A stretch of DNA of 64,000 nucleotides from Crateriforma conspicua. Lineage in GTDB: Bacteria; Planctomycetota; Planctomycetia; Pirellulales; Pirellulaceae. Positions within the stretch are counted from its first letter, which is position 1, and the number at the start of each line of letters is the position of its first letter. The stretch spans positions 6,747,155-6,811,154 of the forward strand of contig NZ_CP036319.1 in assembly GCF_007752935.1 (NCBI RefSeq), written 5' to 3'. Both the position numbers and the translations under genes were made by a program. The notes beneath the pieces are model-generated. The model had not been told where the DNA came from and did not search any database. It saw only the letters and a list, made by a program, of their open reading frames with translations. Of the stretch, positions 1 to 64,000 are shown one piece after another.

Positions 1-984
1 TCCAACGACATGATCCCGGACTCTCCGTCGCCAGGCGTCTATGGATACGACGACCACGGTGCATTCAATTGCTCCGGCGAACAAATGCCAGTCCACGACG
101 ATTCCGATCGTGCCATCGCGTTCATCGAACAAGCGAATCAAAACGACCAACCTTTTTTCATCAACCTGTGGATTCACGAACCCCATACGCCCTTTCACGT
201 GATTCCAAAGTACCGCTGGCAATTTCGTGACGCGGGTCTATCCGAAGCCGATGAGATCTATGCGGCGGTACTCGCCCATGCCGACGACCGCATCGGCGAA
301 GTGCTGGACGCATTGGACCGTTTCGGAATAGCCGACAACACACTGGTCATCTTTAGTTCCGACAACGGCCCCGCACGTGCATCACGCCCAACATCACTGC
401 AATTGACCTATGACACGGCGACTGGTGCCGGATTCGGGATCGCCGCATCCAAAGGCATCACCGCTGGCCGAAAAGGCTATAAAAATTCGCTGTTCGAAGG
501 CGGCATCAACGTTCCTTTCATCGCACGCTGGCCGGGCAAGATACGGGCCGGTGCGATCGACCCCGACTTGATGATTTCGGCCGTGGATCTGTTGCCAACC
601 TTTTGTGAGATTGCCCACGCCGAACTTCCCGATTCGTATCAGGGCGACGGAATCAGCCAAGCGGCGTATCTGGACGGCGACGCTCCCAAGGGACGCGCCA
701 AACCGCTGTACTGGAAACTCCGATCGTCCTGGCCGCCCTCCAAATCGAGTCCACACCACTGGGCGTCGTACTGCATTGTCCAAGACAAATGGAAGCTGTT
801 GGCCAATGCCGACGGTTCCTATGCCGAACTGTATGACATCGTCAAAGATCCCATGGAATTGGTCGACGTCCGGGCATCCAATCATGAAGTCACGCAGCGT
901 CTGAAAGAGCAACTGGATGATTGGAAATCGACGCTACCCGCGTCACCCGATCCCATGTTCTTTTCCGAACTGCGATCCCCGTGA
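1..984 (+). CDS. Sulfatase, 3' part (5' end outside window)
   Basis: This is the C-terminal part of a type I sulfatase that hydrolyses sulfate esters. The reading frame is open to the first base of the window (codons for S-N-D precede the first ATG at 10), so the ATG is probably not the start. The formylglycine cysteine motif and first metal ligands lie upstream. Visible family features are the INLWIHEPHTPF stretch, the metal-binding motif FSSDNGP, the EGGINVPFIARWPGK segment and a C-terminal ELYDIVKDPMEL block in which such sulfatases summarise the small C-terminal domain. It converges on the GH29 operon, with 65 bp between stop codons. The substrate cannot be told. The family call is sure; completeness cannot be judged. 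Confidence 0.93.
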   Translation, partial: SNDMIPDSPSPGVYGYDDHGAFNCSGEQMPVHDDSDRAIAFIEQANQNDQPFFINLWIHEPHTPFHVIPKYRWQFRDAGLSEADEIYAAVLAHADDRIGEVLDALDRFGIADNTLVIFSSDNGPARASRPTSLQLTYDTATGAGFGIAASKGITAGRKGYKNSLFEGGINVPFIARWPGKIRAGAIDPDLMISAVDLLPTFCEIAHAELPDSYQGDGISQAAYLDGDAPKGRAKPLYWKLRSSWPPSKSSPHHWASYCIVQDKWKLLANADGSYAELYDIVKDPMELVDVRASNHEVTQRLKEQLDDWKSTLPASPDPMFFSELRSP

Positions 985-1049
985 ATCAGACGCAGGAATC
1001 AATACCAGCAAGTTGACACCACGCGACGGCGGCGGTGCGGATGATTAAA

Positions 1050-2156
1050 TCAGCGCAGCCGTCGACCGACTTCGCGCAAGGTGGCAACGTCATCGGGATG
1101 AATCGATCCGTCGGGCAAAGGCCCGGTGTTCAGCAACAGGTTGGCCGGAATCTGTGATGCATTGTCCAGCATCTGCATCACCTGGTCAGCCGACTTGTGT
1201 TTGCCGTTGTCACTTTCCTTGTAGCCCCATCCGTGCGGCTGCAACGTGTCACACAACTCCAGCGGCACATCGGATTCGCCCTTCCAGTTTCGCTCGGGCG
1301 CTTTGAAGTCCTCGTTTCCCAACAGGCCTTGCTTATACGACACCAACACTTGTGGCTGCAACGACCAGATGTGCTCGTACAGTTCCTGGGTCTTGAACTG
1401 TTCGATCTTGGCTTGCCGCGACTTGGGAACACCGATGCCGTCCAACCAAATCCCCGCAATCGGTCCATAATTGGTCAACAATTCGGTAACCTGGTTCTTC
1501 ATAAATTCGACGTAGATCTGAAGATCATGCGTTTTGCCTTGCACATAATGCGTCTCCGGCGGATCGTACTTGGGTCGCGCGGAACCACCCCAACCCCAGT
1601 TGTTGGGCGCATGGGGATGCCGCCAGTCGCGACCATGCGAATAGTACAAAAAGAACCCCAACCCTTTGGCCTGACATTGCTCCGCCAATTCGGCGACCAA
1701 ATCTCGCTTGGCCGGTGTGTTGGTGCTTTTGAATTCCGTGTACTTCGAATCAAACAGGCAAAAGCTGTCGTGGTGACGAGTCGTGATGTTGATGTACTTC
1801 ATTTGCGCGTCCAGCGCCAAATCGGTAATGAAGTCGGCATCAAACTTTTCTGCCGTGAAACGATCCGCCAGTTTCGCATAGTCGGCGACACGAATTTTCT
1901 CGTTGATTTGCACCCATTCGCCTCGGCCCAACAGCGAGTACAAGCCGTAGTGCAGAAACAAACCGAACTTGGCGGATTCAAACCACTCAATCGCCGCACC
2001 ACGCGGGTCCTTCGCAAAAGCGGTCTTCATGCCGGCCAAGTAGGAGGGCGGATCCGCAGGCGTTTCGTCCGCTGTGCAACGATCGCCCCAGGAAAACGCC
2101 GATGCGGCAAACGCCGCCTGAAGGACTCGTCGACGATTGAGTTTTTGCGAATACAT
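1050..2156 (-). CDS. Alpha-L-fucosidase, GH29, short form (368 aa)
   Basis: This is a retaining exo-glycosidase that releases terminal alpha-L-fucose. I chose the ATG at 2156, not the longer frame to 2192, because a GAGAG sequence precedes it and the protein then opens with a basic NRRRVLQAAFA signal that resembles a twin-arginine leader. GH29 landmarks are FGLFLHYGLYS (about 64-73), TTRHHDSF (125-132) and GIWLDGIG, in which Asp239 is the likely nucleophile. The protein ends soon after the barrel (LLLNTGPLPDG), so it lacks the C-terminal beta domain of its two neighbours. It is the last gene of the fucI-GH29-GH29-GH29 operon, 74 bp after the preceding stop. A related alpha-L-sugar such as L-galactose is possible as substrate. 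Confidence 0.9.
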   Translation of the reverse strand: MYSQKLNRRRVLQAAFAASAFSWGDRCTADETPADPPSYLAGMKTAFAKDPRGAAIEWFESAKFGLFLHYGLYSLLGRGEWVQINEKIRVADYAKLADRFTAEKFDADFITDLALDAQMKYINITTRHHDSFCLFDSKYTEFKSTNTPAKRDLVAELAEQCQAKGLGFFLYYSHGRDWRHPHAPNNWGWGGSARPKYDPPETHYVQGKTHDLQIYVEFMKNQVTELLTNYGPIAGIWLDGIGVPKSRQAKIEQFKTQELYEHIWSLQPQVLVSYKQGLLGNEDFKAPERNWKGESDVPLELCDTLQPHGWGYKESDNGKHKSADQVMQMLDNASQIPANLLLNTGPLPDGSIHPDDVATLREVGRRLR

Positions 2157-2230
2157 CGAACAGACTCTCGTTCTCTGGTGGGTGATCAACAAGGCGGGCG
2201 GAACGCAGAAAAAACCTATTGCGACGCTTG

Positions 2231-3982
2231 TTAGGGCTGTTTCACTTCGGTCAGTTCGACCCGGCGCAGATTCATCGGATGCCAGTGATCCACATCAGGC
2301 CTTAAGGTGATTCGAATCTTGCCTGAATCGGAAACTGTCATCGTTCCCAGATCGACCTCGGCATAGTTGCCATAGCCTCCCGTCGACGACGCGGTAGCGT
2401 GAAGCGATTCGCCTGGTGCCGTGACGATGAACCGCGTTTCGGGTTGTTCGACCGACAATTCGGCACGAACCCGGAACGTTGCCGGATGATCCAATTCAAC
2501 ATTCCATTCCAGCCATGCCTGTCGATCGTGCCAGTATCCGATGTGCGCTATGTCGTCGTGGTATCGGATCCCCGCCTGGCGTGCACCTTCGTTGTTGTGG
2601 ATGTAGGCGTCACGGGCGTTCAGCGTCAGCCTGCCGTTTTCATCCGGGTGTGGCAAACGCTTCTCGATCTTCAGTTCGCCTTCCACTTCCAACACGATCA
2701 CCGATGCGATGTCGTCCGGTGCCTCCATCGGCAGGGACACCGACACGCCCTTGTCCGTGTTTTCGGCCATAATCGTCCGACCGTCGGCCAGCAAACGGGC
2801 TTCGCGAACGGTGTTCTTCAACTCGGGAACCGTTAGCGCCAGATCATCCGGCCAGTCGAAGACGTGCAAAAACAGGTGCGTGGTTTCGCCGGTCGTCTTC
2901 ATGGTGCATCGTCCCCACGCCAAATCCGACAACGGACTGGCTTGGGTACCTTCGATGGACTGCCGATTCACCTTCATCCATTGACCGATTCGTTTCAGCC
3001 TTTCGACCGCTTGGGGCAACAAGTCGCCACGTCCGGTCGGACTGACGTTCAACAAATAGTTCCCGCCCTTGCTGGCGATGTCGATCAGATTGCGGATCAG
3101 CGTCTCGGACGACTTAAAATCCTGGTCGATTGCTTTGTAGCCCCAACTGCCACTGATGGGCATACAGACTTCCCAGTCTTGATCCGCCGGCGGCGTGTCA
3201 GGAATGTGACGTTCGAATGTCTTGTAGTCACCCGGATAATCCTCGCCCAGTCGATCGTTGGTGACGACCTTGGGCTGTAATCGCGTCAATGAATGCAGGC
3301 TGTCGAACGATTCACGACTCATTTTACGAGGCGTGTCCCACCAAAAGATTCCGATCGGCCCATATTCGGTCAGCAGTTGCCGGACCTCCGGAACAGCTTT
3401 TTCACGCACATAGATATCGCTACTGACCCGCTGAAGGTTCTTGTCCCAGTTATTCCCGAAACCACCGGGATGGTGCCAGTCTTGCGCTTGCGAATAGTAG
3501 AAACCGAAGCGGATATCTTGCCGCTGACATTCTTCGGCCAACTCTTTCATGATGTCGCGACCAAAGGGGGTCGCGTCGACCACGTTGAACGGATTGACGT
3601 GCGAATCAAACATCGCAAACCCGTCATGATGCTTGGCGGTGATGATCAGGTACTTCATCCCCGCTTCTTTTGCCAAGCCGACAAACTTGCTGGCATCAAA
3701 TTCCGTCGGATTGAACCGCGCCGCATACTGTTCGTATTCGGCGATCGGAATCTTGCCTCGGTTCATCATCCATTCAGCGCTATTGGGCAATTCTTCACCG
3801 CGATAGCGACCGCCGGTCACCGAATAGATCCCCCAGTGGACGAACATGCCAAACTTGGCTTCGCGCCACCACGCCATGCGTTGATCCCGATCGGAACTCG
3901 GGCTTTCAGCAACCGCGGGTGTCAATGCCAGCAGCGATGCAACGACGAATAGACACAAACAGGCGAACGTTGAATTTCTCAT
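2231..3982 (-). CDS. Alpha-L-fucosidase, GH29, with C-terminal beta domain (583 aa)
   Basis: This is a second GH29 enzyme of the operon. The start is placed at ATG 3982 because it gives a clean signal peptide (MRNSTFACLCLF to PAVA) and avoids overlap with the preceding gene, whose stop is at 3990. The barrel shows FGMFVHWGIYS (44-54), ITAKHHDGFAMFDS (114-127) and IGIFWWDTP with the likely nucleophile Asp216. LLNVSPTGRGDLLP closes the barrel. After about residue 445 comes an extra beta-rich domain (RDAYIHNNEGARQAGIRYH onward) of carbohydrate-binding appearance, probably for attachment to the polymer. It is paralogous to the adjacent upstream GH29 gene. Secretion to periplasm or outside is inferred from the signal peptide. 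Linkage specificity is unknown. Confidence 0.92.
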   Translation of the reverse strand: MRNSTFACLCLFVVASLLALTPAVAESPSSDRDQRMAWWREAKFGMFVHWGIYSVTGGRYRGEELPNSAEWMMNRGKIPIAEYEQYAARFNPTEFDASKFVGLAKEAGMKYLIITAKHHDGFAMFDSHVNPFNVVDATPFGRDIMKELAEECQRQDIRFGFYYSQAQDWHHPGGFGNNWDKNLQRVSSDIYVREKAVPEVRQLLTEYGPIGIFWWDTPRKMSRESFDSLHSLTRLQPKVVTNDRLGEDYPGDYKTFERHIPDTPPADQDWEVCMPISGSWGYKAIDQDFKSSETLIRNLIDIASKGGNYLLNVSPTGRGDLLPQAVERLKRIGQWMKVNRQSIEGTQASPLSDLAWGRCTMKTTGETTHLFLHVFDWPDDLALTVPELKNTVREARLLADGRTIMAENTDKGVSVSLPMEAPDDIASVIVLEVEGELKIEKRLPHPDENGRLTLNARDAYIHNNEGARQAGIRYHDDIAHIGYWHDRQAWLEWNVELDHPATFRVRAELSVEQPETRFIVTAPGESLHATASSTGGYGNYAEVDLGTMTVSDSGKIRITLRPDVDHWHPMNLRRVELTEVKQP

Positions 3983-3989
3983 CTCGGGC

Positions 3990-5789
3990 TTACTCTTGAT
4001 TCGCATCGCTCATCAGTTCAACGGGATCGAATTGGATGGACTTCAGACTGGCCGATTCCACATCACCGTCGATGCAGCGGGCGAACACTGAATAGGTTCC
4101 CGGTTCTGGAAACGACAACCAACCGATTGGAAAAGCTTGATAGTTGTGCGAGGCGTTCTGTTGATTCTGGATTTTTTCGCCACCATCGATGCCCACCTGC
4201 CATACCAGCCGTCCCGTTCCGGAATAGACCAGATCGACCTGGTAAGTACCGGCGCGATGCACATCCAGTTTCCAGACGGCCCGACCGTCGCCTCCGAAAT
4301 CATGAACATGAACGACGCCCTTCCACTCGCCAAACTTCTCCATCCAGCGACGCTTCTCCTTCACCGCATGGTCCGCTTCGGCAAACTCTGCCAAGACTTC
4401 GGTGCTTTGTGCAGGATCGACCGCCCAAACCGGATCCACTTTCGGCGGTGATTTCAAATCCAGCTGAATCACTGACACCAAAGGATCGACCGGACGTGGT
4501 GGTAATTCGATGACCGCCCATTCTTGTTCACTTCGAAACGGAAGGGAGTCGGAAGAATCCGCACCAAGCAGTCGGGCCGATTGAATCGACGTCAACAGAT
4601 TCGGGACATACAAACGTCCGTCATCGGGCCAGCGGAACACACACAAAAACAAGGTGTTGTCATTGCGGGTCACATCCCCCCAGGGCAACGCATGCTGCCA
4701 CGGGGATGCATCGGTTCCGTAGATCACTTGTGGATAACGTCGAATCCAGTCGCCCGCCGCTTTCAGGGACGCGGCCGCCCGGCCAGGCACACTGCCATCG
4801 CCTTTGGGTCCGATGTTCAGCATGTAGGTGCCACCGCGACCGACACAGGCGACCAATCGCTTCAGAATTTCCTTAGGAGATTTCCAGTTTTCGTCATACC
4901 ACGCATAGGCCCAGGAATCATTGGTGGTGTCCACACTTTCCCACATACCGGGAACATTTTGATGCGGGACTTCCATATCACCCAGCGTTTGATAATCCCC
5001 CAACCCGTGACCAGCCCGACCGGACACCAGAGCATTCGGTTGGTTTTTGTGAACCAGTTCCACCAGTTGCTGGACGTAGTGTTTGGGCATCTTTCCCGGC
5101 GTGTCAAACCACACCAATTCGATCGGGCCGTATTTGGTTGTGATCTCGTTGACTTGTGGCAAACACTTGTTGACAAAGTAATCATCGAAAGTCGCGACTT
5201 GTCCCTGATCGTCCACTTTGGGGCCGTTGCCACCGCCGGGGAACGTCCAATCCTGGTTATGTGAATAGTAAAAACCAATCCCCAGTCCGGCATCCCGGCA
5301 CGCATCGGCCAGTTCCCCCATCGGATCACGCTGCCACGGCGTCGCATCGGCGATATTGAAATCACACACGTCCGAATCGTACATCGCAAATCCGTCGTGA
5401 TGCTTTGCGGTGATCACGATGTATTTCATTCCCGCATTTTTGGCGATGGCGACGATCTTTTTGGCATCAAAGTCCACCGGATTGAACCGCTTGGCCAATT
5501 GCTTGTACTCGTCGACGGGAATACCGGCCATGCGTGGGTTCATGATCCATTCGCCGATGCCGTAATAGGTCTTTCCGTCGACCTGATTACCCAGCATCGA
5601 ATACAGCCCCCAATGAATGAACATCGCATAGTTGCCTTCGTCGAACAGTTGCCCCCGGCGGGCGTTTTCGGCACGAAGTTTCACCACCGATTCGCCCCAC
5701 ATCTGATCCATCGCCTGTTGGCCTTGGACAGTGGCGTTCTGGGCCGCGACGGTCATAACGGCGATCAACAACAGGACAAAATTTCGCAT
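3990..5789 (-). CDS. Alpha-L-fucosidase, GH29, with C-terminal beta domain (599 aa)
   Basis: This GH29 enzyme directly follows fucI. The ATG at 5789 is preferred over the open frame to 5960, which would overlap fucI. It has a good ribosome-binding site (GAAGGAAG just upstream) and a signal peptide (MRNFVLLLIAVMTVAAQ). Family motifs are YAMFIHWGLYSMLG (54-67), ITAKHHDGFAMYDS (126-139) and ELVWFDTPGK, where Asp229 is the likely nucleophile. The C-terminal part from about residue 490 contains a domain with GTYQVDLVYSGTGRLVWQV and GTYSVFARC, a beta-sandwich appearance shared loosely with the next gene. The stop lies 7 bp before the next start, so the two are surely co-transcribed. The substrate is alpha-L-fucose or a close relative. 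Confidence 0.92.
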   Translation of the reverse strand: MRNFVLLLIAVMTVAAQNATVQGQQAMDQMWGESVVKLRAENARRGQLFDEGNYAMFIHWGLYSMLGNQVDGKTYYGIGEWIMNPRMAGIPVDEYKQLAKRFNPVDFDAKKIVAIAKNAGMKYIVITAKHHDGFAMYDSDVCDFNIADATPWQRDPMGELADACRDAGLGIGFYYSHNQDWTFPGGGNGPKVDDQGQVATFDDYFVNKCLPQVNEITTKYGPIELVWFDTPGKMPKHYVQQLVELVHKNQPNALVSGRAGHGLGDYQTLGDMEVPHQNVPGMWESVDTTNDSWAYAWYDENWKSPKEILKRLVACVGRGGTYMLNIGPKGDGSVPGRAAASLKAAGDWIRRYPQVIYGTDASPWQHALPWGDVTRNDNTLFLCVFRWPDDGRLYVPNLLTSIQSARLLGADSSDSLPFRSEQEWAVIELPPRPVDPLVSVIQLDLKSPPKVDPVWAVDPAQSTEVLAEFAEADHAVKEKRRWMEKFGEWKGVVHVHDFGGDGRAVWKLDVHRAGTYQVDLVYSGTGRLVWQVGIDGGEKIQNQQNASHNYQAFPIGWLSFPEPGTYSVFARCIDGDVESASLKSIQFDPVELMSDANQE

Positions 5790-5844
5790 GGGACTTCCTT
5801 CAAGCTTGGACAACCACGGTATTGCGTTTGACATCGATGCCGGT

Positions 5845-7653
5845 TCAGCGGCGACCATACATGGGTCCAAAGTTCTGGCAGGCGCGAAAATCGGCTGATT
5901 CCAAATTGTCGGTACCGAACAGGTTCCAAGCACTCGGACGGAAAACTCGCTCCGGTTCAACGTTGTGCATGTAGACCGGGATCCGCAGAATCGACGCCAG
6001 CGTGATGAACAAATGCCCGACGTGCCCGGCGGTCATGACGCAGTGATTGGCCCCCCAGTGGTTCATCACTTCGTAGGTCGACGTGAACGCGCCCCGTTGG
6101 GTCAATCGCGGTGCAAACCACGTCGTCGGCCAAGTCGGGTTGGTCCGCTGATCCAGCTTGTCATGAACCGTGTCGGGAAGTTCCACCGTGCTGCCTTCGG
6201 CAATCTGCAGCGCCGGCCCCATTCCATCGACAAGATTGATGCGTGTCATGGTCGCCGGCATCCCGCCCTTGGTCTTGAACCGAGTGCTCATCCCGCCGCC
6301 CGGGAAGTATTCCGTCACCGAGGGATGCCAGGTGGTGACGTCCAGGCAATCGTTGACTTCGTCGTCGGTGATTTCCCAGAACGGCTTCATCGTCGGCCGC
6401 CCCTCGGCGTCGGTTTGTTGACCGGTACCATCCAAAGCGGCAGGCCCTGAATTGATCAGGTGCAACAATCCGTCTTGGGCTGCCCCGTCCAATTGGTAAC
6501 CGTCGCAAGCGGCGGCCACCGCATCGGGGCTCCAGTAGGTTCGCAGGTCGGCAAAGATCTGGGCGGTGTTGGTCAGCAAATGGCCGAACAACATGGTTGC
6601 GGCATTCAAGGCATCGTTTTCGGTTGCCACGATGTAGGGCGTTCGTTTGCCGTTCCAATCAAACGATGAATTCAGGATCGCTTCCAGGAAATCGCCGTTG
6701 GGAAAGTGGTCGGTCCACTGACGCTGGCCTTGGAATCCGGCTGCGATGGCTTGGTGACCATGCGACTGTTCGCCCAATCCTTGATCGGCCAGCTTTGGGT
6801 TGCCCACCATCAGGTCTCGAGCAATCAGAGACATCTTCACGCTATCGGCCCATTCGCTATCCAACTGCTCGCGATTGCGTCGGGTTTCGGGCGTGTTGTA
6901 ATCTTCGCCTTCGGGACATTTCTCTTTGACCCAAGCCAGAGCGCTTTCAAATTCCTGGGCGTCGTACTGTCCCTTTTGCATTCGACCGACGAACTCGGTC
7001 ATGTCGATGTCTTCGACTCGCATGCCCAACCACTTTTCCCAGAACTCGTGGTTGACGACCGACCCGGCGATTCCCATCGATGTTCCGCCCATCGACAAGT
7101 AGGCTTTGCCACGCATCAGCGCCACGGCCAAGCCGCACTGTGCAAAGCCAAGGATTTTGTTGCGGACGTCGTCGGGCAATTCCGTGTCACCGGCCGACTG
7201 CACATCGCGACCATAGATTCCAAAAGCCGGAATGCCCTTTTGCGTGTGACCGGCCAGAACCGCCGCCAAATACACCGCACCGGGCCGCTCGGTTCCGTTG
7301 AAGCCAAAGACCGCTTTGGGACGCAACGGATCCATGTCCATCGTTTCCGATCCATAGCACCAACACGGCGTGACCGTCAAAGAAACGCCGACATTTTGTT
7401 GCTGGAAATACTGTTCACACGCGGCCGCCTCGCGAACGCCACCGATGCACGATTCGGCGACGACGCACCGGACCGGATCACCGGTGGGATAGTGAAGATT
7501 GGACGAGATAAGTTCGGCCACACTATTGGCCAAATTCATCGTTTGGTCTTCCAGCGATTCACGAACCCCGCCAAGCCGACCATCGATGGTGGGGCGGATG
7601 CCGATCGCGGGAAGCGGTTCTTGAAAGACGGTGGGGGATACTTGGCGAGACAT
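5845..7653 (-). CDS. fucI: L-fucose isomerase (602 aa)
   Basis: This cytoplasmic isomerase converts L-fucose to L-fuculose, the first step of fucose catabolism; family members also act on D-arabinose. The full-length start at 7653 is kept because the typical N-terminal [14 protein letters not shown] block begins at residue 16 and would be lost at the next ATG. Active-site segments are present: VATENDALN with Glu345, [12 protein letters not shown] with Asp369 and [14 protein letters not shown] with His537, matching the metal-binding Glu, Asp and His of the family. There is no signal peptide, unlike its neighbours. It leads the operon, with the first GH29 gene starting 55 bp downstream. No fuculokinase or aldolase gene is in the window, so downstream metabolism lies elsewhere. 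Confidence 0.95.
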
Positions 7654-8124
7654 GTCGAATCTGGGGATGGCGCAAAACCGTCACACACGGTGACTTCGGA
7701 AGTACCTGCCGGCGCAGGCCCGGGTCATGAATCACATGGTCGGCGGGCCAGGTCGGACGACGAGCCTAGATTCTACGACCGACCAAGCAATGGTGGGCTG
7801 CGACACGGCAGTAACAATCCACGACACCGTTGACCCGGCGTGGCGATTCCCATCACAAAGTGACAATTGGCCACACCTTGGATTTGCGTCAATCGAATAC
7901 GACCGATCGGTGGTCCGCACAGGCTCGTCGCAAAACATTAATCCGATGGCGTAGTCCACTGTTGCTGCGTCCGCGCCGACCTAGCAGACTGAGAATCCCC
8001 TTCGTTCCCACCTATCGATGCGCCCGGACCGCTGCGACAGCGTTTCTGCGCCGCGGCGTATCGCCAAGGCAAACGATTCTTGGCATCCAACGCCTGCCCC
8101 CCTGCCCCAACGACGAAACCTGCC
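7654..8124. promoter_or_regulatory. Divergent intergenic region between the fucI operon and the GH141-sulfatase-esterase unit
   Basis: These 471 bp separate two oppositely transcribed units and must hold both promoters. I see no convincing gene; the short frames here overlap on both strands and have no family features. A perfect 10-bp palindrome, ACCGATCGGT, lies at 7902-7911 and could be an operator, and a small ACCGT/ACGGT inverted repeat lies near 7679-7693. I cannot point to a trustworthy -35/-10 pair. Co-regulation of the two units is inference from the layout. Confidence 0.45.
7902..7911. promoter_or_regulatory. Perfect 10-bp palindrome, possible operator
   Basis: ACCGATCGGT reads identically on both strands and sits within the divergent promoter region, about 250 bp from fucI and 215 bp from the GH141-like gene. 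A palindrome of this length can occur by chance, and no second copy was noticed nearby, so the regulatory reading is only a suggestion. Confidence 0.18.
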
Positions 8125-10551
8125 ATGCCTTTGATTCGCACCAACTGGCTTGTCACCCTTCTGCTGATTAGCGTTTCATTCGACGCCGGATGGGCAAACG
8201 CAGCAGAGATCTTTGTCAGCCCCGACGGCAATGATTCCAACACCGGAGATTTATCTTCGCCGGTCGCCACACTGCAGCGAGCACAGGAATTGGTGCGAAC
8301 CGTGGCCGGACAAGAAGGGGTGACGGTTCACGTGGCCAACGGGACCTACTATTTGACCGAAACACTTGTCTTCGGCCCCAAGGATTCAGGTTCAGCCGAT
8401 CACCCGGTTCGCTACGTCGCACAGTCCGAACACGGGGCAATCATCAGCGGTGGCATCCGATTGGACTTGGATTGGCAAGCAGGCCACGACGGTATCTTTC
8501 ATGCCGACACACCACCGGGATTGGTCATCGATCAGTTGTTTGTCGACGGTGTCAATCAACGCATGGCGCGGTACCCAAACTATGACGCGACAAAGAAAAC
8601 GGCTGCATATCAGGGCTTTTCGGCCGATGCGTTTTCCACACAACGTGCGGAGGGTTGGAAAGATCCAACGGGCGCCTATATCCACGCCATGCATCGATCT
8701 CGTTGGGGTGGCTATCACTATCGAGTAACGGGGAAGAATGCCGACGGCGATGTCGTTTACGAAGGCGGTTGGCAAAACAACCGACCATCGGGCATGCACA
8801 AAGAATATCGGATGATCGAAAACGTCTTTGAGGAATTGGACGATCCCGGCGAATGGTATCACGATGCCGACCAACAGCGTTTGTACTTCATCCCCAGCGG
8901 CGACACGGACCTCTCATCAGCCACGGTCGAAGTGGTGCGACTGCGGCATTTGATTGAATTCACGGGCAACAAATACCAGCCGGTTCATGACATCACGCTT
9001 TCCGGATTTACCTTTCGCCATGCCGCCCGCACGTTCATGCAAACCAGGGAACCGCTGCTTCGCAGCGACTGGGCCATCTATCGTGGCGGCGCGATAACGT
9101 TGACCGGCACGGAATCGGTTCAGATCCTGGATTCGGAATTTGATCAAGTCGGCGGTAACGCGATCTTTGCGAATCACTACAACCGACAACTAGTGATTCG
9201 TGGCTGTCACATTCACGATACGGGTGCCAGTGGGGTTTGTTTTGTGGGTGACCCCGATGCTGTACGTGATCCGCTGTTTGGATATGGCCAAACCAACGAC
9301 TTGGCCAAGATCGACCGTACTTCCGGCCCCAAAACAGACAACTATCCCGCTGACTGCGTGGTGGAAGACTGTTTGATTCACGGCATCGGTCGCGTGGAGC
9401 GTCAACCGGCCGGCGTACAAATCGCGATAGCCAGACGAATACGCGTTTCCGACTGTTCAATCTACGACTGTGCCCGAGCCGGCATTAACATCGGTGACGG
9501 TTGTTGGGGTGGACATCGAATCGAACGTTGCGATGTGTTCGACACGGTGCAAGAAACGCATGACCATGGATCCTTCAATTCTTGGGGCCGCGATCGCTAT
9601 TGGCACAAAGACCGATCCGAGTCTCAAAAATTCGTCGACGCCGAGCCCGACCTGCCGTTCCTGGACGCAGTCGAAACAACCGTCATCTGTAACAGTCGCT
9701 GGCGGTGTGATCATGGCTGGGATATTGATCTGGACGATGGTTCATCCAACTACGACATCTACAACAACTTGATGCTGTCGGGCGGGTTGAAATTTCGCGA
9801 AGGCTTCTGGCGTCGCGCCCACAACAACATCGCCATCAACAATGGATTCCATCCACACGTCTGGTACAACGACAGCGGCGACGAGGTGTACGCGAACATC
9901 TTCATGGCCGCCCACCGCGGCGCGCGAACACCGACCCTTTCGGCTCGCGGCAAACGCATCGACGAAAATTTGTATTTCTCCCAAACGCCGACGATGAAGG
10001 ATCGCTATCAATCATTCGGTTGGGATCTGAATTCCATCGTCGCCGACCCACAGTTTGTCGATCCGGCGTCCGGTGATTTCCGCGTCCAACCGGGATCGCC
10101 CGCCTTTTCAATCGGTTTTGAAAACTTTCCCATGGATCAGTTCGGTGTCAAAAAGGAATCGCTGAAACGAATCGCTCTGGCGCCCGAAATTCCTGATCTG
10201 CAAATCCGTGACAGCTTGGCGGCACCAAGATCCGATAGCCCCAAAGGCGCGCCGCGAGCGTTGCTGGTCGAGTGGCATGGAGCAAAGTTTCGCAAACTGA
10301 TGGGGCAAGAGTTTTCCGCGTTCGGCGTTTCTGCGGAAGACGATTCGTGGCTGGTTTTGGCCGTGAATCCCGACAGTCCGGCAGCCACGGCCGGACTGAT
10401 TCAAGACGACATTGTGCTGAAGGTCGATGGAGCGTCCGTTCCTGATCTCCAGGCATCCGTCCGGTCACCAGCGTGGAAACAACGCCGGCAACATCGCCTG
10501 GGAATCATTCGGCAACAACAGCCCTTGTCGTTGGTGCTGAAGAAACCCTGA
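8125..10551 (+). CDS. GH141-like right-handed beta-helix protein with C-terminal PDZ domain (808 aa)
   Basis: This is an exported protein whose architecture matches GH141, a beta-helix family that includes an alpha-L-fucosidase and a xylanase. I start it at ATG 8125 because the signal peptide (MPLIRTNWLVTLLLIS to WANA) begins there. After the signal comes EIFVSPDGNDSNTG and then PVATLQRAQELVR, the usual opening of this group. Near residues 139-154 lies FVDGVNQRMARYPNYD, a stretch I associate with GH141. Repeated beta-helix coils follow (for example VIRGCHIHDTGASGVCF and RIRVSDCSIYDCARAGINIGDG). The last 98 residues (about 711-808) form a PDZ-type module with VLAVNPDSPAATAGLIQDDIVLKVDG. It leads the plus-strand unit with a sulfatase 70 bp downstream. 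A pectate-lyase-like activity is the alternative. Confidence 0.72.
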   Translation: MPLIRTNWLVTLLLISVSFDAGWANAAEIFVSPDGNDSNTGDLSSPVATLQRAQELVRTVAGQEGVTVHVANGTYYLTETLVFGPKDSGSADHPVRYVAQSEHGAIISGGIRLDLDWQAGHDGIFHADTPPGLVIDQLFVDGVNQRMARYPNYDATKKTAAYQGFSADAFSTQRAEGWKDPTGAYIHAMHRSRWGGYHYRVTGKNADGDVVYEGGWQNNRPSGMHKEYRMIENVFEELDDPGEWYHDADQQRLYFIPSGDTDLSSATVEVVRLRHLIEFTGNKYQPVHDITLSGFTFRHAARTFMQTREPLLRSDWAIYRGGAITLTGTESVQILDSEFDQVGGNAIFANHYNRQLVIRGCHIHDTGASGVCFVGDPDAVRDPLFGYGQTNDLAKIDRTSGPKTDNYPADCVVEDCLIHGIGRVERQPAGVQIAIARRIRVSDCSIYDCARAGINIGDGCWGGHRIERCDVFDTVQETHDHGSFNSWGRDRYWHKDRSESQKFVDAEPDLPFLDAVETTVICNSRWRCDHGWDIDLDDGSSNYDIYNNLMLSGGLKFREGFWRRAHNNIAINNGFHPHVWYNDSGDEVYANIFMAAHRGARTPTLSARGKRIDENLYFSQTPTMKDRYQSFGWDLNSIVADPQFVDPASGDFRVQPGSPAFSIGFENFPMDQFGVKKESLKRIALAPEIPDLQIRDSLAAPRSDSPKGAPRALLVEWHGAKFRKLMGQEFSAFGVSAEDDSWLVLAVNPDSPAATAGLIQDDIVLKVDGASVPDLQASVRSPAWKQRRQHRLGIIRQQQPLSLVLKKP

Positions 10552-10621
10552 CTATCGTCCGATCCCACCCCTCTTCTTTCATTCCCGGGCCTTTAGATCC
10601 CAGGACAGACGATCATTTCGC

Positions 10622-12490
10622 ATGAACACTCGATTCGTTTTCCTATCGACGTGCTGGTTCGTCGTCGGCATTTGCCTGAACATTTCAATGGCCGATCCGA
10701 CGACACCACGTCCGAACGTGGTACTGATCCTGGTGGATGATTTGGGATGGCAAGACGTCGGATGCTATGACATTGATGATCCGTGCCCCTATGAAACGCC
10801 CAATATCGATCGGCTTGCGGACCGAGGCGTTCAGTTTTGGCAAGCCTATTCCCCCGCCCCAACCTGCGCCCCGTCACGCGCGGCGATTCTGTCGGGTCGG
10901 CACCCTGCAAGACTTCAAAAGACTCATGTCGTGGGCGGTGCCCCGCCGTCACCCCACACCAAGAATTCACCCCTGATTTCGCCGTGGTACAGCGGCCGGA
11001 TGCGATTGAGTGAAATCACCATCGCCGAAGCCTTGCAATCCGCCGGCTATGCCACCGGCCACGTCGGAAAATGGCATGTCGCAATCAATCACAACTCGTT
11101 TCCACAGCCCGAAGACCAGGGATTCAAATACACACGATCGGAACGCGGCGTGACGCGGCCCCAACGTCCAAACCGTCTGGCCGATTTCGCAACGGATGAT
11201 CCCGACGATCCGTACCGACTGGACGAAAATGGATTCCCCTATCACCAAAACTCGGTCGACGCGATTGAGTTCATCGACCAGGCCAAAGACCGCCCCTTTT
11301 TCTTGTACCAAGCGACATGGTTGGTCCATGCCCCCATTCACACGCGGGCGCAACACCTATTGGAAAAGTACTGTCGCAAAATGAACGTGCCCTATCCGAC
11401 GGATCCGACCGTTTGGGATGTCCAGGGCCAGAACAATCCCTACTACGCGGCGATGGTCGAAATGCTGGACTACTACGTCGGTAAAACAGTGAACCATCTT
11501 TCGGCAATCGATGATCCGCGTCGACCGGGACACAAGCTGATCGAAAACACCTACATCATTTTCACTTCGGACAACGGTGGAATGGAACGCCATCCCGGTG
11601 AAGTCATTACCGACAACTATCCGCTGGACAAAGGAAAAATCAATGCCAAGGAAGGCGGTATTCGTGTGCCACTGATCATCTGCGGCCCCGGGATTCCAGC
11701 GGGAACGCAAACAGCGGCCATGGTCAACGGCCTCGATTTCTATCCGACGATTCTGTCTTGGACCGGCGTTGATCGCCCCGAATCCCAACAATTGGATGGA
11801 GCGGATCTGGCCCGGTTCCTTACATTGACCCCGCCTGATCCCGATGCCATCAAAGACGCCGACGGTCAACCGCGAGAACGTATGTTCTGGCATTTCCCGC
11901 ATTCGTCGATGCAGTCCACGCTGCGTGTCGGCGGCTACAAATTGATAAGGAACTGGGAACCCTACCTACAGGGACGATCCGATTGCCTTGAACTGTATCG
12001 CCTGTACGATGACCAAGGAAATCGCGTCGACATCGAAGAATCGAACAACCTTGCGATTCAATTGCCGGAGATCGCCGAAGATCTGCACCAGCAGTTGGAC
12101 CATCTATTGGAACAGCATGATGCTGATGCGCCGATGCTGAATGCCAAGTCGGCACGTAGACTTCCGAACCGACAACACATCCCCACCCCACTTCGACATG
12201 GAAGTAAGAATCAACAGGTCTGGGCCACGTTTCGTGAAAACGGCGCCAAGGTCGTTCACGCCGACCTGATCTACACCGACAATGGTGGCCATCGTGATGA
12301 AGAGTGGTACCGGATCGAAGCGAACATTGTCGGCAACCGCGTCGTTGCCGCGTTGCCAGAATCTGCGACGCACTATGTGTTTAACTTGATTGACGAAAAC
12401 CACTTCTTGGTCAGCTATCCCGACGTCAAATACGCCTCGGATGCGTCGGGAAAATTTTCTGACACCGCCTTCGCCCGTGACGCCCCTTAA
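10622..12490 (+). CDS. Sulfatase with extra C-terminal beta domain (622 aa)
   Basis: This is an exported formylglycine-dependent sulfatase. The signal peptide ends near residue 24 (ISMA). The N-terminal metal site is VVLILVDDLGWQDVGCYD (33-50), and the modification motif is CAPSRAAILSGRHP with Cys82 as the residue to become formylglycine. GHVGKWHVAINH and FTSDNGGMERHP supply further active-site residues. Residues about 530-605 add a segment (HADLIYTDNGG, VVAALPES, HYVFNLID) that is not part of the sulfatase core and can be aligned with a segment of the next gene product. It stands second in a three-gene unit, and its TAA is directly adjacent to the start region of the esterase gene. The sulfated substrate is unknown. 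Confidence 0.94.
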   Translation: MNTRFVFLSTCWFVVGICLNISMADPTTPRPNVVLILVDDLGWQDVGCYDIDDPCPYETPNIDRLADRGVQFWQAYSPAPTCAPSRAAILSGRHPARLQKTHVVGGAPPSPHTKNSPLISPWYSGRMRLSEITIAEALQSAGYATGHVGKWHVAINHNSFPQPEDQGFKYTRSERGVTRPQRPNRLADFATDDPDDPYRLDENGFPYHQNSVDAIEFIDQAKDRPFFLYQATWLVHAPIHTRAQHLLEKYCRKMNVPYPTDPTVWDVQGQNNPYYAAMVEMLDYYVGKTVNHLSAIDDPRRPGHKLIENTYIIFTSDNGGMERHPGEVITDNYPLDKGKINAKEGGIRVPLIICGPGIPAGTQTAAMVNGLDFYPTILSWTGVDRPESQQLDGADLARFLTLTPPDPDAIKDADGQPRERMFWHFPHSSMQSTLRVGGYKLIRNWEPYLQGRSDCLELYRLYDDQGNRVDIEESNNLAIQLPEIAEDLHQQLDHLLEQHDADAPMLNAKSARRLPNRQHIPTPLRHGSKNQQVWATFRENGAKVVHADLIYTDNGGHRDEEWYRIEANIVGNRVVAALPESATHYVFNLIDENHFLVSYPDVKYASDASGKFSDTAFARDAP

Positions 12491-12496
12491 TTGCAG

Positions 12497-14434
12497 ATGC
12501 CCATGTTGCCGAACCGCCGACGCATCAACTGTTTATCAAAATGGGGCATGCTTTACCTCCTATGCAGCGTCAATGTCACCCTTGCAGACACGCTGCCGGC
12601 GGCCACCGGAGGACAGGCTCCCACAAGTTTCGAAGAACTCTGGGCCGACTTTGACCCGGAATCCGAACCGCTGGACGTCGAAGTCTTGCATTCGTGGGAA
12701 CAAGACGGGATCGCATTAAAGGTCGTCCGATTTCGCGTGGGCGTCTTCAAAGGCCAGGAGTCCAGAATCGCTGCGGTGTACGGGGTTCCCAAACAGGGAA
12801 CCAATCTGCCCGGTTTGGTTCAGATTCACGGCGGCGGACAATACGCCCATCATTTGCCCTGCCTGCTGAATGCAAAACGAGGGTACGCAACACTCTCGAT
12901 TGCCTGGGCGGGACGGATTTCTACACCGGATTACCGGGTCGGTCCCGATGAAGTTCGACTTTTCTGGAACGGCGATGTCGATCACCCCGATTATCGACCG
13001 ACCACCGACTGGGGCGCCGTTGACGGCTATCACGCCCCCACACGCAACCAAGGCAACAGCTTTCCGAACATTCGTCCGGATGAATGTACCATCGACCGTG
13101 TCGATTCGCCTCGCAACAGCGGATGGTTTTTATGTGCGATGGCGGCACGACGTGCGTTGACATTCCTGCAACAACAGGACCAGGTCGATCCCGATCGTCT
13201 GGGCGTCTATGGTCACTCCATGGGAGGCAAATTGACCGTGATGGTCGCCTCCGATCCTCGCGTCAAAGCGGCGGCACCCTCGTGCGGCGGCATCAGCGAC
13301 CGCGACAATGATCACCCGATTTTCCGAGCAACACTTGGCGACGACGTCAGCTTGAAGCACATCGATTGTCCGATCATCTTTCTCAGCCCTGCGAACGATT
13401 TCCACGGCCGAATCGGTGATCTGCCCAAAGCAATCCAAGAGATTTCATCGGATCAGTGGCGTGTCACCTGTTCGCCACATCACAACCACCAGGACACGCC
13501 GCCATTCGAAGTTGCGTCGATGCTTTGGTTCGACCAGCACCTGCAGCATCGCTTTACGTGGCCGCAAACACCAACCACATCGCTAAGACTGAACACTGAC
13601 CATGGCGATCCGGTCGTCCAAGTCGATGCCGACGATTCGTTACCCATACGATCGGTGGACGTCTACTACACGCGTCACGGTAAAGAAAACGAAACCTCGG
13701 CCGATCGCGACCACACCGTTCACCGTTACTGGTACCACGCATCCGCGGCGACCGATGGACAACAGTGGCACGCCGAGTTGCCGCTGCCATCGGATGACGG
13801 ACCATTGTGGGTGTTCGCCAACGTCACCTACGACCTTCCCCATTCGGTCACAGGCGCAGGCTATTACTACCGCGAATACACAACGGACCGATTCAATGTT
13901 TCATCGTTGATGTTGTCGGTATCCAAAAGCCAGTTGGACCGCGCCGGTGTCCGCCCCAGCGTTCATCCCACCCAACTGCTTGAAGACTTTCGTGGCGATT
14001 GGCAAAAGCGTTGGTTTACCTATCAACCCGGCCACTGGGCCCGCCGCACCAACCAGGTCTATTCATCCACCTATCACGCGCCACCAAACGCCAGGTTGAC
14101 TGTCGATGTACAAACCCAACGGCCCAACACGCTGGTCTTGGCGATCGACGAACATGCCGCATCCGTCGAACTTCAGGGGGCTAGCGGCTGGCAAACCGTG
14201 GTCGTCGATGTGAACGATTTTCGCGACTTGGCCGGTGATTCGCTGACCGATTGGCAGGGAATTCACCAGCTGACGCTGACCGACACCCTTCGTTTGAAGC
14301 CCTCGCGTGGTTCGGATCTAAAAAGCCGTACGATCGGCCAGCGATGGACCGGGCCCGATCCAAAATTTCGCGATCTGCGATGGATAGAGGTCGATCCCGA
14401 TACGGACCATTCCGCGACGTCCGATTCGCCGTGA
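12497..14434 (+). CDS. Alpha/beta-hydrolase, probable carbohydrate (acetyl) esterase (645 aa)
   Basis: This is an exported hydrolase of the dienelactone-hydrolase/acetyl-xylan-esterase type. The start is uncertain: ATG 12497 follows the sulfatase stop by 6 bp, and a TTG at 12491 or ATG at 12503 would also fit. A hydrophobic stretch (MLYLLCSVNVTLA) acts as the signal. The oxyanion region is LPGLVQIHGGGQYAHH, the nucleophile elbow is YGHSMGGK (Ser about 241), and a likely acid/His pair lies in FLSPANDFHG and CSPHHNHQDTPPF. After about residue 370 comes a beta segment (SVDVYYTRHGKEN, QQWHAELPLP, LWVFANVTY) resembling the tail of the sulfatase upstream. A role in removing ester substituents from the same polymer is inferred from context. 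Confidence 0.75.
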   Translation: MPMLPNRRRINCLSKWGMLYLLCSVNVTLADTLPAATGGQAPTSFEELWADFDPESEPLDVEVLHSWEQDGIALKVVRFRVGVFKGQESRIAAVYGVPKQGTNLPGLVQIHGGGQYAHHLPCLLNAKRGYATLSIAWAGRISTPDYRVGPDEVRLFWNGDVDHPDYRPTTDWGAVDGYHAPTRNQGNSFPNIRPDECTIDRVDSPRNSGWFLCAMAARRALTFLQQQDQVDPDRLGVYGHSMGGKLTVMVASDPRVKAAAPSCGGISDRDNDHPIFRATLGDDVSLKHIDCPIIFLSPANDFHGRIGDLPKAIQEISSDQWRVTCSPHHNHQDTPPFEVASMLWFDQHLQHRFTWPQTPTTSLRLNTDHGDPVVQVDADDSLPIRSVDVYYTRHGKENETSADRDHTVHRYWYHASAATDGQQWHAELPLPSDDGPLWVFANVTYDLPHSVTGAGYYYREYTTDRFNVSSLMLSVSKSQLDRAGVRPSVHPTQLLEDFRGDWQKRWFTYQPGHWARRTNQVYSSTYHAPPNARLTVDVQTQRPNTLVLAIDEHAASVELQGASGWQTVVVDVNDFRDLAGDSLTDWQGIHQLTLTDTLRLKPSRGSDLKSRTIGQRWTGPDPKFRDLRWIEVDPDTDHSATSDSP

Positions 14435-14457
14435 AAGTCATCTTCACTGGCAGTCGG

Positions 14458-15714
14458 TCAAGATTTTGCGACGCAGTACAGCGATTGATCGCTACGCAAA
14501 TACAACCGTTGATCAGACACGGCGGGCGTCGCGTTGAAGTCGGATTCGTCGTCGGTGAAAACGTTTTGAGCCATCGGTTCAAACGAATCGCCGGGTTTAT
14601 AAACAAGGGTGCCGCTGCGGCGTGTGACCACATAAATCAGATCACCGATCAGAACGGGCGATGCATAGACGGGGCGGCCGCTTTTCAAGTTTCCCACGCG
14701 TTCACGGTAAATCACTTCACCATCGTCGGCCGATGTGCAATACGCAATGCCGCGATCATCGATCCAGTAAAACCGCCCCTGATGCAACAGCGGTGTCGCG
14801 ACATAGGAACTGGAACGGTTGGTCCATAACACCTTGGAATCCGTCACGTCGTCCTTTCCACCGGCGGCAACCGCGATGCTTCCCGACGCACGATACCCAC
14901 CGAAACTGAAAACCGTTTCGCCATCAACGATCACCGACGGCGAAACGTTTCCCGTCATCGGAGACTGCGCGTACCATTTCAGCTTTCCGGTGACCGGGTT
15001 CATTGACCAAATCTCTCCTGGAACACTGATCACCAATTCACTCTCACCGCTATCCAAATGGACGATTCGTGGTGTCCCGTAGGTCAGTTCCAGCATGCCG
15101 GCTTCCTGACGCCAGTTTTCTTTGCCCGTGGCTTTGTCCAGCGAAATAATCGACACCGCTTCCTCTGCCGCGTTCACGATCACGCTGTCTTCAAACAGGA
15201 TCAAGCTGGCCGCGGATCCCCATTGCCGATTGCTGGATTCTTTTCCGACATCGACACTCCAGTTTCGTTTTCCATCCAGCGTGACTGAATGCACGCCGCC
15301 TTTGCCAAAGAAAACGTACACGTTGGTTCCGTCGGTCACCGGTGTGTTGCTGGCGTATCCATGTTCGGTGATGTATCCCTGATACGGGTCTTCGCGATAG
15401 TCGATCGGGAAATCCAACGACCAATTCTGCCGTCCGGTCGTTTTGTCGAAAGCCAGGAGTTGACGTTTGGAAGCGTCCTGCTGTGACACATAACAGGACA
15501 CCAAGACTTGATCGCCGACGACGATCGGGCTGGACGATCCGATGCCGGGTAGATCGACCTTCCATTTCAGATTCTGGGACTCGCTCCACTCACTGGGCAC
15601 GGTGTCACTGCTGCGTGCTGCCCCACCGGGCCCCAAGAACTCTGGCCAGTCGTCCGAGAGCGCCGACAGCGACCAAGTGGCGAAGATGGCCAGAACAAGA
15701 GCGAATCGATTCAT
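14458..15714 (-). CDS. PQQ-like beta-propeller protein (418 aa)
   Basis: This is an exported WD/PQQ-repeat propeller of the kind very common in planctomycetes, distantly like BamB. The ATG at 15714 (another is directly in front at 15717) gives the signal peptide MNRFALVLAIFATWSLSALS. The mature protein opens with WPEFLGPGG and repeated blades such as LKWKVDLPG, RQNWSLDFPI, KENWRQEAG and GKLKWYAQSPM, each with the Trp docking position. No enzyme signature is visible and PQQ binding is not implied. It converges on the esterase gene with 23 bp between stops and is preceded on the same strand by the ECF sigma gene, 67 bp away, so the two may be co-expressed. The function is unknown; scaffold or substrate-binding is a guess. 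Confidence 0.85.
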   Translation of the reverse strand: MNRFALVLAIFATWSLSALSDDWPEFLGPGGAARSSDTVPSEWSESQNLKWKVDLPGIGSSSPIVVGDQVLVSCYVSQQDASKRQLLAFDKTTGRQNWSLDFPIDYREDPYQGYITEHGYASNTPVTDGTNVYVFFGKGGVHSVTLDGKRNWSVDVGKESSNRQWGSAASLILFEDSVIVNAAEEAVSIISLDKATGKENWRQEAGMLELTYGTPRIVHLDSGESELVISVPGEIWSMNPVTGKLKWYAQSPMTGNVSPSVIVDGETVFSFGGYRASGSIAVAAGGKDDVTDSKVLWTNRSSSYVATPLLHQGRFYWIDDRGIAYCTSADDGEVIYRERVGNLKSGRPVYASPVLIGDLIYVVTRRSGTLVYKPGDSFEPMAQNVFTDDESDFNATPAVSDQRLYLRSDQSLYCVAKS

Positions 15715-15781
15715 CATGATTCCGAACAGAATGCGTGTGGTGAAAGGCATGCCCGAGGACCAACCACGGACGACGAAAGAT

Positions 15782-16498
15782 TCAAGATGACAATGACGGG
15801 GGCGTCGCGATTTCTTTGAACTTTGCGATGGCGCGGACCCACATCATTCGAGCCGTCCCGGACTTCACGTTCATGCGTTGTCCGATTTCTTCGAAAGACA
15901 TTCCTTGCAGGTTTCGATAAACAATGACATCACGATAGTTGTCCTTAAGCTTTCCAAGTTGCCTGGATAGATCGTCCGCCAATTCTTGTTTCTGCATGAC
16001 TTCGCTGGGTGACGCCGCACGATCCGTTGCGATATGCGACAACCGCATCACACTGTCGCTCGATCTTGTGGCCAATGCCTCCAAGGACACTTCGCGACGC
16101 ACATCCCGTTTCTGTGCAAACACGTTCTTTTCAACCGCGTGGTTCAGACAGTGATTCAAGATCTGTCGCAACCACGCCAACAATTCGCCTTCGGTGGTCC
16201 CACGAAAACGATGAAAGTCGCGGTGCGCGGCCAACATAGTCTCCTGGACCAAATCCGAATCGCTGACCCGCCGCCGTAAACGTCCGTGCAGCTGAGCCGA
16301 TGCTTGGACCGACAAGAAGTGCTGATACCGCTGCAGTAACTGACCCAGTATTGGGATGTTCCCCTGACGGGCCTGGGCGATCCTTTGGCCAACGGCATCG
16401 GAACGGGCGGATGATTCGGCATCGTTGCTAGGCAGACAGCGCATCGGAGAAGACCAAAAAGCGGCGGATCGATGGAACAGTTTGGTGTGGAATTCCAT
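15782..16498 (-). CDS. ECF-type RNA polymerase sigma factor (238 aa)
   Basis: This is a group IV sigma-70 factor. Region 2 is seen in SDLVQETMLAAHRDFHRFRG and GELLAWLRQILNHCLNH, and region 4 in DNYRDVIVYRNLQGMSFEEIG followed by KSGTARMMWVRAIAKFKE, the helix-turn-helix that reads the -35 element. The start is uncertain. ATG 16498 has a GGTGAAA sequence in front; a TTG at 16525 or an ATG at 16444, which removes a non-conserved N-terminus, are alternatives. It is divergent from the haem peroxidase gene (228 bp) and upstream of the PQQ-propeller gene. No anti-sigma factor gene is adjacent, so the control mechanism is not evident; regulation of its neighbours is inference. Confidence 0.88.
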   Translation of the reverse strand: MEFHTKLFHRSAAFWSSPMRCLPSNDAESSARSDAVGQRIAQARQGNIPILGQLLQRYQHFLSVQASAQLHGRLRRRVSDSDLVQETMLAAHRDFHRFRGTTEGELLAWLRQILNHCLNHAVEKNVFAQKRDVRREVSLEALATRSSDSVMRLSHIATDRAASPSEVMQKQELADDLSRQLGKLKDNYRDVIVYRNLQGMSFEEIGQRMNVKSGTARMMWVRAIAKFKEIATPPSLSS

Positions 16499-16726
16499 GC
16501 GACGTTTCACCGGCGACCGGGCCAAGTTTTCTGAACTCGGAGGCCCCCGGGAACCCCGCCCGCAATGAAAAGTTTCGCTATCTAAGGCCGATTTTCCCGC
16601 CCAAGCGTGACATTTTGTCGCTCATGTCGCACCTAAAGGTTGAGCAATGAAGCACCCAAGTCGTTGCCGAACCACCGCTTTTTTGAGCCTCCTCTGCTCT
16701 TCCCTCCACTCCGCAAAGGTGCCGCA

Positions 16727-19081
16727 ATGTCAGACCTTTGGAATCGCTGGATCCGCCGTCTCCGTCCAAACACAAAAGTCCCACGTCGACGTAAGACGCG
16801 ACGCCGAAGGATACGCAGCGAAGCGCTGGAATCTCGGCGTCTTCTGGCCGCCAATCTGTTCCACAACGAAGCCATCCCCGAGGACGTCAATGAGGACGGA
16901 CAAGTCACGGCGATCGACGCGTTGACCATCATCAACCAAATGAATCGGCGACAGTCCAATGCCGATGCCGACGACGAACCTCGGGGTCGTGGGCGAATGA
17001 CCGATGTGAATAACGATGGCCGCGACACGGCTCACGACGCACTGCTGGTAATCAATCGTTTGAATCGCGAGCGCAACCCATCGCGACCCGACAGGAACGA
17101 TCAAGCTCCCGTCACTGACCCGCCGACTGAAACGCCGGACGAAGATCCATCAACGACCACAGAGGTCCAGTCGATCGACGGGACCGGAAACAATCTAGAA
17201 AACCCTGAACTGGGGGCTGCGGACACGGAACTGCTTCGGGTTTCCGAAGCCGATTATGCCGATGGAATTTCACAGCCCGCCGGTGAGGACCGTCCGAGCG
17301 CACGCGAAGTTAGTAACACGCTTTCAGCCGCGGATCCCGAAGGCACCACCAGCGATCGTGATCTCAGTTCCTTTGTCTTCGCCTGGGGACAATTCTTAGA
17401 TCATGACATTGATCTGTCACTGGAACCGGAGACCGATGGCACCGCCTTCGACATCCAAGTGCCCACGGGCGATCCCCTGTTTGATCCGCTCGGCACTGGT
17501 GAAGCAACGATACACCTGACCCGATCCGAATTTGCCGATGGCACGGGAACGTCCACCGACAACCCGGCCGAACAAGTGAACGCGATCACCGCGTGGATTG
17601 ATGGTTCACAAATCTATGGCAGCGATCAAACAACGGCCGATTCCTTACGTGAATTCGTCGGCGGGCGACTGTTGATGACCGACGATGGTTTGCTGCCCAG
17701 TGATGAAAACGGCGGCATTTTGGCGGGAGACATTCGCGCCGCGGAAAACATCGTGCTGACATCAATGCATGCCCTGTTTGTCCGGGAACACAACCGATTG
17801 GCCGACGAAATTGCCGCCAGCGATCCGACGTTGACCGATGAACAAATCTATCAAGAAGCACGGGCGACGGTGATCGCTGAACTTCAATCGATCACCTTCA
17901 ACGAGTTTCTGCCCGCATTGCTGGGCAACGATGCGGTTGATCCATACGTCGGATACAACGCCGATGTCGACCCGTCCATTGCCAATGAATTCTCCACCGC
18001 GGCTTTTCGATTCGGGCACAGCACACTGAACGACACGTTCCGCATGGTCGGCGATGACGGAAGTGATATTGACGAAGCGATATCCTTGGCCGATGCATTT
18101 TTCCAACCCGGCGTGCTGGAAGAAACGGGTATCGAACCTTTGTTGAAATATGCTTCGTCGACACTTTCACAAGAAGTCGATCTTGAAGTGGTCGACAGCC
18201 TTCGAAACTTCTTGTTCGGCCCACCCGGTGCCGGCGGTCTGGACCTGGTGTCGCTGAACATTCAGCGTGGCCGCGATCATGGGCTCGCCGACTACAACTC
18301 CGTTCGCCAAGCGTATGGTTTGGAACCGGTCGACACGTTCGATACGATCACCAGCGACAGCGATCTGGCAGCGGATCTGGAATCACTTTACGGCAGCGTC
18401 GACAACATCGACCTGTGGGTTGGCTTGTTGGCCGAAGACGCCACCGATGACGGATCACTGGGCGAAACGGCGACGACCATCATCGCTGACCAATTCGAAC
18501 GGCTGCGTGACGGTGATCGTTTCTGGTACCAGAACACGCTTTCCGGAAGCGAACTGCGAGAAATCGAAAACACAACGCTGGCGGATATCATCGAACGAAA
18601 CACGGAACTGACGACGTTACAGGACAACGTGTTCTTCTTTGCACCGGAGATCAGCGGCACCGTGATCGCGGAATCCACTGGTCGCGATGTGACCTCGCAA
18701 TCCACCGATCCGCTGCAAGCCGTTGTCGATGAATCCGAACCGATCAGCGAAGCGGACCTGGACCTGCTGGCCCGTGACCAGGGCAATCAGCGGCGGCAGG
18801 ACGACGAACGAAACGATCGTCGGAAAGAACCCGGCGACGATCTGAATCCGATGGCGGGTGCAACGTTGCAGTTGCTCGATAGCGATGGAAACGTTGTGGA
18901 CATCGCGATCACCGACGACAGAGGCAACTACAGCTTTGCGGAGATTGACCAATCGGGAACCTACACCATCCAGATGCTGTCATCCGATCTGTACAGCGTG
19001 ATCGGAAATGAAACGATTCAGGTTCAGGTCACCGACGGCGACGTCGATATCCGCGGCATGGATTTTCGTGTCGTTGTCTGA
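16727..19081 (+). CDS. Dockerin-like, haem peroxidase (animal peroxidase family) surface protein (784 aa)
   Basis: The ATG at 16727 is chosen because AAAGGTG precedes it. The N-terminus has a very basic run (RRRKTRRRRIR) followed by SEALESRRLLAAN, the planctomycete LEPR-type export motif. Two calcium-loop repeats, DVNEDGQVTAIDALTIIN and DVNNDGRDTAHDALLVIN (53-110), form a dockerin-like pair. The catalytic part matches the animal haem peroxidase family: distal histidine in WGQFLDHDI (His226), NAITAWIDGSQIYGSD, MHALFVREHNRLADEI, proximal histidine in FRFGHSTLNDTF (His431) and LNIQRGRDHGLADYN. From about residue 705 there is an SdrD-B-like beta domain (GATLQLLDSDGN, TDDRGNYSFAEI). It probably acts outside the cell, oxidising halides or phenolics; the true substrate is unknown. 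Confidence 0.9.
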   Translation: MSDLWNRWIRRLRPNTKVPRRRKTRRRRIRSEALESRRLLAANLFHNEAIPEDVNEDGQVTAIDALTIINQMNRRQSNADADDEPRGRGRMTDVNNDGRDTAHDALLVINRLNRERNPSRPDRNDQAPVTDPPTETPDEDPSTTTEVQSIDGTGNNLENPELGAADTELLRVSEADYADGISQPAGEDRPSAREVSNTLSAADPEGTTSDRDLSSFVFAWGQFLDHDIDLSLEPETDGTAFDIQVPTGDPLFDPLGTGEATIHLTRSEFADGTGTSTDNPAEQVNAITAWIDGSQIYGSDQTTADSLREFVGGRLLMTDDGLLPSDENGGILAGDIRAAENIVLTSMHALFVREHNRLADEIAASDPTLTDEQIYQEARATVIAELQSITFNEFLPALLGNDAVDPYVGYNADVDPSIANEFSTAAFRFGHSTLNDTFRMVGDDGSDIDEAISLADAFFQPGVLEETGIEPLLKYASSTLSQEVDLEVVDSLRNFLFGPPGAGGLDLVSLNIQRGRDHGLADYNSVRQAYGLEPVDTFDTITSDSDLAADLESLYGSVDNIDLWVGLLAEDATDDGSLGETATTIIADQFERLRDGDRFWYQNTLSGSELREIENTTLADIIERNTELTTLQDNVFFFAPEISGTVIAESTGRDVTSQSTDPLQAVVDESEPISEADLDLLARDQGNQRRQDDERNDRRKEPGDDLNPMAGATLQLLDSDGNVVDIAITDDRGNYSFAEIDQSGTYTIQMLSSDLYSVIGNETIQVQVTDGDVDIRGMDFRVVV

Positions 19082-19098
19082 CCATTACGAAAAAGATT

Positions 19099-19124
19099 GG
19101 CCGCGCGAGCTTTGCCCAGCGGCC
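19099..19124. terminator. GC-rich inverted repeat between convergent genes
   Basis: GGCCGC (19099-19104) and GCGGCC (19119-19124) can pair around a 14-nt loop in the 61-bp gap between the convergent peroxidase and kinase genes. There is no clear T-run, so it is only a candidate terminator. Confidence 0.3.
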
Positions 19125-19142
19125 TTGCTGGACGGAAACCAA

Positions 19143-21458
19143 TCACAGCAGATCCGATGCAACCTTTCGCATCTTTAGCACCTCCGATTGCAACGCCGAT
19201 GGCGATCCCGTGATCGCCATGCTGGCTTCTTCGTGCAGCACCAATGCCTCCACCAAATCGAACCAGGGTGATACGGAAGGACGATCCGGTTGATTCTGGT
19301 AGAGTCTCAGGATCCTTCGCAAAGCCTTTTCGGATTGCTGCAGCGTCTGGATTGCCTGCGTTGAATCGCCGAGGTGGTGATAGGCCAACGCCAACGGTGC
19401 GTGCACGATGAAGTGTGCCGGCCATTGTTGATCGTCCTTGGCTTCGTTCAGCAAATCGACAGCCAACGAAAACTGGCCCGCCCGCATTTCGGCAATCCCG
19501 GTGGTGTACCGACAAACGGTCAGCGGCGTATCGTCGCCAAGCGGCATCCGGCCGAATTCGTCTCTCGGTCGTTCAGGACCAGGAACCGGGAAAGGGCCTC
19601 GCAACTCCGGCGGAATCGGAAACTCCAATTCCAGCAACCATCGCTCGGCAAGGTTGGCCAGCTTGTCAGGATCTTCAATCACACTGGATTCGGGACGCAC
19701 CAACAAACCACGAAGCGTTAACCAGTCCGACAGCGAGTTCTTTGTCAGCCGCTGTAAATTCTGCTGGGCCAAACGTTCGAAAGCATCCTCGTTTCCGACC
19801 AGGCAAAACAAGGCAAGCGTTCCCCACCACTGCGGTTGATTGGTCGCCGCACCGGTGTCCATCGCCACCCGGTAATCTTTTGCCGCCTCAGGCCACAACC
19901 GCAAACGCGTGTATAGCTGGGCCCGTTGGATGCGCGGAAAATAGTAACTCGGCTGCATCGCCACGGCGGCGTCGAAATCGTCCACCGCCTCCTGCCAGCG
20001 TCCCGCATCGACGTGAGACTGACCGCTGGCAACCAGTTCGTTGGATCGAATCAAGTCGTCTGCAAACTGTTCCACCTGTTGCTTCGCTTGAATCGCTTCG
20101 ACCTTTGCCTGCATGGCGTCACGCAAAGCCACGTCCTTGGCGTTGCGTTCATCGATTGCCCGAGACATCTGCCACAAGCTGGCCGCCGTCCCCAGGATCA
20201 TCGATGCGGCCACCAATCCCACGGTGACAATGGCCACACGATTGCGACTGGCGAATTTTCGAAAGCGGTACATCGTGCTGGGTGGCCGTGCCTGGACCGA
20301 TTCGCCACGCAGGTACCTGCGCACGTCTTCGGCAAACGATGACGCGGTGTCGTACCTTCGGGCACGGTCTTTCTCCAAGGCCATCATGACGATCCAATCC
20401 AGATCACCACGCAGGGTCGATGCCAACCGCTGTGGATCAACCCGTCGTTGATCGGCGATCGTCGTCATCGTGCGATTCATCGTAGAAAGACGCGTGCTGG
20501 GCCGCGGCGGCTCTTCTTCGCGAATGATGCGGCGCATTTCGTCCAAGCCGGCGGATTCCATTCGTCCACGATCAAACGGCGTTGCCCCGGCCAACAATTC
20601 GTACAACAAAACGCCTAGTGAATAGATGTCGCTGCGGGTATCGACATCCAACCCGCTCATCTCGGCTTGCTCGGGACTCATGTACAACGGTGTTCCGATC
20701 ATCGAAAAGAACCGCGTGTACACGGTCTTGTCAGTCAATCGTTGGCCGATCGCTTTGGCGACCCCGAAGTCGATCACTTTGGCAATCGGCCGGCCGTCGT
20801 GCAACGTCACCATGACATTGGACGGCTTGATGTCGCGATGAATCACCCCTTTTTGATGCGCGTGATGCACCGCCATGCAGACATCGACCATCAGATTCAA
20901 CCGATCACGCACGGTCAAATGTTGTTTGTCACAGAAATCCGTGATGGGCAATCCCCGTACCAGTTCCATCACGAAATAGGGTCGATGATCGGAGGTCACC
21001 CCGGCATCGAACACTTGTGCGATGTTCGGATGATTCATCATCGCGACCGCTTGCCGTTCCGCTTCGAAACGCGCGATGACTTCTTTGGATCCAACCCCTG
21101 GTTTGACAATCTTCAACGCCACGCGTCGTCGAACCGGTTGATCCTGCTGGGCAACAAAGACAAGACCGAAACCGCCTTCCCCAATTTGCTCCATCAATTT
21201 GTAGGGACCGATTTGCATGCCGATATGCTCGACGTGCTGCACGATGGTTTCGGTGTTGAATACGGGACGTTGTTGATCCGCACCGATCGGGTGATCTAAC
21301 AGTTCTGCTGGATTTTCATGAGCCTGCAACAGGGCTTCGACGTTGCGACGCAGCTGTGCATCGCCGCCGCAGGCGGAATCCAGATATGCGCTGCGATCGG
21401 CGGGATCTTCTTCCTCAATCGCCTGCAGAAAAACGGATCGCTCGGTGGGTTTCGACAT
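19143..21458 (-). CDS. Membrane Ser/Thr protein kinase with C-terminal TPR-like region (771 aa)
   Basis: This is a Hanks-type kinase. I start it at ATG 21458; the longer frame to 21575 would only add sequence without similarity. The first 60 residues ([19 protein letters not shown] to VEALLQAHE) are the short helical domain usual in planctomycete kinases that accompany ECF factors. Kinase elements are IGEGGFGLV (92-100), catalytic Lys116, HRDIKPSN with Asp209, VIDFGVAK with Asp230 and [11 protein letters not shown] transmembrane helix lies at about 407-429 ([16 protein letters not shown]). The extracytoplasmic part has TPR-like repeats ([36 protein letters not shown]). An EF-hand protein gene lies upstream on the same strand. 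Its target is unknown; the nearby ECF factor at 23356 is a candidate partner. Confidence 0.93.
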
Positions 21459-21608
21459 CAGATGATTGATCGACAGGTAAAACAATTCTGCCCCGAAACC
21501 GATGGCGGCAAGGCATCGGCCGAAGAGCCTACCAAAACGGTTCGCGAGCTGTTCGATGCCATGCCACAACGCCACGTTCGTTTGCGGGCGAATCCTTTGA
21601 GGGTCGCC

Positions 21609-22226
21609 TTATTCGGCTTCCGCGTTGTCATCTTCGGCGTCCAGATCTTCGTCATCGCGGGGCGGCGGCGGACCATCGCCTTGCGGCGGCTGACCCGGCG
21701 GATGCGGGGGACGATAGTTCTTCAACGACAGTTCCTGTTCATCGGTCAATATCGCAGCGAGCCGTCGATCCACTTCCGCTTGCAACAACTTCAACTGGCG
21801 GCTTTGCCTCGGATTCAAATCAAGCGAATCGGCAGCATCTTCCGAAACCACTTCGCCCGGCTTGGATGCCGGTCCGGGCGGCATCACGGGCCCATCGGCA
21901 CCTGGTCGGTCTGGTCGCATTCCTTCGGGTGGCATGTTCGGCGGTCGTCCTGCCGCACCACCCATCGCAAAGGGATTGCTGCGACTCCGCATCGTTCGAT
22001 TCAGTTCTGATTTTGTCAGGCATCCATCACGATTCAAATCCGCCTGATCGAACAACAAAATCAACACCTCGATCGACGGCTGTGAACGCATCTCCATTGG
22101 CCCACCGTTTTGGAACCCAGGTCCTCCCATCCCGGGAGGCCCACCGCGTCCCGGCGGCTGCGCAGATGCGACGATAGGGAACACCAGAAGACCAGAAATC
22201 GCAAAGACTTTCAGATGGCGTTTCAA
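21609..22226 (-). CDS. Exported EF-hand protein (205 aa)
   Basis: This is a small exported, proline/glycine-rich protein with a calcium-binding loop. I place the start at a TTG (22226) because AAGGA stands about 9 nt in front and a clean signal peptide follows (KRHLKVFAISGLLVFPIVASAQ). An ATG at 22265 is the alternative. After a PPGRGGPPGMGGPG spacer comes FDQADLNRDGCLTKSELNR, a canonical EF-hand loop (D-x-N-x-D-G), then a second low-complexity PG region, then helical LNPRQSRQLKLLQAEVDRRL and LTDEQELSLKNY. The C-terminus is acidic (DDEDLDAEDDNAEAE). It lies 150 bp upstream of the kinase gene on the same strand and is divergent from the duplicated small protein. Function not known. Confidence 0.75.
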   Translation of the reverse strand: MKRHLKVFAISGLLVFPIVASAQPPGRGGPPGMGGPGFQNGGPMEMRSQPSIEVLILLFDQADLNRDGCLTKSELNRTMRSRSNPFAMGGAAGRPPNMPPEGMRPDRPGADGPVMPPGPASKPGEVVSEDAADSLDLNPRQSRQLKLLQAEVDRRLAAILTDEQELSLKNYRPPHPPGQPPQGDGPPPPRDDEDLDAEDDNAEAE

Positions 22227-22492
22227 TGGTCGATTCCTTGTAGATGCGACAAAGGGGGGCAGCATTTCGAAAGACGATGAGTCGTGCCACCAATGCAATG
22301 CGCCGAGTTTCTTCGACAGGGGCCACGCATTCTGGGAATTTTTTATTGATCGTCAGAAAAGCGAAAAACGATCTGTATTCGAATCTTTTGCGTGTGTTTT
22401 TGAGCAAGAATTCGATACTTAACACCGACACGCATAATGCCGCCCGACCGCGCGGTACTTCATTATGCTGACAGGAACTCAAGATTGAATCG

Positions 22493-23134
22493 ATGAACAT
22501 TTCTAACAACAGTTCGCCGTTGACTTCTCAGTCCTCCGCTGCAAGCATGCGTTCGGGTGGACCGCCGCCAGGGGGAAAGCAAGCGATGTCCGATGCGTTG
22601 CAATCCGTCGGCGTTGACCAGTCAACGGCGTCCGATGTGCTGCAACAAATCGATGACGCGATCTCCGAAATTCAATCAGGCCAATCGTCAGGCCGAGCCG
22701 ATCGGCAAGCCGTTCAAACCGCCATCGACGAAGTCTTGGAATCCAACGGAATCGATTCGTCCAAAGTCGAAGAAGCCATCCGCGCCAACGGCCCATCCGC
22801 TGCATCGGGAACCCGACAGGCGTCCGGGGCCGGTCGTCCCAACGGGCCGCCTCCCCCGCCGCCATCCGGCGATGAAGATAGCGAGACCGGATCATTGGAA
22901 TCCGCCTTGCTGGCCGCCGGTGTCGATGAGTCGTCGACCGACCAACTGATCGGCCAGATCTTAAACACCCTTGATGAGTTGGCGTCGGAATCCACCGAAG
23001 CGGCATCGCCGGATGAGATTCGATCGGCGTTGACCAACGTGCTGCAGGAAAACGGTGTGGATGTGGACGCATTCCAGCGGGCGATCGCCGACGGCGGCGA
23101 TCCCAGCGGTCTGTTCATGGACCGTTTGGCTTGA
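22493..23134 (+). CDS. Hypothetical protein with internal duplication and polyproline linker (213 aa)
   Basis: No family was recognised. The protein has no signal peptide and begins with a Ser/Asn-rich segment. Two copies of a roughly 65-residue helical unit are visible: residues 36-100 (SVGVDQSTASDVLQQIDDAI, then IDEVLESNGIDSSKVEEAI) and 139-202 (AAGVDESSTDQLIGQILNTL, then LTNVLQENGVDVDAFQRAI). They are joined by a linker containing NGPPPPPPSGDED. Both units carry a GVD motif at the first helix cap and NG[IV]D before the last helix. The start follows a purine-rich AGGAACTCAAGATTGAATCG stretch, which may hold a weak ribosome-binding site. It lies between divergent EF-hand and downstream ECF genes. 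A regulatory or calcium-linked role is only a guess. Confidence 0.7.
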   Translation: MNISNNSSPLTSQSSAASMRSGGPPPGGKQAMSDALQSVGVDQSTASDVLQQIDDAISEIQSGQSSGRADRQAVQTAIDEVLESNGIDSSKVEEAIRANGPSAASGTRQASGAGRPNGPPPPPPSGDEDSETGSLESALLAAGVDESSTDQLIGQILNTLDELASESTEAASPDEIRSALTNVLQENGVDVDAFQRAIADGGDPSGLFMDRLA

Positions 23135-23355
23135 CCGGACACCCGCGATACGCCACTCGCATGCTTGAACGTGGTCGCCGCGAACTGCGGCGGCCCGGAC
23201 ATTCGGGCATGCCCTTTTCAGGTCGACGCCTACGTCTGTGGATGTACAGGCACCGCCAACTATGAAACAATGAACCGCGCATCGTCCTTTGACAGGCCAT
23301 CTCAACGACACTAGATCACTTCCGCTGACCGACTTCGTGACGGCGGCTTCAGCAC

Positions 23356-23916
23356 ATGAACCCGGACATCACGCGAATTCTTTCAGCGATTGAAAACGGC
23401 GATACCAAAGCCGCAGATGATCTATTGCCGGTCGTCTATGACGAATTGCGTCGTCTGGCCGCCAGCCGAATGAATCAGGAGAAGCCCGGGCACACGTTGC
23501 AACCCACGGCTTTGGTGCACGAAGCATTCCTGCGTCTGGTCGGTGGCAGCCGCCCCCAACAATGGGACGGGCGCGGACACTTCTTCGCCGCGGCCGCCGA
23601 AGCGATGCGACGAATCCTTATCGAAAACGCGCGTCGCAAGAGTCGTGACAAGCGTGGTGGAGATTGGGTGCGCCAAGAAATGGATGACGGGCTGGTGGCG
23701 GTGGCCCCAGACAATATTGACGACCTGCTAAGTCTGGATGATGCACTGACCAAACTGGCCGACGAAGATCCCGAGCTGGCAAAGTTGGTGGAACTACGCT
23801 ACTTCACAGGAATGACCATCGAAGAAACAGCGGAGATCCTGGGCGTGTCTCCTCGGACCACCAAGCGCAATTGGGCATACGCGCGTGCTTGGTTGCAGCG
23901 AGAAATGGATCGGTAG
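23356..23916 (+). CDS. ECF sigma factor, TIGR02999 type (186 aa)
   Basis: This is an RNA polymerase sigma factor of the subfamily that in planctomycetes and acidobacteria often accompanies Ser/Thr kinases. Typical features are the N-terminal ITRILSAIENGDTKAADDLL, YDELRRLAASRMNQE, the HTLQPTALVHEAFLRLV stretch of region 2, WDGRGHFFAAAAEAMRRILIE, and region 4 with LVELRYFTGMTIEETAEILG and SPRTTKRNWAYARAWLQRE. The start at 23356 agrees with the family length. It converges on the sulfatase-esterase fusion gene, with 15 bp between stops. The kinase at 19143-21458 with the matching N-terminal helical domain may be its functional partner, though the usual adjacent same-strand order is not kept here. 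Confidence 0.93.
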   Translation: MNPDITRILSAIENGDTKAADDLLPVVYDELRRLAASRMNQEKPGHTLQPTALVHEAFLRLVGGSRPQQWDGRGHFFAAAAEAMRRILIENARRKSRDKRGGDWVRQEMDDGLVAVAPDNIDDLLSLDDALTKLADEDPELAKLVELRYFTGMTIEETAEILGVSPRTTKRNWAYARAWLQREMDR

Positions 23917-23931
23917 CGCGCACCTGGACGG

Positions 23932-26217
23932 CTATCGTCCGTTTATCTTCTGGGCCTTTGCTTTCAAGTGCTTCTGAAAGAAACGATCCGCGTCGTTCAA
24001 CATCGTATCGAACCAACGCTGCGTGCCCACAAACGCATGCGGCGCATCTGCAATGACGGTCAGCCCGGTATCAATCCCCAATTCATCCATGCGTTTGCGA
24101 AAGCGATCCGCGTGGGTGCTGGGATCATCCAATTCCCCCGTCACAAACCAACACGGTGGGTCGCCGTCATCCAAATGAAACAACGGTGATGCCAACTGGT
24201 AATTGGACTCATTTTGATCCAAAGAACCGCCCAAGAATTGCCGCCAGATTTGACCCCGATTCGCATTGGCGGACACGGTGCGAGTCCGCTCCGATGTCAA
24301 ATCCGTTTGGGCCCCCATGGGTATCGCCGCCTGAATCGCACTGCTGAATTGAGGATTGCCGCCGCTTCCTTCTAACCGTTTCACGCTCGCGGCAGTCGCC
24401 AGCAGCGCAGTCAGATGTCCGCCGGCCGAAAGTCCCATCGCGCCGATGTGATCAGGATCAATCCCATATTCTTTGGCATGGGCACGCAAGAAACGCACCG
24501 CCGCTTTGCAATCATGAATTGCTGCGGGAAAGGAAGCTTCGCCGCTAAGTCGATAAGAAATCGTCGCCGTCACGTATCCACGCAAAGCAAGTGATTGCGC
24601 CATGGCCCGATGACTAGATCGGTTTCCTTTGTACCACCCGCCCCCGTGAATGCAGACGACCGCGGGCAATGGCCCCCAAGCAGACTTTGGTCGATAGATA
24701 TCCATCGCCAACTGTCGATCATCGTATTGCGCATACACCACGTCCGTCTCGGCATTCAAACGATCCAACTGATCCGCCGTGACCAGTGTCCGTCCATCGG
24801 CTTGATCAGGAACAACAACGCCCGCCGGCCGCGCATCGCGTCGCATTTCCTCTTGGAACAAAATCGCCATCCCTCGCAACTTTCGTAGGATTTCTCCGTT
24901 GCGCACCGGCTTCGTTTCGCCAGGATCTTTCGCCAAGTCGTACAAGGTCAAACTTGGATTCAGCACAAGTTTCCAATTTCGCCACCGCACCGCAGCTAGA
25001 GCACCTTGGCTGCCATGATAGAAAAACGCGTCAAAGTATTCGTTGCGATTGATCAATGGTTCCCATTCCCCGGGTGGTTCGAAGCGACGCCGCAATGGAA
25101 CCATCGCGTTCAAGGACATCTTCATTCCTGGGGGCGGCACAAATTTTGTTTCTCCGATCAGCAACGGAGTCAAATCGCGTCCATCAATCACGCGATCCGT
25201 TGGAACCGTCACTCCGGCAAAGGTTGCCAGCGTCGGGTACCAATCCATCGCTCGAGTCACGGCACCAGAGACCAATGACTTGGTGATCCCGACCCCCGGC
25301 CCCCAAGCGATCGCGGGAACTCGAATCCCACCTTCGTAAGTGGACAACTTCCGGCCCTGGATTTTTTGGTCAGGCGTGCGACCGGGGCCTCGCCCATTGT
25401 CCGACGCGTAAACGATCAGCGTGTTGTCGTCGATGTCCAGGCTTTTAAGTTCATCGACAATCCGTCCAACATGAAAATCCATCTCCTGGATCGCATCCCC
25501 ATAATCGCCCCAGTGCGAGGTGCCCTTGAACTCCGGCCCCACTCCCAACGGGTTGTGCAACATCGTGTGGGATAAGTAAACAAAGAACGGCCCGTCACGG
25601 TGATCCCTGATGAACTTGATCGTCTCGTCGGTATAAAGCCGCGTCAGTTCCGACGGATCCGCCGGTCGTTTGACGACTTGATCTCCCCGCATCAATGGCA
25701 CACCGCCCTGTTCGTCAAAATAGACGACCTCCACCGGATCCAAGTTATGCAACAAGCCGTAATAGTGATCGAAGCCTTGTTGAAGCGGTAAGAATGGTGA
25801 ATGAAAACCCAAGTGCCATTTGCCGACGCATGCCGTGGCATAGCCCGCCGATTTTAATAATTCCGCCAGAGTCAATTCATTGGGGTGAATACCGGTATTC
25901 GAATCGGCACGATGAACCCAGATGTGGTTCCCAACGCGTCGCGGATAACATCCTGTTAACAAACCCGCTCTTGATGGACTGCAGATCGGTGCCGCGGCAT
26001 AGTAGTCCGTCAGCCGCACACCTTGTTCCGCCAAGGCATCGATTCGAGGTGTCTGGACCTCCGTTGCGCCATAGCAACCGAGATCGTAATAACCTTGGTC
26101 ATCGACAAAGATGAATACGATGTTCGGCTTTTCGGCACCCACACAATCGCGTGGGACATTCACCGATCCAAGCAAAACCACCAAAACCGCGAACGGAACG
26201 AACAAATGACGGCCCAC
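23932..26217 (-). CDS. Sulfatase-esterase fusion protein (761 aa)
   Basis: One uninterrupted frame joins a sulfatase and an alpha/beta-hydrolase. I choose the GTG at 26217: GGAGG stands 6 nt upstream and the signal sequence VGRHLFVPFAVLVVLLGS follows. An ATG at 26274 is possible. The sulfatase part (about 29-470) has VFIFVDDQGYYDLGCYG, CSPSRAGLLTGCYPRR with the formylglycine Cys79, CVGKWHLGFHS and VYASDNGRGPG. The second part (about 485-761) has CIHGGGWYKGN (oxyanion loop, 522-532), GLSAGGHL with Ser597, an acid near 698 and His727 in IADAPHAF, the pattern of lipase/BD-FAE-type carbohydrate esterases. The pairing suggests coupled removal of sulfate and acyl groups from one polymer. Independence of the two activities is untested. 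Confidence 0.9.
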   Translation of the reverse strand: MGRHLFVPFAVLVVLLGSVNVPRDCVGAEKPNIVFIFVDDQGYYDLGCYGATEVQTPRIDALAEQGVRLTDYYAAAPICSPSRAGLLTGCYPRRVGNHIWVHRADSNTGIHPNELTLAELLKSAGYATACVGKWHLGFHSPFLPLQQGFDHYYGLLHNLDPVEVVYFDEQGGVPLMRGDQVVKRPADPSELTRLYTDETIKFIRDHRDGPFFVYLSHTMLHNPLGVGPEFKGTSHWGDYGDAIQEMDFHVGRIVDELKSLDIDDNTLIVYASDNGRGPGRTPDQKIQGRKLSTYEGGIRVPAIAWGPGVGITKSLVSGAVTRAMDWYPTLATFAGVTVPTDRVIDGRDLTPLLIGETKFVPPPGMKMSLNAMVPLRRRFEPPGEWEPLINRNEYFDAFFYHGSQGALAAVRWRNWKLVLNPSLTLYDLAKDPGETKPVRNGEILRKLRGMAILFQEEMRRDARPAGVVVPDQADGRTLVTADQLDRLNAETDVVYAQYDDRQLAMDIYRPKSAWGPLPAVVCIHGGGWYKGNRSSHRAMAQSLALRGYVTATISYRLSGEASFPAAIHDCKAAVRFLRAHAKEYGIDPDHIGAMGLSAGGHLTALLATAASVKRLEGSGGNPQFSSAIQAAIPMGAQTDLTSERTRTVSANANRGQIWRQFLGGSLDQNESNYQLASPLFHLDDGDPPCWFVTGELDDPSTHADRFRKRMDELGIDTGLTVIADAPHAFVGTQRWFDTMLNDADRFFQKHLKAKAQKINGR

Positions 26218-26383
26218 GCTTGACCTCCAGGTACGGCGAATCGAAACACGATGGTGGAACAATTCTAGCAGCATCGATTCGTCCACGGGCCACCATCGGC
26301 AACACCCCGAACTCCGCGATCGATATGCTAGGGATCGCCAAGTCCCTTTGCCGCCCCAACGCCCCACCCCGAGAGTGTTTGTA

Positions 26384-27883
26384 ATGTTTTTTCGCCATCG
26401 ATGGTTGCTGGTCTCGTTTTGTATCTGCATCACATTCGGGGCTAGCGAAACCGCTGGTGCCGATTCCCTGGCCGGCAGCCGGCCCAACATCTTGCTGGTG
26501 ATGACCGACGACCAGGGCATGGGTGACCTGTCTTGCATGGGGAACCCGGTGTTGCGGACGCCAAACTTGGACAAGTTTCATTCGATGTCGATGCGGTTCA
26601 CGGACTTTCATGTCAGCCCGACCTGTGCTCCGACCCGCAGCGCGATCTTTAGCGGACGTCACGAATTTCGAAACGGTGTGACGCACACCATCAAGGAACG
26701 GGAACGGATGGCCCTATCGACCACCACGTTTCCACAGCTATTGCGGCGGGCCGGATATGCCACCGGCATCTTTGGAAAGTGGCACCTCGGCGACGAAGAC
26801 GAATACCAGCCCTACCGACGCGGGTTCAGCGAAGTCTTCATCCATGGCGCCGGCGGAATCGGCCAGTCATTCCAAGGAAGCTGCGCCGATTTCCCACCGA
26901 ATCGCAAAGCAGACCAACGCTATTTCGATAACGTGATCCTTCACAACGACACCATCGTTCAGACCCAAGGGTTCTGCACCGATGTGTTCTTTCAAGCGGC
27001 ACTCGGATGGATTCGCGATCAGCAACAATCCGGTACCCCCTTCTTTGCCTACGTGTCGACCAATGCCCCACACGGCCCCATGATCGCCCCCGAAAGTTAC
27101 AAGAAGCGATTTGCGGATATGGGTTGGGACGGGAATACCCAAGGTCGCTACGGGATGATCGAAAACATCGATGATAATTTCGGTCGGTTGATGCAGAAGC
27201 TAGACGAATGGGAACTGTGGGAAAACACGCTGGTGATTTTCATGACCGACAACGGGCAAGCGGGGCGCAGCGGTAAACGCAACGGAAAACCCACTCCGCT
27301 GTTTACCGCCGGGTTCAAAACCGGCAAAGGATCACCCTACGAAGGTGGTACACATGTCCCGGCGTTCTGGCGATGGAAAGGCAAACTGCCCGAAGATACT
27401 GATGTCGGTGCATTGACGGCTCACATTGATCTGTACAAGACGTTCTGCGAACTCGCGGGCGTGAAAATCCCACCGAATGTCCAATCCATCGATGGACGAA
27501 GTCTGCTGCCGTTGTTGGAAAACCCTCAATCCGAATGGGCGGATCGGGAATTGTTCGTGCACGTCGGACGTTGGGAAAAAGGCGCCGATCCGAATGACAG
27601 TCGCTATGACAGGTGTGCCGTGCGGACCACGCGTTGGCGTCTGGTCAACAACAACGAATTGTTTGACATTCGTTCCGACCCCAAGGAATCCACGGACGTC
27701 GCCGACGCCCATCCGGACGTCGTTCAACGACTGCGGACCGTCTACGATCAATGGTGGAACACAACGCGACCGCTGATGGTCAATGAAGATGCCCCCTATT
27801 GCCCCGTCCAACCACAAGCCGTCCGATACGAGAAGCAATTGGCGGAATCCGGCATTCCGGACTGGCAGGCACCTTCGTTGTGA
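26384..27883 (+). CDS. Sulfatase, CxPTR type (499 aa)
   Basis: This is an exported arylsulfatase-like enzyme. ATG 26384 is chosen because GAGAG lies upstream and a signal peptide follows (FFRHRWLLVSFCICITF). The metal site is ILLVMTDDQGMGDLSCMGN, and the formylglycine motif is CAPTRSAIFSGRHEF with Cys81. It continues with GIFGKWHLGDEDEY, TNAPHGPMIAPE and IFMTDNGQAGRSG. It ends with a normal C-terminal subdomain (LFDIRSDPKESTDVAD). The gene is divergent from the sulfatase-esterase fusion, 166 bp apart, and may share a regulatory region with it. The C-terminal half resembles the sulfatase at 61079-62827 (FTDFHVSP preceding the Cys motif in both), so the two are probably in the same subfamily. 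Substrate unknown. Confidence 0.94.
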   Translation: MFFRHRWLLVSFCICITFGASETAGADSLAGSRPNILLVMTDDQGMGDLSCMGNPVLRTPNLDKFHSMSMRFTDFHVSPTCAPTRSAIFSGRHEFRNGVTHTIKERERMALSTTTFPQLLRRAGYATGIFGKWHLGDEDEYQPYRRGFSEVFIHGAGGIGQSFQGSCADFPPNRKADQRYFDNVILHNDTIVQTQGFCTDVFFQAALGWIRDQQQSGTPFFAYVSTNAPHGPMIAPESYKKRFADMGWDGNTQGRYGMIENIDDNFGRLMQKLDEWELWENTLVIFMTDNGQAGRSGKRNGKPTPLFTAGFKTGKGSPYEGGTHVPAFWRWKGKLPEDTDVGALTAHIDLYKTFCELAGVKIPPNVQSIDGRSLLPLLENPQSEWADRELFVHVGRWEKGADPNDSRYDRCAVRTTRWRLVNNNELFDIRSDPKESTDVADAHPDVVQRLRTVYDQWWNTTRPLMVNEDAPYCPVQPQAVRYEKQLAESGIPDWQAPSL

Positions 27884-27884
27884 C

Positions 27885-27927
27885 TGAAATCGCTGCCCAT
27901 TGGCATTGTCAATGGCGGCCGATTTCA
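27885..27927. terminator. Hairpin between convergent sulfatase and oxidoreductase genes
   Basis: TGAAATCG (27885-27892) pairs with CGATTTCA (27920-27927), and CCATTG pairs with CAATGG inside it, after a short mismatched section. It occupies almost the whole gap between the two convergent stop codons, which suits a two-way terminator. No T-run is present. Confidence 0.6.
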
Positions 27928-27928
27928 A

Positions 27929-29281
27929 TCATACGAACCGATAAGTTCCCGGCATGGGAACGGGCGGCACGGGGTGATCGCCCAACTTGTATTGTTCCGG
28001 GCCCAATTTGGTCTCGGACTTCATCGCTTCGTCCCAATCGATTCCTTGGCCGCTATACACCGCTTCGCGTCCGATGATCCCGGTCATCGTGGCTTCGGCA
28101 ATCGTTTGGGCTTCGTTGATCGGGTTGCCTTGACGGATGCTGTTGATTAAATCCTCGTGTTCCCGTTTGTAGGCGCTCGGTTCCTTCTGCCGTCGACTCC
28201 ACGCTTCTCCAGATTTCGGCTGAATATAGTCTTTGCAGTTGCTCATGCCGCCAGTGCCAACGATTTCTTCGCTGACCATATTTTTGCAACGATTGATCTG
28301 ACGGCACTGGCTAAACACGGACACTCCGCCTGGGTATTCATACTCAACTGCAAAGTGATCGTAGATGTGCCCATAACGTGGATCTGTTCGAACCTGACGG
28401 CCCCCCAGACCGCTGACCACACGCAACGGGTGTGATCCGATCACCCAATTCATGATGTCCAAATTGTGAACGTGCTGTTCAACGATATGGTCGCCTGAAA
28501 GCCAAGTGAAATAGTTCCAATTGCGAAGTTGCCATTCCATGTCGCTCCATTCTTGTTTCCGATTGACCACCCAGATCTGGCCTCCGTTCCAGTAGCATTT
28601 TCCATAGACCAATTCGCCAATGGCGCCGCCGTGTATTCTCTCGATGGTTTCGCGATAGCCACGGTCATGGCGTCGCTGCGTTCCGGCGGCAATGCCCACC
28701 CCTTTTTGCCGGGCAAGCTTTCCGGCTTCCATCACCATGCGGACACCGGGGACGTCGACGGCCACCGGCTTTTCCATAAAGACGTGCTTACCGGCATTGA
28801 TGGCCGCTTGTAAATGAAGCGGTCGAAAATGGGGCGGCGTTGCCAAAATAACGTAGTTCACATCCGTCATCGAAAGAAGCTGCTTGTAAGCATCGAAGCC
28901 GGAGAAACAGACTTCCGGCCCCAGATCAAACCCCAACTTGCCCATCTGTTTCCGACAACTCTCCAGACGGTCTTCGAACACATCCGCAAGTGCCACCACG
29001 CGCATTCGACTTTGGCTGACCTTTGTGTCTTGGGCCACCGTTTCAGTGTGATATCCCGATTGCGGGTAGACGGTCAAACGTTCGGCACCCAGGGCATCGA
29101 TCACGGCGCCTGTTCCGCGGCCCCCGCAACCGATCAAACCTATTCGGATCTCCTGATCATCACTGCCAGCGGCATGCACACGGGGCGCAGAAGCGACGGA
29201 TGCGGCAGCCATCGCGGCCGACCCCGCTTTGAAGAATTGACGACGGCTCGCAGAATCGGATGTATTGGATGAGGAATTCAT
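27929..29281 (-). CDS. Gfo/Idh/MocA family oxidoreductase, exported (450 aa)
   Basis: This is an NAD(P)-dependent sugar oxidoreductase-like protein. ATG 29281 follows GAAGG and opens a Tat-type leader (SASRRQFFKAGSAAMAAA), so it is probably exported folded with its cofactor, which is usual for planctomycete members. The Rossmann segment IRIGLIGCGGRGTGAVIDALG is followed by RVVALADVFEDRL, VILATPPHFRPLHLQ and the family motif EKPVAVDVPGVR. The second domain contains GKCYWNGGQIWV and WNYFTWLSGDHIVEQHVHNLD with a likely catalytic His. It converges on a sulfatase gene and lies 227 bp downstream of the beta-helix gene. The sugar it oxidises or deoxygenates cannot be inferred; a role on an oligosaccharide from the polymer is possible. 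Confidence 0.92.
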   Translation of the reverse strand: MNSSSNTSDSASRRQFFKAGSAAMAAASVASAPRVHAAGSDDQEIRIGLIGCGGRGTGAVIDALGAERLTVYPQSGYHTETVAQDTKVSQSRMRVVALADVFEDRLESCRKQMGKLGFDLGPEVCFSGFDAYKQLLSMTDVNYVILATPPHFRPLHLQAAINAGKHVFMEKPVAVDVPGVRMVMEAGKLARQKGVGIAAGTQRRHDRGYRETIERIHGGAIGELVYGKCYWNGGQIWVVNRKQEWSDMEWQLRNWNYFTWLSGDHIVEQHVHNLDIMNWVIGSHPLRVVSGLGGRQVRTDPRYGHIYDHFAVEYEYPGGVSVFSQCRQINRCKNMVSEEIVGTGGMSNCKDYIQPKSGEAWSRRQKEPSAYKREHEDLINSIRQGNPINEAQTIAEATMTGIIGREAVYSGQGIDWDEAMKSETKLGPEQYKLGDHPVPPVPMPGTYRFV

Positions 29282-29381
29282 TTTTTTGCCTTCGGATGAA
29301 TGATCTTTTTCGACCGGATTCCAAGAACGGACCAAACCAAATCGACATACCAGCCTAATGCAGACGCGGATGCATCGCCGC

Positions 29382-29404
29382 ATTGCGGGGCAATATGCCG
29401 CAAT
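29382..29404. terminator. Inverted repeat after the double beta-helix gene
   Basis: ATTGCGG (29382-29388) and CCGCAAT (29398-29404) pair perfectly around a 9-nt loop. The repeat lies in the 227-bp gap downstream of the beta-helix gene and upstream of the oxidoreductase gene on the minus strand. It could end the first transcript or serve as an operator for the second. No T-run follows. Confidence 0.4.
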
Positions 29405-29508
29405 CCGAGTGACTTTCGTCGATTGATCCACCGGCGCCGCGTTGGTCGTCGCTGGGACTTCACAACACGCTTGAAAATTCGGTCAACTGCTCATCAGCGC
29501 AGCCGAAT

Positions 29509-31725
29509 TCAGGGATCACCTCGGCGGATCAAGACAGGCCGATCGGCGGGACGCAATTGCAGGTCGGACTTCCCGCCGACCATTACCTGAACCATCGACC
29601 AAGTCCTGGGGTCCGAACCTTCGCCGGCAAAATGATCTGCGGAACCCGCCCCCTGAAGTCGCGGTGAATCCACCAAGTTGGTCAGCAGATAGCTGGAACA
29701 ATCTTGGATTTCAAAGAGCGCACGACGCGGCCACGCCGACGCGTTTCCTCCATAGCCAAAAATGCGGATTTTTTCACTGTCGACCATCCTGATGATTGGG
29801 GTTTGGTACTCGCCTTTGACGCCAAACACGCTGACATCGCTTGCGGAACGAATTTCCATGTTTGCATCGCTGCGTGCATGTTCCGGATTGCATTGATAGA
29901 ACCGCAGTGGCTGACGGGTGCCTTCGATCAAAACGTGGCGGTATTCCTTTCCATGAAGCGCCCAGGATTCTTGGTGGAAGTTGTAAAAACTGCCGCCGCC
30001 GTTGCCGGTGATTCGCACCAACGGGAAGTCATACTGGGGCAGTTCTTTCAAACGTTTTGCTTTCCACGCCGCTGGCATGTCAACGTTGACGCTGCGATAG
30101 ACGGATGCCCCGCCGCATCGCCAGTTCAGACAATAAGCGCCGGGTGCGTCCAGCGTCGTGGCCAAACCGAAAAACGCCAACGTCGTGCTTGCCTGGGCAT
30201 CGTCGGCCGTCTGGATCAACGGCATTGGATCCGCCGGGTTTACAAACGCACTGCGCTTGCCACCCAACGGTTCGATCCAGGTATAGCAACGTCCCACACC
30301 GATCAGTGCAGTGTCGGATCGCAATCGAATCGGCCGTGAAATCTTATAAACGCCTTTCGGCAGGAAAACGATTCGGTTTTCGTCAACGGCGCGTTGAATG
30401 GCCTCCGTATCGTCGTTCCGGCCATCGCCCCGAGCCCCATACGGTGGTTCAGCCACATTGACCGCTCCCGGGGATTGCCATGACGGAAAAGATGATCGCC
30501 AAAGGTGGCGTGTCACCAAATCCTTCGGCGGACCATTCACCGAATCAACAAGTGCATGAATCGCCGACGACGATCGGTTACCATTCAAAATAACGGGCGT
30601 CCCGTATCGAAAGCCTGGCATCGGCGTCCAAGATCCCAGCGGCGGGGCCGGCAGTGCGGCAGCCAATTCCTGCACGTGAATCCAGCCATCTTGATCGGCT
30701 TTGAACAACGTCTCTTGGCCACTTTGCACCACAGTCGATGCACCACGTACATACACGTCATGCAATGTCACCGCCGCTCGTGCGTCGATCACCACATTCT
30801 CGCCGGGCTTCTTAAAGTCAACCGTGGAATCGACCATCGAAAGTTGGCCATGGTGTGGCGTTTTTTGGCGTGTGACAATCACGGGACCGTGGCCATTGGT
30901 TTCGATCCGGCACCCGACCACCGTCAAAGCCTGACGCGAGCCATTCACAATAGCGGCTTGCTCTTGATCGATCAGGGTGATCCCGGCCAGGGTGGGCGCG
31001 GGTTGCGTCTCGGAGTAATCAATTCCGACTTTTCCTCCGACCACGGTGATCCCGAAGTGGGATCCTCCCGACCCCGCGCCGCCTTCCAACCCGGTCAATC
31101 CGCCTCGTGCGTCGATGGTACAGTCTTGAATACTGGATCCTTGTGCGGCGCGATGGCGGATGGCGACGGCCCCCGGATTCCCCTGACCGACACTGACATC
31201 GATTCCGATCATCATTTGGTTCATGTTGATGTTCGGCTGCAACGCGCTGGTCGGTTGCTCTCGACCACTTCCGAACGCCCAAAACCGAACCACGTGCTTG
31301 GGACGAGTCGGGTCATCATATCCGGCGCTATGATCGGCAAGTCGGATCATTGGACGTTCCGCTGTCGACCGATCGCCGACCAAGATGCATGGTAAATCGC
31401 GTGTATTGCGAAGCTTGCCGATGTCGGGATCCCAACGTCCGTGCAGGCATCGCAGTGTGTCGCTGACGACGTAGGTGCCCTTTGGAAAATAGGTCACCAT
31501 TTGTGCGTCACGAGCGAACAAGATCGCGCGCTGAATTGCTTTGGTGCTGTCGCCTTTACCCGTCGGATCGGCACCAAAGGGAGGTGCGGTGACGTCAATC
31601 ATCCCCAACGACGAAAGAGGCTGACTGGCTAACACACGATCGGGATCTTCCGCCGACCTTGCATCCGCCCCCATGACACCGACGAGAAGGATGCAGACCG
31701 AGAGTCGCAAGATGGGGTGGGCCAT
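29509..31725 (-). CDS. Double right-handed beta-helix protein, GH55/pectate-lyase-3-like (738 aa)
   Basis: This is an exported protein with two copies of the pectate-lyase-3 type N-cap. The first is IDVTAPPFGADPTGKGDSTKAIQRAI with TYFPKGTYVVSDTL (about 43-110). The second is NVAEPPYGARGDGRNDDTEAIQRAV with VFLPKGVYKISRPI (about 425-480). A tandem pair of helices is the layout of GH55 glucanases. The signal peptide MAHPILRLSVCILLVGVMGA supports the start at 31725. Beta-helix coils follow each cap (for example VTLHDVYVRGASTVV). I cannot identify catalytic residues by eye, so lyase, hydrolase or binding roles remain open. It stands alone, separated by 288 bp from the next minus-strand gene upstream. 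Confidence 0.72.
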   Translation of the reverse strand: MAHPILRLSVCILLVGVMGADARSAEDPDRVLASQPLSSLGMIDVTAPPFGADPTGKGDSTKAIQRAILFARDAQMVTYFPKGTYVVSDTLRCLHGRWDPDIGKLRNTRDLPCILVGDRSTAERPMIRLADHSAGYDDPTRPKHVVRFWAFGSGREQPTSALQPNINMNQMMIGIDVSVGQGNPGAVAIRHRAAQGSSIQDCTIDARGGLTGLEGGAGSGGSHFGITVVGGKVGIDYSETQPAPTLAGITLIDQEQAAIVNGSRQALTVVGCRIETNGHGPVIVTRQKTPHHGQLSMVDSTVDFKKPGENVVIDARAAVTLHDVYVRGASTVVQSGQETLFKADQDGWIHVQELAAALPAPPLGSWTPMPGFRYGTPVILNGNRSSSAIHALVDSVNGPPKDLVTRHLWRSSFPSWQSPGAVNVAEPPYGARGDGRNDDTEAIQRAVDENRIVFLPKGVYKISRPIRLRSDTALIGVGRCYTWIEPLGGKRSAFVNPADPMPLIQTADDAQASTTLAFFGLATTLDAPGAYCLNWRCGGASVYRSVNVDMPAAWKAKRLKELPQYDFPLVRITGNGGGSFYNFHQESWALHGKEYRHVLIEGTRQPLRFYQCNPEHARSDANMEIRSASDVSVFGVKGEYQTPIIRMVDSEKIRIFGYGGNASAWPRRALFEIQDCSSYLLTNLVDSPRLQGAGSADHFAGEGSDPRTWSMVQVMVGGKSDLQLRPADRPVLIRRGDP

Positions 31726-32013
31726 ATCAATTTCTCATGCGAATTTGCGGGCAACGTCACAATGGATGTCACAAGAAGGTTTCCGGTGCAGTGTAACGGT
31801 GAAGACGCCCGCACAACGCAACGAAAACTTGATGCAGGCCGCCGTGAAGCCGAGGAGACAGTGTCTGCGGCACTTCACCGCAGCAAGCATGGTGGGGTGA
31901 CCACCTTTCACCGATTTCTACAGTCACCGGAAAACGAATCGATTGAATTGGCGCCATGACCAGAACAGCCAATCGAAATCATGCCAGCAACATTTCAGAA
32001 GCCGACGACAACG

Positions 32014-33117
32014 TCAGCGAATCTCCAGCAAAGGATCGCCCAGAACATCCATCCGAGGCTGGATCCCCAAACCAGGTCGGTCCGACGCCTTCATCCAACC
32101 ACTCATCCGCTGGGGTGCTCCATCCGCGGTACAGACGGTGACATAGCTGTTGAAATCGGTACTGGTGAATCGAAAGGCTTCGGGGGTGCTGTGGGCAAAG
32201 TGCGCGATCGCGGCCGTGGCAATGTCTCCGCCCCAGCTGTCTTCCAAAGTCATTGCGATTCCCATCGCGACGCACAAATCTCTCGCCTGCTTTGCCTTGG
32301 TAAGGCCACCCAACTTACTGATTTTTAGATTCACCACGTCCATTGCCAGATCAGATTTGGCGCGCAACAGCATCCCAAGACTGTCAATGTTTTCATCCAG
32401 CACGAACGGATGATCCGTCCCACGTCGAATCGCCAAACATTCCTCATAGGTCTCGCAGGGTTGTTCGATATAGACGTCCAAGTTCTTTGTCGCCCGAACC
32501 ACCCGCATCGCTTCATGCTGCGTCCAACCGGTGTTGGCATCAGCGATCAGTCGATGCGACGCGGGCAGGATATCACGAGCCGCATGAATGCGTTCGATGT
32601 CGGTGTCGGGATCACCACCGACCTTCAACTGAAATCGTGTGTATCCTTCGTCGCGATAGCGCGTGATCTTCGCCGCCATCTCGTCAGCCGACTGTTGGGA
32701 AATGGCCCGGTACAACCGTACCGCGTCGCCATGGCGTCCCCCCATCAGCGTGCAAACGGGCAAGCCACTGGTTTTGCCCAATAAATCCCAACAAGCGATA
32801 TCGATTCCTGATTTCACATATGGGTGCCCACGCAACACCGAATCCATCCGCAGGTTCAGCGCACCGAGTTCACGTGGGTCGCATCCGATCAAGCGAGGAC
32901 CGATTTCGCGAAGCCCCGTCCGCACACCTGCGGCAAACGCGGGCAGGTAAGCTGGTCCCAACGGACAGACTTCGCCAAAGCCCACGGTCCCGTCGTCCGT
33001 TTCGACCGCAACGATGGTGCTGTCAAACACCGAAACGGACTTTCCGCCCGACCAATTGTATGAGCCTTCGATCAAGGGAAGATCGACTTGATAGGCGCGG
33101 ATGCATGCAATCTTCAT
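32014..33117 (-). CDS. Enolase-superfamily (mandelate racemase/muconate cycloisomerase) enzyme (367 aa)
   Basis: This is a cytoplasmic Mg-dependent enzyme that removes a proton next to a carboxylate. ATG 33117 is chosen because a GTGGAAA sequence precedes it and family members begin at this [15 protein letters not shown]. Landmarks are the N-terminal capping domain (GYNW-like [18 protein letters not shown]), the base motif FQLKVGG (K-x-K type), metal ligands in [14 protein letters not shown] and VLDENIDS, and a C-terminal LKISKLGG with a second Lys. This is the muconate-lactonising subgroup pattern. Sugar-acid dehydratase, proline-derivative dehydratase or epimerase roles cannot be distinguished. 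It is divergent from a sulfatase pair (168 bp), so processing of a sugar acid from the polymer is conceivable. Confidence 0.88.
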
Positions 33118-33285
33118 CGCGGTTTCCACTGGGATCGTTCAAAGAGGTCACATCGTACCCGCCGAAGGCAAACCTGTTCGATCCGGCGATCGATATTTCC
33201 AATGGATGGCCCCCTTGAAACTGCATCACCGATCGGCCGTTGAGGTAGACTGACGACTTGAATCATTCAAGACACCAGCGATGCC

Positions 33286-34935
33286 ATGGCTCACTCAACA
33301 ATCCCGGTTTCCGCCGACGCGTTTGTCATCCGCGTTGACCATCTTGACCGACGATCCCACGCAACGACGCTCTGGTGGGCACGGATTGCCTTGGCGATTG
33401 TCGTTGTCTGCATCCGGGGACCTGTCGCCATTGCAGATGAAGCTTCGCGTCCAAACATTCTGGTCATCCTGGCCGATGACTTGGGATACGGTGATGTCGG
33501 CTGTTACAACCCAGAATCGAACATCCCGACGCCGAACATCGATGCGTTGGCCCGCCGCGGCATCAGGATGACCGATGCCCATAGCCCATGCACGGTTTGC
33601 ACGCCGACTCGATACAGCTTGATGACCGGCCAAATGGCATTCCGAATTCCCAATGGCGGACGTGTCTTCAGCGGCGCAGGTGGTCCGTCTCTGATTGCAA
33701 GTGATCGTTTGACCTTACCCGGCATGCTTCAACAAAACGGTTATGCCACCGCCTGTTTTGGAAAATGGCACATTGGCCTGACGTTCTACGACGAACAGGG
33801 TGAACCGATCCATCGCGGCGGACTTCCCGACGTACAACGAATTGACTATTCGCGTCGCATCGACGGTGGGCCGATCGATTGCGGCTTTGACCAATTTTTT
33901 GGTACCGCTTGTTGCCCGACAACCGATTGGCTGTACGCGTTCATCGATGGTGATCGAATCCCCACACCGCCGACCGGCCTATTGGATCGATCGACGTTGC
34001 CCAAGCATCCCTATGCCAACGACAACCGACGTGGAATGCAGGCGCCGGACTTTGATTTGGAAACGGTTGACTTGGTTTTTCTGGAAAAGAGTCGGCAGTT
34101 TCTACACGATCATGTTCGACGCCATCCCGACCAGCCATTCTTCTTGTTGCACAGCACACAAGCGGTTCATCTTCCATCGTTTCCGGCACCCGCGTTTCAA
34201 GGTCAAACCGATCCGGGTCCGCACGGTGATTTCATTGCCCAACTGGACCACATCGTCGGCGAATTGACCGACACGTTGGACGAATTGGGCATCGCCGAAA
34301 ACACGTTGCTGATCTTCACCAGTGACAATGGTCCAGAAGTCCCCACCGTGTTCCACATGCGAAACGATCACCAACACGACGGCGCACGACCTTGGCGTGG
34401 CGTCAAGCGGGACAATTGGGAAGGCGGCCATCGCGTGCCGTTCATTGCGACTTGGCCGGGCAGCATTCGCCCAGGGACGACCTCCGATGCCTTGATTTCA
34501 CTGTGCGACGTGTTTGCAACCGCAGCGAAAACACTTGATGTCGACCTGCCTGATGACGCGGCGGAAGACAGCTACAGCTTGATCCCTGTTTTCCAGGAAC
34601 GTTTGTCCGGCCCATTGCGTCCGTATCTTTTGCAGCAAGGATTCGGCGGCACTCGCTGGCTGGCAATCCGACAAGGCAAATGGAAGTACTTGGATCATAA
34701 AGGATCCGGGGGCAACAACTATGAAAAGCACCGACAATTGAAATTGTTCGCTTTGCCCGATCACGCACCGGATACGCCAGGACAACTGTACGATTTGGAA
34801 GCCGACCCAGGCGAAACGTTCAATCTGGTCGAACAACATCCGGACGTCGCCGCAAGACTACGCGATCAACTACATGAATCGGTTCAGTCCGGACGCAGCC
34901 GTCCCGCCAAAACAGCGAACAGTTCCGCGCAATGA
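33286..34935 (+). CDS. Sulfatase, CxPTR type (549 aa)
   Basis: This is an exported sulfatase. Two in-phase-independent ATGs occur at 33281 and 33286; only 33286 is in this frame. The N-terminus has about 27 polar residues ahead of the hydrophobic signal (WWARIALAIVVVCIRGPVAIA), so the true start could be an internal non-ATG codon. The metal site is ILVILADDLGYGDVGCYN, and the formylglycine motif is CTPTRYSLMTGQ with Cys105 (numbered from 33286). ACFGKWHIGLTFY, FTSDNGPEVPTVF and EGGHRVPFIATWPG follow. A cysteine cluster near PCTVCTP and a FFGTACCPTTDW stretch are notable. Its TGA overlaps the ATG of the next sulfatase by 4 nt (ATGA), indicating coupled translation. Confidence 0.93.
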   Translation: MAHSTIPVSADAFVIRVDHLDRRSHATTLWWARIALAIVVVCIRGPVAIADEASRPNILVILADDLGYGDVGCYNPESNIPTPNIDALARRGIRMTDAHSPCTVCTPTRYSLMTGQMAFRIPNGGRVFSGAGGPSLIASDRLTLPGMLQQNGYATACFGKWHIGLTFYDEQGEPIHRGGLPDVQRIDYSRRIDGGPIDCGFDQFFGTACCPTTDWLYAFIDGDRIPTPPTGLLDRSTLPKHPYANDNRRGMQAPDFDLETVDLVFLEKSRQFLHDHVRRHPDQPFFLLHSTQAVHLPSFPAPAFQGQTDPGPHGDFIAQLDHIVGELTDTLDELGIAENTLLIFTSDNGPEVPTVFHMRNDHQHDGARPWRGVKRDNWEGGHRVPFIATWPGSIRPGTTSDALISLCDVFATAAKTLDVDLPDDAAEDSYSLIPVFQERLSGPLRPYLLQQGFGGTRWLAIRQGKWKYLDHKGSGGNNYEKHRQLKLFALPDHAPDTPGQLYDLEADPGETFNLVEQHPDVAARLRDQLHESVQSGRSRPAKTANSSAQ

Positions 34936-36443
34936 GCTTTCTTTCTTCAACTTTCTTCGAGACCGCGATGCGACCTGAATCCAAATCCCGCTGTCTGATT
35001 GTCTGTGTCCTATTGCTGGGTGTCGCCACCCTGCGATCCACCGCGGCCGCGGAGACGGACTCGCCACCATTGAATTTTGTCGTCTTACTGGTCGATGACC
35101 TCGGCTTCATGGACATCGGCGCGAACAATCCGAATTGCTTCTACGAAACGCCCAACATCGATCGCTTTTCCGATTCCGCGATGCGTTTCACCAACGGCTA
35201 TGCAGCGAATCCGGTTTGTTCGCCGACGCGGTTCAGTATGATGACGGGGCGTTATCCGACGCGCGCTCAGGCAACCAATTTCTTCTCGGGAAAACGCGAA
35301 GGCACGTTTCGCCCGGCACCGTTGAACGACAAGATGCCGCTGGAAGAAGTGACGATCGCGGAAGTGTTGAAGCCCAAGGGATACCAAACCTTCTTTGCCG
35401 GCAAATGGCATCTCGGTCCCGATCCGAATTTCTACCCGCCGGCCCAAGGTTTCGATGTAAACATGGGCGGCTATCACCGTGGTGGCCCCTACACAGGCAA
35501 GAAGTACTTTTCGCCTTTTCAAAATCCGGAATTGAAACCTGACAGTCCGCCGGGTGACCATTTGCCCGATCGTCTGGCTCGTGAAACCGCTGCCTTTATC
35601 AAACAGAACGCGGACCAACCCTTCTTGGCATACTTGGCCTTCTATTCCGTCCATACGCCATTGATGGGACGCCCCGATTTGGTGAAGAAATATCAAGCGA
35701 AAGCGGTGGAGATCGAAGGCGAAGAGTTTGCCGATGAAGAACAGGTCTTCGGCGACCGTCCCCGCAAGGTTCGCATCCTGCAAAAGCATGCCGTTTATGC
35801 CGCCATGGTCGAAGCCATGGATCAGGCGGTCGGCGAGGTCTTGGACCAGATCGACGCCGCTGGAATCGCCGATCACACCGTCGTCGTTCTGACATCCGAC
35901 AACGGCGGGTTGTCCACATCGGAAGGTTCGCCCACCAGCAATCTGCCGCTGCGTGGTGGGAAAGGATGGGTCTATGAAGGTGGCATTCGTGAACCGTGGA
36001 TCATTCGGTACCCCGGTGTGACCCAACCCGGCAGCGTCAGCGACGAACCGATCTGTTCGATTGACTTGCTTCCGACCATTGCCGCCGCAGTAGACGCGAC
36101 GCTGCCCCCGTCGATTGACGGGATCAACCTGGCTCCCGCCCTTCGCGGAAACTCATTGGATCGCGATGCACTTTTCTGGCACTACCCCCACTACAGCAAT
36201 CAAGGCGGCTTTCCCGGCGGCGCGATCCGGATGGGCAATTACAAGCTGATCGAACGTTACGAAGACGGTCGTATTCACTTATACGATCTGTCCAAAGACG
36301 TGGGTGAAAAAAATGACCTGGCCGAAAACATGCCGGACAAGGCGGAACAGATGCGGCATCGGTTGCACGATTGGTACCAGGACGTGAACGCGCAATTCCT
36401 TCGGGAAAAGAACGGCCACCGACCTTGGGTCCCCAGCGAATGA
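34932..36443 (+). CDS. Sulfatase, CxPTR type (503 aa)
   Basis: This is an exported sulfatase translated from the same transcript as the preceding sulfatase. The ATG at 34932 overlaps the upstream stop by 4 nt, while an ATG at 34968 with the nearer signal sequence (RPESKSRCLIVCVLLLGVATL) may be used instead. Family motifs are FVVLLVDDLGFMDIGANN, CSPTRFSMMTGRYP with formylglycine Cys96, FAGKWHLGPDPNFY, SVHTPLMGRPDL and LTSDNGGLSTSEG. The acidic stretch AVEIEGEEFADEEQVFGDR is an insertion between the catalytic half-sites. The C-terminal summary block is LYDLSKDVGEKNDLAE. The two adjacent sulfatases differ strongly in sequence, suggesting different sulfate positions rather than recent duplication. 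Confidence 0.95.
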   Translation: MSFLSSTFFETAMRPESKSRCLIVCVLLLGVATLRSTAAAETDSPPLNFVVLLVDDLGFMDIGANNPNCFYETPNIDRFSDSAMRFTNGYAANPVCSPTRFSMMTGRYPTRAQATNFFSGKREGTFRPAPLNDKMPLEEVTIAEVLKPKGYQTFFAGKWHLGPDPNFYPPAQGFDVNMGGYHRGGPYTGKKYFSPFQNPELKPDSPPGDHLPDRLARETAAFIKQNADQPFLAYLAFYSVHTPLMGRPDLVKKYQAKAVEIEGEEFADEEQVFGDRPRKVRILQKHAVYAAMVEAMDQAVGEVLDQIDAAGIADHTVVVLTSDNGGLSTSEGSPTSNLPLRGGKGWVYEGGIREPWIIRYPGVTQPGSVSDEPICSIDLLPTIAAAVDATLPPSIDGINLAPALRGNSLDRDALFWHYPHYSNQGGFPGGAIRMGNYKLIERYEDGRIHLYDLSKDVGEKNDLAENMPDKAEQMRHRLHDWYQDVNAQFLREKNGHRPWVPSE

Positions 36444-36495
36444 TCGCGATGATTCGCATCAGCGTTTGCCGCTGCGTCGTCTGCATTCCAACGAC

Positions 36496-36529
36496 ACGCG
36501 GGAACTCCGACCCGTTCCATCGCCCGCGT
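36496..36529. terminator. Inverted repeat between convergent genes
   Basis: ACGCGGG (36496-36502) and CCCGCGT (36523-36529) pair perfectly with a 20-nt spacer in the 92-bp gap between the convergent sulfatase and the 812-residue protein gene. It is a candidate two-way terminator without a T-run. Confidence 0.4.
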
Positions 36530-36535
36530 TGATGA

Positions 36536-38974
36536 TCAGTGGTCCCCAGCGGTGGTTTCAAACACCCATTGCCGCGACGGTTCATCGCTGGGCAAGTTGA
36601 ACGTCAATGCAAAGGTTCCCGTCGTTGGATCGCGGTCAACCTGCCACTGATCCACCCCCTGTGACGATAACTCAAACGGAACCTTTGATCCGTCGACGAT
36701 CTGGTGCAATGAAAAATCCTTGATCGTTGAAAGGCCTTCGATCCGCACCGGAATGGGTCCGACACCGTCCTGATGCCGCCATCGAACGGTCGAATCGCTG
36801 GCTCGGATCACCACGGGATACGCTTGCAACAACTGACCACCAGACACATCCGTGGCGACCTCATGGTTCGTCGCTTCACGAAGTGTGGTTTCCCATGAAG
36901 AGGGATGAACATGAAGGTGTTCGCGAAACACTTCGTTGGGTCCGTAGTAGTCCTCAGCGTTTCTCGGCAAAGTGATCAGCTCAACCATCAATTCGACTTG
37001 ATCACCGCTGCGAAAACCGGAAACCGGTTCCGGTGGCACCAACCGCAAATCCACGTTTGCCGGGCCTGACTGGTGCACCCGCACATCCAACGTCGGTCGC
37101 TGATAGACTTTGCCGCCCAAATTCGCGCGATAGCGGTGCACAATCAACGCTCGGTATCCATTGGGCTTGGTCTTCGCCGCGACGGAATACGCACCGGTCA
37201 ACGCGACCCAATGCGGAGCCTCGCCGTTCCACTGAAATGAATCGATGATACGATCCCCCTTTGCCCTTCCGGCATCCACAGGGATCTGGCGAATCAATCC
37301 GCTGCGTTGTCCCACATCGACATATGGAGTCGCATAGTGATGCGTCCGACCGAGTGAAAAAAACGAAACATCATCGGCGGACACCTCTTGGTGAAACTGA
37401 TAACGCAGCGTTTGAAACGTACGTGCATAGTCGTCGGCCCGTGCAACTTGAACATCGGCGGAAAATGAGACCTGCTGATCTGTTCCATAGAAACCGGTTT
37501 GCAGCATGCGAGGCATACACGGTCCGTGTGACAGATAAGCGGTCTTTACCCCGCGCGGATGAAACTTTTGACCGGTCACATTCCTGATGTCCAGCCAATC
37601 ACCACCCCACCCTGCTTCGGTCCAAGACCATTTCCGCCCATCGATGCCATCGCGAGCCATCAGCATGCGGATATCCGTGATCGCACAATCAACCAGACTG
37701 CGATCGCTGTCAAAGCAGATGGTTTCGCCCCAGCACCCAATTGCAAACTGATCCCATCGTCCATGACCGCCATACCCGACAAGACTTAGCTGTGCGTGAC
37801 TGGCACTGGGCAGTGCCCCGTAGAAGCCATAGGCCAATCGCAAACGATAGGTTGCCGTCTGTCGCGGAAGCATGGCGAACACAATGGCATAGCTTCCCTT
37901 CGGTTCGTAGTGCCAATTCTTACTCAGCTGAACAGGAATCCCGGTCGGTCGCCCCCGCGAATCGCATAAGACAGGGGCGATGCCCGTGATGTTGGCCGGC
38001 GATGACAAATGCAGCATGAACGGAACGGTGTCATCAACGGCTGCAATTGAATCCGTCTTTGACCGCGGAGTCACTGAGATCTCGAACTCGTCGAAGCCCC
38101 GATTGGGCTGATAACCGGTCTGAAACGGTCGACGCAAACGCCCAAACTTGACCGCATGACAAGCGTAATCATCATCGGGGCGGGCAACTTGCTGCTGTCC
38201 GTCATGAGCCATCACGGCGATATCGACCTCGGCCGTAGATGCATGCTCTTTGTCGAAATGGCAAACCATCCGAACCCGCTGCTCACCATCCTCTTCTGCT
38301 TTGACTTCGAATGATTCCGCTGCGGACCATTCCCCCATCGCACTTCTCAGGTGCAAAGACATGTCCACTGTTTTCTCGGACGGCAAGCCTTCGGCAATCA
38401 GAGTGAACACCAATCGGTCCGGCCATGCCACGATGTCCAAGCGGCTTTCGACATCCAAACGTCGCCCTGAAGCATCCAAAATTTCAAGCCCCAGAAAATC
38501 GAAGTGCTGGACGAATCTTCCGGATTCCCACAATCGCACATCGGCCAACCGCTTGAGGTCGCCTCGCGTCCCGGCGGCACAACGCTTGGCGGTATAGCTC
38601 CGACCATCGACAACCATCTGAAGCGTCAGCGACGCGGCAGGTATCGCGGCCCAGTCAGTGCACTCGGTTTCCAACGCCGCCTGATAACCGGGCATGGGTG
38701 TCGATGGACCCAGCCTAGGTTGCGACATCTGCTCAACATCCAACGCAAATTCGAACCGATCCGTTTGAATCTGAAACACATCGGGGCTCGAATCATCCTG
38801 GTTCTTTCGCCAACCGTTCTTCCAAGTTGCGAATGAATAGTGATCCGACGCGGATGCGGACGCCATGCATCCACCGATCATTGCGACAAAGGCCAGCCCA
38901 AACACAACACCGGGAAGCTGTCTGGATGTCGTTCTCCCGAAACCGTGGTGATGTAAAAAGTTCATGTGCGTCAT
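36536..38974 (-). CDS. Uncharacterised exported protein, possible lipoprotein (812 aa)
   Basis: I do not recognise the family. ATG 38974 is preferred to the longer frame to 39055 because CTGGAA lies before it and the N-terminus is then signal-like: VVFGLAFVAMIGGC resembles a lipobox ending in Cys, which would anchor the protein to a membrane. The body is mostly beta-rich with many Trp and Tyr (HYSFATWKNGWRKNQ, GFDEFEISVTPRSK, WSWTEAGWGGDWLDIRNV) and ends with TFALTFNLPSDEPSRQWVF. No catalytic motif stands out. The central part (ARTFQTLRYQFHQEVSADDV) and the pattern of sandwich-like segments could suit a polysaccharide-binding or lyase-like protein. It is flanked by sulfatases and is divergent from the one at 39315, 340 bp away. 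Confidence 0.7.
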   Translation of the reverse strand: MTHMNFLHHHGFGRTTSRQLPGVVFGLAFVAMIGGCMASASASDHYSFATWKNGWRKNQDDSSPDVFQIQTDRFEFALDVEQMSQPRLGPSTPMPGYQAALETECTDWAAIPAASLTLQMVVDGRSYTAKRCAAGTRGDLKRLADVRLWESGRFVQHFDFLGLEILDASGRRLDVESRLDIVAWPDRLVFTLIAEGLPSEKTVDMSLHLRSAMGEWSAAESFEVKAEEDGEQRVRMVCHFDKEHASTAEVDIAVMAHDGQQQVARPDDDYACHAVKFGRLRRPFQTGYQPNRGFDEFEISVTPRSKTDSIAAVDDTVPFMLHLSSPANITGIAPVLCDSRGRPTGIPVQLSKNWHYEPKGSYAIVFAMLPRQTATYRLRLAYGFYGALPSASHAQLSLVGYGGHGRWDQFAIGCWGETICFDSDRSLVDCAITDIRMLMARDGIDGRKWSWTEAGWGGDWLDIRNVTGQKFHPRGVKTAYLSHGPCMPRMLQTGFYGTDQQVSFSADVQVARADDYARTFQTLRYQFHQEVSADDVSFFSLGRTHHYATPYVDVGQRSGLIRQIPVDAGRAKGDRIIDSFQWNGEAPHWVALTGAYSVAAKTKPNGYRALIVHRYRANLGGKVYQRPTLDVRVHQSGPANVDLRLVPPEPVSGFRSGDQVELMVELITLPRNAEDYYGPNEVFREHLHVHPSSWETTLREATNHEVATDVSGGQLLQAYPVVIRASDSTVRWRHQDGVGPIPVRIEGLSTIKDFSLHQIVDGSKVPFELSSQGVDQWQVDRDPTTGTFALTFNLPSDEPSRQWVFETTAGDH

Positions 38975-39314
38975 TGTGTTCCAGTCACACCGTCGGACCG
39001 TTTTCTGCCGAGTCTTGGACCACGCGGCTTCCCCGCAATTGGCGGGAAAGAACATCCCATTCCGACGGCATTTTCCAAAGTACAGTCCGCCGCGGCTTGG
39101 TCGCCGGCGATCAAAGCGTCAATGGTCGCACCCCCAGTCCCCGACGTCCAGCAACCGCCCATCATCTGGCTTGGGTCAAAAAGAAGCAGCACAGCGGATC
39201 GTCAATTGTTTACAATCTGAAGGTGCGTCGTGGATGCGACGCCCGGCATGAAATATCCGACGAAGCTTCGGCCGCCCCCCCTCCACCAAGCGTCATCCCT
39301 CCAAGCAATTCGCC
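38975..39314. promoter_or_regulatory. Divergent intergenic region, nothing specific seen
   Basis: These 340 bp lie between the divergent starts of the uncharacterised exported protein and a sulfatase. Short frames on both strands overlap one another and have no family features. I find no repeat, RNA gene or convincing promoter consensus, though two promoters must be here. Confidence 0.4.
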
Positions 39315-41171
39315 ATGATACGTCCCCCTCTGCCCTTCTTCGCACTTCTGGCCGCCCTGGTATTGTTGTCCGATTCGGCCCCGGCCCAACAAACGGCATC
39401 GCAGGCCGATTCCGTCGTCCAACCGAACGTGCTTTGGATTCTGACCGACGACCAGCGATACGATTCTATCCGTGCTTTCAATCAAATGCTGCACGGTCGT
39501 GACATGAGCGAACTGGGTTATGTCGAATCACCCAACGTCGATCGCTTGGCGGCAATGGGCACGACGTTCATCAATACCTATTGCCAAGCCCAAGGCTGCG
39601 CACCGTCACGTGCGTCGATGCACTTCGGACGTTACCCATTCCGTTCGGGCGTCTATGAATTTGAATATCACAACAACAACGCCCCACACTACAAACCAAC
39701 CCTTCCCGAACAAATGGCATCGTTGGGATACCAGACGACACACATCGGGAAACTGGGCGTCCGGCTGAAAACGGTCACAGGCAATCGGGTTCAACCCCAT
39801 CCGATCTATCAAACGGACCTAAATTTCAAGCAACTGCACCGCGACGGGTTGACCGGTTGGGGGAAAGACTGGTTCTACGAAATCGACGGCATCAAGCTGG
39901 ATCCACCCATCAAACAATTGCGTTTCTTTGTGACCCCGGATGGCGAGTTCGAATATGCATCTTTGGAACTGGAAAAACGGTTCCCCAAGTATGCCGGATC
40001 GGCCGAGATGACGATGAAGAAGTACGACTTGCTGCGTCACTTCACGCCGACCAAACCACCAGCCCCCGACAACGGATCGATTCTGTCGGGTGTCAGTTCA
40101 CAACCGGCTGGCAAAACACGTGATGGTTGGTATGCGTCGTTGTTTGGCGAATACCTAAAAAGCGAACAACAACCATTCCCCGTTGGATCACAAACGTTTG
40201 ATGGCGTGGATCCCACCAAGCCGCTGTTCTGTCACATCGGATTTGACTTTCCTCACACTCCCGTGTTGCCCCCGGGCGACTATCGCGAACGCTTCCAACA
40301 GCACATTTACAAGGTTCCCCAGTTCAGCGAAAGCGAACTGGAATCGATGCCGAAACAGATGCAGAAGCAAGTCAAAGCCGGCTATTCGGATCACTTCACC
40401 GATGCTCAGAAACAGGCGATGATCCAAGACTACTTTGCGTTCTGTGCCTACGGCGATTCGTTGGTCGGCCAGGCAACCGACGATTTCATTCGGTACAGCA
40501 ATGATCATCAACAACCGTGGGTGATCGTTTACGTCTGCGGCGATCACGGCTGGAAACTCAATGACCACGGATCGGTCAGCAAGTTCACGCCGTGGGATAT
40601 CGATGCCCACAACCCGATCATCGTGGCCGCGTCGGACAAACAGGCATTCCCGGCTGGCAAAGTGGTCACGGACTTCACCGAGTTTGTCGATATCGCACCG
40701 ACCATTCTCGCCGCGGCCGGTGCCGATCTTTCCACCGAACGCTTTGATCATTTGGACGGTTACGATTTGGCCAAGGTCACCTCCGGTGATGCACCAGCGC
40801 GAGACTACGTCGTGGGTGAAAGCCATGCGGTCACCGGCCCTCGCGCGTTCATTCGGACCAAAGAATACGTGTTGTCGCTGCAGACCCGCCCCGACAAACG
40901 CCGTGGCGTCGACATGCAATGGGCAATGAAGGCTGATTACGCGGACCTGGACCCGGGTTTGTATCACATGCCCAGCGATCCTCATGAGATCCACAACTTG
41001 GCATTCGACGATGACTATCGGCAGGTCGCCCAAAAACTGAAAGACAAACTGTTACGCATCGTCCTTGGCGACGGACGCGTCGAAGTCGAATGGGGGCCAA
41101 AGGCTGACGGTACCAAGATCCATCGCAGCTCATTCGCGACCGGAGCCCACGACGGAAAACTGGAACTGTAG
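39315..41171 (+). CDS. Sulfatase with atypical modification motif tail (618 aa)
   Basis: This is an exported sulfatase. The signal peptide [25 protein letters not shown] supports the start. The metal site is [18 protein letters not shown], resembling iduronate-sulfatase-like members. The formylglycine motif is [19 protein letters not shown] with Cys95. The core C-x-P-S-R is intact, but the usual [LIM]-[ST]-G positions read [17 protein letters not shown] carries the Lys of the family's G-K-W-H but has Leu-Gly where Trp-His normally stands. [14 protein letters not shown] and FDIAPT-like [13 protein letters not shown] match choline/iduronate-type sulfatases. It is followed after 140 bp on the same strand by the GH86-like gene, suggesting a shared substrate. 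Confidence 0.9.
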
Positions 41172-41311
41172 CGTTCCTTCTTCCAGCGGCTCGGTCGCAT
41201 CACGGATCATCCGGCCGGGCCCTAACTCTACCCCCCCCTCATCAATGCACGCCCCGTGTCGACAGACGCGGGCCTGCGGATCACCGTTCCCTCGATCCCC
41301 ATCAAGTTTGA

Positions 41312-43687
41312 ATGTTGACATCCTTCGCCCAACTACGCCTGGCCGTGATGCTTGTGTCGGCGGCATGCCTGGCCACCATCTGTCCCGTGCATGGCCAGCA
41401 ACTAAGCCAAGAAGGCTTAGCACAACAAGCAACGCATCATTTTCTGTTTGACGACTTTGCCAAAGACCGCCAAACCACGTTCACCGGTAATGGGCGTGAC
41501 CGTGGATTGAAAGAGCTGACAATTCTGACCGAAACGCACCAGATCGGCGACGGTGACGAAATCCTGTTGCCCGAGGGTGCCGAACGGATCGCCGGACTGT
41601 TTCGCCACTTTGCGTTTCACGGTGAAAACCTGCACCGTATCGCCGAAGTCCGGGTGTTCCCGTTCTCGCCCGACAAAGCTCCCCCGCGTAGCAAGCAAGT
41701 CGAAGACTTTTATCGCGTTCAAATGCCGTCGATTCCGTTGATGGACTCAACACCATCGCGAATGAAGATGCGGTTTCTGATGAAGCAAAAGAATGAAACC
41801 TGTCGCATTGACGACTTGGTTTTCATTGCCCAAAAAGCGATCCCACCACAGTTTGACACGATCCCCTATCGCGACCTGGGATCAGAATTCCCGCGTGATC
41901 GGGTGGAAATCCAATTGGACACCGATCACGAATTGTCCGTTGGTGGAACCAGCCGTCTGCAACGCGATCGATGGTTCCGGATGCATGAAACACCTGGAAC
42001 CGTCGATGCCACGTTTGAAAACTGGGCCGCCCAACGCGGATTCCTGACCGGTCGCGGTGCGTTCAAGTTCAATCCGGGACTGACCCGAAGCTGGGGCGGA
42101 TCCGAAGTGTTGCAGGAAAGCAAAACACAGCCCGGCGCCGCTGACATGAGCTTCTTTGATCGATACGACGCCGGCGTTCGTTTGCGAAAGGCAATCCCGC
42201 TGTACCAAGAAAAGCCGTTCGCATGCTGTTTCAACGACTGGCCTGATTTCATGTCCGTGCCCCTGGTCGGACGTGGCACACCTCAAGTGGAACACTTTGA
42301 CGACGCCGCGGAATTGGCGGCCGCTCTGGTCGCCGAACAGATCAAGGATGCCGGTTACAGCGCCCATTGGTGGGAAGTCAAAAACGAAAGCAGCGTCCAA
42401 TCCGAATGGGCCCATCACTGGCAGGAAAGCAAAGGCATCGACGGCTGGGGGTTGCTTGCCGATTTTCACAATCGAGTCGCGGAAGCCGTCCATCAGCGTT
42501 CGCCCGAAACCCAAGTCGGCGGTCCATCATCCGCCTACATGCAACTGCAAGTCAAAGACTTTGATCTGTATCGCAACCAAGCCCGGTTTATCGAAGAAAC
42601 GCGCGGCCACATTGACTTCTTCTCGCATCACTTTTACGAGAACGCGTTGATGCTCGGTGCTCACGAGCGTCGTGGGCTGGGCTATTCGAACTACCTGTTG
42701 GGCCGATACGAAGCCATTTTGGACATGCTTCGTGCGCACATGCACAAAGTCGACAATGTGTTGCCGATCCTGATCACCGAATGTGGATCGCTGCAAAACG
42801 GTCGCCAGCCATCGGACAATTGGCTTCGGCTTTACGCCTGGAACGCCTATCTGAATAAGTCGATGCAGCGTCCCGATCAGATCGACTTGTTTGTTCCGTT
42901 TATCTTCTTGCACATGTCGTGGAACCCCAACAGCGGCGACGCCGCGTTCACACCTAAAACCGATCGCGACCGCCACCGAACGATCGAAGATTTTGATCGC
43001 ACAACGGTTTCACACTACTTCGATCTGTGGAGCGACTTTGACGGGAACCGGCTGCCGGTCGACTTCCAACGCGATTGGCTGGACGTGGTTGCCGTGCATG
43101 ACGGTGAACGTATCTCTTTGGCGGTGACCAACATGGGTGGACGACAAATCGCCATCGATCTTTCCGATGTTGCCCAACGCGTCGGTGCAAGTGCTGCGAC
43201 ACAGACTCGGCTGAATTACCATCGTGGCCAAGTCGTCTTTGAACCGGAACATTCCGTGGACGCGTCGAAGATCCCCGTCGATGTCAACGAAACCACTGTG
43301 ATTCGGCTTTTGTTGCCCCAGCCGCTTACCCCCGCAGGAACACTGGTAATGGATCGAAATTATGCCCATGCGACGGCGATCAAAAGCGACGGCCAATCCA
43401 AGACCTTCCGAATCAACGTTACCGACGCGGCGCACGTCAAACACGCCAAACTGATTGTCGGTGTGCATCGAAGCGGCGGCATCACGGAACCCTTGGCCGT
43501 TCAAATCAATGGCACGCCGGTTTCAATTGATACCGGCGACGCTGATGAATTCTCCGAGTTCTTCGCACCATTGGACGCAGCCATTCTTCCATCGTTGATA
43601 CAGCAAGAAAACCAGATCGACATTGTCGCCCAACCCGGGACGACGATCACATCCGTCCAGTTGCAAACGTTACGCGACGCAGACTAG
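41312..43687 (+). CDS. GH86-like (clan GH-A) glycoside hydrolase, putative agarase/porphyranase-type (791 aa)
   Basis: This exported protein (signal MLTSFAQLRLAVMLVSAACLA) has an N-terminal beta domain (about 30-200) and a TIM-barrel-like middle. HWWEVKNESSV carries a candidate acid/base Glu359 preceded by Asn, the clan GH-A pattern. PILITECGSLQNG carries a candidate nucleophile Glu490, 131 residues later. FFSHHFYENALM lies between them and PFIFLHMSWNPN after. C-terminal beta domains follow (about 590-791). I associate this arrangement with GH86, known for beta-agarases and beta-porphyranases, but the family call is from memory of the motif pattern and should be tested. GH39- or GH50-like membership is possible. 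It follows a sulfatase gene on the same strand. Confidence 0.58.
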   Translation: MLTSFAQLRLAVMLVSAACLATICPVHGQQLSQEGLAQQATHHFLFDDFAKDRQTTFTGNGRDRGLKELTILTETHQIGDGDEILLPEGAERIAGLFRHFAFHGENLHRIAEVRVFPFSPDKAPPRSKQVEDFYRVQMPSIPLMDSTPSRMKMRFLMKQKNETCRIDDLVFIAQKAIPPQFDTIPYRDLGSEFPRDRVEIQLDTDHELSVGGTSRLQRDRWFRMHETPGTVDATFENWAAQRGFLTGRGAFKFNPGLTRSWGGSEVLQESKTQPGAADMSFFDRYDAGVRLRKAIPLYQEKPFACCFNDWPDFMSVPLVGRGTPQVEHFDDAAELAAALVAEQIKDAGYSAHWWEVKNESSVQSEWAHHWQESKGIDGWGLLADFHNRVAEAVHQRSPETQVGGPSSAYMQLQVKDFDLYRNQARFIEETRGHIDFFSHHFYENALMLGAHERRGLGYSNYLLGRYEAILDMLRAHMHKVDNVLPILITECGSLQNGRQPSDNWLRLYAWNAYLNKSMQRPDQIDLFVPFIFLHMSWNPNSGDAAFTPKTDRDRHRTIEDFDRTTVSHYFDLWSDFDGNRLPVDFQRDWLDVVAVHDGERISLAVTNMGGRQIAIDLSDVAQRVGASAATQTRLNYHRGQVVFEPEHSVDASKIPVDVNETTVIRLLLPQPLTPAGTLVMDRNYAHATAIKSDGQSKTFRINVTDAAHVKHAKLIVGVHRSGGITEPLAVQINGTPVSIDTGDADEFSEFFAPLDAAILPSLIQQENQIDIVAQPGTTITSVQLQTLRDAD

Positions 43688-43717
43688 TCACCGTACGGCG
43701 ACAACGCTTTTCCGAAC

Positions 43718-43762
43718 GCCTTGGTGTCGCACGGTTGCAAGATTACCGACGCGCACCAAGGC
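43718..43762. terminator. Strong hairpin between convergent genes
   Basis: GCCTTGGTG (43718-43726) pairs perfectly with CACCAAGGC (43754-43762), and CGGT with ACCG extends the stem inside with a 9-nt loop. It lies in the 111-bp gap between the convergent GH86-like and ogt genes. No T-run follows, but position and stem length fit a two-way terminator. Confidence 0.6.
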
Positions 43763-43798
43763 ATCGTTCGTTCAGCACGGCAGCATCGCTATGTTCTT

Positions 43799-44473
43799 TC
43801 AGGTTTGACGTTCGCGTTCCAGCAACCATCTCTTACGCCACACCCCACCGGCGTACCCATTCAGTTTCCCATCAGCGCGAACGACGCGATGACAGGGAAC
43901 CAAAATCGCCAATCGATTCTGGCCATTGGCGCGTCCCACGGCTCGCTGGGCACCAGGCTTTCCGACTCGACTGGCCAGTTCTTGGTAACTGATGGTCGCA
44001 CCAGGAGGGATCGAACACAGTTGCTCCCAAACCGCACGCTGAAATTCCGTGCCCCGAAGTTCGTACGGGACGGTGAACTTGCTACGGTGGCCACAGAAGT
44101 ACTCCTGCAACTGTTCTTCCGCTTGCCTAATCAACGAGTTGGACTCAACACGAAAGTCGGCACAAAACAACGTCTGTGTGTTCTGCAAATGTGCTTCCAA
44201 CGTTTCTTGATCGGCAAACTCCAACAGAATCAACCGCTGTGGGTCAGCGGCCACCACCATCGGTCCCAAAGGGGTCGTGATCCGAGCCAGGGAAGCCGGC
44301 ACAGCGATTCGGCCACGTGCCGGCGGGCGACCTTGGGCCCAGCGTTGAAGCATCGCGTCGGCCGATCGATCGTTCTGGTCTGTCTGCGTCAACAGTCCCT
44401 TTAGAACACATTGCCGGGGAACCGACGCAGGTTCGTGCATTCCCAACTTCGTCTCAGTCGGTTCGCCGTCCAT
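43799..44473 (-). CDS. ogt: Methylated-DNA--protein-cysteine methyltransferase (224 aa)
   Basis: This protein repairs O6-alkylguanine by transferring the alkyl group to its own cysteine in a single-use reaction. The acceptor is Cys194 in LVPCHRVV, preceded by GRANGQN and followed by GKLNGYAGG. The DNA-binding wing lies in TEFQRAVWEQLCSIPPGATISY. An N-terminal ribonuclease-H-like domain (about 65-140) precedes it, and there is a further 50-60-residue N-terminal extension without recognised features. The ATG at 44473 shares its A with the TGA of the upstream gene (TGATG), so translation is coupled to an uncharacterised exported propeller protein. A DNA repair gene inside a polysaccharide locus is unexpected. 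The longer GTG start at 44476 is possible. Confidence 0.94.
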   Translation of the reverse strand: MDGEPTETKLGMHEPASVPRQCVLKGLLTQTDQNDRSADAMLQRWAQGRPPARGRIAVPASLARITTPLGPMVVAADPQRLILLEFADQETLEAHLQNTQTLFCADFRVESNSLIRQAEEQLQEYFCGHRSKFTVPYELRGTEFQRAVWEQLCSIPPGATISYQELASRVGKPGAQRAVGRANGQNRLAILVPCHRVVRADGKLNGYAGGVWRKRWLLERERQT

Positions 44474-46080
44474 CACTTCAGATTACCGTGATACAAGTAC
44501 AAGGCACCGTAAGTCCAATTTCGCTTTGGCATCCCCGGAAAATTGGCCCGATCCATCATCAACGCGACATAGGGGGCCGGATACCCGGACGGAAGCGGAA
44601 TCACGTTGGGCCAAATTCGAGTTCCATGATCGTCATTCCAGGGTGGACGATGAATCTGTAACTCCCCGACCGGCTTCAGATCAGGATAACTTCGAACATA
44701 GACCGTTCGATCGGCGCTGCCGAACAGGGCGAATCGCTTATCGCCGAATTGCTGGATCTGCGTGCCCGTGCTGTCGACTTCTACCGGACCGGCGATCCGC
44801 TGATAGCCATGATCCCAGTGATCGCTTTCCCACATGGCCGCCTTGTATCCACCTGCATTCTCGCACAACAGCAAACGCCATTTCCCATCGCGGCTATCGT
44901 ACACACCGTGCGGATCTTCATGCGCACCGTCGATGCCAACCGGCCGCGCCTTCATGATCGAATATCCTTTGCGTGGGTCTCGATCTGAATGGACCGCAAG
45001 GATCGATTTGGATTCATTGCGGCCTTTGCTTCCGAACGCGCTGAAACCGGTCGTCCAACCACGCCATTGTCCCGTCGTTGAATCGCGAAACAAGTGCGAC
45101 GCCAATTCGTTGCGCAACAGCCCATCCCCCATATCGAACACAATCAAGCCTTCGAAACGAAGATCGAATACGGATGGGTTCAGCGAAAACACGCCTTGGG
45201 CTGGATGCGGAAGCGCACGTCCGCGAATGGTGACGGTGAACCACAATCGCCCGTCATCCAATAAGGGGCGTCCCTGTTCGTCGGTGATGGCACGAATGTC
45301 CGCCTGACCGGTCCCCGGAGTGATCGCCGCGGTCACCCGTCGAATCTTGATCTCGGATGAATCCTTCAAATTGGCAGTGGCCATGAATTCGTACCGAAAT
45401 GCTACAGCCTTGTCTCTTAGCTCCAGATGCTCCGAAAAATCGATGTACCCGATCAACCGGCTGCGACCAGATGTTTCAATGAACACGTTCGCGCCGACCG
45501 CCGCCATCTGGACCCTCAGAACACAGGATGCTTTCTTAATTTGGTGATCCTCTAGATTCCAGACATGGGACTGAACGTCGTTGCCATCAATGTGCGTCGT
45601 CCATCGCACCTGATTCGGCCGATCATTTTGAAACAGCAATTCGGCTTCCAAAAAATCAGTCGACCCTGAATCATCCAACCGGATTCCAACCGCCCCGTTT
45701 CCGATGATCGAAGCAATCTCCACTTCATAGGTCGCAAAAGGGTTGACACTACCGATCCATCGCCGCGTCAACGATCGTTCAGATTGTCCGGCCTTGACGA
45801 TCAGGTGCCCAGATTCCAGCCTGCAAACCGCACGCTCACTTGCGGGAACGTTGTCCGGATGCATCAAATCCAGATCAATCGCTTTGGAAGGTGACAAACC
45901 AGCAAGTGGAATCGCCTGTTCGGAATCAAAAACCATTCGCCGCACCGCTTGCCGACGAAACTGGATCTGATCTGGCCGAATGTCTTGGCCAATCGCCATG
46001 CCGCCAACGATCAAGCCACCCAGCATCCAAATCGTGATCGTGCCAAGGGTTCTACGAGAAAAGTGTTCCGTGTGGGTCAT
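44473..46080 (-). CDS. Exported protein with GH43-like propeller C-terminus, uncharacterised (535 aa)
   Basis: The ATG at 46080 gives a signal/anchor (HFSRRTLGTITIWMLGGLIVGGMAIG). The first half (about 60-300) is a beta-sandwich-like domain resembling laminin-G or concanavalin folds (YEVEIASIIGNGAVGIRLDD, LEAELLFQNDRPNQVRW). The second half (about 300-535) has propeller-type blade repeats found in GH43/GH32-like proteins: GYSIMKARPVGIDGAHEDPHGVYDS, KWRLLLCENAGGYKAAMWES, RFALFGSADRTVYVRSYPD. The pair DGAHEDPH resembles acid positions of such enzymes, but I cannot define a catalytic triad. It is divergent from the sulfatase at 46299 and coupled to ogt. Hydrolase or binding function on the polymer is inference. 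Confidence 0.65.
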   Translation of the reverse strand: MTHTEHFSRRTLGTITIWMLGGLIVGGMAIGQDIRPDQIQFRRQAVRRMVFDSEQAIPLAGLSPSKAIDLDLMHPDNVPASERAVCRLESGHLIVKAGQSERSLTRRWIGSVNPFATYEVEIASIIGNGAVGIRLDDSGSTDFLEAELLFQNDRPNQVRWTTHIDGNDVQSHVWNLEDHQIKKASCVLRVQMAAVGANVFIETSGRSRLIGYIDFSEHLELRDKAVAFRYEFMATANLKDSSEIKIRRVTAAITPGTGQADIRAITDEQGRPLLDDGRLWFTVTIRGRALPHPAQGVFSLNPSVFDLRFEGLIVFDMGDGLLRNELASHLFRDSTTGQWRGWTTGFSAFGSKGRNESKSILAVHSDRDPRKGYSIMKARPVGIDGAHEDPHGVYDSRDGKWRLLLCENAGGYKAAMWESDHWDHGYQRIAGPVEVDSTGTQIQQFGDKRFALFGSADRTVYVRSYPDLKPVGELQIHRPPWNDDHGTRIWPNVIPLPSGYPAPYVALMMDRANFPGMPKRNWTYGALYLYHGNLK

Positions 46081-46298
46081 CACAAGAAGTTCCGAACTAG
46101 ACGCCGAGCAATTCAAGTACAATCAAAAACTTTACAATGGTGACGCTAAACACCTGCGGACCGATCGACCAGATCCCATCCGAACTTTCGACAGCGTCTC
46201 CGATCCCGCGGCCCAATCGCTACACATCATCGCGATTCGTTCCCCAAAATCTGGGCACGCCGATTCCTTCCCGAAGATGCCAGCGACCAGCACCGACG

Positions 46299-47870
46299 AT
46301 GAACAAAGCATTTAATGTGAACAGATACAAAATCTGCCTCAGTATCGCAGTTTTCTTACTGGTTGCGGTATCCAAGCAAATCCAGGCGGCCCCAACCGTC
46401 GACCGCCCCAACGTCATCCTAATCTTCGCGGACGACCTTGGCCCGGGACTACTGGGATGTTACGGCCAACAGGTCATCCGCACGCCCAATATTGACCGCT
46501 TGGCGACCGAGGGTATCCGATTCACCAACTATTACGGCGGCGTCTACTGTGCTCCTTCACGCTGGACCCTGCTAACCGGCATGCATGACGGCCGCGTCGG
46601 CGGGTGGTCACAAACCCGCCCCGGCCTTCCCATCCAGCGTGATTCCGGACGCATCACACAGCAAGAATATGAACGGCGATTCGCGGCGCTGAAGGCCAAC
46701 GCCAATCCCATCGCTGAGAACGAAGTCTTCTTAGCACAAATTGCGCAGCGTGCCGGATTCGAAACCGCACAGTTCGGCAAACTCGACCGTGGCTTTCTGA
46801 CGTGGCACCAACGTGTCAAGCGATTTGGATGGGACTTCTACGAAGGCTACTTCGACCACCAGCGATGCCACGGCTTTTATCCACCCTATCTGTGGCGAAA
46901 CGGCCAGCGATTCGAACTTCCGGGGAATACACGGGCGGACTGCGGAAAGACTTCCGAGAAAGGTGATGAACCGATCGGATACGGCGGCCAAACGTACTCA
47001 CAAAACGTTTTCATTGAAGGCATCGTGAAGTTCATTCGCCAGAACCGTGACCGACCCTTCTTCCTCTATCACCCCACACAATTGCCACATGGTCCGGTTT
47101 CCATCCCGGAACTGCATCCTGATTTTGCTGACGCACCGAACCTTTCCTTGGCTGAAAAGAAATACGCGTCGATGGTGAAGATGCTTGACGATCACGTCGG
47201 ACGGATCATGAATGAACTGAAGATTCAGGGCCTGGACAAAAACACCATCGTCTTCTTCACCTCGGACAACGGTCACGAACTCTACTACGGCCCCAAAGAT
47301 GATTATCGCGCACAGCGATTGCCTGATGGCAAGCCAGCCAATCTGACCGACAGAAAATGGCGAACGTCTCGGTACGGTGATGTGTTCAACGGCGCCGGCG
47401 GACGCGCGGGTTTGAAACGGAGCGGTTACCAGGGCGGAATGCAATGCCCCATGATTGCGCGCTGGCCAGGAAAGATCGCCGCGGGTACCGAGACCTCTCT
47501 ACTGTCATCACACTACGATTTTCTTCCCACTTTGGCGGATTTAGTGGGGCAGAATACGCCCGCCGGAAAAGATGGGATTTCGTTCTTGCCCACCTTGCTC
47601 GGGCAAGAACAAACCGAGCGACACGATCACATTTTTGTCTTCAATCGATTTGCCGCGATGGGAAGCAGCGCATTGATCGCAAGCGATGGCTTCAAACTGG
47701 TCGAAGCCCGACGCGATCAAGGCGTTTTTCAGCTGTACAACATCGGGGAAGACAACGAGGAGCGTTTCGACTTGGCGTCCCGATATCCCGACAAAGTCCA
47801 GCGAATGAAGAAGATCATGCAGCAAGAATCGAATTCTCCGCGTCCGGACTTGGCTCCGGCTCAGCCTTGA
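46299..47870 (+). CDS. Sulfatase, CxPSR type (523 aa)
   Basis: This is an exported sulfatase. The ATG at 46299 is chosen because the signal peptide MNKAFNVNRYKICLSIAVFLLVAVSKQIQA starts there; the frame back to 46137 has no features. The metal site is VILIFADDLGPGLLGCYG, the formylglycine motif CAPSRWTLLTGMHDGR with Cys84, and further conserved parts are FGKLDRGFLTWH, YHPTQLPHGPVSIPE and FFTSDNGHELYYG. The FGKL segment, instead of the usual GKWH, places Asp-Arg after Lys-Leu, so the substrate-pocket His may come from elsewhere. A second sulfatase follows on the same strand after 64 bp. Divergent from the propeller protein gene by 218 bp. Confidence 0.93.
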   Translation: MNKAFNVNRYKICLSIAVFLLVAVSKQIQAAPTVDRPNVILIFADDLGPGLLGCYGQQVIRTPNIDRLATEGIRFTNYYGGVYCAPSRWTLLTGMHDGRVGGWSQTRPGLPIQRDSGRITQQEYERRFAALKANANPIAENEVFLAQIAQRAGFETAQFGKLDRGFLTWHQRVKRFGWDFYEGYFDHQRCHGFYPPYLWRNGQRFELPGNTRADCGKTSEKGDEPIGYGGQTYSQNVFIEGIVKFIRQNRDRPFFLYHPTQLPHGPVSIPELHPDFADAPNLSLAEKKYASMVKMLDDHVGRIMNELKIQGLDKNTIVFFTSDNGHELYYGPKDDYRAQRLPDGKPANLTDRKWRTSRYGDVFNGAGGRAGLKRSGYQGGMQCPMIARWPGKIAAGTETSLLSSHYDFLPTLADLVGQNTPAGKDGISFLPTLLGQEQTERHDHIFVFNRFAAMGSSALIASDGFKLVEARRDQGVFQLYNIGEDNEERFDLASRYPDKVQRMKKIMQQESNSPRPDLAPAQP

Positions 47871-47934
47871 AGAACAACGTGTCGACGCCTTCAAATTTCC
47901 AATCTCACCACCGTCCGAAAGCTGCTGACAAACC

Positions 47935-49461
47935 ATGCGTATTCCCTGCTCTGCTGGCGTTGTACTGACCGCCATCGCTTGCTTTATCCAGTGGGGGACC
48001 GGTTCGGTCGTTGCATTGGCGACCGATCAACGTCCCAACCTGATTTTTTTGATGGCCGATGATCAGTGCACTTACTCCCTGGGATGCTATGGCAACAACG
48101 ATGTCCAAACACCGAATCTAGATCAGCTGGCACGTGATGGCATCGTGTTTGATAATCACTACGTCACCACGGCCATCTGCATGGCCAGTCGGGCAACCGT
48201 GATGACGGGGCGCTTTGAGTTCAAGACCGGATGCAATTTCACGCATGGTGACATGCGGCTTGACACTTGGAAAACGTCCTACCCGGTTCTGCTTCGCCGA
48301 TCAGGCTATCGCACTGCATTTGCCGGAAAGATCGGCTTCGACGTCGCTGACCAACAGGGCGAACACCGATTGAAGCTGGCGAATGAATTCGATCGCTGGG
48401 GCGGTGGTCCGGGTCAGACGAGTTACAAAACCAAAGCGAATGCGTCCATGGCCGCCTATGCGGACAAGTATCCGCATTCAACACTGTCCTATGGCGCATT
48501 CGGTCGCGATTTCATTCAGAATTCCGCGATCTCCGGCCAGCCATTCTGTCTTTCCATCAGCTTCAAAGCACCACACAAGCCTGCCGAACCGGATCCGGCA
48601 TTCGATGCGGTCTACCAAAACAATCGCTTCAGAAAACCCGATAACTTCGGTCGCGAGTACGGGACACATTTTTCCAAACAAAGCAAAACGGATCGCCAAT
48701 ACGAGCGTTTCTTTAGCTGGAATTATGCCGATGACTACGACGGCGTGATGGCCAAGTACCATCAACAGGTCTATGGAATTGATCAAGCCGTTGGGATGAT
48801 TCGAAAAGCTTTGAAGCAGTGCAATGTCGACCACAACACGGTCATCATCTACACGTCAGACAATGGATTCCTCTGTGGGTCCCACGGCTATGGTTCCAAA
48901 GTCCTTCCCTACGAAGAATCATCACGCGTCCCATTGATCGTGTTCGATCCGCGGTCCCCGCGGTCAGGCCAAAACCGGCGTTGCGACGCGTTGACCGGAA
49001 ATTGCGACTTCATGCCGACGTTGCTGACGCTTGCGGGCGTTCCCGTTCCGCAGGGAACCGACGGTGGCGATCTGATGGCTATTTATGAAGATCCTTCCCA
49101 ATCCATCCATGAATCATTGCCACTAATCAACGTTTGGGGGAATCCGGCAACCCATTCACTGTCCGTAGTAACCAAAGATCATAAATACATCTTGTGGTCC
49201 TACGCCGGCGACGGATTCGAAGCATCAGAAGAGTTCTACGATACAGCAAACGATCCGCTGGAATTGGTCAACCTGGCCGGAAACAACCAGCAGATCGAAA
49301 CGCTTCGCCTGATGCGTCGTCGATACGACGCATATGTCCGCCAGTGGGCCAAAGAATCGGTACCCTATAACGGCTATCCACGATATGCGACGGTGTTCGA
49401 TCGCAATCTTCCCTGGAGCGAGAAAGCCGCATTGACGAAGCGATCGAAATCGCAGAAATGA
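47935..49461 (+). CDS. Sulfatase with C-x-A-S-R motif (508 aa)
   Basis: This is an exported sulfatase. The signal is RIPCSAGVVLTAIACFIQWGTGSVVALA. The metal site is LIFLMADDQCTYSLGCYGNN. The modification motif reads ICMASRATVMTGRF with Cys82: Ala replaces the usual Pro, a C-x-A-x-R variant that formylglycine-generating enzymes are known to accept in some sulfatases. FAGKIGFDVADQQG has Lys but not Trp-His. LSISFKAPHKPAEPDP, YTSDNGFLCGSHGYGSK and RVPLIVFDPRSPRSG follow; the last two resemble the iduronate-2-sulfatase-like group. It is the second gene of a two-sulfatase unit and converges on the GH117-like gene, 67 bp apart. Position specificity cannot be assigned. Confidence 0.93.
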   Translation: MRIPCSAGVVLTAIACFIQWGTGSVVALATDQRPNLIFLMADDQCTYSLGCYGNNDVQTPNLDQLARDGIVFDNHYVTTAICMASRATVMTGRFEFKTGCNFTHGDMRLDTWKTSYPVLLRRSGYRTAFAGKIGFDVADQQGEHRLKLANEFDRWGGGPGQTSYKTKANASMAAYADKYPHSTLSYGAFGRDFIQNSAISGQPFCLSISFKAPHKPAEPDPAFDAVYQNNRFRKPDNFGREYGTHFSKQSKTDRQYERFFSWNYADDYDGVMAKYHQQVYGIDQAVGMIRKALKQCNVDHNTVIIYTSDNGFLCGSHGYGSKVLPYEESSRVPLIVFDPRSPRSGQNRRCDALTGNCDFMPTLLTLAGVPVPQGTDGGDLMAIYEDPSQSIHESLPLINVWGNPATHSLSVVTKDHKYILWSYAGDGFEASEEFYDTANDPLELVNLAGNNQQIETLRLMRRRYDAYVRQWAKESVPYNGYPRYATVFDRNLPWSEKAALTKRSKSQK

Positions 49462-49528
49462 CGGTTGCCCAGTAGCCAACTCAAAGGCCCTCCAACGTGC
49501 GAGCGCATCAAGCGAACCACGAGCCTGT

Positions 49529-50518
49529 TCACCGCATCGATTGTTGACTGGCTTCGGGAATTTCAAAACGCTGAAGGAACGGCAAACGGGTGGCCCCGCC
49601 CTTCACAGGCCTTCCAATTTCGATTCCCCATCTGGGCGGACCACCGGCGTAGTCCATTTGGAAATCATCAGCACGATAGACCCCACCCGCCCAGGGTCCG
49701 CTAATCACACGATGAGTCTTGGTAAATCGAATTCTGTCAGCGGCGTACATGATAGAATTCGTAATCTCTTTGGGGCCCGTGGTCCCAATCATCGCCGCCA
49801 CACCACCGCCTTGCGGCCAGACCAAAACTTCGTGATTGCCAGGTATGACTGGGTTCGCCGCGTGCTTCACGTAGGGACCTTGGGGATCCTTGGCGACTGC
49901 GACTCCCATTTGCGTTTGCCCGGGGCCTTTACCCAGCTGTCTGCCTTTGTAGTAAAGCCAGTACTTTCCTTCACGAGCGATCAGACATGCGTCGTCCACA
50001 AGATGGCTGTCAAAATCTTTTTTATGCTCACTGTTGGTCACGACGGGACCGTCACCCACACGCGACCACGGTCCATCCGGTGATTCAGACACGGCAACGC
50101 CGATTTTTGAATCCGGATTGAACCCCTTCTGAAATTTGCGAGATGTTCCCGTATAGAAAAGCCAGTACCGTCCTTCGGCTACTAAGATATTGGGCGTAAA
50201 GACACTGGCCCCGTCCCAGTCGCCAGGGGTTCCCTTTGCCAAGGCCTGGCCTTGTTCGGTCCAGTGAACACCATCCGAAGATGTCGCATACCAGACGGTT
50301 GCGTCGTAGCCAGGCGATATCTTCCCCCTGGAATACCACACATAATACGTGTCATCAACTCGGATGATATCGCTGGGGTCACGTCGCATCACATTGGGTG
50401 TCGCGCCGATCCCTTCGACGGCTCGGTGGGTCACCGAAACGGTCGGAAGTTCGGCGGAACCTGCGACAGCGGTTAGCGATACCAAAAAGTACACAAAGTT
50501 CGATACTAAGAATTTCAT
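49529..50518 (-). CDS. GH117-like five-bladed propeller hydrolase (329 aa)
   Basis: GH117 enzymes remove 3,6-anhydro-L-galactose from agar-type oligosaccharides. The sequence shows the pattern I associate with it: RRDPSDIIRVDDTYYVWYS with candidate base Asp47, WYATSSDGVHWTEQG, ASVFTPNILVAEGRYWLFYT, VDDACLIAREGKYWLYYKG with Asp175/176, and GNHEVLVWPQGGGVAAM with candidate His/Glu 229-230. A short signal peptide (KFLVSNFVYFLVSLTAVAGS) and a good ribosome-binding site (CAGGAG, about 7 nt before the ATG) support the start. Length is near that of the family without extra domains. It is the last gene of the long minus-strand run, 151 bp after a sulfatase. GH43-like activity is the alternative. Confidence 0.68.
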   Translation of the reverse strand: MKFLVSNFVYFLVSLTAVAGSAELPTVSVTHRAVEGIGATPNVMRRDPSDIIRVDDTYYVWYSRGKISPGYDATVWYATSSDGVHWTEQGQALAKGTPGDWDGASVFTPNILVAEGRYWLFYTGTSRKFQKGFNPDSKIGVAVSESPDGPWSRVGDGPVVTNSEHKKDFDSHLVDDACLIAREGKYWLYYKGRQLGKGPGQTQMGVAVAKDPQGPYVKHAANPVIPGNHEVLVWPQGGGVAAMIGTTGPKEITNSIMYAADRIRFTKTHRVISGPWAGGVYRADDFQMDYAGGPPRWGIEIGRPVKGGATRLPFLQRFEIPEASQQSMR

Positions 50519-50669
50519 ATTCGGCTCCTGGGCTGTCGCGTACGGGCTAAGGCTTCCTGGTCATCGTCGACGACGAAGCACCGCCGCAATCTTGCGACAT
50601 CTCGCTGTCGACGCTCGGATAAATTATGCCTGAGCATCGCAAGGTCGATGGCTCTGGACTTTGTCTGGT

Positions 50670-52109
50670 TTATCGTTCTTGGGGATCCACCAACTCGATC
50701 ATGCGCTGGTCGGTTCCCGTCACATCCACGTCACCCAACTCGCCACGAACTTCGTCCGCCCTCTGCTTCAATCGTGCCACGACGTCAGGGTAACGACTCG
50801 CCAGATCCTGCGTTTCGCCAACGTCCGCACGGAGATTGAACAGCCGATGCTCGTTCAACTCTACAAATCCGCGGCCTTTCATCTTCTTCTTTGACCAGAA
50901 CGGTTGGTCCCTAGCCGTACGCGGCAAATGAAGTTTCCAGTTGCCTTCGCGGACGGCTTGTAAGTTGGTGCCGTTGTAGTAATACAACACCTTGTGAGGC
51001 GACTCGGTGGACTGCCCCAACAGAATCGGCAGAATGTGCTTCCCGTCGATCTTTCGATCCTCAGGCGGCATCACACCAGCCAGTCCACAGAACAGCGGTA
51101 ACAGGTCCATGCTGGTCAAGGTCGTGTTCGACACCTGATCCGCCGGGATCATGCCCGGCCACCGAAAGATTCCCGGGACACGATGTCCGCCTTCCATCGT
51201 GCAGTACTTTCCGCCGTTTAACCCACCAGTGGACCCTGCGATGGTTGGACCATTGTCAGAAGTGAATACCACCAAGGTGTTTTCATCGATTCCGGCATCA
51301 CGAATGGCCGCCATAATGCGACCAGTACTGTGATCTAGTTCTTGAACAAAATCGCCGTACTTTCCTTTTCCAGATTTCCCAACGAATCCAGCGCTTGGAA
51401 GTAAAGGTGAGTGCACGATGTGGTGCGAAACATAGATATAAAATGGTTGGTCTTTACAACGCTGAATGAACTGAATCACTTCGTCGGTGTAACGCTTCGT
51501 CAATTCTTCGCATGGTACATTGCGTTGTTCAACCTGCCGTCCACGATACAGTGTGTTGTAGTTGGGTCCACGCTGCTTCCCATAGTTACTGGGGATCCCC
51601 AGATGTTCGTCGAAACCCGCATCCAACGGATGGGAACCATCGACCTCCATCCCCAAATGCCATTTGCCCACCATCAACGTCCGATAGCCGGCCGGCTTCA
51701 ATAGCTCGGGGATTGTCATCTCGTCGTCCGCAAGTCCATAGCGATCGTACTTCGATTCCGATTCATGCCTGGCGACCGGCATCCCACATCGCATGGGGTA
51801 GCGTCCTGTCAACAATGCTGCACGAGATGGGCTGCAAACGTTGGCCGGGACGAAAAAATCAGTACTTCGGAATCCCTGTTGTGCTACTGCATCGATGTTC
51901 GGGGTCTCGATCCCCCGAGAGTCATAGCAACTCAGGTCACCGAACCCGAGGTCGTCGGCGAAAATCACCACAAAGTTTGGCGGCCGTTTCGCCCCACCCG
52001 CCGACGAAACCGAGCTGGCACCAAACCCGATCGCCCAAAAAGCGATTGCGAATCCCATCATGATTCGCGGGGTCACCCCTGGGGATGCTGATATGCTGTG
52101 ATATGACAT
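50670..52109 (-). CDS. Sulfatase, CxPSR type (479 aa)
   Basis: This is an exported sulfatase with all classical motifs: FVVIFADDLGFGDLSCYD, CSPSRAALLTGRYP with formylglycine Cys92, MVGKWHLGMEVDGSHP, FYIYVSHHIVHSPLLPS, VFTSDNGPTIAGSTGG and GHRVPGIFRWPG. The signal sequence (MMGFAIAFWAIGFGASSVSS) begins at residue 17; the ATG at 52109 or the ATGs at 52061/52058 are possible starts. The C-terminus is LFNLRADVGETQDLASRYPDV. It resembles the N-acetylgalactosamine-sulfatase-like group in sequence order, though substrate assignment by eye is unsafe. It follows the DUF1080 gene by 90 bp and precedes the GH117-like gene in the long minus-strand run. Confidence 0.95.
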   Translation of the reverse strand: MSYHSISASPGVTPRIMMGFAIAFWAIGFGASSVSSAGGAKRPPNFVVIFADDLGFGDLSCYDSRGIETPNIDAVAQQGFRSTDFFVPANVCSPSRAALLTGRYPMRCGMPVARHESESKYDRYGLADDEMTIPELLKPAGYRTLMVGKWHLGMEVDGSHPLDAGFDEHLGIPSNYGKQRGPNYNTLYRGRQVEQRNVPCEELTKRYTDEVIQFIQRCKDQPFYIYVSHHIVHSPLLPSAGFVGKSGKGKYGDFVQELDHSTGRIMAAIRDAGIDENTLVVFTSDNGPTIAGSTGGLNGGKYCTMEGGHRVPGIFRWPGMIPADQVSNTTLTSMDLLPLFCGLAGVMPPEDRKIDGKHILPILLGQSTESPHKVLYYYNGTNLQAVREGNWKLHLPRTARDQPFWSKKKMKGRGFVELNEHRLFNLRADVGETQDLASRYPDVVARLKQRADEVRGELGDVDVTGTDQRMIELVDPQER

Positions 52110-52199
52110 GTTTACTGAAACTCGTTGATCTCGATTGCCCCCGATGGCGTCGACAACGGAACACCGGACACCAAACTTCTACCATTGCGTCCGAGAAGT

Positions 52200-53006
52200 T
52201 CACTGGTCCTGATCTGGCGTGCTTGTCGATTCCAGCAACCAGATATTTCGAAACTTGACGGGGGAACCGTGCTCCTGCAAAACAATGGGCGACATTGGCG
52301 TCTCTGAAAAGGCCGCGTACTTGTTCCGCCGCAGGGAAAGCTTGACGTCATCGTGGATCAGGGTGCTGTTCAGCCAGATGGATACCCGCGCCGCATCCTT
52401 TTCGGCCATAAATCCATTCCTGCCGATCTTCGCAGCACGGTAAAGCAGGTCAATGGTCTGCCAAACACCGGGCGGCCGGACGGCATTCACGTCGGGTTCG
52501 CGAATCTGATAGATCGCTCCGCAATCACCCAGACCCAACTTCTCTTTTCCAGAGCTGTTGAAGATCTGCAGTTCGTAAAGCGGACCAAAGAAGACACCGC
52601 TGTTTCCTGACCCTTCACCGGGCAACTGAAACTCCAGGTGCAATCGATAATCACCGAATGACTGCTTCGTACACAGAAACTGTTTACGACGTTTCCCATC
52701 GAACTCAAATTCGATTTGCATCGCATCGCCATCAACGATTTTCCACTGGATCTGCCGCTGGTTGTCATCCGGATTGATCCACTGGAAAGAAAATGGCTTC
52801 CATGCATCAAAGCTTGATCCGTCGAAAAGCACCACTGCCCCGCTAGGTGGTTGGAGCCCAGATGCCGAGCGCAGCCTAGGGTCCGCCAAATCCTCTGCTG
52901 AAAGCGACGAAATCGTCGATGCGATCAGACAGAACGCGAAACAAACAACCGCTGCGCCGATTGATCGGCAGCCGCAGTGTGTGCGAAGGCTTAGTGGAAT
53001 CATCAT
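52200..53006 (-). CDS. DUF1080 (3-keto-disaccharide hydrolase-like) protein (268 aa)
   Basis: This is a concanavalin-like beta-sandwich protein of the DUF1080 family, some members of which are glycoside hydrolases acting on 3-keto sugars. Features are VVLFDGSSFDAWKPF, WKIVDGDAMQI, FGDYRLHLEFQLPG, GNSGVFFGPLYELQIFNSSG and PIVLQEHGSPVKFRNIWL, in the standard order. The ATG at 53006 (or 53003) is chosen because the longer frame to 53057 overlaps the upstream sulfatase gene; the signal is SIGAAVVCFAFCLIASTISSLS. The upstream stop lies 5 bp before, so the genes are co-transcribed. In planctomycetes such proteins often sit beside sulfatases and oxidoreductases. The 3-keto link to the Gfo/Idh/MocA protein at 27929 is speculative. 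Confidence 0.92.
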   Translation of the reverse strand: MMIPLSLRTHCGCRSIGAAVVCFAFCLIASTISSLSAEDLADPRLRSASGLQPPSGAVVLFDGSSFDAWKPFSFQWINPDDNQRQIQWKIVDGDAMQIEFEFDGKRRKQFLCTKQSFGDYRLHLEFQLPGEGSGNSGVFFGPLYELQIFNSSGKEKLGLGDCGAIYQIREPDVNAVRPPGVWQTIDLLYRAAKIGRNGFMAEKDAARVSIWLNSTLIHDDVKLSLRRNKYAAFSETPMSPIVLQEHGSPVKFRNIWLLESTSTPDQDQ

Positions 53007-53011
53007 CACGA

Positions 53012-54457
53012 TCAGTGACCTTGCCGATTTTGAGAAACCCGGGGCGCGTTGAGCCACTGTTCAAGCTCTGATGCCAACGATGCGGCCAGGTCAGAGTGCT
53101 CCGCCAGCAAATTTTGTTGCTCGTTCGGGTCCGCCTGCACATCAAACAGCTCGACAGGCGTTCCATGATAAGCAAGCATTTTCCACCTCCCTCGCTTCAC
53201 CACCTCGGTCGCATAGGGCTTGGGTTTGGGGTAGTGGCGTTGGATGTTTCGATAAAGGTCCAACTGCCAAAACACCGTCCCCCGTTGCTCCGCGGTCGGC
53301 GGGTCTTGGCCCATCATGTGTGATAACAGACTGAGTCCGTCCAGTGTTTCCTGATGATGTGATAGGTCGACTCCTGCCGCTTCACAGAAGGTGGGCAACA
53401 AATCATTGGTGTGACCAAAGGCATCAGATTGACCGGCCGGAATCTTCTCTGGCCACCGCACGATCATCGGCACACGCAGCCCGCCATCATGCAGATCCGT
53501 CTTTCCACCCTTCAAATCGCCGATGTGGCCTTCAAAGGCTGCCCCGTTGTCACTTGTGAACAACACCATCGTGTTGTCCGCGATTCCCAATTGATCAAGT
53601 TTGTCCATGATCGCACCGACCTTGCTATCCATGTGGGCGACCATGGATCGAAATCGGTGCTGGTCATCAGAAATTCCCTCTGCGGCAGTGGCGTTCCAAT
53701 GCGGATCTGAGGCGGGCTCGTAGGGTTTGTGCGGTACCAACCACCACACATTCAGAAAGAATGGATTTGCGTCCTTGGCGAACTGTTCGATCATCTGAAC
53801 CGCATAGTCACCATTGGAATCGGTAAAGTGCTTTGAATGATAGGGATCATTTTTGGAGATACGCCGACCATCGCGCATCAGCACCGTCCCCCCCTGTCGA
53901 AACAGTGTTTTGTCTCGCCCCATTTGGCCTCGCAACGGCTGCTGCTCGATTTGGGTTTGAAAGTGATCAAAACCGTGCTGACGCGGCCCTGGTTGATCTT
54001 TCAAACGTTTTCCCGTGTCATCCACATGCAATCCCCCCAGGTGCCACTTCCCCACATGCGCTGTGTGATAGCCCGCGCGTGACAACAGTTCGGCAATCGT
54101 GATCGCCGATTCGGGCAACCATCGATTGACATCGTTGAAGTGTTTCGTAATTCCAAAACGCAGGGGATACCGACCAGTCAACACGGAAGCACGCGTCGGT
54201 GAACAAACCGCGGATGCCGCGTAAAAGTGGGTGAACTTCCTTCCTTGTTCCGCCAAACGATCAATGTTTGGTGTCCGCACGGCGGGACTACCGAAACAAG
54301 AAAGGTCGCCGTATCCCAAATCGTCGGCCAACAGCAAGATGATATTGGGCCGCGACGAATCGGCACGCGAAACACCGGAATACCCCAAAACAATGACCAG
54401 CAGACACGCTGCCAAGCAAAAGCGTATCCTTTGATCTGATTCAAAATCGATCTTCAT
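53012..54457 (-). CDS. Sulfatase, CxPTR type (481 aa)
   Basis: This is an exported sulfatase. The ATG at 54457 lies 2 bp after the stop of the upstream sulfatase gene, with TTGAAG in front and the signal IRFCLAACLLVIVLGYSGVSRA behind it; the longer frame to 54514 would overlap. Motifs are IILLLADDLGYGDLSCFG, CSPTRASVLTGRYP with formylglycine Cys85, HVGKWHLGGLHV, LNVWWLVPHKPYEPA and VLFTSDNGAAFEGH. The C-terminal block is LFDVQADPNEQQNLLAEH. It is tightly coupled to the upstream sulfatase (54460) and the DUF1080 gene downstream. Two sulfatases in succession with different motifs suggest sequential removal of differently placed sulfates; that is inference. Confidence 0.95.
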   Translation of the reverse strand: MKIDFESDQRIRFCLAACLLVIVLGYSGVSRADSSRPNIILLLADDLGYGDLSCFGSPAVRTPNIDRLAEQGRKFTHFYAASAVCSPTRASVLTGRYPLRFGITKHFNDVNRWLPESAITIAELLSRAGYHTAHVGKWHLGGLHVDDTGKRLKDQPGPRQHGFDHFQTQIEQQPLRGQMGRDKTLFRQGGTVLMRDGRRISKNDPYHSKHFTDSNGDYAVQMIEQFAKDANPFFLNVWWLVPHKPYEPASDPHWNATAAEGISDDQHRFRSMVAHMDSKVGAIMDKLDQLGIADNTMVLFTSDNGAAFEGHIGDLKGGKTDLHDGGLRVPMIVRWPEKIPAGQSDAFGHTNDLLPTFCEAAGVDLSHHQETLDGLSLLSHMMGQDPPTAEQRGTVFWQLDLYRNIQRHYPKPKPYATEVVKRGRWKMLAYHGTPVELFDVQADPNEQQNLLAEHSDLAASLASELEQWLNAPRVSQNRQGH

Positions 54458-54459
54458 CT

Positions 54460-55830
54460 TCAATAGTTCACTTTCCCGCCTCGGACCGGCGCTTGTCGTT
54501 CGTTCTTCCACCACTGATCAGGACCTTCTGTTTCGATCTGCTCCCACACACGAAACAGAGCCTCCTTCATCTCTTCGGTTTTACCAGGATACCGATCCGA
54601 CAGGTCATTTTCTTCTTTCCAATCTTCATCGATTTGATACAGCTGAAACTTTGTCAGCGTTTCATCACCCACCAGCTTCCAGTCACCAATTCGCATCGCG
54701 ACCCGATCAGTGGGAGGTGACACATGGGTCCTCCAAAACAACGGAACCTTTCGCTGTACTGGCTGCCCCGCGAATGCGGGAAGCATGCTAACCCCATCGA
54801 TCGTACGATCGTTTGGCAGCGGAATTCCCGCCACATCTAGCACAGTCGCAAAGATATCGGTCCCAATGACAGGAACATCGCTAACGGTACCGGGCTGAAT
54901 CATACCTGGCCAACGCGCGATTCCCGGAACGCGAATCCCTCCTTCGTGATCACTTCGCTTGCCGCCTCGCAAGCCACCCGTTGTTCCACCAAACGCGGCA
55001 ACCGGCCCGTTGTCTGACGAAAAGATTAGCAATGTGTCTTCTGCTACACCTTCTTCTTCCAGTGCGTTCATCAAGTCCCCGAGCGCAGCATCAAGCTGAG
55101 TGATGTTCCCCATGTAAGTGCTGTTTGCGTGACCCTGGTACAACTTCGAAAACCGCGGCGCAGTAGCGATCGGCGAATGCGGCTCGTGAAACCAAACCGA
55201 CAGTGCGAATGGTTTTGCCTTGTCACGGATTCTCTTCAACCAATCGGTGGCCTCCTGAACAACCAACAACGAGGAAAACCCCTGGATCTCACCCACTGCA
55301 TCTCCGTTGCGGACAAAGTTGGTCGGATTTTTGTGGCTGGGATCCGCATTGTTGTGGGTGGCCATCCAATAGTCGTACCCATGGTCGTCAGGCTGCGGAT
55401 ACTCTGCAGTGTTGAATTGTGGTCTTGAATTCAGATGCCATTTTCCAACATGGCATGTTTCGTAGCCCACCGCTTGCAGCAGTTTCGGATACGTCACCTC
55501 ACTGGAACGCAAATGGGCTTCATGATTTCCGGACAGGTGGCGATAGACACCATTTCGATACGGAGTTCGCCCGGTCAGAATTGCCGCGCGCGATGGCGAA
55601 CAAACCCCACACGCCGAATAGCATTGCGTGAACTTCACACCCTGCGATGCCAAGCGGTCAAGATTGGGTGTTTGAATCAGCTCATGACCATAGGTGGCGG
55701 AATCGCCCCATCCCATGTCGTCCGCTAGGACCACGACAATATTGGGCCGATTCGATCCCGCTTCGACTTCCTTGGCCGATGCGAACGTTGCCACCAGGAA
55801 ACAGCCGATCACGATCACATCGATGCGCAT
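54460..55830 (-). CDS. Sulfatase, CxPSR type (456 aa)
   Basis: This is an exported sulfatase. The ATG at 55830 has a clear AAGGA ribosome-binding site 8 nt upstream and a short signal peptide (IDVIVIGCFLVATFASA). Motifs are IVVVLADDMGWGDSATYG, where the usual Cys is Thr, CSPSRAAILTGRTPYRNG with formylglycine Cys77, HVGKWHLNSRPQF, LSVWFHEPHSPIATAP and IFSSDNGPVAAFGG. GIRVPGIARWPGMIQPG and the LYQIDEDWKEENDLSD block complete it. It stands between the GH29 gene upstream (55 bp) and the next sulfatase (2 bp). The INLWIHEPH stretch of the sulfatase fragment at 1-984 resembles its SVWFHEPHSP, hinting at a common subfamily. Confidence 0.95.
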   Translation of the reverse strand: MRIDVIVIGCFLVATFASAKEVEAGSNRPNIVVVLADDMGWGDSATYGHELIQTPNLDRLASQGVKFTQCYSACGVCSPSRAAILTGRTPYRNGVYRHLSGNHEAHLRSSEVTYPKLLQAVGYETCHVGKWHLNSRPQFNTAEYPQPDDHGYDYWMATHNNADPSHKNPTNFVRNGDAVGEIQGFSSLLVVQEATDWLKRIRDKAKPFALSVWFHEPHSPIATAPRFSKLYQGHANSTYMGNITQLDAALGDLMNALEEEGVAEDTLLIFSSDNGPVAAFGGTTGGLRGGKRSDHEGGIRVPGIARWPGMIQPGTVSDVPVIGTDIFATVLDVAGIPLPNDRTIDGVSMLPAFAGQPVQRKVPLFWRTHVSPPTDRVAMRIGDWKLVGDETLTKFQLYQIDEDWKEENDLSDRYPGKTEEMKEALFRVWEQIETEGPDQWWKNERQAPVRGGKVNY

Positions 55831-55885
55831 CGTCTTGTCCTTATCGCGAAAAGAGCACTAAAGAAAACCATTGCCATGCGCACCA

Positions 55886-57391
55886 TCAATCTAGACTCAG
55901 GGCGAACCCAACCACCATGGAGTCCGGCATTTCATCGGGCAAACGAATTGTCAGCCCGTTGATCGAACGCTCCCACCGAATGACTTCATCGCTGCCCAGC
56001 ATCCTTATTCCGGTGATGGACTGATCCAATAGACCGTTACTGGAAAGCGTTTTGATCAAAATATCTTCCGTCGGACGCGCCAGCACAAATGCATACAATG
56101 TCGCGTCTTTCGTGGTGAAGCGTATATCTTGCTGAGAGAAGTCCCGTCGGTTCTCGCCCTGACGCCCGTCTTTGATCTTTAACGGACCCTCACCGAAGAC
56201 CTTCCAGGGTCGTGTGCCGTAAATCCCTTGCCCATTGACTTTTAGAAAGTCACCGAATGCGGTCAAATATTCTGCTTGGCTTTCCGGGATAGTGCCATCA
56301 CCCTTTAATGCGATGTTCAACATCACCACGCCGTTCTTGCTGATCGCGTCCACCGAATTACCAACCATGACCGGGATGCTCATCCGGTTTACAGCGGTCG
56401 CTCGATAGAACCATCCGCCTGATAAATCAGTCGCCCAAATCCATGGCTCCGGTTTGATCTCCCCTGCACCACCACGTTCCAGGTTGTATGTAAATGCCGA
56501 TCGATCCACTTTCGCGTCTTTAAACGACAGCACGACGGTCTGCTTCCCGCCGTTTTGTCGTCGATCACGATTCAAGTAGTTTGTAAACAACTGGATCCCT
56601 AAACCGTTGCCCCCATCGATCTTCGGATACGGCGAATCGTTATTGAACATGTCCGGATCATATTTTTCGATAATCTCCCAACACCGGTCGTACCAATGCT
56701 GATTCCAGCTATCTTGCGTCGCATAGCCCTGCGGATCGTAGTCCATGTTGAACAAAGCCCACTCCGCGGTCCCAGGCGTTTGGTACTTCCTGGCATTCGC
56801 GAAAAAACGTGGTGACCAGTAGAGATGCGTCGACACGCCGAATTTAAGTCCATGCTTCCGTGCCGCAGCCTTCCATTCTTTCAAAGTATCTCGTCGCGGC
56901 CCCATCTTGACCGAATTCCATGGGTGTGAGGAGTCATACATGTCGAAGTTGTCGTGGTGACAGGCAACGGGCATGATGAACCTGGCCCCGTTTTCTTTGA
57001 CGAACTGCACGATCGCATCGGGATCCCAACTCTCAGCCTTGAACAGCGGAATCAGGTCTTCGTAGCCAAACTCCTCCAACGGCCCGTATCGCTCAATGTG
57101 CCACTTTGTCAAAGTTTCACTCATGCCCATCTCTTCGTCGGCCATTCCATCAGGCGGTGGCGAATACATGCGACGCCCATAGTGCGATCCATCATTGGGC
57201 CGATTTTCGTCGGCGGCCGATGAGATTCCCCAATGGAACCAGACGCCGATTTTCCCGTCGACAAACCACTGTGGCACCTCGTAGTGCTCTGCTAGCGATT
57301 CCCAAGTCGGCTCGATTTCCTGGGCCGCGACTGAATCCGCCAAGATCCCAAAACTGAATACACAACAAAGAAGAAAGATATTTCGAATCAT
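55886..57391 (-). CDS. Alpha-L-fucosidase, GH29, second subtype (501 aa)
   Basis: This is an exported GH29 enzyme (signal MIRNIFLLCCVFSFGILADSV). It differs from the three at 1050-5789 and resembles the GH29 half of the neighbouring fusion: PQWFVDGKIGVWFHWGISS, an insert rich in PPPDGMADEEMG, FGYEDLIPLFKAESWDPD, CHHDNFDMYDSSHPWNSVKMGPRRD and HGLKFGVSTHLYWS. The likely nucleophile is Asp252 in DPDMFNNDSPY, where the usual W-x-D-G reads F-N-N-D-S. LNIALKGDGTIPESQ closes the barrel, and a C-terminal beta domain runs to the end (RPTEDILIKTLSS). It lies 67 bp downstream of the fusion gene. The altered nucleophile context may mean a different alpha-L-sugar. Confidence 0.9.
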   Translation of the reverse strand: MIRNIFLLCCVFSFGILADSVAAQEIEPTWESLAEHYEVPQWFVDGKIGVWFHWGISSAADENRPNDGSHYGRRMYSPPPDGMADEEMGMSETLTKWHIERYGPLEEFGYEDLIPLFKAESWDPDAIVQFVKENGARFIMPVACHHDNFDMYDSSHPWNSVKMGPRRDTLKEWKAAARKHGLKFGVSTHLYWSPRFFANARKYQTPGTAEWALFNMDYDPQGYATQDSWNQHWYDRCWEIIEKYDPDMFNNDSPYPKIDGGNGLGIQLFTNYLNRDRRQNGGKQTVVLSFKDAKVDRSAFTYNLERGGAGEIKPEPWIWATDLSGGWFYRATAVNRMSIPVMVGNSVDAISKNGVVMLNIALKGDGTIPESQAEYLTAFGDFLKVNGQGIYGTRPWKVFGEGPLKIKDGRQGENRRDFSQQDIRFTTKDATLYAFVLARPTEDILIKTLSSNGLLDQSITGIRMLGSDEVIRWERSINGLTIRLPDEMPDSMVVGFALSLD

Positions 57392-57458
57392 GTTTCGATC
57401 GTTATGAGAGGCTAGCGAAACTCAACCGGTCGGTTCATCGGACCGGTTTTGCGGCACG

Positions 57459-60400
57459 TTATTCAAACTCAACGGACAGTTCCTGAAAGGCAGTGTTTTC
57501 CCCTCCGCCAGTCGTCGTGATCGGTGCGACCGCCCAGACGATCCAGCGGAACTTTCCGAGCGTCGTTTCGTCGGACGAACGCAGTGACGCGGCGGTGAAC
57601 TTTCCGATGGCTTGGCCTGACGTATCGATCTTCCCCAGCGGGACAAATTGACGGAGATCCCAACCCGGATCGGTCGAGGCGTCACTGCCAAACAGTGCGA
57701 TACGTTGATGCCCACGAAAGCCACGCTGGTTGTGCGACCAACTCGTAATCGACGAAATGGAATGCACGGCCCCAAGATCCAACTTGTACGCCCCGTTGCG
57801 CACTCCGTTCTTGAAAACGGGTCCAAACCCTTCCTCTAGCTTGCCATCTGTCAATAAAGCCACCGGGTCGTTGCTCGTCATGTGATTCGTTGTGATCACC
57901 GCATCACAGACCTTTGGAACGAGTTTTTGAAAGCCTTCTGGGCTATTCGCCGTCTCGATCACAACCGATGTCCCCGGAAGATTTTGAATTTCCGATAGAT
58001 CATGGCCTTCCAGATCGACTTTCCTTGTCCCCTTCAACGCTTCATCCGCGTCATTTTGAATGACATTGGGAACATGCTGGTTGCGGATGGTAACGATTTC
58101 AAATGCCCATGCGTATCGACTGATCCCAGAATCATCTGGCGGAACGATTCTCAACCCCTGGGGCGTCATGCTCCAGGACACATTCGCATCGGCACCGAGC
58201 AAACGCACCGACCGCACTTCATCGGACTTCCAGCCTGCGGTCCCCACGATCTTGAAAGGTTCCGAAGGTTCCTCCATCTTGATGGCATAAAGATTGTTCC
58301 CCTTCGTCGTAAATACCAGACGTTCGTCTCCTTGATCACTGACCTTCCAGTATCGCGAGCCATAGATTGCATCTCCATTAATTTTTAGCCACTGCCCCAT
58401 CGCCCGAAGACGCTCGACCTGTTCGGGAACCAGCGTCCCATCACCCTTGGGTCCGATATTGATCAAAAAGTTCCCGTTCCGGCTGACCACCTCGACCAAT
58501 TCATGGATGACGCTTTCAACCGTTCGATAACGATCCCCTTCCAAATATCCAAAGGAAGAACCGAACGTGGTGCAGCTTTGCCATTTCGGCCCGATCACCT
58601 TTAGCTTCAGGTTGTCCTTTTCCAAACATCCCACGCCGGCAGGCCAATTCGGATTGCCACCCTTGTTGTTGCAATACACTTGCTGCCCACGGTCCGCGGC
58701 GTCATTCATGAAATCAGTGATCATGCGACGCATCTGATCGTCGAGGTACTTGATTTCCGGCTTCATCCTCCCGCTACGAACTTGGTTCCCATCACGCGTG
58801 TAGATCGGAAAGTCATCAACCCACAACATATCTGGGTGATACTTTTCTTGGATCTCCTTCCACCTTGCAACGTAGTCGTCCACAAACGCCTTGCTGTAGG
58901 AAAACGGACCGTATAACGACGCAGCCTGGGGCATTCGCCGTATTTCTTCGGCAATATCCTCACGTGGCTCACTGTGAACGACATACTTCTCTTGTGCAAA
59001 GAACCCGGTGTGTCGCTCGCGATGATACGAGGGAGCGTATTTCAACCCATGTTGACGCAGCGCTTTGCCAAGATCACCAACCAAATCTCGCTTCGGCCCC
59101 ATTTCGACAGCATTCCAGGGCGTCAGATCCGAATCCCAGTTTGCCCATCCGTCATGATGCTCTGCGGTGAAAACCACGTATTTTGCGCCGACTTCTTCAA
59201 AGAGCTGGGCCCATTGGTCTGGGTCCCACTTTTCCGCTTTGAACTCTGGGACAATGTCCTTGTATCCAAACTCCGGAGGTTTTTCCCCCCATCGTTCTTG
59301 CATGTAGGGGTAATAATGCCCTGGGTCCTCGTACAGCAACTTCGGAACATGTTCCGCATAGCCCCGACTTCCTTTGCGATAACCGACTTCACTGTAGGGT
59401 CCCCAATGGATAAAAATTCCAATTTTCCCATCGTCGAACCACTCTGGAACAGGCATTTTCTGTAACGCTTCCCAAGATCCATCGTACGGACGCTTCATCG
59501 GCCCCGTTGCAGCGACACCTGTCTTTGCCGCGTTCGAGACAACCAATTCGGATTTCGCATTCTTCTTGCGTTTGGGTTGCCAATTTGTCTTTTTCCAGAG
59601 ATCAATTTCTGCGTCATTGGACTGCGGCTGACCTGGAGTACTGCGTCCCTTTGCGACGTAAGACTCAAGTAGCGTCAGGAGTTCCTTGGCTTTGTCCGGA
59701 TACTGTTCGATAACATTGTGGCGTTCGCCGAAATCTTCGTTAATGCGGTAGAGTTGCATTTCCGGTAGACCGGCTTTGATCGCGGCCACTCCGACCGGAG
59801 CGGTCCAGCCACCCGAACCAGGCGCGAGCAGCAATTTCCAGCCACCCTGCCGAATCGAAAAGTGTCCCGCAATCGAATGATGCACCACCGATGTGCGTAC
59901 ATTTTTTCCCGGACGGTCCAACATTGCGTTCAGGAAGCTGATACTGTCTTCTGCCACGTCGTCCGATAGATCCACGGAGAAGTATTCAGCAAAGGTGGCC
60001 ATGATGTCCGTCAAACAAACCAATTGATCTGATGTCGACGACGGTTTGATGACTCCGGGCCATCGAACGATGAATGGCACGCGGTGTCCGCCTTCCCATA
60101 GATCAGCTTTCGATCCCCGAAAATCGGCACTAGGAAAGTGACCTTGAGCCTGTAGATCCGGAATCTTTGCGATGCGTGAGGTTCCGTTGTCCGTGCTAAA
60201 AATGACAATCGTGTCGTCGCTTAGGTGATTGCGTTCCAAAGCCTTCAAGACTTCCGCCACCGCACCGTCCGTCTGCGCCACAAAATCGCTGTATGGCCCC
60301 ATGCCGCCTTTGCCTTCCCATTCTGCGGCGGGCACGATCGGTGAATGCGGCGAATTTAAAGGAAGGTACAAAAAGAACGGCTTCCCAGATTCAGAATCCG

Positions 60401-61076
60401 ACGCGTGCGCATCGATATACTGAACGACCTCTTCGGTTAATCTCGGCAACATCTCGACGACATCAATCTCTTCGATGATTCGGTCGTCGCGGACCAGGCT
60501 GCTCATCGATCTTGAATGATGAAAACCAAGAAATGTATCGAACCCGCGTGTGATAGGACCGTCAGGAATGTGCGTCCCGACGGGAACCGGAGCAGCGTAT
60601 CGACTTTCGGCCTGATTGGGCTGGACGTTCTTCAGGCCCTCAGGAACTTGATAGTGATATTCCAGATGCCATTTTCCGAAAATGGCGGTTTGATATCCTT
60701 GTCGGCGAAACAGCGACGCAAGGGTGACACGATCATCTGCGATCAGTGGCTCTCCGCCACCGGTCAAGACGCCACGCTGCAAACGCGATCGCCAACTGTA
60801 TCGCCCGGTCAGCAAGGAATACCGCGATGGCGAGCACACCGATGAACTGGTATGCGCATCGGTAAAGACTTTTCCCTCTGCCGCCAATTGATTCAAAGCG
60901 GGCGTCGGGATCTTACTGCGTTCCGGGTTCAGTGCTTCGATTTCCCCATAGCCCATATCATCTGCAAAGATGAAGACCACATTGGGCCGCGCGGTTGGCT
61001 CACCACAAATGCCTCCACCGGCACCGCAGTTCCCAAGAAGCACAAAAACCGCCAAAATCGCCGACTTATTCGTCAT
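57459..61076 (-). CDS. Sulfatase-GH29 fucosidase-discoidin-like fusion protein (1205 aa)
   Basis: This single frame encodes two enzymes. The ATG at 61076 (2 bp after the upstream stop) opens a signal peptide (NKSAILAVFVLLGNCGA). The sulfatase part, about 30-483, has VVFIFADDMGYGEIEALN, CSPSRYSLLTGRYS with formylglycine Cys81, IFGKWHLEYHY, LNSPHSPIVPAAEW and IFSTDNGTSRIAK. A basic linker (about 495-530, with KRKKNAK) follows. The GH29 part, about 540-905, has PEWFDDGKIGIFIHWGPYS, FTAEHHDGWANWDSDLTPW and DMLWVDDFPIY, in which Asp754 is the likely nucleophile, then LINIGPKGDGTLVPEQ. The last 155 residues resemble a discoidin/F5-8C binding domain (YKLDLGAVHSISSITSWSH). Desulfation and fucose release from the same chain end is the obvious reading. 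Confidence 0.93.
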   Translation of the reverse strand: MTNKSAILAVFVLLGNCGAGGGICGEPTARPNVVFIFADDMGYGEIEALNPERSKIPTPALNQLAAEGKVFTDAHTSSSVCSPSRYSLLTGRYSWRSRLQRGVLTGGGEPLIADDRVTLASLFRRQGYQTAIFGKWHLEYHYQVPEGLKNVQPNQAESRYAAPVPVGTHIPDGPITRGFDTFLGFHHSRSMSSLVRDDRIIEEIDVVEMLPRLTEEVVQYIDAHASDSESGKPFFLYLPLNSPHSPIVPAAEWEGKGGMGPYSDFVAQTDGAVAEVLKALERNHLSDDTIVIFSTDNGTSRIAKIPDLQAQGHFPSADFRGSKADLWEGGHRVPFIVRWPGVIKPSSTSDQLVCLTDIMATFAEYFSVDLSDDVAEDSISFLNAMLDRPGKNVRTSVVHHSIAGHFSIRQGGWKLLLAPGSGGWTAPVGVAAIKAGLPEMQLYRINEDFGERHNVIEQYPDKAKELLTLLESYVAKGRSTPGQPQSNDAEIDLWKKTNWQPKRKKNAKSELVVSNAAKTGVAATGPMKRPYDGSWEALQKMPVPEWFDDGKIGIFIHWGPYSEVGYRKGSRGYAEHVPKLLYEDPGHYYPYMQERWGEKPPEFGYKDIVPEFKAEKWDPDQWAQLFEEVGAKYVVFTAEHHDGWANWDSDLTPWNAVEMGPKRDLVGDLGKALRQHGLKYAPSYHRERHTGFFAQEKYVVHSEPREDIAEEIRRMPQAASLYGPFSYSKAFVDDYVARWKEIQEKYHPDMLWVDDFPIYTRDGNQVRSGRMKPEIKYLDDQMRRMITDFMNDAADRGQQVYCNNKGGNPNWPAGVGCLEKDNLKLKVIGPKWQSCTTFGSSFGYLEGDRYRTVESVIHELVEVVSRNGNFLINIGPKGDGTLVPEQVERLRAMGQWLKINGDAIYGSRYWKVSDQGDERLVFTTKGNNLYAIKMEEPSEPFKIVGTAGWKSDEVRSVRLLGADANVSWSMTPQGLRIVPPDDSGISRYAWAFEIVTIRNQHVPNVIQNDADEALKGTRKVDLEGHDLSEIQNLPGTSVVIETANSPEGFQKLVPKVCDAVITTNHMTSNDPVALLTDGKLEEGFGPVFKNGVRNGAYKLDLGAVHSISSITSWSHNQRGFRGHQRIALFGSDASTDPGWDLRQFVPLGKIDTSGQAIGKFTAASLRSSDETTLGKFRWIVWAVAPITTTGGGENTAFQELSVEFE

Positions 61077-61078
61077 CT

Positions 61079-62827
61079 TCAAAGCGCCTTTACCTCGGTG
61101 AAGTAGGCACCGCCGGCTTCACCGTTTTCATCAAACAGATAGGTTGTCAATTCTGTGGGACCCGCCGGAAGACCCAGCTCAAAAACGACTTTCAAGCGAT
61201 CCGATTTGACGGGCAACTCCTTGACCATGCCCGCAATTTCAATCCTCGCGAGTTCACCCACGACAGGCTTGTTCGTCTGCTTCGGAAATTGGCGAAGCGT
61301 GATCCGATAACGTCCGGCCTTCTTCACCCTCAGCATCCATGGCCCGGTGACCTTGGGCAATCGCTTGATTGCATTGAAATTCCAGGGCGGGTTTCCGCTG
61401 GCCATTCGCCAATCCTGGGAACAAAGTATCGTCGGATTCTCAGCATCACTTCCGATGTCAATCCTAACCGGCGTCAACCGGGGCGATATCGTATTCCAGT
61501 ACTTTTGATACTTCGTTCGTAGTTTTGCGATGACATCAGGATGCATCTTTGCCAGATCCGTTCGCTGCGCAGGATCCGCCTGTATGTCAAAGAGGCGTTC
61601 ACCGCCGGAATTCACCAGCCGCCAGCGTTCCGTCATCACAACGCTAAAGTGAAATGGCTGAGGCGGAAATTCCTTCGCATACGCTCCACCGAGGAACTGT
61701 TCCACCAGGTGGTCACGCGGCCATGGTTCGACAGAGCCCCGCAATAATGGAACCAGCGAAGTCCCATCGGTCCGGATATCGTCGGGTATTGGAATCCCGC
61801 ACAGATCCGCCAGCGTGGGCAGCACATCAAGGTGCGCGGCCAAAGTATCGATATCCCTTCCTCCGACCAGCCTCCCTTTCGGCCAATGCATAAAAAATGG
61901 GACACGATGGCCACCGTCGTAAAGCGATGATTTCTTGCCTCGCATCCCGGCGTTGTATCCCCGACTTGGCTCCGAATCCAATCCGCGAAAACTCCCACCC
62001 GCGGCCGTCCCGTTGTCGGTCATGAAGATCAGTATCGTATTCTCATTCAAACCGAGCTCCACAAGCCGGTCTCGCAGTCGCCCCATATTGTGATCAATGT
62101 TGGCGATCATTCCGTAGAAATTCGCATTGGCAACGTCTTTTCGCCTCGCATAGGGCTCGGCCCACTTTTGGTCCACACGATAGGGTCCATGCGGTGCATT
62201 CGTTGCTAGATAGAGAAAAAACCGCTTGTCTTGGTTGTCTTCGATGAAGCGAAGCCCTTCTTGGAACCAAACATCCGTGCAATAGCCGTCGAACTTTTCA
62301 AAGTTACCGTTGCGTTCGTAGACATCGTCGAAATAGTCGTTGCCCCAATAATCCGATGCTTGCCCCACGCCACCACACCGGTGCCACACCACATGCTGGA
62401 AACCGCGGTCCTGCGGGCGATGCGGCGCGTTGTCGCCGAGATGCCATTTGCCAATCATCGCTGTGGCATAGCCTGCACTTGAAAACAAGTCACCGAGCGT
62501 CTTCTGATCCCGGTGCATCATCGTGCGTCCCGAACTGGTTCGAAACGCACCGGTGTACCCCGCATAGTTGCCAGTCATCAGCGATGCACGCGTCGGCGTG
62601 CAAAAGGGACTGACGTGGAAATCCGTGAAACGAATCGATTCGCGATACAGCGTATCGAGATTCGGCGTTTGAAGAATCGGATTGCCATGGCATGACAGAT
62701 CGCCATAACCTTGGTCATCCGTCATGACGAGTATAACGTTCGGTGGGTCCATTGGGATACCCGCGCGGGCCGGAATACCGAGATGGGTCAGCAGCAGAAA
62801 GATGATCACGATCATTCGAGGCGCCAT
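61079..62827 (-). CDS. Sulfatase with C-terminal beta domain, CxPTR type (582 aa)
   Basis: This is an exported sulfatase. ATG 62827 is preferred to the GTG at 62830 because GAGGAA, overlapping the stop of the upstream gene, lies about 5 nt in front. The signal is RMIVIIFLLLTHLGIPARA. Motifs are VILVMTDDQGYGDLSCHGN, CTPTRASLMTGNYAGYTG with formylglycine Cys76, MIGKWHLGDNAPHRP, ATNAPHGPYRVDQKW and IFMTDNGTAAGGSF. Residues about 450-582 add a beta domain (PWMLRVKKAGRYRITLRQFP, LELGLPAGPTELTTYLFDE) seen in several planctomycete arylsulfatases and perhaps used for binding. It resembles the sulfatase at 26384. The fusion gene begins 2 bp after its stop. Confidence 0.95.
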   Translation of the reverse strand: MAPRMIVIIFLLLTHLGIPARAGIPMDPPNVILVMTDDQGYGDLSCHGNPILQTPNLDTLYRESIRFTDFHVSPFCTPTRASLMTGNYAGYTGAFRTSSGRTMMHRDQKTLGDLFSSAGYATAMIGKWHLGDNAPHRPQDRGFQHVVWHRCGGVGQASDYWGNDYFDDVYERNGNFEKFDGYCTDVWFQEGLRFIEDNQDKRFFLYLATNAPHGPYRVDQKWAEPYARRKDVANANFYGMIANIDHNMGRLRDRLVELGLNENTILIFMTDNGTAAGGSFRGLDSEPSRGYNAGMRGKKSSLYDGGHRVPFFMHWPKGRLVGGRDIDTLAAHLDVLPTLADLCGIPIPDDIRTDGTSLVPLLRGSVEPWPRDHLVEQFLGGAYAKEFPPQPFHFSVVMTERWRLVNSGGERLFDIQADPAQRTDLAKMHPDVIAKLRTKYQKYWNTISPRLTPVRIDIGSDAENPTILCSQDWRMASGNPPWNFNAIKRLPKVTGPWMLRVKKAGRYRITLRQFPKQTNKPVVGELARIEIAGMVKELPVKSDRLKVVFELGLPAGPTELTTYLFDENGEAGGAYFTEVKAL

Positions 62828-62835
62828 CACGTTCC

Positions 62836-64000
62836 TCAGTTTGCGAATACCAAAGTCATCCGATCAATGATCGGCTTAGATGGATTATCCGTGGAGTCCG
62901 TTAAACGCAGTTGGACCTGGAACCCGAAACCTGCTGGCAGTTCAGATGAATCCATTGTGGCGGGCGTTCTCTTAATTTGCTTTGAAAAGCCCGGGATGTA
63001 ATCGTATCGCTCCTTCACTTCGTCCCAATCGGTCCATTGATCGATCACCTGATCATTGTTGGTGTCAACACCAACGCGTGCTTCCACCGTTTCAACCCAG
63101 GGACCAGGACTAACGAAATCCGTACTCTGTTGGGTGGCAAGATAAAACCGACCTTCGGCAAACGCGATATCCGGATCGGGGTGGCCGTTTCCGATGTTAC
63201 CGCACCAGGTGAAGGGCTCATTGATCGAGGGTGCAGTGAACCAGCCCACGCTCATTTGATGACCGCCGACGGGATCGTAGTCTCCGAACAGATAGTACTG
63301 ACCACCAACACAGATCGCCGCCCAATCACCGTAGGCCTCCTGCTCGGGATGGTGAATATCGTACTCCGCCACATTGGTCGGATAGTTTTCCGGGTCTTCC
63401 TTCATCCAATGAGGATGCTTGTATTTTCCGATCTTCCCAGTCGGATTGGTACGATGATCCACCGGCGGATCCATGAATCGGAAATCATCGATACCATTCG
63501 AACTGACCGCGTGGCCCGCCAGTGGCGAATCCCAGGAGCGTTTATTGGCACTAATCGGAGTCCAGTCTTCAATAATGACATGCATATTTCCTTCCAGGTC
63601 TCGGATGAACCCGGCATCACTTCCGTGTGACGGGTCCTTCACGGCAAGCCCCATATTCTTGCCCGGAACTCCATCGAACAGATCGTCGTCGACATAGACA
63701 TGCGGATCCTGATCGTTCGGAAAGTCGTAATAGATGTAGGCTTTTCCGTCGACCCATTCGGCGCTGGTCACCCACTTCGAAAAGCCCTCGGTGACCGGAC
63801 CATGGTGCACCCAATGCTTCATGTCGCGACTTTGCCAGGCGTGATATCCACCCCTTCCAGATTGCAGGCCTCCCGGCGCGTCATACTGATTCGGAAATGG
63901 CGTCGTCAACAAGGGTACATCAAACCCTTCCAGAGTTGCTGGTTGAGGCTTAATGGGTTGTGGCGGTACCTTGCCCTGCCCTTTCTTTCCTTTCGTTTTG
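62836..64000 (-). CDS. Five-bladed beta-propeller glycoside hydrolase (GH43/GH32-like), 5' end outside window
   Basis: The frame is open to the window edge, so the start and any signal peptide are missing; a TTG at 63912 is internal. The visible N-terminus is a basic, proline-rich linker (GKKGQGKVPPQPIKPQPA) followed by the propeller. Blade features are YHAWQSRDMKHWVHHGPV, SAEWVDGKAYIYYDFPND, IRDLEGNMHVIIEDW, GDWAAICVGGQYYLFGDYDP and GHPDPDIAFAEGRFYLATQ. The last contains an Asp-Pro-Asp that resembles acid residues of clan F/J enzymes. A C-terminal beta domain ends in IDRMTLVFAN. The next gene's ribosome-binding site overlaps its stop, showing one operon. I cannot assign a specific family or substrate. 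Confidence 0.72.
   Translation of the reverse strand, partial: KTKGKKGQGKVPPQPIKPQPATLEGFDVPLLTTPFPNQYDAPGGLQSGRGGYHAWQSRDMKHWVHHGPVTEGFSKWVTSAEWVDGKAYIYYDFPNDQDPHVYVDDDLFDGVPGKNMGLAVKDPSHGSDAGFIRDLEGNMHVIIEDWTPISANKRSWDSPLAGHAVSSNGIDDFRFMDPPVDHRTNPTGKIGKYKHPHWMKEDPENYPTNVAEYDIHHPEQEAYGDWAAICVGGQYYLFGDYDPVGGHQMSVGWFTAPSINEPFTWCGNIGNGHPDPDIAFAEGRFYLATQQSTDFVSPGPWVETVEARVGVDTNNDQVIDQWTDWDEVKERYDYIPGFSKQIKRTPATMDSSELPAGFGFQVQLRLTDSTDNPSKPIIDRMTLVFAN

Follow-up and report, generated by a model that had tools for sequence, protein, structure and literature searches.

Crateriforma conspicua encodes a sulfatase-GH29 fusion whose GH29 clade is joined to several other enzymes in close relatives

The stretch of Crateriforma conspicua DNA analyzed here (64,000 nucleotides, referred to as the window) contains a gene on the minus strand (57459..61076) coding for a protein of 1205 amino acids that combines, in this order, a sulfatase, a linker, a GH29 glycosidase and a C-terminal F5/8C-like domain. 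It runs from an ATG at 61076 to a stop codon at 57461-57459, and a previous sequence-only reading of this DNA was right in describing a single, uninterrupted frame of 1205 codons. A TTG located two codons 5' of the ATG gives a 1207-aa version in the list of open reading frames. The N-terminus appears signal-like when judged by eye. A second genome of the genus (G001) has a fused protein with identical frame and length, 93% identical overall (sulfatase, 94%; GH29, 93%; C-terminal domain, 92%), which rules out a frameshift or assembly error as the origin of the fused gene. Between the two species, dN/dS was equally low for the sulfatase (0.094) and the GH29 (0.092), i.e., both are under the same purifying selection, so both domains matter. 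Scans of positions 57300-61300 gave no promoter-like site and three terminator-like sites (4.3 expected), and are thus uninformative.

The genes around the fusion are also on the minus strand. A separate sulfatase of 583 aa (61079..62830; Pfam and homologue comparison) ends 2 nt upstream, followed by a GH43-like gene (62836..63999; Pfam) that is cut by the window edge. The next gene downstream of the fusion (55886..57391; Pfam) is a second GH29, of 501 aa, that belongs to another clade. A homology search located an L-fucose isomerase (FucI) about 50 kb away (5845..7653, minus strand), and the window also contains a GH86-agarase/porphyranase-like gene (41312-43687).

The sulfatase domain (aa 25-490; 59607..61004, minus strand) matched Pfam Sulfatase at aa 31-366 (E value, 2.9e-51). 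Cys81, previously pointed out as the residue for formylglycine, does lie in an intact C-x-P-S-R motif (C81-S-P-S-R85, CSPSR), and other positions of the S1 motif are kept (D39, D40, K135, H137, H244, D296, N297 and K323), which together with R85 we take to be the S1 metal and sulfate residues. In both sequence and fold, this domain is closest to S1_15. Six of the first seven matches of its predicted fold are titled S1_15 (Z, 41 to 45), the remaining one being the GalNAc-6-O-sulfatase 6s20, and phmmer against the PDB gave the same nearest group. In the fold comparison, the identity to the S1_15 structures 7oze, 9bas and 9bav is 30-36% over 405-412 residues. Five FGE-type genes scored over the cut-off in a profile search of the source genome; the single match to an anSME-type maturase (TIGR03942) in this genome fell below it. 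Fucose has no 6-OH group. The S1_15 enzymes characterized so far are described as removing the 6-O-sulfate of galactose or GalNAc (PMC12549532), so the sulfate removed by this domain may be located off the residue released by the GH29.

The GH29 and Fucosidase_C-like part (aa 521-995; 58092..59516, minus strand) matched Pfam Alpha_L_fucos (PF01120) at aa 528-902 (E value, 3.5e-90), and the Fucosidase_C match at aa 915-994 was under its cut-off. The predicted TIM barrel resembles that of BpGH29 (Z, 35), an exo-alpha-L-galactosidase of Bacteroides plebeius that is the nearest solved relative, with an identity of about 28-34%. D754, already proposed as the likely nucleophile, aligns with the BpGH29 Asp that is replaced by Asn in the D264N entry; a weak and short alignment also pairs it with Thermotoga D224. 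D754 is invariant in 30/30 clade sequences, in agreement with its role as the nucleophile. At the edge of an aligned stretch, S683 corresponds to a Ser of BpGH29. The equivalent residue of the Thermotoga fucosidase is Tyr171, which lines the C6 pocket. The putative acid/base E819 is equally invariant (30/30), at a position described as aligning poorly across GH29A (PMC10154630). With the sulfatase motif residues and D754 in place, the chain appears to carry two complete catalytic sites, as had been suggested. The sugar freed by its GH29 part is probably fucose or one resembling it.

The linker (aa 491-525; 59502..59606, minus strand) is basic, as noted before (it includes KRKK), predicted to be disordered and poorly conserved, with 74% identity between the two species of the genus. 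The C-terminal domain (aa 1001-1205; 57462..58076, minus strand) had been likened to discoidin domains. Of the three profiles proposed for the fused protein, Sulfatase and Alpha_L_fucos were recovered, but F5_F8_type_C (PF00754) gave no Pfam match at E values up to 1. Since this domain did not match any PDB sequence at E values up to 10 either, it was folded alone, and the model (pLDDT, 80.9; pTM, 0.77) resembles CBM32 and F-lectin structures with Z of about 13, 14 at most (Foldseek E values, 1e-6 to 1e-4). The resemblance is therefore found in the predicted fold, a galactose-binding beta-sandwich of F5/8C/CBM32 type from about aa 1034, and sugar binding is putative. The full-length model was too poor (pTM, 0.48; linker pLDDT, 26-36; poor C-terminal part) and was left out of any argument about domain geometry, so facing active sites cannot be claimed. 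This bears on the idea of the sequence-only reading that the sulfatase and then the GH29 would act on the same terminal fucose with their sites facing each other. The two fused and intact domains speak for it, and P36 of Formosa agariphila is reported to act consecutively on sulfated rhamnose, although its domains were analyzed separately (PMC8511951). However, apart from the disordered linker, fucose offers no O6 to a sulfatase with the 6-O specificity of the characterized S1_15 relatives (PMC12549532). We consider this same-residue action improbable, and the sulfatase data do not support it.

Regarding the sugar, genomic context favors fucose and the nearest structure favors L-galactose. Among the genomes of the family, L-fucose isomerase was found in 23/26 that have this GH29 clade versus 7/215 that do not. 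These 30 genomes have full-length matches (E value, 1e-74 or better); before filtering, 100 genomes matched at an E value of 0.001 and 32 were over the cut-off, two of which were left out for their short 28-bit matches. This co-occurrence and the isomerase in the window support a fucose polysaccharide as the source of the substrate, the part of the proposed sulfated-fucan setting that stands. Weighing against it, three of the 26 clade genomes had no full-length isomerase match, in 17 of the 23 that have the gene it is on another contig or >160 kb away, and a search of the flanks (at most 6 kb) of the 67 named loci with this clade did not find it. The alternative is a pair specific for L-galactose-6-sulfate, in which the S1_15-like domain would desulfate a terminal L-galactose of a porphyran-type galactan and the BpGH29-like domain would then free it, i.e., BpS1_11 and BpGH29 in one polypeptide. 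The L-galactose given in brackets in the earlier interpretation would indeed fit better than fucose with the nearest solved enzymes, which are 6-O-sulfatases of galactose-6-sulfate or GalNAc-6-sulfate and a GH29 from a porphyran locus. S683, the GH86-like gene and the BPA_C matches, present in 18/26 genomes with the clade and 20/215 without it (E value, 0.001 or better; 38/241 genomes, 35 over the cut-off), point in the same direction. Nevertheless, the co-occurrence of L-fucose isomerase is tighter, the identity to BpGH29 is low, and 10/67 named loci have GH141-like neighbors, a family that includes fucoidan endo-fucanases (PMC12786026). On balance, the L-galactose pair seems unlikely.

In close relatives, the same GH29 is joined to several other enzymes, often its gene neighbors. 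In the tight clade, 13/80 tree rows are fusions, which vary in domain order and involve seven kinds of partner (six kinds of sulfatase and one GH141-like protein). An eighth kind, GH43-like, is found in Aeoliella (L209), on a GH29 that is less closely related. Seven of these eight kinds are also encoded by separate neighbor genes. Sulfatase-like neighbors flank this clade in 51/67 named loci, and homologues (50% or more) of the GH43-like gene in 21/67. The homologue (68-76% identical) of the 583-aa sulfatase is fused directly to this GH29 clade in three genomes (G070, G493 and G598), and the G598 protein has the order sulfatase-GH29-tail. The tree was built by a quick method and has many weak inner branches (long-branch rows, L199, L209 and L213), and L086, scored as unfused, ends at a contig edge and may add one change to the count. 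Some named loci come from the same genomes as the G-handle loci (identical sequences entered the tree once), and the source organism's own or near records may be missing from the named loci. The fusion could also be close to neutral, arising from stop-codon loss between adjoining operon genes, a frequent event in sulfatase-rich planctomycetes, and bring no advantage over separate enzymes. Multidomain sulfatases are numerous in planctomycetes (34 and 21 estimated in two genomes; PMC4807772), the fused partners are mostly known neighbors and unfused forms prevail (77/91 tree rows). However, besides the frequency and variety of fusions in the tight clade, only the two proteins of the genus are in frames >1000 aa among about 150 sulfatase-domain matches listed (at most six scored per genome), and the neighboring GH29 clade has 0/17 near-full-length matches in such frames (three are in frames of 881-904 aa). 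Near-neutral fusion thus appears very unlikely. In relatives, this GH29 clade carries different sulfatases, either before or after it, so no fixed geometry is kept, which also speaks against action on one fucose by facing sites. The exchange of partners points to enzymes tethered for joint action on a single polysaccharide and away from a built-in channel.

We favor, with a probability of roughly 0.55, that the fused protein is a secreted bimodular exo-enzyme of a pathway for fucose-containing sulfated polysaccharides. Once Cys81 is converted to formylglycine, the sulfatase domain would be active and would remove a sulfate blocking the chain end or a neighboring residue. With D754 as nucleophile of a retaining mechanism, the GH29 domain would next free the terminal alpha-L-fucose (or alpha-L-galactose). 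Attachment to the glycan or to the cell would be the task of the C-terminal domain, and the flexible linker would hold both enzymes to one substrate with no fixed channel. This explanation draws on the Pfam matches, the S1_15 and BpGH29 folds, the equal dN/dS, the FGE-type genes, the isomerase co-occurrence, and the sulfatases fused to or next to this clade. In addition, S1_15 is listed among the sulfatase families of fucoidan degraders and adjoins GH29 genes in Verrucomicrobiota (PMC12786026, PMC8857213). The 6-O specificity of S1_15, the L-galactosidase as nearest GH29 and the gaps and distances of FucI count against it. The complete-looking sites, the sugar-binding type of fold and the fucose polysaccharide of the earlier interpretation are retained here. 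More tentatively, the GH29 clade could serve as the constant core of a modular machinery for fucan degradation, to which the neighbor enzyme that removes each lineage's own algal-glycan obstacle becomes tethered, repeatedly in planctomycetes and also in one kiritimatiellote and one verrucomicrobium of the sample. If so, the position of the sulfate, or the branch, that a lineage encounters would be predictable from its fused partner. Little is known about which enzymes work side by side when fucans are degraded. Natural fusions hint at consecutive steps, and a clade with seven or eight partner types narrows the enzymes that may have a substrate in common to a few testable candidates.

Fusions of GH29 and sulfatase as such have been in print since 2019 (PMC6388578), and other sulfatases are on the same GH29 in relatives, so the earlier description of a "distinctive solution" was too strong. 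A characterized GH29-sulfatase fusion was not found in the open full-text literature (subscription papers were outside this scope), nor was a description of the variety of partners on this clade, which is the newer part. PDESU_05015 of Pontiella desulfatans F1, an S1_15 sulfatase/GH29 fusion, and RRSWK_03833 of Rhodopirellula rubra SWK7, an alpha-L-fucosidase/sulfatase fusion (PMC6388578), also have both enzymes in one gene of PVC bacteria; both are compared here by their published description, in which only the former is named S1_15. The R. rubra CECT 8075 protein differs, with the order GH29-tail-sulfatase and a different sulfatase (28% identical to that of the window). BT1624 (7oze) and the Pseudoalteromonas S1_15A and S1_15B (9bas and 9bav), among the best matches of the sulfatase domain in fold and sequence, have no GH29 fused, and the latter two are reported to act on galactose-6-sulfate (PMC12549532). 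In B. plebeius, BpS1_11 clears the terminal sugar that BpGH29 then releases (PMC12316285), but these are two separate proteins, with a different sulfatase subfamily, acting on the L-galactose of porphyran. P36, a GH78 rhamnosidase with an S1_25 sulfatase (PMC8511951) whose S1_25 module (6hr5) was among our fold matches, likewise has an exo-sulfatase and an exo-glycosidase on one chain, and its consecutive steps at the non-reducing end are the precedent from which such steps may be proposed here. It differs in its families, in its ulvan substrate and in its demonstrated activity, the window protein being known from sequence.

The fused gene is a complete, uninterrupted frame on the minus strand (ATG at 61076, stop at 57459, 1,205 aa), as the sequence-only reading had it. 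An assembly error or frameshift is refuted, since another species of the same genus (G001) encodes a protein of the same length and 93% identity. In this species pair, the dN/dS ratio is nearly the same in the two catalytic domains (sulfatase 0.094, GH29 0.092) and higher in the linker (0.38) and the C-terminal domain (0.27). Pfam recovered Sulfatase (residues 31-366) and Alpha_L_fucos (528-902), each far over the cut-off; the residues expected of an S1 sulfatase are in place, as is the GH29 nucleophile. The discoidin-like domain proposed for the C-terminus had no F5/8C match in Pfam; modeled by itself from 35 sequences (pLDDT 80.9, pTM 0.77), this tail resembles CBM32 modules and fucolectins (Z ~13). 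It is present in 50 of the 241 family genomes. Whether the two active sites face each other had been raised as a point to check. The linker is disordered in the full-length model (pTM 0.48), and relatives carry differing sulfatases at either end of the same GH29; both observations speak, short of proof, for a flexible tether instead.

The GH29 belongs to a tight clade (29 other aligned sequences, 70 to 93% identical to the window copy) found in 26/241 family genomes and in 2 of 392 genomes sampled evenly over the phylum, counting the window's own. A second catalytic domain was present in 11 of the 33 frames examined, a set that includes three frames that are fragmentary or truncated at a contig end and one of only 46% identity. 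The sulfatase partners are of six types, here called SA (that of the target), SB, SUP, SX, SJB and SB12. The exact SA-GH29-tail order occurs in two of the 241 genomes, the window's and G001; GH29-tail-SB was found in four, SUP-GH29 in two without the tail and in one with it, SX-GH29-tail in one, and a GH141-like N-terminal part joined to GH29 in another (G584). Named loci added GH29-tail-SJB (a Verrucomicrobiota MAG), GH29-tail-SB12 (Pontiellaceae) and, beyond the tight clade at 51% identity, GH43-like-GH29 (Aeoliella). In G584, two long fusions adjoin, GH141-like with GH43-like (1,446 aa) and GH141-like with GH29 (1,650 aa).

SA, SB, SUP, SJB and SB12 share at most 34% identity pairwise, and SX and SUP 43 to 45%. 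The closest solved structure also differs by type: S1_15 enzymes for SA, an S1_19 carrageenan sulfatase (6prm) for SUP, 2qzu for SJB, and the S1_25 module of the Formosa agariphila protein P36 (6hr5) for SB12 and, weakly, for SB. The GH29 tree has 91 rows, of which 14 carry a fusion, to eight partner types in all (13/80 and seven in the tight clade alone); it requires no fewer than 11 partner-state changes, one of them perhaps a contig-end artefact, against a minimum possible of 8. Clade loci span Planctomycetota, Kiritimatiellota, Verrucomicrobiota, Bacteroidota and one Gayadomonas, and no fusion was seen in the 27-row branch holding the clade's Bacteroidota and Gayadomonas.

Seven of the eight partner types are also found as separate neighbors. 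Among 67 named clade loci (identity ≥60%, flanks up to 6 kb, some contigs shorter), 51 had a sulfatase-like neighbor; at set identity thresholds, the seven types tallied were SA-like (23), GH43-like (21), GH141-like (10), SJB (6), SUP (5), SB12 (3) and SB (2). As controls, among ca. 150 SA matches listed from the 241 genomes, the only frames >1,000 aa were this genus's two, and none of 17 near-full-length matches of the neighboring GH29 clade lay in such a frame (three were in frames of 881 to 904 aa).

In the window, the target stands in a same-strand run, preceded by a GH43-like gene and a sulfatase and followed by a second GH29, two sulfatases, a gene resembling 3-keto-disaccharide hydrolases, one more sulfatase and another GH43-like gene. 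The upstream sulfatase, a SUP homologue (68 to 76% identical), ends 2 nt before the target ATG. Elsewhere there are an L-fucose isomerase, three more GH29 genes, additional sulfatases and a GH86-like gene (41312-43687, plus strand, 791 aa), whose C-terminal half matches GH86-type beta-agarases/beta-porphyranases (8h97, E 2.8e-21; 4aw7, E 1.2e-18), BPA_C being its only part over the Pfam cut-off. A protein with a beta-helix and, at its C-terminus, a PDZ domain (8080-10551, plus) is related to GH141-like proteins. Similar proteins elsewhere, which have PDZ and weak GH141 insertion-domain matches, carry the target's tail; a 1,463-aa protein (L046:1729-6120, genome G037) continues from beta-helix, PDZ and tail into a sulfatase. 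A further sulfatase fusion (23932-26574, minus, 880 aa) joins a sulfatase (150-455) to a BD-FAE-type esterase domain (624-817). The window also encodes an animal haem peroxidase (16640-19081, plus, 813 aa) that bears a dockerin-type domain and, within the sulfatase cluster, two minus-strand frames without Pfam match (36536-39055, 839 aa; 44473-46122, 549 aa).

As to substrate, fucose is supported by full-length L-fucose isomerase matches, which occur in 30 of the 241 genomes and together with the clade in 23 (Fisher 6e-23; by genus, 9 of 10 clade genera, 1e-8, which corrects only partly for relatedness). The two lie within ~14 to 51 kb on one contig in six of these, 166 kb to several Mb apart in five, and on different contigs in 12. 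Sulfatase families of fucoidan degraders are reported to include S1_15 (PMC12786026). L-Galactose is the alternative: the target sulfatase is closest to S1_15 enzymes cleaving galactose-6-sulfate, its GH29 to the exo-alpha-L-galactosidase BpGH29 from the Bacteroides plebeius porphyran locus, and porphyranase C-terminal-type domains occur in 18 of 26 clade genomes (Fisher 4e-11). The reading we favor is a sulfated polysaccharide that contains fucose, possibly a galactofucan, on which the sulfatase domain would act on a residue near the sugar released by GH29.

We found no description of partner exchange around one GH29 clade in the open-access literature searched. Sulfatase-GH29 fusion as a kind is already known: planctomycetes are described as commonly having multidomain sulfatases (PMC4807772), and the two domains are joined in proteins reported by annotation from Pontiella desulfatans and Rhodopirellula rubra (PMC6388578). 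P36, a GH78/S1_25 sulfatase protein, demonstrates the sulfatase-glycosidase principle for ulvan (PMC8511951).
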